From assembly GCA_947174575.1 (NCBI GenBank), contig CAMWJM010000002.1, positions 1 to 22,448 of the forward strand: 22,448 nt of DNA, read 5' to 3'. Shown piece by piece: positions 1-22,448 of this stretch. Position numbers and translations under genes: made by a program. The notes below the pieces were generated by a model, which was given only the letters and a program-made list of their open reading frames with translations, was not told the DNA's origin and ran no database searches. This DNA is from an uncultured Alistipes sp. Its GTDB lineage: Bacteria; Bacteroidota; Bacteroidia; Bacteroidales; Rikenellaceae. Each line of letters begins with the position of its first letter. Positions within the stretch are counted from its first letter, which is position 1.

Positions 1-332
1 ATCCGCAACCCGAATGGTTCTACGACCTCTGCGACGAACTGGGCCTCTATGTCGTCGACCGGGCGAACATCCATGCCCCCGAGCACCGCACCGACCGCCG
101 CGTGGGCGGCACGCCCTCGAACGATCCGGCGCTCGTCGACCGCTATCTGGAGCGCGTGCAGACGATGTACTACCGTTCGCGCAACCACACCTGCGTGGCG
201 GCCTATGCGCTGGGCGGCGAAGCGGGCAACGGCTACTGCCTCTACAAGGCCTACCAGTGGCTCAAATCGGTGGAGCGCAACCGCCCGATCCTCTGCGTCG
301 ACGCCGACGGCGAATGGAACAGCGACTTATAG
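1..332 (+). CDS. Glycoside hydrolase family 2 (beta-galactosidase-like), C-terminal fragment
   Basis: Partial gene: the 5' end lies before the window, and the frame is open from base 3 to the TAG at 330-332 (109 codons). The visible protein looks like the end of a GH2 TIM barrel. It begins with PEWFYDLCDELGLYVVDRAN, the strand-helix pattern around the substrate pocket. It continues with YYRSRNHTCVAAYALGGEAG, where the Glu of GGEAGNG matches the acid/base Glu of the LacZ-type GNEAGNG motif. The following WLKSVERNRPILCVDADGEW matches the next barrel strand. LacZ-family proteins normally have 'DEAN' and 'GNEAG'; here 'DRAN' and 'GGEAG' are seen, so specificity may differ. The protein stops soon after this strand, without the usual C-terminal beta domains, so it is either a short GH2 variant or truncated. 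The family call is firm; the substrate is unknown. Confidence 0.8.
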   Translation, partial: PQPEWFYDLCDELGLYVVDRANIHAPEHRTDRRVGGTPSNDPALVDRYLERVQTMYYRSRNHTCVAAYALGGEAGNGYCLYKAYQWLKSVERNRPILCVDADGEWNSDL

Positions 333-340
333 CAAACAAA

Positions 341-513
341 GCCCCGAACGATGCCGGAGCCGTCAGCGAGAAACGGACTAAAAGCGTCCGGCGGAGGGGA
401 CGATCTGCTCGCAGATCCGCGAAGTCGCCCGCAGCCAGCGTTAGTCCGTTTCGGAGCAGGCGACGGTGATCGTCGGGCGGTTTCGGCTCCGCCTTTTGCC
501 ATCAAAAGGCGGG
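341..513 (+). repeat. Structured intergenic element, family 1, copy A
   Basis: This fills most of the 206-bp gap between the GH2 gene and rlmH. Sequence blocks shared with copy B (minus strand, 13769-14020) include CGGACTAAAAGCGTC, GGCGGAGGGG, CAGCGTTAG and GGAGCAGG. Predicted helices by eye: 371-380 with 442-451 (AAACGGACTA/TAGTCCGTTT, 10 perfect pairs); 402-408 with 411-417 (GATCTGC/GCAGATC); a closing stem of about 344-352 with 469-477, plus GCCGTC with GACGGT; and a 3' hairpin 489-498 with 503-512 (CCGCCTTTTG/CAAAAGGCGG, loop CCAT). No T-run follows the last hairpin, so it is not a classic terminator. No credible ORF is seen here. It could be a repetitive extragenic element or a transcribed structured RNA. 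Confidence 0.7.
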
Positions 514-538
514 AAAGAGAAAAGCGATTCATTTGGAA

Positions 539-1012
539 ATGACTCTTGAGTTGATCGTCATAGGCAAAACCGACTCTAAAGAGGTCGCCGCGCTGGTGGA
601 GACCTACGCCCGGCGTGTGAACCGCTATTGCAAGTTCACCCTCACGGTGTTGCCCGACGTGCGCGACACGCGCAAGCTCACGCCCCGCCAGCAGGCCGCG
701 GCCGAGGGGGCGGCGATCCTGCGGCAGCTCGCCGAGGGCGACTTCGTGGCACTGCTGGACGAGCGGGGCGAGGAGATGCGCTCGGTGGAGTTCGCCTACT
801 GGGTGCAGAAACGCATGAACAGCGGCGTGAAGCGCCTGGCGATGGTCATCGGCGGCCCCTACGGCTTCTCCGACGAGGTGTATGCCCGGGCCGATGCGCG
901 GCTGTCGCTCTCGCGCATGACTTTCTCGCATCAGATCGTGCGGGCGATCTTCGCCGAACAGATCTACCGGGCATTCACGATACTCAACAACGAACCCTAT
1001 CACCACGAATAG
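539..1012 (+). CDS. rlmH: 23S rRNA (pseudouridine1915-N3)-methyltransferase RlmH
   Basis: Cytoplasmic SPOUT methyltransferase that methylates N3 of pseudouridine 1915 in helix 69 of 23S rRNA, using SAM, on assembled 70S ribosomes. The protein is 157 aa from the ATG at 539, the normal RlmH length. It starts MTLELIVIGKT, as family members do. The SAM-binding knot motif VIGGPYGFSDEV begins near residue 103, followed by SLSRMTFSHQIVRAIFAEQ and the typical C-terminus AFTILNNEPYHHE. A TTG six bases upstream (533) is in frame but would add only two residues and has no better ribosome site. The gene is first in the plus-strand run; the next start codon is 9 bp after its stop. It is a housekeeping gene, so its link to the following envelope genes is probably positional only. 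Confidence 0.96.
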   Translation: MTLELIVIGKTDSKEVAALVETYARRVNRYCKFTLTVLPDVRDTRKLTPRQQAAAEGAAILRQLAEGDFVALLDERGEEMRSVEFAYWVQKRMNSGVKRLAMVIGGPYGFSDEVYARADARLSLSRMTFSHQIVRAIFAEQIYRAFTILNNEPYHHE

Positions 1013-1021
1013 ACCGACAGG

Positions 1022-3295
1022 ATGCGACTCTTCAGATCGACGACATCTCTGCTGCTGCTCATGGCGGCCTTTCGTGCGGCGGGTGCGGTTCCTGCAGGCG
1101 CGGAGCGGGTCGAGGCCGACACGACCATCGTCGTGGACAAGGTGCAGGTGACGGCGATCAAGCAGGGAACGGTGCTGCGCGCGCAGCCCGTGGCGTCGAC
1201 CATCGCGGGCCGCCGGACGATCGAACGCGAACGCATCGAAGCCCCCAAGCAGCTGGCCCGCCGGGTGCCCAACCTCCACATGCCCGACTACGGGTCGCGC
1301 ATGACCTCGTCGATCTATGTGCGCGGGTTGGGGGCGCGCATCGACCAGCCGGTCATGGGCATGAACGTCGACAACGTGCCGGTGATGAACAAGGACTGCT
1401 ACGACGCCGAGCTGACCGACATCGACCGCATCGAGGTGCTCCGTGGCCCCCAGTCGACGCTCTACGGCCGCAACACCATGGGCGGGGTGATGAACATCTA
1501 CACCCTTTCGCCCCTCGCCTACCGGGGCACGCGGCTGCGGGCCGAATACGGCAGCGGCGACACCTGGCGCGCCTCCGCATCGACCTACCACCGCATAGGC
1601 GACGACTTCGGCGTGGCGCTGACGGGCCGCTACATGCGCTCGGCCGGCTTCTTCCGGAACCTCGCCACAGACCGGCGGTGCGACCGCGAGGAGTCGGGCG
1701 GCGGCCGCTTCAAACTCCAGTGGCGCGACAAGAAAGGGCTGCGGATCGACAACACGCTGGCCTTCTCGCTGCTCGACCAAGGCGGCTACCCCTACCGATA
1801 TGTCGGCGAAGAACTCCTGCACGAAGGCCAATCCGTCATTCGCCCCGGCGAAATCCGCTACAACGACCCGGCGGGCTACTGCCGCACGACCGTGAGCGAC
1901 GGAGTGACTGTGCGCTACGACGCCGGGAGCTACTCCATCTCGTCAATCGCCTCCTACCAATATTCCGACGACGCGATGACGCTCGATCAGGATTTTCTGC
2001 CCCTGTCGTACTTCACGCTCCGGCAGGCCCGCACCGAACACACGGCCACCGGCGAGCTGGTGTTCCGCTCGCGCGAGCAGGGGCGCTACCGGTGGCTCGC
2101 AGGGGCATTCGGCTTCTACCGCCACTCGACCATGCAAGCACCCGTGCGCTTCAAGCGCGACGGCATCGACAAGCTGATTCTCCAAAACGCCAATAGCAAT
2201 CCGGAACTCCTTCGCTACGAAACCGACGCCCGGGAGCTGCTGCTCGCGTCGGATTTCCGCAACCCCGCCTGGGGCGCAGCGCTCTACCACGAATCGACTC
2301 TGCAGCTCGGGCGCTGGAGCCTTGCTGCCGGCATTCGTCTCGACTACGAACACACGAAGCTGCGCTATCGCAGCCGGGCCGAATTCCCCTACCGCCTCTC
2401 CGTCGAGGGCGCACCGGCCGGCACCCACACCGCTGCGATCGACGACCGCGACGCTCTGGTGCGCTCCTATCTGGAGTTTCTGCCCAAAGTCACGGCGATG
2501 TACCGCTTCGACCCGGAGCGCAACCTCTACTTCTCGGTGGCCAAAGGCTGCAAATCGGGCGGATTCAACACCCAGATCTTCTCCGACATCCTGCAGGAGA
2601 AGCTCAAGGGCCACATGCTCTCGGGCACGGACGACAGCGACCCCGGCGCCATGTCCTACGCCCCGGAGACGAGCTGGAATTTCGAGCTGGGCGGCCACTT
2701 CTCGTGCGCCGAGGGGGTGGTGCGGGGCGACTTCGCGCTGTTCTGGATCGAGTGCCGCGACCAGCAGCTCACCGTCTTCCCGCAGGGCACCTCCACGGGC
2801 CGTATGATGACCAACGCGGGACGGTCGCGCAGCCGCGGAGCCGAAGCCGCGCTGCAAATCGTACCCCGCAACAATGTGACGATCGACGCCTCCTACGGCT
2901 ACACCGACGCCCGCTTCGTGCGCTACGACGACGGGCACGCCGACTATGCGGGCAACCGCATCCCCTATGCTCCGGCGCATACGTTCGCGCTGGGGGCCGA
3001 ATGGTCGATCCCCACGGGCGTGGAGTGGCTGGGCGACCTCGTGCTGCGGGCGGGCGCCCACGGCGCGGGCGGCATCCGCTGGAACGAAGCCAACACGCTG
3101 CGCCAGCCGTTCTACCTCGTCGCCGACGCGTCGCTGCGGCTCGAACAACGCCGCTACGCCCTCGATTTCTGGGGCCGCAACCTGGGCGACGCACGCTACG
3201 AGGTCTTCTACTTCAAGTCCATGGGCAACGAATTCGTACAACGGGGCCTGCCCCGCACCATAGGCATCACCTTATCCATAAATATAGAACGATGA
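1022..3295 (+). CDS. TonB-dependent outer-membrane receptor (non-SusC type)
   Basis: A 757-aa outer-membrane active transporter. A signal peptide occupies about residues 1-28 (MRLFRSTTSLLLLMAAF, cleavage near AGA). A likely TonB box, DTTIVVDKVQVTAI, lies close behind it. The plug domain covers roughly residues 50-160 and includes SSIYVRGLGAR, RIEVLRGPQSTLYGRNTMGG and MNIYTLSPLAY. The rest is a beta barrel of alternating aromatic-rich strands (for example NLYFSVAKGCKSGGFNTQIF and SWNFELGGHFSC), ending VQRGLPRTIGITLSINIER. There is no N-terminal carboxypeptidase-regulatory-like domain and no SusD partner, which argues against a glycan SusCD system. The layout resembles receptors for iron complexes, haem, cobalamin or similar small ligands, but the sequence does not show the ligand. 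The stop overlaps the next lipoprotein start (ATGA), suggesting the two work together. Confidence 0.9.
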   Translation: MRLFRSTTSLLLLMAAFRAAGAVPAGAERVEADTTIVVDKVQVTAIKQGTVLRAQPVASTIAGRRTIERERIEAPKQLARRVPNLHMPDYGSRMTSSIYVRGLGARIDQPVMGMNVDNVPVMNKDCYDAELTDIDRIEVLRGPQSTLYGRNTMGGVMNIYTLSPLAYRGTRLRAEYGSGDTWRASASTYHRIGDDFGVALTGRYMRSAGFFRNLATDRRCDREESGGGRFKLQWRDKKGLRIDNTLAFSLLDQGGYPYRYVGEELLHEGQSVIRPGEIRYNDPAGYCRTTVSDGVTVRYDAGSYSISSIASYQYSDDAMTLDQDFLPLSYFTLRQARTEHTATGELVFRSREQGRYRWLAGAFGFYRHSTMQAPVRFKRDGIDKLILQNANSNPELLRYETDARELLLASDFRNPAWGAALYHESTLQLGRWSLAAGIRLDYEHTKLRYRSRAEFPYRLSVEGAPAGTHTAAIDDRDALVRSYLEFLPKVTAMYRFDPERNLYFSVAKGCKSGGFNTQIFSDILQEKLKGHMLSGTDDSDPGAMSYAPETSWNFELGGHFSCAEGVVRGDFALFWIECRDQQLTVFPQGTSTGRMMTNAGRSRSRGAEAALQIVPRNNVTIDASYGYTDARFVRYDDGHADYAGNRIPYAPAHTFALGAEWSIPTGVEWLGDLVLRAGAHGAGGIRWNEANTLRQPFYLVADASLRLEQRRYALDFWGRNLGDARYEVFYFKSMGNEFVQRGLPRTIGITLSINIER

Positions 3296-3819
3296 TCGAA
3301 CGACTCTTTCTGCTCGCTTGCGCAGCCCTCGCGCTGGGGGCCTGCGACGATCGCGACGACGCAATCCGCTTCGCCGCCGAAAACACCGAGATCGAGGACG
3401 GGCACCTCTCCGGCACGAACATCCATTTCCTCGGCACGGCGACGAGCACCTCGGCCGACGGCGCCGTATATACGGACACCGATGCCGAATTCGAATTCGC
3501 CGGTCTCGACGACTTCACCCTCTACATGCACCGCACGCGCTTCGCCGCGGCGATGCCGGCCCTCGAAATGCGGCTCTTCGCCCAGCCCTACACCCCCGGC
3601 ACGGGAACGTCGCTTTCGTTCGATCTGGAGCGCGTCGTACCCGAAGTGCGGCTGCCCAACGAGGTCGGGGGAGGATATACCTACAAACCCATGGAGGCCT
3701 ACGCGCTCACCGAGGTCGAGGGGGCGATCGACGGGGTGCAATGCCGCGTGAGCTTCTCGTGCGACGTACCCCGACTGGGCCTCTACCGCGTAGAATACAA
3801 CGGCAAATTAGTGAAATAA
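3292..3819 (+). CDS. Small beta-rich surface-type lipoprotein (possibly calycin-like)
   Basis: A 175-aa lipoprotein. It starts at the ATG that overlaps the receptor stop (ATGA, 3292-3295). The reading frame is open far upstream, but only this ATG gives a proper signal peptide: MIERLFLLACAALALGAC with lipobox LGAC and Cys18. The Cys is followed by DDRDD, an acidic stretch of the kind that acts as a surface-export signal in Bacteroidetes, so an outer-leaflet or surface location is plausible. The mature part is rich in predicted beta strands (FLGTATSTSADGAVY, AEFEFAGLDDFTLYMHRTRF, YRVEYNGKLVK at the end). It resembles the small calycin-like lipoproteins often found beside Bacteroidetes TonB receptors, but that family call is tentative. 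Translational coupling to the receptor suggests a role in ligand capture. Confidence 0.75.
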   Translation: MIERLFLLACAALALGACDDRDDAIRFAAENTEIEDGHLSGTNIHFLGTATSTSADGAVYTDTDAEFEFAGLDDFTLYMHRTRFAAAMPALEMRLFAQPYTPGTGTSLSFDLERVVPEVRLPNEVGGGYTYKPMEAYALTEVEGAIDGVQCRVSFSCDVPRLGLYRVEYNGKLVK

Positions 3820-3831
3820 AATTTTTTGAGT

Positions 3832-4686
3832 ATGAAACCCGAATACCGACCTTTCGTCGATGAGTTGATCGGACTCTGCATCCGCGAGGACATCGGCGAC
3901 GGCGACCACACGTCGCTCTCGTGCATCCCCGCCGACGAACACGGCCGCATGCGCCTGCTGTGCAAGCAGGAGGGCACGATCGCCGGCATCGAAATCGCCG
4001 AACTGGTACTGCGCCGGCTCGATCCCGACGTGAAATTCGAACAGCTGCTCCGCGACGGCGACCGCGTGAAGCCGGGCGACGTGGCGTTCTACGTCGCGGG
4101 ACGCCTGCGCTCGCTGCTGCAGGCCGAACGCATCCTGCTGAACATCATGCAGCGCATGAGCGGCGTGGCGACGCAGACGGCCGTCTATGTGGCCCGCCTG
4201 GAGGGGCTGCACACCCGCGTGCTCGACACCCGCAAGACCACGCCGGGCATGCGCGTATTGGACAAGATGGCCGTGAAGATCGGCGGCGGCGAGAACCACC
4301 GCATGGGGCTGTTCGACATGATCCTACTGAAGGACAACCACATCGACTTCGCGGGCGGCATAGGCCCGGCGATCCGCGGCGCGCGCGAATACCTCGCCGC
4401 CAAGGGCAAGACGATCCCCATCGAATGCGAGGTGCGCTCGCTGGAGGACATCGACGAGGTGTTCGCCGCCGGGGGCGTCGACCGCATCATGTTCGACAAC
4501 TTCACGCCCGAGCAGACGCTCCAAGCCGTGCGCAAGGTGGCCGGACGCTGCGAAACCGAATCGAGCGGCGGCATCACCCTCGACAATCTGCGCCAGTATG
4601 CCGAGTGCGGCGTGGACTTCATCTCGGTGGGTGCGCTGACCCACCAAATCAAGTCGCTCGACATGTCGCTCAAGGCCTGCGAATAA
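3832..4686 (+). CDS. nadC: Quinolinate phosphoribosyltransferase (decarboxylating) NadC
   Basis: Converts quinolinate and PRPP to nicotinate mononucleotide, CO2 and PPi, the entry of the de novo pathway into NAD. The protein is 284 aa, the standard length for type II PRTases. Visible signatures are REDIGDGDHTS near the N-terminus, ERILLNIMQRMSGVAT, the substrate-binding LDTRKTTPGMR, KIGGGENHRMGLFDMILLKD (basic pocket His, Arg and Lys), IECEVRSLEDI (acidic Glu) and RIMFDNFTPEQ (Asp). The C-terminus SSGGITLDNL...ISVGALTH completes the barrel. The ATG at 3832 is preferred over an in-frame TTG at 3826, as it gives the usual short N-terminal helix. It lies 12 bp after the lipoprotein stop and 9 bp before the next gene. 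No nadA or nadB is in the window. Confidence 0.97.
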   Translation: MKPEYRPFVDELIGLCIREDIGDGDHTSLSCIPADEHGRMRLLCKQEGTIAGIEIAELVLRRLDPDVKFEQLLRDGDRVKPGDVAFYVAGRLRSLLQAERILLNIMQRMSGVATQTAVYVARLEGLHTRVLDTRKTTPGMRVLDKMAVKIGGGENHRMGLFDMILLKDNHIDFAGGIGPAIRGAREYLAAKGKTIPIECEVRSLEDIDEVFAAGGVDRIMFDNFTPEQTLQAVRKVAGRCETESSGGITLDNLRQYAECGVDFISVGALTHQIKSLDMSLKACE

Positions 4687-4695
4687 CCGCCCGTC

Positions 4696-6606
4696 ATGCG
4701 AAACATCCTCCATACGCCCGCGGCGCTGCTCGTGCGCCGCATCGCGCTGGTCTACGTCGTGCTGTGGCTCTGCCGCGCGATCTTCTACCTCTCGAACGCC
4801 GCCCAAATCGGAGCGATCGGATGGGCCGAAGCGGGGGCGCTGCTGCGCGGGTCGCTGCTTTTCGACACGGCATCGGCGGTCTATGCCGACGGCATCTTCA
4901 TCCTGCTGTCGCTGCTGCCACTGCCTTTCCGCTACCGGGAATGGTACGAGCGGCTCTTGTTCGTCTACTATGTCGCGGTCAACTTCCTATTGATCGTGGT
5001 CGCCAACCTGGCCGATGCGGTCTATTTCCGCTACACGCAGAAGCGTTTCACGGCCGACGAAATCTTCTTCGCCGACAACGACAACTCGCTGCTGCTGCTC
5101 GTCAGGTTCATGGGCGAGAACTGGTCGCTGCTGCTGGCAGCGGCCGCACTGCTGGCGCTGCTGGTCTGGGGCTACGGGCGCAAAACGCCCTGCCGGTCGA
5201 TGCTGCGGCCGGGGTGGTGCCGCTACCTCTCGGACACGCTGCTTTTCGCGCTGGCCGCCGGGCTGTGCGTGGCCGGCATGCGGGGCGGATTCACCCGCGC
5301 CACGCGGCCGATCACCCTCTCCAACGCCACGCTCTACACCACCGAGCCGGCCAAGGCCAACCTCATCCTGAGCAATCCGTTCTGCATCCTGCGCACGATC
5401 GGCAGCGCCGGCAAGGTGCACTACCGCAAGGATTATGCGGACGACGAGCTGCCGCAGCGCTTCACCCCCGAGCACCGGCCGGACGCCGCAAAGGCCCGAC
5501 CGGAAAGTCTGCGGGGTGCGCTGCAGGGGCGCAACGTGATGATCTTCATTCTGGAGAGCATGTCGGCCGAGCATTCGGCCCACCTGCGGCCCGACCTCTA
5601 TGCCGATCTGCCGGAGCAGGGATTCACGCCGTTTCTCGATTCGCTGATGCGCGAGGGGCTGACTTTCCGCCGCATGTATGCCAACGGCACGCGCTCGATC
5701 CAGGCGATGCCCTCGATCCTGGGGAGCATCCCCTCGTTCAAGACGCCGTTCGTGTTGATGCCGCAGTCGCTGGGACGCAGCCGCCAACTGCCGGCCATAC
5801 TGGCGGACAAGGGCTACGCGACGCTCTTTTTCTGCGGCTCGGAGCGCGGCTCGATGGGCTTCGGGGCCTATGCCCGCTCGGCGGGAATCGAGCGGCTGGT
5901 GAGCCGCGAAGACTACGAGGCGGCTCGCGGCACCGCCGATTTCGACGGCTACTGGGGCATTTGGGACGAAGAGTTCCTGCAATTCGCGGGCGAGGTGCTG
6001 ACCGAAACGCCGCAACCCTTCTTCGGCACGCTCTTCACCCTTTCGGCGCACCACCCGTTCGTGGTGCCGGAGCGCTACGCGGCGACGCTGCCCGAGGGCT
6101 ACACGCGCATCCACAAGGGCGTGGCCTACGACGATCGGGCTTTTCGCCGTTTCTTCGAGCGCTTCGGGCGGGAAGAGTGGTTCCGCAACACGCTGTTCGT
6201 GTTCGTCGCGGATCATGTGTCGTCGGAGAAGTTCGCGCCCGAAACCCGCGAATTCCCGGGCAGCCACCACATCGTGGGGTTCATGTACACGCCCGACGGC
6301 GCGCTGCGGGGCGAGATCGACCAGGTGACCCAGCAACTCGACCTCATGCCCACGATTCTGGGGCTTCTGGGCGACGAGGCGCCCTACTTCGCATTCGGCT
6401 GCGACGTGCTGGGCGAGCCGGAGCGCCCCCGCTGGGCCGTGAGCTACGACGGCGTTTTCCGAGCGCTGACCTCCGGGGGCACGACGACTTTCGACCATAC
6501 GCAGGCGCCGGCTCCCGATGCCGATTCGCTGGAACACGCGCTGCGGGCGCTCGTGCAGCAATACTACACCCATATCGAACACCAACGCTACGTGATCGAT
6601 GATTGA
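4696..6606 (+). CDS. LTA-synthase-family membrane sulfatase-fold transferase
   Basis: A 636-aa inner-membrane protein. The N-terminal third holds about five hydrophobic segments (near residues 15-31, 55-75, 86-108, 143-160 and 179-195). A sulfatase/alkaline-phosphatase-fold domain follows from about residue 280 and should face the periplasm. Predicted metal and catalytic residues follow the LtaS pattern: Glu288 in FILESMSAE, nucleophile Thr332 in ANGTRSIQAMPSI, His452 in SAHHPF, and Asp506-His507 in FVADHVSS. Gram-positive relatives polymerise glycerol phosphate. Gram-negative relatives transfer phosphoglycerol or phosphoethanolamine onto envelope glycans or lipids. The substrate here cannot be read from sequence, but a head-group transfer from phospholipid is likely. 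The next gene begins inside its last codons (8-bp overlap), and that gene also has an envelope-modification domain. Confidence 0.88.
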   Translation: MRNILHTPAALLVRRIALVYVVLWLCRAIFYLSNAAQIGAIGWAEAGALLRGSLLFDTASAVYADGIFILLSLLPLPFRYREWYERLLFVYYVAVNFLLIVVANLADAVYFRYTQKRFTADEIFFADNDNSLLLLVRFMGENWSLLLAAAALLALLVWGYGRKTPCRSMLRPGWCRYLSDTLLFALAAGLCVAGMRGGFTRATRPITLSNATLYTTEPAKANLILSNPFCILRTIGSAGKVHYRKDYADDELPQRFTPEHRPDAAKARPESLRGALQGRNVMIFILESMSAEHSAHLRPDLYADLPEQGFTPFLDSLMREGLTFRRMYANGTRSIQAMPSILGSIPSFKTPFVLMPQSLGRSRQLPAILADKGYATLFFCGSERGSMGFGAYARSAGIERLVSREDYEAARGTADFDGYWGIWDEEFLQFAGEVLTETPQPFFGTLFTLSAHHPFVVPERYAATLPEGYTRIHKGVAYDDRAFRRFFERFGREEWFRNTLFVFVADHVSSEKFAPETREFPGSHHIVGFMYTPDGALRGEIDQVTQQLDLMPTILGLLGDEAPYFAFGCDVLGEPERPRWAVSYDGVFRALTSGGTTTFDHTQAPAPDADSLEHALRALVQQYYTHIEHQRYVIDD

Positions 6607-7981
6607 ATTCCACCCCCTGCGGCCGGAAGACCGCCCTGCGATCGAACGCTACACGCTGACGTCCGACATCCGCAACTGCGACCTGGCGTTCGCCAACATG
6701 TACTGCTGGCAGGGGGTCTACCGCAGCGCGTGGGCCGAAGTCGAAGGGTTTCTGGTGGTGCGGTTCTACATCGACGGCGGCCCGCGAATCGGCTACATGC
6801 AGCCCGTGGGGCCGGGCGACTTCACCGGGATCGTCCCCCTGCTGGCCGACGACGCCCGGGCCTACGGCCAGCGGCTGCGGCTCGTCGGACTCACCGACGA
6901 GGGGTGCCGGGCGCTGCGCGAACGCTATCCGGGCCGCTTCGCATTCGATGCCGACCGGGCGCTGGCCGACTACATTTACGATGCCGAGGCGCTGCGCACC
7001 CTGCGGGGCAGCCGCTACCAGCCCAAGCGCAACCACTTCAACCGCTTCGCGGCCGAATATCCCGACTACCGCTACGAGGAGCTGACGCCCGAACGGTTCG
7101 CCGAGTGCATGACCCTCGAACGCGCATGGCGCCGCACCCACGAGGGGCACGCTGCGGAGCTGAACGCCGAACAGCGGGCCATGCAGCGGGCGTTCGAGCA
7201 CTTCGAAGCACTCGCCCTCTACGGAGGGTGCATCTATGTGGGCGACCGGCTCGCAGCGTTCACCTATGGCTCGGCGGTCGGCGAAGACACCTTCGTGACC
7301 CATGTCGAAAAGGCCGACACGGCGTTCGAGGGGGCTTTCACGGCGATCAACAAGCTCTTCGCCGAGCATCTGCCCGAACGCTTCGGGCGCATCAACCGCG
7401 AAGAAGACCTGGGGTTGGAGGGGCTGCGCCGCGCCAAGCTCTCCTACCACCCGTCGGAGCTGCTGCTCAAATACACGGCGATCGACCTGCGCGACGACGA
7501 AAAGGAGTGCAAAGAGCTGTGGCAAAAGGCATTCGGCGACGACGACGCGTTCGTCGACCGCTTCCTGACGCGCTACTACGACCCGCGCCGCATGCTCTCC
7601 GTCCGGCGCGACGGCCGTCTGGCGGCGATGCTCCACCTGCTGCCGTTCGACAGCGACGCCGGCCCCGTGAACTACATCTACGGCGTGGCGACCGACCCCG
7701 ACTTCCGCGGCCGGGGGCTGGCGTCGGAGTTGATGCGCCGGGCCGTGCAGCTGTGCGACCGGCGCGGCGAAACCGCCATGCTGATCCCCGCGCCGGAGCA
7801 GGCGTGGCTGCGCGACTTCTATGGGTGCTTCGGATTCACGGGTGCAGTGCCGGCGACGTTCGACGCAGCCGACGACTTCGACTTCGGCACGGGCGACCCC
7901 GACACCGACCGGGCCATGCTCCGGCTCCGCGACCCGGCAACGCCCCTGCCCGAACGGCTGACGTGTCATTACCGAAAATAA
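6599..7981 (+). CDS. DUF2156 (MprF-catalytic-like) / GNAT acetyltransferase fusion protein
   Basis: A soluble 460-aa protein with two acyltransferase-type halves. Residues about 1-290 match DUF2156, the catalytic fold of MprF-type aminoacyl-phospholipid synthases: LTSDIRNCDLAFANMYCW, the RYQPKRNHFNRF motif, FTYGSAVGEDTFVTHVEKAD, and INREEDLGLEGLRRAKLSYH. Residues about 300-460 form a GNAT domain: LWQKAFGDDDAFVDRF, RRDGRLAAMLHLLPF, then GVATDPDFRGRGLASELM, where R370-G-R-G-L-A is the acetyl-CoA pyrophosphate loop. I recall the two halves as separate proteins in other Bacteroidetes, so this appears to be a fusion. There is no transmembrane flippase part, unlike full MprF. Its start overlaps the LTA-synthase-like gene by 8 bp, so the two are probably co-translated. 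The substrate is unknown, possibly an envelope lipid or polymer. Confidence 0.82.
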   Translation: MIEFHPLRPEDRPAIERYTLTSDIRNCDLAFANMYCWQGVYRSAWAEVEGFLVVRFYIDGGPRIGYMQPVGPGDFTGIVPLLADDARAYGQRLRLVGLTDEGCRALRERYPGRFAFDADRALADYIYDAEALRTLRGSRYQPKRNHFNRFAAEYPDYRYEELTPERFAECMTLERAWRRTHEGHAAELNAEQRAMQRAFEHFEALALYGGCIYVGDRLAAFTYGSAVGEDTFVTHVEKADTAFEGAFTAINKLFAEHLPERFGRINREEDLGLEGLRRAKLSYHPSELLLKYTAIDLRDDEKECKELWQKAFGDDDAFVDRFLTRYYDPRRMLSVRRDGRLAAMLHLLPFDSDAGPVNYIYGVATDPDFRGRGLASELMRRAVQLCDRRGETAMLIPAPEQAWLRDFYGCFGFTGAVPATFDAADDFDFGTGDPDTDRAMLRLRDPATPLPERLTCHYRK

Positions 7982-7982
7982 G

Positions 7983-8008
7983 AAAGGTCCGGAAGTTTCC
8001 GGACCTTT
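7983..8008. terminator. Bidirectional terminator between convergent operons
   Basis: Perfect 12-bp inverted repeat AAAGGTCCGGAA-GT-TTCCGGACCTTT beginning 2 bp after the DUF2156-GNAT stop. On the plus strand it is followed by CGCTTT. On the minus strand it is followed by CTTATTTT. The A/T-ended GC stem therefore suits rho-independent termination in both directions, for the plus operon and for the deacylase at the end of the minus cluster (stop 72 bp away). Confidence 0.85.
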
Positions 8009-8080
8009 CGCTTTCAGCGCCTGCCGAAAACGTTTCGACAGCGGACAATCGATACGACTTTACGCCTTTCGGCTTCATTT

Positions 8081-8635
8081 TCAATGTGCAGGCTCGATAT
8101 CGGCCGGATTTTCGATAAGAATCGGCCGGCGCCCCAACAGTCGGAACAAATCCCGGTTGGAGATGGCGACGAACCCGCACGGATCGCCGTCGGTTATTAC
8201 GATCTTCTCTCTCTGAGCTACATCGCTATCCATAACGAACGTCACATCCCGGGCCTCTTCCCTGAGGAGTCCGAAAGGGGTGGCCGCTCCATGAGGCGTG
8301 CCAAGTATCTCTTTCATAAGCTCTTCTTCGGCGAACGAGACCCTCGGTATCTGCAATGCCGCCCCGAATTCTTTCGTTATGAAAGCCTTGCGGGCATGAG
8401 TCACATAGAGCCAGAATTTGTTCTTCTGGCGGTTGGCAAGCAGGATGGTCTTGACCGTTTCGATGCCGAATGCCCGGTCGATATGCAGGCAGTCGTCCAT
8501 CGATATTCCCGGGTCGCTCTCGATTCTCGTGTACGATATTCCCGAACTTTCCAGCCGTTCGTATATCATCTTCTGCATCTCCGACTTGAACGTAGCCGGA
8601 GCTTCGGTCATGATTTCACCGACATAAAATCCCAT
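8081..8635 (-). CDS. YbaK/ProX-type aminoacyl-tRNA deacylase (prolyl-tRNA synthetase-associated domain)
   Basis: A 184-aa stand-alone trans-editing protein of the INS/YbaK superfamily. Members hydrolyse mischarged tRNAs, typically Ala-tRNA(Pro). Features seen: an N-terminal helix and strand MIYERLESSGISYTRIE; FGIETVKTILLANRQKNKFW, where Lys62 aligns with the conserved catalytic Lys; KAFITKEFGAALQIPRVSFA; the loop GTPHGAATPFGLL in place of the family GxxxP region; and DPCGFVAISNRDLFRLL near the end. These favour the PrdX/ProX subgroup over the Cys-tRNA-specific YbaK subgroup. The ATG at 8635 (preceded by GGAAAAG) is used; an internal ATG at 8611 would remove 8 residues and is also possible. 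It lies 40 bp after folD and may be the last gene of the purine cluster transcript. Confidence 0.85.
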   Translation of the reverse strand: MGFYVGEIMTEAPATFKSEMQKMIYERLESSGISYTRIESDPGISMDDCLHIDRAFGIETVKTILLANRQKNKFWLYVTHARKAFITKEFGAALQIPRVSFAEEELMKEILGTPHGAATPFGLLREEARDVTFVMDSDVAQREKIVITDGDPCGFVAISNRDLFRLLGRRPILIENPADIEPAH

Positions 8636-8675
8636 CTTTTCCGATTGTAAGTTGAAGTTGTGATTATTTGTCCCA

Positions 8676-9524
8676 TTACTCCCGCCTGCGCAGGAAGCAC
8701 TCGATGGTGTTTTCCAGCAGGCAGCAGATCGTCATGGGGCCGACACCGCCGGGCACGGGCGTGATGACCGAAGCCTTGGGTTCGACGGCCGCGAAGTCGA
8801 CATCGCCGCACAACTTGCCCGTCGCGGGGTCGCGATTGACCCCCACATCGACGACCACGGCGCCCTCGGCCACCATGTCGGCCGTGATAAACTTCGGCTT
8901 ACCGATCGCCACGACGAGGATTTCGGCCCGGCGCGTCACCTCGGCCAGGTCGCGCGTGCGGCTGTGGGCCACGGTGACGGTGGCGTTCTCGTCCAGGAGC
9001 AGCTTGGCCACGGGCAGCCCCACGATGTTGCTGCGCCCCACGACCACCGCTTCGCGCCCGGCAATCTCCACGCCCGCCGCCTTGAGCATAGCGATGATGC
9101 CCTTGGGCGTGCAGGGCAGCGTGCAGGGCTGTTTCTGCCACAGGGCCGCCACATTGAGCGGGTGGAAGCCGTCGACATCCTTGCCTCGGTCGATCGCGGC
9201 GATGACCCGCGCCTGGTCGATATGCCCGGGCAGGGGCAGCTGCACCAGAATGCCGTCGACCTCGGGGTCGGCGTTCAGCTCGGCGATGAGAGCGAGCAAC
9301 TCCGCCTCGGAAATATCCGCAGGTTGGCGAATCGTCGTGTTGCGTATGCCCACCTCGGCCGAAGCCTTGGCCTTGCCAGTCACATAGCTGACGCTGGCGG
9401 GGTCGTCGCCCACCAGAATCACGACCAAATGGGGCACGCGCCCGTATTTCGCAGGGAAAGCCGCCACCTCGGCCGCCATGTCGGCCTTCAACTTCGCCGA
9501 AAGTTCTTTACCGGAAATTATCAT
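8676..9524 (-). CDS. folD: Bifunctional methylene-THF dehydrogenase / methenyl-THF cyclohydrolase FolD
   Basis: Interconverts 5,10-methylene-THF and 10-formyl-THF in the cytoplasm with NADP(H). Full length at 282 aa. Signatures in order: Tyr47 and catalytic Lys51 in SVSYVTGKAKASAEVG; GILVQLPLPGHID; GKDVDGFHPLN; the nucleotide-binding VVVGRSNIVGLPVAKLL, preceded by PCTPKGI; VVDVGVNRD; and the C-terminal ITPVPGGVGPMT. It lies downstream of purD in the same direction (109-bp gap with repeat sequences). Supplying 10-formyl-THF to PurH in the same cluster is the obvious link. An exact TAnnTTTG box lies just before the gene (9534-9541) but lacks an upstream partner. Confidence 0.97.
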   Translation of the reverse strand: MIISGKELSAKLKADMAAEVAAFPAKYGRVPHLVVILVGDDPASVSYVTGKAKASAEVGIRNTTIRQPADISEAELLALIAELNADPEVDGILVQLPLPGHIDQARVIAAIDRGKDVDGFHPLNVAALWQKQPCTLPCTPKGIIAMLKAAGVEIAGREAVVVGRSNIVGLPVAKLLLDENATVTVAHSRTRDLAEVTRRAEILVVAIGKPKFITADMVAEGAVVVDVGVNRDPATGKLCGDVDFAAVEPKASVITPVPGGVGPMTICCLLENTIECFLRRRE

Positions 9525-9569
9525 AAACTATTACAAATTTAACAGTTTGCGGACGCAGTCTGCGACCAG

Positions 9570-9608
9570 TTGCGGGCCTCCGCGGGGGAGGCTGCGGCCC
9601 GCACGGCT
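9570..9608 (-). repeat. GC-rich palindromic intergenic repeat, family 2, copy 1 (purD-folD gap)
   Basis: A 39-bp unit in the 109-bp purD-folD gap, matching 16281-16320 with one substitution and one single-base indel. It can fold: GCGGG/CCCGC enclosing CCTCC/GGAGG. A second small hairpin, ACGGCTC-AAA-GAGCCGT (9603-9619), overlaps its edge. Both copies have the same orientation relative to the purine genes. The rest of the gap holds an AT-rich tag at 9631-9659 and nothing that looks coding. Confidence 0.7.
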
Positions 9609-9633
9609 CAAAGAGCCGTCATTCGATTGTGAA

Positions 9634-10899
9634 TTATGAATTGTGCATTGTAAATTTTTCCAACGCCCAGTGTCCGATGTCGGAGCGGTGGAAGAGGTCG
9701 TCGCAGTCGATGCGGGCCACGTCGGCGAGTGCTTTCGCGCGCGCCTCGGCCAGCGTAGCGCCCTGCCCGACCACGAACAATACACGGCCGCCGGCAGTCA
9801 ACACGCGGTCGCCGGCAAGCTCCGTGCCCATATGATAGACCGTGCCGTCGAGAGCATCCAACCCTTTGATTTCGTGTCCTTTTTCATAAGTTCCTGGATA
9901 GCCTTTCGATGCCAGCACGATGCCTAACGTCGCCGTGTCGTGCCACTCCAACGTCGCTTCGCGGCCTTCGGCCACGGCGCAGAAGATGTCGACGATGTCG
10001 CTCCGCAGGCGCGGCAGCACCACCTCGGTTTCGGGATCGCCGAACCGGGCGTTGAACTCGATGACCCGGATGCCCTGCGCAGTCTTCATCAGCCCGCCGT
10101 AGAGCACGCCCCGAAACGGGCACCCCTCGGCGACCATGGCGTCGGCCACGGGCTGCAGAATGTGTTCCAAGGCATATTTCTCGTCGTCGGACGTGATGAA
10201 CGGCAGCGGCGAATAGGCCCCCATGCCGCCGGTGTTCGGCCCCCGGTCGCCGTCGTAAGCCCGCTTGTGATCCTGCGCGAGCGCCATGGGCCACACGCGG
10301 CGGCCCGACACGAAGCACATGAACGAAAATTCGGGGCCTTCGAGGTAGTCCTCCACCACGACTTTGCCCCGGCCGAACTTGTCGTCCAAGAGCATATCGC
10401 GCAGGGCGGCGTCGGCCTCCTCGGGGGTCTGCGCGATGACGACCCCCTTGCCGGCAGCCAGGCCGTCGTACTTCAGCACGGCGGGAAAAGGACGAGACAA
10501 GACGTATTCCCGAGCGGCATCGTACTCCGTAAAGGCCTTGAAGTCTGCCGTGGGAATGCCGTAGCGGGTCATCAACTCCTTGGCGAACTCCTTGGACGAC
10601 TCGATGCGGGCGGCGGCTTTCGTAGGCCCGAAGATCCGCAGCCCCGCGACCTCGAACGCATCGACGACGCCCGCCGCCAACGCCGCCTCCGGCCCCACGA
10701 CCGTGAGTCCGATGCCCTCGGCCGCGGCGAAGTCGCGCAGCCGCTCGACCTCGGTCCCGCGGATCGCCACGCACTCGGCCTGCCGCGCGATGCCCGCGTT
10801 GCCGGGGGCGCAATAGATTTTTTCGACCTGCGGCGAGCGGGTCAAGGCATCTACTATGGCGTGTTCGCGGCCGCCGGAACCGATTACAAGTACTTTCAT
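9634..10899 (-). CDS. purD: Phosphoribosylamine-glycine ligase (GAR synthetase) PurD
   Basis: Second step of purine synthesis: joins glycine to phosphoribosylamine with ATP. 421 aa, the usual bacterial length. Seen: the N-terminal KVLVIGSGGREHAI and CAPGNAGI; the ATP-grasp segment FPAVLKYDGLAAGKGVVIAQ; PEFSFMCFVSG; the GGMGAYSP motif; FNARFGDPETEVVLPRL, with the metal-binding Glu and Asn region; and a C-terminal domain ending DLFHRSDIGHWALEKF. The last five residues (TMHNS) and the stop come from an AT-rich TGCACAATTCATAATTCAC-type sequence that looks like intergenic tag DNA, so the tail may have been replaced without harm. It is separated from purH by a large structured inverted repeat (10922-11044). 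Confidence 0.97.
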   Translation of the reverse strand: MKVLVIGSGGREHAIVDALTRSPQVEKIYCAPGNAGIARQAECVAIRGTEVERLRDFAAAEGIGLTVVGPEAALAAGVVDAFEVAGLRIFGPTKAAARIESSKEFAKELMTRYGIPTADFKAFTEYDAAREYVLSRPFPAVLKYDGLAAGKGVVIAQTPEEADAALRDMLLDDKFGRGKVVVEDYLEGPEFSFMCFVSGRRVWPMALAQDHKRAYDGDRGPNTGGMGAYSPLPFITSDDEKYALEHILQPVADAMVAEGCPFRGVLYGGLMKTAQGIRVIEFNARFGDPETEVVLPRLRSDIVDIFCAVAEGREATLEWHDTATLGIVLASKGYPGTYEKGHEIKGLDALDGTVYHMGTELAGDRVLTAGGRVLFVVGQGATLAEARAKALADVARIDCDDLFHRSDIGHWALEKFTMHNS

Positions 10900-10921
10900 A
10901 CAAAGATGTTTATTTCAATCT

Positions 10922-11044
10922 ATTTCCGTTTATCAGGCGAGCAGGTTTTGCCTCGACCGAAGACCGAGGGGCGGGAGCATACCCGACGTATGCGACTGCC
11001 CTGAGGTCAAGAAGAGGTGAAAGATGCTGCATGAAAATGGAAAT
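10922..11044 (-). repeat. Long structured inverted repeat with tandem-GA loops between purH and purD
   Basis: This element fills almost the whole 144-bp purH-purD gap. The core is 10962-10981 paired with 10989-11008, read on the plus strand as GACC, GA, GGGGCGG, GA, GCATA, loop CCCGACG, TATGC, GA, CTGCCCT, GA, GGTC. All helix bases pair (two G-T wobbles), and the two internal loops are each 5'-GA/5'-GA, the tandem sheared-GA pattern. Outer arms continue the pairing: TTTTGCCTC (10946-10954) with GAGGTGAAA (11014-11022). They reach ATTTCC at the left end and GGAAAT at the right end with a few bulges. The right end runs into the purH stop codon. No T-run follows. Confidence 0.75.
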
Positions 11045-12573
11045 CAGTGTTTGAAGTGTCGTTCACCTACGAAACACATCGCTATTCCCTTTTCGTCGGC
11101 TTTGCGAATCGAATCTTCGTCGCGCACCGAGCCGCCGGGCTGGGCGATCGCCCCGACGCCGTATTCGGCCGCCAGGGCCACGCAGTCATCGAAGGGGAAG
11201 AATCCGTCCGACGCCAGCACCAAGCCCTCGGTATGTCCGGCGGCCCGGGCCTGCTTCAGGGCGATTTCGGCCGAGCCGATGCGGTTCATCTGCCCGGCGC
11301 CGACGCCCAGCGTCCGGCCCTCCTTGACCACGACTATGGCATTGGATTTGACGTGCTTGACGATGCGCCAGCCGAAGTTCAGATCGTCCAATTGCGCTGC
11401 CGTGGGCTGCCGCTGCGTGACGCACATTTCGGCCGCGACCGCCTTGGTCGCCGTGTCGAGTTCCTGCACCAAAAGCCCGCCGTTGACGCTCACATATTGC
11501 ATCGGAGCAGCTGCGCCGCGCGACATGTCGACCTCCAATAGTCTCAGGTTCTTTTTGGCGCCGAGCACCTCCAAAGCCCCTCGGTCGAACTTCGGAGCCA
11601 TGACGATTTCGAGGAACACGGGCTTCATCAGCTCGGCGACCTCGCGCGTCAGGGGACGGTTGGTGGCCACGATGCCGCCGAAGATCGATACCTTGTCGGC
11701 CTCGTAGGCTTTCCGCCACGCGTCGACGACATCGGTGCCCACGGCTGCGCCGCAGGGATTCATATGCTTCAACCCCACGCAGAACGGCTCCTCGAACTCG
11801 CGGACGATGCAGAGGGCGGCATTGGCATCCTGGATGTTGTTGTAAGACAACTCCTTGCCGCCCAACTGCCGTGCGAATGCCAGCGAATAGGGCACGGCCT
11901 CGGCCTGGCGGTAGAACCTGGCCCTCTGGTGGGGATTCTCGCCGTAGCGCAGCGGCTGCACGAGGTCGAATTCGAGGAACAGCTTCTCGTTCAGCCCCGC
12001 CTGCGCCCGCATGTAGGCGGCGATCATGGCGTCGTACTGCGCCGTGTGGGTGTAGGCCTTGGCCGAAAGACGCAGCCGGGTAGCCCGGTCGGTATGGCCG
12101 CCGGCGCGAATCTCGGCGAGCACCTGTGCGTAATCTTCGGGATCGCACACGACCGTGACGTCGGCCCAGTTCTTGGCCGCCGAACGCAGCATCGAGGGGC
12201 CGCCGATGTCGATGTTCTCGATAGCCTCCTCCATACGCACGCCGGGCCGCGCGATGGTCTCGCGGAACGGGTAGAGGTTGACGCACACCAGATCGATGCA
12301 CTCGATGCCGTTGTCCCGCAACGCCCGCAGGTGCTCGGGGTCGTCGCGGCGCGCCAGCAGCCCTCCGTGCACCTTGGGATGCAGGGTCTTGACCCGGCCG
12401 TCGCAAATCTCGGGAAAGCCCGTCACCTCGCTGATATTGAGCACCTCGACGCCGCTGTCGCGCAGCAACTGCATGGTGCCGCCCGTGGCGATCACCTCCC
12501 AACCCTGCTCGCGCAGGCCCCGGGCGAATTCGACGACGCCCCGTTTGTCGCTCACACTGATTAAAGCACGCAT
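11044..12573 (-). CDS. purH: Bifunctional AICAR transformylase / IMP cyclohydrolase PurH
   Basis: Catalyses the last two steps to IMP, formylating AICAR with 10-formyl-THF and closing the ring. 509 aa, typical. The N-terminal MGS-like cyclohydrolase domain (about residues 1-190) shows ALISVSDKRGVVEFARGL, VIATGGTMQLLRDSGV, and EICDGRVKTLHPKVHGGLLA. The transformylase domain shows LRYGENPHQRARFY, GKELSYNNIQDANAAL, the catalytic Lys-His in GLKHMNPCGAAVG, KHVKSNAIVVVKEG and GVGAGQMNR, and ends FVGERHFKH. It lies 124 bp downstream of purM; that gap carries a coding remnant rather than a clear promoter. FolD, encoded two genes downstream, supplies its one-carbon donor. Confidence 0.98.
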   Translation of the reverse strand: MRALISVSDKRGVVEFARGLREQGWEVIATGGTMQLLRDSGVEVLNISEVTGFPEICDGRVKTLHPKVHGGLLARRDDPEHLRALRDNGIECIDLVCVNLYPFRETIARPGVRMEEAIENIDIGGPSMLRSAAKNWADVTVVCDPEDYAQVLAEIRAGGHTDRATRLRLSAKAYTHTAQYDAMIAAYMRAQAGLNEKLFLEFDLVQPLRYGENPHQRARFYRQAEAVPYSLAFARQLGGKELSYNNIQDANAALCIVREFEEPFCVGLKHMNPCGAAVGTDVVDAWRKAYEADKVSIFGGIVATNRPLTREVAELMKPVFLEIVMAPKFDRGALEVLGAKKNLRLLEVDMSRGAAAPMQYVSVNGGLLVQELDTATKAVAAEMCVTQRQPTAAQLDDLNFGWRIVKHVKSNAIVVVKEGRTLGVGAGQMNRIGSAEIALKQARAAGHTEGLVLASDGFFPFDDCVALAAEYGVGAIAQPGGSVRDEDSIRKADEKGIAMCFVGERHFKH

Positions 12574-12692
12574 AGATTATTTTTCGTTTTAAAATTTTCC
12601 GAATGATATTCCGAGCAGACGCGACCCTCGTCGGCTGCGAATCGCAGTACACAGTAATCGGGATCGTCGACCTCCTGCGGGCAGTATTCCGT
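12561..12692 (-). pseudogene. C-terminal remnant resembling a pyridoxamine-5'-phosphate-oxidase-family protein
   Basis: Right after the purM stop, the minus strand stays open for 43 codons in one frame. The peptide looks like real protein: TEYCPQEVDDPDYCVLRFAA, then DEGRVCSEYHSENF. From memory this matches the C-terminal pattern of pyridoxamine-5'-phosphate-oxidase-fold proteins of Bacteroidetes (YYPxGVDDPDYxVLxFTAxxG...). No start or N-terminal part exists, because upstream sequence in this frame lies inside purM. The frame runs into the purH start region before its stop. I read it as a leftover of a deleted gene. The family match is from recall, so confidence is low to moderate. Codon third positions are less GC-rich than in neighbouring genes. 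Confidence 0.4.
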
Positions 12693-12697
12693 GCGCC

Positions 12698-13723
12698 CTA
12701 CCGGATTACGACCCCCGGGGTATCGGTGATGCGGCCGATGACCGAGGCGCGCTCGCCGGCGGCGGCGAGGATCTCGATGGCCCGCGGCGCCTCGGAGGCG
12801 TCGAGTGCGATGACCATGCCGATGCCCATGTTGAAGATGTTGAACATCTCGCGGTGGGGCACCCGGCCGTGCTTCTCCAGGAAGCGGAAGACGGGCGGAA
12901 GCTCCCACGCGCCCTCGTCGACGGCGATGCCCTGACCCTCGCGGAGGATGCGGGGGATGTTCTCGTCGAACCCGCCGCCGGTGATGTGGGCGATGCCGTG
13001 CACGTCGCAGCGGCGGATCGCCTCCAGCACAGGCTTGACATAAATCTTCGTCGGCGCGAGCAGCACCTCGCCCAACGACCCGCCGGGCAGCTCGGGATAG
13101 CGCTCGTGCAGGTCGAGACCGCTGTCGGCGACGATCTTGCGCACCAAGCTGAAGCCGTTGGAGTGCACGCCGCTGGAGGCGATGCCCACCAGCACGTCGC
13201 CCGCAGCGACTTTCGATCCGTCGATCAGGCGCTTCTTCTCGACCACGCCCACCGTGAAGCCTGCGATGTCGTACTCGCCGTCGGCATACATGCCCGGCAT
13301 CTCGGCCGTCTCGCCGCCCACCAGAGCGCAGCCCGCCTGCCGGCACCCCTCGGCGACGCCGGCGACGATCACCTCGATCTTCCGGGGTTCGTTGCGGCCC
13401 ACGGCCACATAGTCGAGAAACAACAGCGGCTCGGCGCCCTGCGCCAGCACGTCGTTGACGCACATGGCCACGGCGTCGATGCCGATGGTGTCGTGCCTGT
13501 CCATGGCGAAAGCCAACTTGAGCTTGGTGCCCACGCCGTCGGTGCCGCTCACCAGCACCGGCTCCTCGACATGGAGCGCCCCGAGGTCGAACATGCCGCC
13601 GAAAGCCCCGATGCCCCCCATGACTCCCGGGCGCGAGGTCGAGGCGACATGTTTCTTGATGCGTCGCACCACTTCATATCCGGCTTCGAGATTCACGCCG
13701 GCCTTTTCATAACTTTCTGCCAT
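12698..13723 (-). CDS. purM: Phosphoribosylformylglycinamidine cyclo-ligase (AIR synthetase) PurM
   Basis: Fifth step of the pathway: ATP-dependent closure of FGAM to AIR. 341 aa from the ATG at 13723 ([19 protein letters not shown]), which matches the family N-terminus. The frame stays open to 13765, but those 14 residues ([14 protein letters not shown]) are not family-like. Signatures: [94 protein letters not shown] and the final NMGIGMVI. It is separated from purF by the widest gap in the cluster (355 bp), which holds structured element copy B, so its transcription may depend on read-through of that element or on a local promoter. Confidence 0.97.
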
Positions 13724-13768
13724 AAATCGAACTTTATATTTCCAAAATACTCGTTCCACATTCAACTT

Positions 13769-14020
13769 GCCGCTTTTCGTACCGGCGAAAAGCGGCGGAA
13801 AACCGACGCTCGCAGCATGAGCAGAGCCGCCGTAGGTGAGCTATGCCATGCAAGGAGGAGGAAAACAAGCGTAGCGCAGTTAAGCCTCTCCTTCCGATTG
13901 CCGGCACCTGCTCCGGGCGTCCTAACGCTGCTTCGGGCGCCTATTCGCGGGTTTGCAAGCAAACCGGCCCCTCCGCCGACGCTTTTAGTCCGCCCTCCGC
14001 CCAACGGTGCCGACATCGGG
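13769..14020 (-). repeat. Structured intergenic element, family 1, copy B (purF-purM gap)
   Basis: This occupies most of the 355-bp purF-purM gap. On the minus strand it shares blocks with copy A in the same order. Helices by plus coordinates: closing stem 14006-14011 with 13903-13908 (GGCACC/GGTGCC) and 14015-14019 with 13894-13898; 13986-13995 with 13915-13924 (GGGCG-GA-CTA/TAG-GA-CGCCC, tandem GA); hairpin 13950-13956 with 13959-13965 (GGTTTGC/GCAAACC); and 3' hairpin 13769-13779 with 13786-13796 (11 perfect pairs). Relative to copy A it has an extra ~90 bp with two more stems: 13885-13893 with 13852-13861, and 13815-13819 with 13847-13851. The rest of the gap (14021-14078) is AT-rich without features. 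The minus strand is open across it but does not look coding. Confidence 0.7.
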
Positions 14021-14078
14021 GCGGAATATCTTTCTTTATCCACAACATAATATATTGATATCCGTTTTTTCTCTTTTT

Positions 14079-15497
14079 TTAAAACTTTCCGTCTTTGTTG
14101 GCCTCTTCGCGGGCGGTGTAGAGGGCTGTCGGGTAGCGCCCCGTGAAGCAGGCCGTGCAGAGTTCGCTGCGGCCGCCCGCAGCATAGAGCGCCTGCTCGG
14201 AGAGGAACGCCAGGGTGTCGCACCCGATCTCGCGGCGCACGCCCTCGATGTCGAGCCGTGCGGAGATCAACTCGTCGTAGGTCGAGGTGTCGACGCCGTA
14301 GAAACAAGGGTCGGTCATGGGCGGCGAGGCGATGCGCACGTGCACCTCCGTGGCCCCGGCGTCGCGCAGCATGCCGACGATACGCCGCGAAGTAGTGCCC
14401 CGCACGATCGAGTCGTCGATGAGCACCACGCGCTTGCCCCGCACGATCGAGCGTACGGCCGAAAGTTTCATCCGCACGCCCTTTTCGCGCATCGACTGCG
14501 AGGGTTGGATGAAGGTGCGGGCGATGTACTTGTTCTTGATCAAACCCATTTCGTAGGGCAGGCCGCCCGCCTCGGCATAGCCCATGGCGGCGCTCAAGCT
14601 CGAATCGGGCACACCGACCACGATGTCGGCCTGCGCGGGCGCCTCGCGGAAGAGCTGCCGCCCCGACTCCTTGCGGAACGCATGGACGTTGCACCCCTCG
14701 ATGTCGCTGTCGGGCCGGGCGAAATAGATGTACTCCATGGCGCACATCTGCCGCCGCTTGTAGTGCGAATAGTCGGTCGAGCGCAGGCCGTGGGCGTCGA
14801 TCGTGACGATCTCGCCCGGCTCGACGTCGCGCACGAACTCGGCGCCCAGAACGTCGAACGCGCAGGTCTCGCTCGAAACGACATAGCCCTCGCCCAGCCG
14901 CCCGATCGAGAGGGGCCGCAGGCCGTATTTGTCGCGGCAGGCGTAGATGCGGTTGGCGGTCATGACGACGAACGCGAAAGCCCCTTCGAGCATGTTGAGC
15001 GCATCGACGATGGCGTAGATGCGCGGCCGGTCGCGGAACTTGGTCTCCTTCTTGATGAGGTGGGCGAACACCTCGCTGTCGGACGACGACTGGAAGAGAC
15101 TGCCCCGGTTTTCGAGATGATCGCGCAACTGTCTGGAATTGACGATATTGCCATTGTGCGCCAGCGCGAAGTCGCCCGTGTTGTGGCGGAACATGAAGGG
15201 CTGCACGTTCTCGATGCCCCCGCCCCCCGAGGTGGAGTAGCGCACATGGCCGATCGCCATGCTGCCGCCGAGCGTGGCCAAGGCCGGCTCCTTGAAGACC
15301 TCGGTCACCAGCCCCTCGCCCTTGATGCGGCGCAGGCGGCCCGTGTCGTCGACGCTGACGATGCCGCACCCCTCCTGCCCGCGGTGCTGCAAGGCATGCA
15401 GACCGTAGTAGACGAGCGTCGAAGCGTCGGGCACGCCGTAGACCCCGAACACGCCGCACTCCTCGTGCAACTCCCTGTCGATCATCGGAAAGTCCAT
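14079..15497 (-). CDS. purF: Amidophosphoribosyltransferase PurF (propeptide and iron-sulfur type)
   Basis: Committed step of purine synthesis: transfers glutamine amide nitrogen to PRPP. 472 aa. The N-terminal Ntn-type glutaminase begins MDFPMIDRELHEECGVFG. Cys14 after EE is the expected nucleophile freed by propeptide cleavage, as in Bacillus PurF. The FRHNTGDFALAHNGNI and SDSEVFAHLI segments complete that domain. The C-terminal PRTase domain has the PRPP loop RVVLIDDSIVRGTT. Cys212 (ETCAF), Cys398 (DPCFYG), and Cys447 and Cys450 (LCTACF) match the four 4Fe-4S ligands of the Bacillus enzyme, so an oxygen-sensitive cluster is likely. A second Met (codon 5, 15485) could also start the protein. 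It lies 6 bp after purC. PurF is usually feedback-inhibited by purine nucleotides. Confidence 0.97.
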   Translation of the reverse strand: MDFPMIDRELHEECGVFGVYGVPDASTLVYYGLHALQHRGQEGCGIVSVDDTGRLRRIKGEGLVTEVFKEPALATLGGSMAIGHVRYSTSGGGGIENVQPFMFRHNTGDFALAHNGNIVNSRQLRDHLENRGSLFQSSSDSEVFAHLIKKETKFRDRPRIYAIVDALNMLEGAFAFVVMTANRIYACRDKYGLRPLSIGRLGEGYVVSSETCAFDVLGAEFVRDVEPGEIVTIDAHGLRSTDYSHYKRRQMCAMEYIYFARPDSDIEGCNVHAFRKESGRQLFREAPAQADIVVGVPDSSLSAAMGYAEAGGLPYEMGLIKNKYIARTFIQPSQSMREKGVRMKLSAVRSIVRGKRVVLIDDSIVRGTTSRRIVGMLRDAGATEVHVRIASPPMTDPCFYGVDTSTYDELISARLDIEGVRREIGCDTLAFLSEQALYAAGGRSELCTACFTGRYPTALYTAREEANKDGKF

Positions 15498-15503
15498 TCG
15501 CAG

Positions 15504-16220
15504 CTACTCCGTGATTTTCTGCAAACGGGCCAGAATCTCCTCGTAGGCCTCGCGCACCCGGCCCAAATCGCGGCGGAAGCGATCCTTGTCGAGCTTCTCG
15601 TTGGTCGAAGCGTCCCACAGGCGACAGGTGTCGGGCGACACCTCGTCGGCCAGGACGATTTGGCCGTCCGACGTCTTGCCGAACTCGATCTTGAAGTCGA
15701 TGAGGCGGATGTTCATCTGCGCGAACAACCCCTTGAGCACCTCGTTGATGCGGGCGGTCATGGCGTAGATCGTCTCCAGTTCCTCGTAGGTGGCGGCCCC
15801 CAGCGCCACGGCGTGGTGGTCGTTGATGAGCGGATCGCCCAACTCGTCCTTCTTGTAGCAGAGGTCGAAGATCACGTTCGACGGCTCGGTGCCCTCCTCG
15901 ATGCCCAGACGCTGGGCCATCGACCCCGCGATGACGTTGCGCACGACGACCTCCAGCGGAATGATCGACACCCTGCGGCAAAGCTGGTCGCGGTCGTTGA
16001 GCGTCTCGATGTAATGCGTCGGGATGCCGGCCTTGTGCAACTCCTTGAAGATCAAAGTCGAAATGGCGTTATTCAGCACGCCCTTGTTCTCGATAGTCGC
16101 CTTCTTGACATTGTTGAACGCCGTGGCGGCATCCTTGTAATGGATGACGATCCGGTCGGGATCGTCGGTCAGGAAGACCTGCTTGGCCTTGCCCTCGTAG
16201 AGCATTTCGAGCTGTTTCAT
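15504..16220 (-). CDS. purC: SAICAR synthetase PurC
   Basis: Joins aspartate to CAIR with ATP to give SAICAR. 238 aa, the short bacterial form. Motifs: [17 protein letters not shown] (ATP-binding strands), [27 protein letters not shown], the signature [50 protein letters not shown] (metal and ATP site) and [11 protein letters not shown]. It is followed after 6 bp by purF, so the two are tightly coupled. Upstream is a 123-bp gap to purL containing a family-2 repeat. No promoter is obvious there. Confidence 0.98.
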
Positions 16221-16280
16221 AGCTTCTTATTATTTTTTCGGTTCATATCTTCATTTCGAGCCGCAACCTGCGGAGCACGC

Positions 16281-16320
16281 TTGCGGGCCTCCGCCGGGGA
16301 AGGCTGCGGCCCGCACGGCT
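16281..16320 (-). repeat. GC-rich palindromic intergenic repeat, family 2, copy 2 (purL-purC gap)
   Basis: A 40-bp unit nearly identical to 9570-9608, sharing TTGCGGGCCTCCGC, GGCTGCGGCCCGCACGGCT and the same order of parts. The GCGGGCC/GGCCCGC arms can pair around a G/C-rich loop. The remaining sequence of the 123-bp purL-purC gap is AT-rich near the purC start and shows no ORF or clear promoter. Confidence 0.7.
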
Positions 16321-16343
16321 TCCCGAGGCCGGGGCGACGACTT

Positions 16344-19300
16344 TTATAAATTCCGTTTTCTGAAGTAGTTCACCGCATTCCCGAACAAATCCTGCTCCTT
16401 GTTGCCGGCGATGTTCTTGAACAGATGTTCTTCCCAACGCTCGGTGTGGCCCATTTTGCCCAGAATACGACCGTCGGGCGAGACGATGCCCTCTATGGCG
16501 TAGTTCGACCCGTTGGGATTCCACGGCGCGGCGGACGTAGGCTCCCCGTCGGGGCCGACATACTGGAACGCCACCTGCCCCGCGTCGAACAACCGGCGGG
16601 CCAGCGCCTCGTCGACCACGAACTTGCCCTCGCCGTGGCTCACGGCGATGCTGTGCAGCTCGCCCGGCTCGAAACCCGCCAGCCACGGCGACGCTACGGA
16701 GACCACGCGCGTGGTCACCACCTGCGAGATGTGGCGGTTGACGTCGTTGCGGAAAAGCGTCGGCGACGCCTCCGTCACCATGCCCAGTCGGCCATAGGGT
16801 AGCAGGCCCGACTTGACCAGCGCCTGGAAGCCGTTGCAGATGCCCAGAATGAGACCTCCGCGGTCCAAAAGCGCATGGATGGACTCCCGAATATCCCGGT
16901 TGTTGAGTACGTTGACGATGAATTTGGCGCTGCCGTCGGGTTCGTCGCCCGCCGAAAAACCGCCGCTCAACACCAGAATATGGCAGCGGTCGATATGCTG
17001 CCGCATGCGGTCGATCGAACGCAGGATGTCGTCGCCCGCGAGGTTGCAAAGCACGCTCGTCTCCACCTCGGCGCCCGCACGGCGGAACGCCTTGGCCGTG
17101 TCGTAGTCGCAATTGGTGCCCGGGAATACGGGCAAGTAGGCCACCGGATGCTCGACGGCCTCGCCGGGATACTCCGCCACGCCCATGCGGGGGCAGCCCG
17201 TCATGACCTCGGCGCGGTTATCGCCCCGGTCGGGATAGACCGCGGCGAACTTCTCGGTATTGGCACAATAGAGAATGTCGATAGACAGATAGACACCGTT
17301 GACGATCAACACTTTGTCTTCTATCGTTCGTCCCAACAGTTCGGCATAGGGATAGTCCAGTTCACCGACCGTTTCGACCAGAATCGAACCATAGGCATAC
17401 TCGTAGAGGTTCTTTTCGTCCGCGGTCACTTCGGCACCTATTTCGTTGCCGAACGCCATTTTGGCCAGACCTTCGGCCACGCCGCCGAAGCCCACGGCCC
17501 ACGCTGCGACGATCGCTCCCGCCTCGATCCGCTCGCTCACCAGCGCGAAGTTGCGCTTGAGCTGCTCGGTGTCGGGCATGAAGTTCTCGCGGGGCGTATG
17601 GCGCACGAGGTAGATGCGGTGGCCCGCAGCCTTGAACTCGGGCGAAATCACATGCGCGGCATCCACCGTGGCGATGCCGAACGCCATGAGCATGGGCGGC
17701 ACGTCGATGTCCTGGAACGTCCCCGACATGGAGTCCTTGCCGCCGATCGACGGAAGCCCCAGCTCGATCTGCATGCGCAGGGCACCCAGCAGAGCGGCCA
17801 GCGGCTTGCCCCACGACCGGGGATCGCGCGTCATGCGCTCGAAATACTCCTGATAAGAGTAGCGCATGCCCTCGTAGCGCGCACCGGCGGCCACGACCTT
17901 GGCGGCCGCCTCGACCACGGCATAGGCTGCGCCGTGATAGGGACTCCACGAAGCGACGAACGGATTGTAGCCGAACGCCATAATGCTGGCCGTGCGGGTG
18001 AAGCCGTCGACGGGCAGTTTCTGCACCGAGACCTGCGTTTCGGTGCGCTGCGTCCGTCCGCCGAAAGGCAGCAGCACCGTCGAGCGGCCGATGGTCGAGT
18101 CGAACATCTCGACAAGGCCCCGCTGCGAAAGGACGTTATTGTCTTTCAGATTGTTGACGAAGCGCTCGGCCGGATCGCGACCTGCGATCGCCCGGGCAAA
18201 GGGATTCCGGTCCTCGACCGCCTGAATGCGTGCCTCGGCGAAGTGCCGGGCACCGGCCGAATCGATGAACTCGCGGCTCAGGTCGACGACCTTTCTGTCG
18301 CCCACGAACATCCGCATGCGGCCCGAATCGGTGACGTCGGCCACCTCCACCGCCTCGATGTTCTCCTCGCGGCAGTAACGCATGAACTCCCCGACATCGC
18401 CGGCCTCGACAACCACGGCCATGCGCTCCTGCGACTCGCTGATCGCCAGCTCGGTGGCGTTCAGGCCGCTGTATTTGGTCTTCACGCGGTCGAGGTAGAT
18501 GTCCAGCCCGTCGGCCAGCTCGCCGATCGCCACGCTCACGCCGCCGGCGCCGAAGTCGTTGGACTTTTTGATGAGGCGCGTGACCTCCGCGCGGCGGAAC
18601 AGCCGCTCCAACTTGCGCTCCTCGGGGGCGTTGCCTTTCTGCACCTCGCTGCCGCAGGTTTCGAGCGAATGCGAATCGTGCTCCTTGGACGAACCCGTGG
18701 CGCCGCCGATGCCGTCGCGCCCGGTGCGGCCGCCCAGCATGACGATCCGGTCGCCGGGCACGGGCGTTTCGCGCCGCACGCGGTCGGCCCGGACGGCCCC
18801 GACCACGGCGCCGACCTCCAACCGCTTGGCGACATAGTTATCGTGGTAAATTTCGCGGACATGCGTCGTGGCCAGGCCGATCTGGTTGCCGTAGCTCGAA
18901 TAGCCGGCCGCGGCCTTGCGCGAAATGACGCTCTGGGGCAGCTTGCCCGGCAGCGTCTCGCTCACTTTGCGGTAGATGTCGCCCGCACCCGTCACGCGCA
19001 TGGCCTGGTAGACATAGCTGCGGCCCGACAGCGGGTCGCGGATAGCGCCGCCCAGACAGGTCGAGGCGCCGCCGAACGGCTCGATCTCGGTGGGATGGTT
19101 GTGCGTCTCGTTCTTGAACTGCAGGAGCCACCGCTCCGTCGCGCCGTCGACATCGACGTCGACGAAGACCGAGCAGGCGTTGTTTTCGTCGCTCACCTCC
19201 AGATCGTCGAGCAAGCCTTTCATGCGCAGGTAGCGGGCGCCGATCGTGGCGATGTCCATGAGGCACAAGCTCTTGTGCTCACGGCCCAACTCGCGGCGGA

Positions 19301-20057
19301 TGCGCAGGTACAAAGCCAGCGAATCTTCTATCTCCTCTTTGAGGAACGACTCCTCGACCGTGATGCCCGTCAGCTCGGTGGTGAAAGTGGTGTGGCGGCA
19401 ATGGTCGCTCCAGTAGGTGTCGAGGATGCGCAGCTCGGTTTCATAGGGATCGCGCCCCTCCGTGCGGAAGTAACGCACCACCTCGCGCAGATCGTCGGCG
19501 TTCATGGCCAAACCCCACTCCTTGCAGCGCGCCTCCAGCTCGGCATCGGTCATGTCGCGGAAGCCCTCCAGCACTCCGACGGGCTTCACCTCGGCCTGCT
19601 CCTGCTCGCCGAGCAGGGCGAGGTCTTTCTCGCGCGACTCGACGGCGTTGATATAATAGCGGCGGATCTTCGCCAAATCGTCGTCGGAGAGGTCGCCGTC
19701 GAAGACGAGCAGCTTCGACGAGCGGATGCGCACGTCGGCCGCAGGATCGATCAGCCGCACGCAGTCGACGGCCGAGGCGGCCCGCTGGTCGAACTGCCCG
19801 GGCAGGAACTCGACGGCCAGATAGCGGCAGCCGCTGAGGTCGCACTTTTCGCTCACGGTGTCGGTGACGATCTCGCCGAAGACGGCGTAACGGCTCTTTT
19901 CGAGCAGCTCGGGGCTGAAGCCGAACAAGTCGTAGACGTTCAACAGCCGCAGCGACCGCAGCGAAAGGCCCAGATCGGCATTCAACTCGCGCCGCAGGCT
20001 CTCGGCCTCGACCCTGAAACGGGGAAGTTTCTCTACGAAAATGCGGTAACTATTCAT
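16344..20057 (-). CDS. purL: FGAM synthase PurL (large single-chain form)
   Basis: Converts FGAR, glutamine and ATP to FGAM. 1237 aa, the large form that carries its own glutaminase, so separate purS and purQ are not needed. The N-terminal PurS-like domain starts MNSYRIFVEKLPRFRVEAE. A linker and two AIRS-type halves follow, with DTYWSDHCRHTTFTTEL, FKNETHNHPTEIEPFGGAST, GLATTHVREIYH and PSIGGKDSMSGTFQ. The C-terminal class I amidotransferase begins VAYLPVFPGTNCDYDTA. Its triad is Cys1074 in LILGICNGFQALV, with His1141 and Glu1143 in AVSHGEGKF. It starts 9 bp after purK and ends before a 123-bp gap with a repeat. All catalytic residues that I can check are present. Confidence 0.98.
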   Translation of the reverse strand: MNSYRIFVEKLPRFRVEAESLRRELNADLGLSLRSLRLLNVYDLFGFSPELLEKSRYAVFGEIVTDTVSEKCDLSGCRYLAVEFLPGQFDQRAASAVDCVRLIDPAADVRIRSSKLLVFDGDLSDDDLAKIRRYYINAVESREKDLALLGEQEQAEVKPVGVLEGFRDMTDAELEARCKEWGLAMNADDLREVVRYFRTEGRDPYETELRILDTYWSDHCRHTTFTTELTGITVEESFLKEEIEDSLALYLRIRRELGREHKSLCLMDIATIGARYLRMKGLLDDLEVSDENNACSVFVDVDVDGATERWLLQFKNETHNHPTEIEPFGGASTCLGGAIRDPLSGRSYVYQAMRVTGAGDIYRKVSETLPGKLPQSVISRKAAAGYSSYGNQIGLATTHVREIYHDNYVAKRLEVGAVVGAVRADRVRRETPVPGDRIVMLGGRTGRDGIGGATGSSKEHDSHSLETCGSEVQKGNAPEERKLERLFRRAEVTRLIKKSNDFGAGGVSVAIGELADGLDIYLDRVKTKYSGLNATELAISESQERMAVVVEAGDVGEFMRYCREENIEAVEVADVTDSGRMRMFVGDRKVVDLSREFIDSAGARHFAEARIQAVEDRNPFARAIAGRDPAERFVNNLKDNNVLSQRGLVEMFDSTIGRSTVLLPFGGRTQRTETQVSVQKLPVDGFTRTASIMAFGYNPFVASWSPYHGAAYAVVEAAAKVVAAGARYEGMRYSYQEYFERMTRDPRSWGKPLAALLGALRMQIELGLPSIGGKDSMSGTFQDIDVPPMLMAFGIATVDAAHVISPEFKAAGHRIYLVRHTPRENFMPDTEQLKRNFALVSERIEAGAIVAAWAVGFGGVAEGLAKMAFGNEIGAEVTADEKNLYEYAYGSILVETVGELDYPYAELLGRTIEDKVLIVNGVYLSIDILYCANTEKFAAVYPDRGDNRAEVMTGCPRMGVAEYPGEAVEHPVAYLPVFPGTNCDYDTAKAFRRAGAEVETSVLCNLAGDDILRSIDRMRQHIDRCHILVLSGGFSAGDEPDGSAKFIVNVLNNRDIRESIHALLDRGGLILGICNGFQALVKSGLLPYGRLGMVTEASPTLFRNDVNRHISQVVTTRVVSVASPWLAGFEPGELHSIAVSHGEGKFVVDEALARRLFDAGQVAFQYVGPDGEPTSAAPWNPNGSNYAIEGIVSPDGRILGKMGHTERWEEHLFKNIAGNKEQDLFGNAVNYFRKRNL

Positions 20058-20066
20058 AAATACAAT

Positions 20067-21173
20067 TTATTCGCAGCATCGATCCTCGAAATATTTACTC
20101 CACTTTTCGGCATACTCCGCGGCAGAAATTCCGGTAAAAGTGATGTGGCCCATCTTGCGGCGGGGGCGGCTCTCGCTCTTGCCGTAGAGGTGGACGTAGA
20201 CACCCTCGTGCCCCTCGGCGGCGATCCGGCGGGCCGCATCGAGGTCGCGACCCAGAATGTTCTTCATCACGGCAGGGGCCGTCTGCCGCGGCTCTTCGAG
20301 CGGCATGCCCGCAAGGAAACGCACCAGCTCGCGGAACTGATTGGTCGAGCAGCCCTCGATCGTCCAGTGGCCCGAATTGTGGGGACGCGGCGCCATTTCG
20401 TTGAAAAAGAAGCGGTCGCCCCGCACGAACAACTCCACGGCCAGAATGCCCCGATACCCGCACCGCCGCATGAACGCCTCGCCCGTGGCCCGGATGCGCC
20501 GCTCCAGCTCCGGTGAAAGCCCCTCGGCCGGCACGAACGAGAGGTCGAGGATGCCGTCGCGGTGGACATTGCGGCCGATGGGAAACGACACGAACCGTTC
20601 GCCGTCGGATACCAGGATAAGGCTTACTTCGTAGTCGAAGTCGACGAACGCCTCCAGAATGCAGGGCACCGCCAGCAGCGGCAACGCCCGCTCGATGTCG
20701 GCTTCCGACCGCAGCACCGCCTGACCGTGGCCGTCGTAGCCCAGCGTGCGGGTCTTCAGGACACATGGCAAGCCGATTTCGGCCACGGCGCGCCGCAGCG
20801 TCGCCTCGCTGTCGACAGCGGCATAGGCGGGCGTGTCGAAGCCGTTGGCCCGGGCGTTGTCTTTCTCGCGCAGGCGATCCTGCGAATCGGACAAAGGTTC
20901 GAAACCCTGCGGGATATGATATTTCGCGACCAGCGGCTGCAGCACCTCGCCGGGCACGTTCTCGAACTCGTAGGTCACCGCATCGCACTCCCGGCACAGC
21001 CGTTCGAGCGCTTCGGCATCGTCGTAGGCGGCGACGATCCGCCCCTCGCACGCAGCGAAAGCGGGCGCGTCGGGCGCAGGGTCCAATGCGACGCACCGCA
21101 CGCCCAATGCGCGCGCCTGCTCCGCGATCATCAGCCCCAGCTGACCGCCCCCTATGATCCCGATACGCGTCAC
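20067..21173 (-). CDS. purK: N5-carboxyaminoimidazole ribonucleotide synthetase PurK
   Basis: ATP-grasp enzyme that carboxylates AIR with bicarbonate to N5-CAIR. 368 aa from a GTG start at 21173. The GTG overlaps the purE stop (GTGA), and [20 protein letters not shown] is the family N-terminus. No suitable ATG exists upstream, because sequence above it belongs to purE in another frame. Further motifs: [61 protein letters not shown], and the signature [16 protein letters not shown]. PurK presence implies PurE is the class I mutase. It is translationally coupled to purE and 9 bp before purL. Confidence 0.97.
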
Positions 21174-21652
21174 GGCAACCGGGTATCGAGCACGTCGGCG
21201 GTTTGCTCGGCGCGGAACTCCTCCAACTTCGCGGCCAGCTCCTCGTCGTGCAGCGCCAGGATCGACACGGCGAGCAGCGCGGCGTTCTTCGCCCCGTTGA
21301 TCGCCGTGGTGGCCACGGGCACGCCGGCCGGCATCTGCACGATCGAGAGCAGCGAATCCAACCCGTTCAGCGCCCGCGACTTGACGGGCACGCCCACCAC
21401 GGGCAGCGACGTCATGGCGGCGACCATGCCGGGCAGGTGGGCGGCGCCCCCGGCTCCGGCGATGATGACGCCCAGCCCCCGCCGACGGGCCGTACGGGCA
21501 TACTCGCACAGCAGATCGGGCGTACGGTGGGCGCTGACGATCCGCTTCTCGAACTCGACGCCGAACGCTTCGAGCGTCTCCACGGCATCGGCCATGACCT
21601 CGTAGTCGCTGGCCGACCCCATAATCACACCTACTTTCAACAGTTTCTCCAT
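21170..21652 (-). CDS. purE: N5-CAIR mutase PurE (class I)
   Basis: Rearranges N5-CAIR to CAIR. 160 aa from the ATG at 21652, which has AGGAG just upstream, an unusually good ribosome site for this phylum. The in-frame ATG at 21664 would add only MQEK. Catalytic residues follow the class I pattern: Ser13 and Asp16 in [12 protein letters not shown] and His42 in IVSAHRTPD, then [20 protein letters not shown] and [20 protein letters not shown]. It is the first gene of the purine run, preceded by a 233-bp region with a promoter and two hairpins. Its stop overlaps the purK start (GTGA). Confidence 0.97.
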
Positions 21653-21667
21653 TTTCTCCTGCATTCG

Positions 21668-21722
21668 TCGGCCTCGCGGCCGAAAAGCCGAACCGCCACG
21701 GCATCGCGTGCCCTGGCGGTTC
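21668..21722 (-). promoter_or_regulatory. Leader hairpins upstream of purE (possible attenuator)
   Basis: Two adjacent hairpins lie between the promoter and purE on the minus strand. The first (21722-21690) is GAACCGCCA/TGGCGGTTC with an inner GGCA/TGCC stem, followed by GGCTTTT. The second (21683-21668) is TCGGCC-GCGA-GGCCGA with a GNRA loop, ending about 15 bp before the start codon. The TTCGGC ending the first stem could instead pair with GCCGA of the second, so exclusive folds are possible. No known purine riboswitch core is recognised. Confidence 0.45.
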
Positions 21723-21823
21723 GTATGACTATCCGATCGATCCGTATGCGGCGATCCGACGACGGGTTCGAAAACCGTCGGGACACGGGCGGGAATGGGG
21801 ATCGAGATCGAAAAACATCGATG

Positions 21824-21854
21824 CAAAAATAGCGCATTCCGCCCGTTCGGACAA
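21824..21854 (-). promoter_or_regulatory. Predicted Bacteroidetes-type promoter for the pur cluster
   Basis: On the minus strand TATTTTTG (21831-21824) matches the TAnnTTTG box exactly. A TTG (21854-21852) lies 20 bases upstream, the accepted spacing for the -33 element. Transcription would start near 21818, leaving a leader of roughly 165 bases before purE. The site lies about 30 bp beyond the pyrB stop, so read-through from pyrB is also possible. Confidence 0.65.
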
Positions 21855-21885
21855 CGGTCGCGGAGGGATTCTATCCACAATTTAT

Positions 21886-22448
21886 TCACAAAATCGTCTC
21901 GCAATAGGCGCATCGGCAGCTGCCGTCGGCGTCGCGCCGGGCGAGCCGGTCGACATCCTCCGTGGCGGAGATGCACCGCGGATTGGTGCAGGCGGGGCCG
22001 CCGACCTCGTAAGGCTCGACGAAGAAAGGCGTACGCTCGAAAGGCCTGTTCTCGCCCGCCCAGCGCAGCAGCGTGAGGATCAAGGCCATGCGCACGAACT
22101 TGCCGTTCTCGACCTGCCGGAAATAGGCGGCGCGCGGGTCGTTGTCAACGGCGCGGACGATCTCGTTGACGCGCGGCAGCGGGTGAAGAATAATCATATC
22201 CTCGCGCGCGGTTTTCAGCTTTTCGGGGTCGAGCACGAAGCTGTCTTTCACGCGGTCGAACTCCTTCCGGTCGACGAAGCGCTCCTTCTGCACGCGGGTC
22301 ATGTAGAGGATGTCCAACTCGGGCATCGCCTCCTCCAGGGTGCGCACCTCGCGGAATTCGAGCTGCGAATGGGCGCGCAGTTCCTGCTGCATGTAGTCGG
22401 GCAGGCGCAGCTCCTCGGGCGAAATGAGGATCGCTTTCACCCCCTCGT
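21886..22448 (-). CDS. pyrB: Aspartate carbamoyltransferase PyrB with PyrI-like zinc tail (5' part missing)
   Basis: Partial: the N-terminal half lies beyond the right edge. The visible 187 codons include the aspartate-binding domain of Pyr[50 protein letters not shown] and [19 protein letters not shown]. The normal catalytic chain ends about here. This protein continues for about 50 residues with [14 protein letters not shown] (Cys-x4-Cys) and [10 protein letters not shown] (Cys-x2-Cys). That spacing and sequence match the zinc-binding domain at the end of the regulatory chain PyrI (E. coli CxxxxC...KCKYCEKEF), but the nucleotide-binding half of PyrI is absent. The function is the first committed step of pyrimidine synthesis. 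Whether a separate pyrI exists upstream cannot be seen. Confidence 0.92.

Follow-up and report, generated by a model that had tools for sequence, protein, structure and literature searches.

Dispersed palindromes in bacterial genomes are often tied to Y1 transposases that cut short tagged hairpins. REP, BIME and REPIN sequences, which are mobilised by RAYT enzymes, are described in the accessible text of two reports as dispersed, gene-less extragenic palindromes that lie mostly in co-directional or convergent gaps and sometimes form inverted pairs (PMC3733652, PMC6006769). Palindromic repeats tagged with CGTC, some of them in Bacteroidetes, are reported in the accessible text of the former source to occur without a dedicated transposase (PMC3733652). 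The repeat element of Alistipes presented here resembles the RAYT-mobilised families in all the respects named, as well as the CGTC-tagged repeats in being palindromic and without a recognised dedicated transposase, and like REP and BIME sequences it is extragenic, avoids promoter gaps and is present in many copies. However, REP and BIME units measure 20–40 bp, carry a foot tag (GTAG/GTGG or CGTC) and have a cognate RAYT, whereas the Alistipes element comprises about 140 nt plus a second hairpin, lacks the tag, and resides in 27 carrier genomes, in none of which a Y1_Tnp domain was found. From the CGTC-tagged REPs it differs in having no terminal CGTC, in its far greater length, in its occurrence in one genus and in its strand-specific covarying fold.

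MITEs, such as those of Porphyromonas gingivalis, are a further parallel, being short, gene-less, multi-copy insertions between genes, but the Alistipes element shows neither terminal inverted repeats (6 copies) nor a clear target-site duplication (68 copies). The RT-7 RNA (RF03028) is likewise structured, has multiple copies in some of these genomes and sometimes lies next to the element, but the sequence and fold of the two differ. The element is REP/MITE-like in habit and habitat, while the defining features of those classes that were tested, namely size, tag, resident RAYT and terminal repeats, are not those of the element. An initial sequence-only reading had proposed that the two copies represent either a family of structured RNAs or a mobile repeat of the REP/MITE type; of this proposal the covarying fold holds and mobility is supported, whereas strict membership in the REP or MITE class does not hold. 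We consider it probable that the family is a non-autonomous mobile element, the folded plus strand of which is recognised by a putative enzyme acting in trans.

Architecture of the two window copies

The window, that is, the whole stretch of DNA analysed, comprises 22,448 nucleotides from an uncultured Alistipes sp. (GCA_947174575.1, contig CAMWJM010000002.1, positions 1 to 22,448). It holds two copies, A and B, with the features given below, in which rlmH, purF and purM are our labels for Pfam assignments.

342..513, + strand: copy A, whole element, short form, in the gap that follows the GH2 gene (stop 330-332) and precedes rlmH (ATG 539)
342..482, + strand: copy A, stem-loop 1 (long interrupted hairpin), covariance model match 1-140, 118 bits
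396..430, + strand: apical core of copy A, GGGGAC-hairpin-CCGCGAAGTCGCCC, bulged asymmetrically on the 3' side
489..512, + strand: copy A, stem-loop 2 (3' hairpin), CCGCCTTTTGCCATCAAAAGGCGG
13769..14025, - strand: copy B, whole element, long form, in the gap between purF (14079-15497, -) and purM (12698-13723, -)
13885..14025, - strand: copy B, stem-loop 1 (long interrupted hairpin), covariance model match 1-140, 152 bits
13935..13971, - strand: copy B, apical core GGGGCC-hairpin-CCGCGAATAGGCGCCC
13804..13884, - strand: copy B, additional arm (81 nt) that characterises the long form, lying between stem-loops 1 and 2
13769..13796, - strand: copy B, stem-loop 2 (3' hairpin), GCCGCTTTTCGCCGGTACGAAAAGCGGC
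374-388, + strand (A) and 13978-13992, - strand (B): common block CGGACTAAAAGCGTC
390-399, + strand (A) and 13968-13977, - strand (B): common block GGCGGAGGGG
436-444, + strand (A) and 13922-13930, - strand (B): common block CAGCGTTAG
453-460, + strand (A) and 13907-13914, - strand (B): common block GGAGCAGG
402-417, + strand (A, GATCTGCTCGCAGATC) and 13950-13965, - strand (B, GGTTTGCTTGCAAACC): apical hairpins

Both copies consist of an interrupted hairpin of about 140 nt, followed by a short 3' hairpin with CTTTT/AAAAG in its stem, and the element carries no gene. The blocks quoted in the sequence-only reading were all recovered in the sequence at the positions and on the strands it gave. 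The start of copy B lies at about 14025, not at 14020, and its extra arm, put at about 90 bp, is present with a size of 81 nt. The block GGAGCAGG is found five further times in the window and therefore carries little weight alone. The similarity of A and B is far above chance: a BLAST search of the 1.44-Mb genome with A recovered the core of B with an E value of 6.7e-15. Among 24 measured copies, 16 are 171–176 nt long, seven 253–259 nt and one 162 nt, and the extra arm is present in 7 of the 24. At one site, where the 5' flanks are near-identical, the short form in one genome (locus L036, G012) faces the long form in another (L097, G162), so that the arm is gained or lost as a module. The GH2 gene upstream of copy A (window 3-332) has a partial Pfam match, covering 59–163 of 302. 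Truncation of this gene by copy A was considered and rejected, as the reading frame of relatives, too, ends at this codon or close to it ahead of rlmH, and the gene is thus a short GH2 variant.

Copy number and host range

A covariance model, R1, was built from 24 copies, and the best 18 candidates per genome were scored with it, so that all copy numbers are lower bounds. The original description of a two-copy element proved too modest, since BLAST found more copies in the same 72%-complete genome (G000), in which R1 gave at least ten matches, besides a 44-nt piece at a contig end on C28. Contig ends cut 4 of 10 model matches and one further fragment in this genome. Across the genus, where further copies had been suggested as a check, at least 143 matches were found in 27 of 180 genomes, with at least 17 in the richest single genome; seven of the carriers (G023, G044, G046, G048, G055, G096 and G185) have weak matches only (<55 bits). 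The search was extended to other Bacteroidales, also suggested at the outset, with a second covariance model built from 120 matches, and the element was not found in 392 other genomes of the order, with the best 8 candidates per genome scored. The exact 26-base core pattern, run over 84,980 species genomes, returned 72 stretches, all of them in Alistipes; among the named isolates with the core are Alistipes montrealensis kh20, A. muris DSM 112343 and Alistipes sp. An66.

Exact patterns gave zero matches in the IMG/VR viral contigs, and BLAST found no match for copy A among PLSDB plasmids or for the hairpin of B among INPHARED phages; carriage by phage or plasmid was rejected on these empty searches. 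Rfam provided no credible match for the element in the window or in the nine loci searched, and SNORA9, the sole match in the window, has an E value of 0.14 and is put down to chance. In text searches of the published literature, taken without supplements, and in Rfam, nothing was recognised as this family; the 250 palindromic structured-RNA candidates from human microbiomes that are mentioned in the accessible text of PMC8040213 may include it. Taken together, the searches suggest a genus-restricted repeat family, so far of Alistipes only.

The covarying fold and the folded strand

In the family alignment, 11 of the 41 pairs differ between A and B, eight of them on both sides and three on one side, with pairing kept in each case and none broken. 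Across the 120 matches of the model alignment, which was fitted to the model and is hence biased towards its structure, 95.9% of cells form standard pairs, compared with 79.6% when shuffled and 33–42% when slid, and two-sided change occurs at 38 of 41 pairs. The covariation test against shuffled and slid controls gave a score of 0.426 against 0.152. When 24 copies were aligned by MAFFT only, 14 of the 41 predicted pairs showed two-sided change. The compensatory change with retained pairing that had been noticed between the two window copies is thus confirmed for them and extends to the family. Neither of the outcomes named at the start as refuting the reading, a lack of further copies or a lack of covariation once more of them were aligned, came about. 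Single-sequence folding is better for copy A (z -3.89; equalled by none of 200 shuffles) than for copy B (z -1.79; equalled or surpassed by 13 of 200 shuffles), and since it is weak for B, the case rests on covariation. A search for stem-loop 2 was positive in 107 of the 120 matches, a few of which look like chance, but as a hit had to be complementary in three or more of its four outer pairs, this count is no evidence of pairing.

The most constant part of the element is the apical core, GGGG[A/C]CGGTTTGCTTGCAAACCCGCG..AG[T/G]CGCCC, around which the stems differ strongly between subfamilies among the rows listed. Distant relatives with changed core letters keep the fold, 37 of 39 cells being paired in L062 (G055) and 38 of 40 in L064 (G096). 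At two-species sites, the pair changes comprise five two-sided and three one-sided kept and one broken (L018/L068), four two-sided and three one-sided kept and two broken (L032/L079), one one-sided kept (L113/L123), and two one-sided kept and one broken (L036/L097). The apical loop of L096 (G053), L050 (G058) and L129 (G183) holds an insert of other sequence, about 45–80 nt long, which in L096 and L050 includes GCGAGTGCAAAG..ACTTTGCCGAG. By eye, a GC-rich mini-hairpin stands just 5' of the modelled element in G052 (L099-L108), and a CGCGG-type hairpin 3' of many copies in G049 and G051 (L110-L123).

A long interrupted hairpin with GTTAG near the stem is also a trait of attC sites, and an attC-like recombination site, whose folded strand would be recognised by an integron integrase, was weighed on account of this resemblance; the window copies, however, have ordinary genes as neighbours, purF and purM for example, and CTAAAAGCG/AGCGTTAG are missing in whole subfamilies, which makes such an origin barely credible.

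The strand that folds can be told from mismatched pairs, because selection on a double-stranded palindrome would leave G.U on one strand as common as A.C. In a sequence-only alignment of 78 copies, drawn from the 83 best rows and evaluated at pairs that are at least 80% Watson-Crick, the folded plus strand has 55 G.U and 6 A.C, while the minus strand, with its own predicted structure, has 7 and 43, respectively. With one row per 85% cluster (16 rows), the ratios of G.U to A.C are 16/2 on the plus strand and 3/13 on the minus strand, and the model alignment has 102 G.U and 23 A.C, or 22 and 4 in 80% clusters. In unpaired columns, G.U-making transitions are not in excess (130 against 163). Since the excess of G.U lies on the plus strand, as first read, and is inverted on the other, it is the plus strand that folds, either as RNA or as single-stranded DNA, and the data fit both. 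The same counts bear on the view that the element is a palindrome of double-stranded DNA that forms a cruciform or offers a binding site, or else that it is a passive repeat in which template-switch repair matches the arms, so that covariation would stem from mutation and not from selection. Imperfect palindromes can undergo arm correction, and the second hairpin is an almost perfect palindrome; but G.U outnumbers A.C when one strand is folded and is outnumbered by it when the other is, and bulges and internal loops have stayed uncorrected and persist across subfamilies, so that we regard this view as improbable.

Genomic setting, turnover and candidate mobilisers

Gene calls, made with a purpose-written codon-usage script rather than a published gene finder, place 116 of 117 distinct copies outside genes. 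Of the 75 copies with the best scores, 71 of which have a called gene on either side, 44 lie in co-directional settings, sense in 32 and antisense in 12 (p 0.004), and 20 lie in convergent gaps versus 7 in divergent ones (p 0.019), whereas among gaps of 100 nt or more that hold no element in these loci, 9 are convergent and 17 divergent; these p values ignore shared descent and are hence optimistic. The 42 lower-scoring relatives have no orientation preference (sense in 11 of 22). The claim that copies keep the same orientation relative to their flanking genes therefore survives as a bias among the best copies, not as a rule. The flanking genes are diverse, the largest related cluster among 377 proteins within 3 kb having 6 members, and the insertion junctions are A/T-rich. 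Inverted pairs of divergent element types, about 30–300 nt apart, were seen at L068, L069, L070, L071 and L075, mixed with other palindromic repeats in L070, L071 and L075.

Conserved gene junctions provide the evidence for mobility. The purF-purM junction could be read in 30 of 163 matching genomes, and the element is present in the window genome only, being absent from 29/29 others. Both flanks of the GH2-rlmH junction were found in 18 of 20 genomes searched, all 18 without copy A, and in five of these 3–11 nt separate the matched GH2 and rlmH. Likewise, the site of L106 (G052) lacks the element in 17/17 other genomes with both flanks, and that of L120 (G051) in 10/10. This pattern of presence and absence supports the mobile-element option of the sequence-only reading. 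Empty sites could also arise through loss, which is possible but unlikely, because nearly all relatives are empty. Relatives often hold other (palindromic) inserts in the same gaps, so turnover of intergenic DNA in general may explain part of the pattern.

An RNA function of the element is possible. A structured RNA acting in place would either form the 3' end of transcripts from upstream genes or be made as a small RNA, and would stabilise, process or regulate transcripts, with dispersal being secondary. The sense orientation of the folding strand in 32 of 44 co-directional settings, the G.U excess, which fits RNA, and the avoidance of divergent (promoter) gaps all speak for such a role, but the patchy distribution (27 of 180 genomes), the diversity of the flanking genes noted above, the fact that relatives manage without the element at the same sites, and the 12 antisense copies among the 44 speak against it. 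We give this explanation a modest but real chance.

Under the preferred reading of a mobile element, the likeness of copies within a genome is of interest. Mean identity within genomes is 0.92–0.98 in G012, G052, G053 and G184, compared with 0.77 between genomes, whereas in G000, G009, G049 and G051 it is 0.73–0.77, as diverse as between genomes. Uniformity of copies within every genome, which holds for the former four and fails for the latter four, was rejected. For 49 of 75 copies, the closest copy lies in the same genome. An identical element with the same neighbour distances occurs at L083:7898-8036 (G052) and L095:2012-2150 (G053), in genomes held as different species, which may reflect recent transfer or cross-contamination of MAGs.

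No terminal inverted repeats were seen at the ends of six copies compared by eye (TCCGCCCCGATG versus GCCGCTTTTTG or GCCGCTTTTCG), and the test for target-site duplication over 68 copies gave 3.868 for own pairs versus 3.914 for shuffled ones, with no overall excess. Exact-end matches of 4 nt were found in 8 of 68 copies versus 2.8 expected, and of 3 nt in 14 versus 6.9, these figures being the best of many offsets tried. At nearly all of the 68 junctions the 5' end reads [T/C]CC; the 3' end is formed by the strand that closes stem-loop 2.

Candidate mobilisers were sought among the genes of the carriers. Y1_Tnp, the RAYT/IS200-type domain, was found in 0 of 27 carriers, many of them incomplete MAGs; it is present in 2 of 40 genomes searched, both non-carriers, and in 5 of 14 control genomes. 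RAYT mobilisation by resident enzymes was rejected on its absence from 27/27 carriers. Of the 27 carriers, 19 have an RVT_1 domain and 8 have none, among the latter G049, which is 99% complete and has at least 9 element matches. Matches to RT-7 at E 0.001 occur in 11 of 27 carriers, and G049, G051 and G170, despite at least 9, 10 and 8 element matches, respectively, are among the 16 that lack one. A system of RT-7 and a diversity-generating retroelement (DGR) as a requirement for mobilisation was rejected on these 16.

The element may alternatively be a satellite of a DGR with an RT-7-matching template RNA, spread by the reverse transcriptase of that DGR. An RT-7-like 5' domain follows it in one genome (Rfam match at L028; short motif at L025, L030 and L021), and RT-7 with template-like sequence lies within a few hundred nt of L023 and L280. 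Yet most carriers, as counted above, have no RT-7 match, and the element and the RT-7 repeats occupy the same intergenic space, so that contact between them is to be expected; such a dependence is very improbable.

Several further observations concern RT-7 itself, which belongs to a DGR with template units both arrayed and dispersed in the genus. The match by L028 (L028:1738-1660) reaches 44.9 bits against a cut-off of 116.8, lies on the other strand and overlaps only the end of stem-loop 2. In G012, copies of the element at L025, L028, L030, L035 (by eye) and L021 are each followed by an RT-7-like 5' domain in inverted orientation, and these copies have left or right flanks in common, as if composite units had been copied. 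RT-7 precedes template- or variable-repeat-like DGR units at L262 (G007), L263, L264, L265, L266, L267 and L275. At L262, eight units of RT-7 plus about 230 nt are flanked on one side by a bAvd-like gene (37 bits against a cut-off of 40) and on the other by a gene for a reverse transcriptase, and at L264 there are ten units, some within a duplicated block. Dispersed RT-7 matches elsewhere number from 8 to at least 47 per genome in eight genomes. In the DGR-like units, variation is highest at consensus A (0.268), with T close to it (0.248), so that an adenine signature is not shown.

In the mechanism we favour, an enzyme supplied in trans would recognise the single strand (RNA or single-stranded DNA) in its folded state, probably by contacting the near-constant apical core, and would paste the element into A/T-rich gaps between genes, of which promoter-free gaps would tolerate insertion best. 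The mobilising enzyme need not reside in the carriers now; it would be neither a Y1 (RAYT/IS200-type) transposase of the carriers nor dependent on a resident DGR with RT-7 RNA. A more specific form of this idea, to which we assign a rather small chance, is a SINE-like element, in which a sense transcript or single-stranded DNA would itself move; machinery other than a RAYT-type transposase or the resident DGR reverse transcriptase would identify it through its fold and insert it in trans.

Copies of the element break assemblies; the new covariance model is usable for annotating them. What has been found is a long element of two hairpins whose covarying fold is specific to one strand, and it has spread in one gut genus, in whose carriers no Y1 enzyme was seen. 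Its mobiliser, if found, would represent either a new way of moving elements that carry no gene or a known enzyme in a new role.
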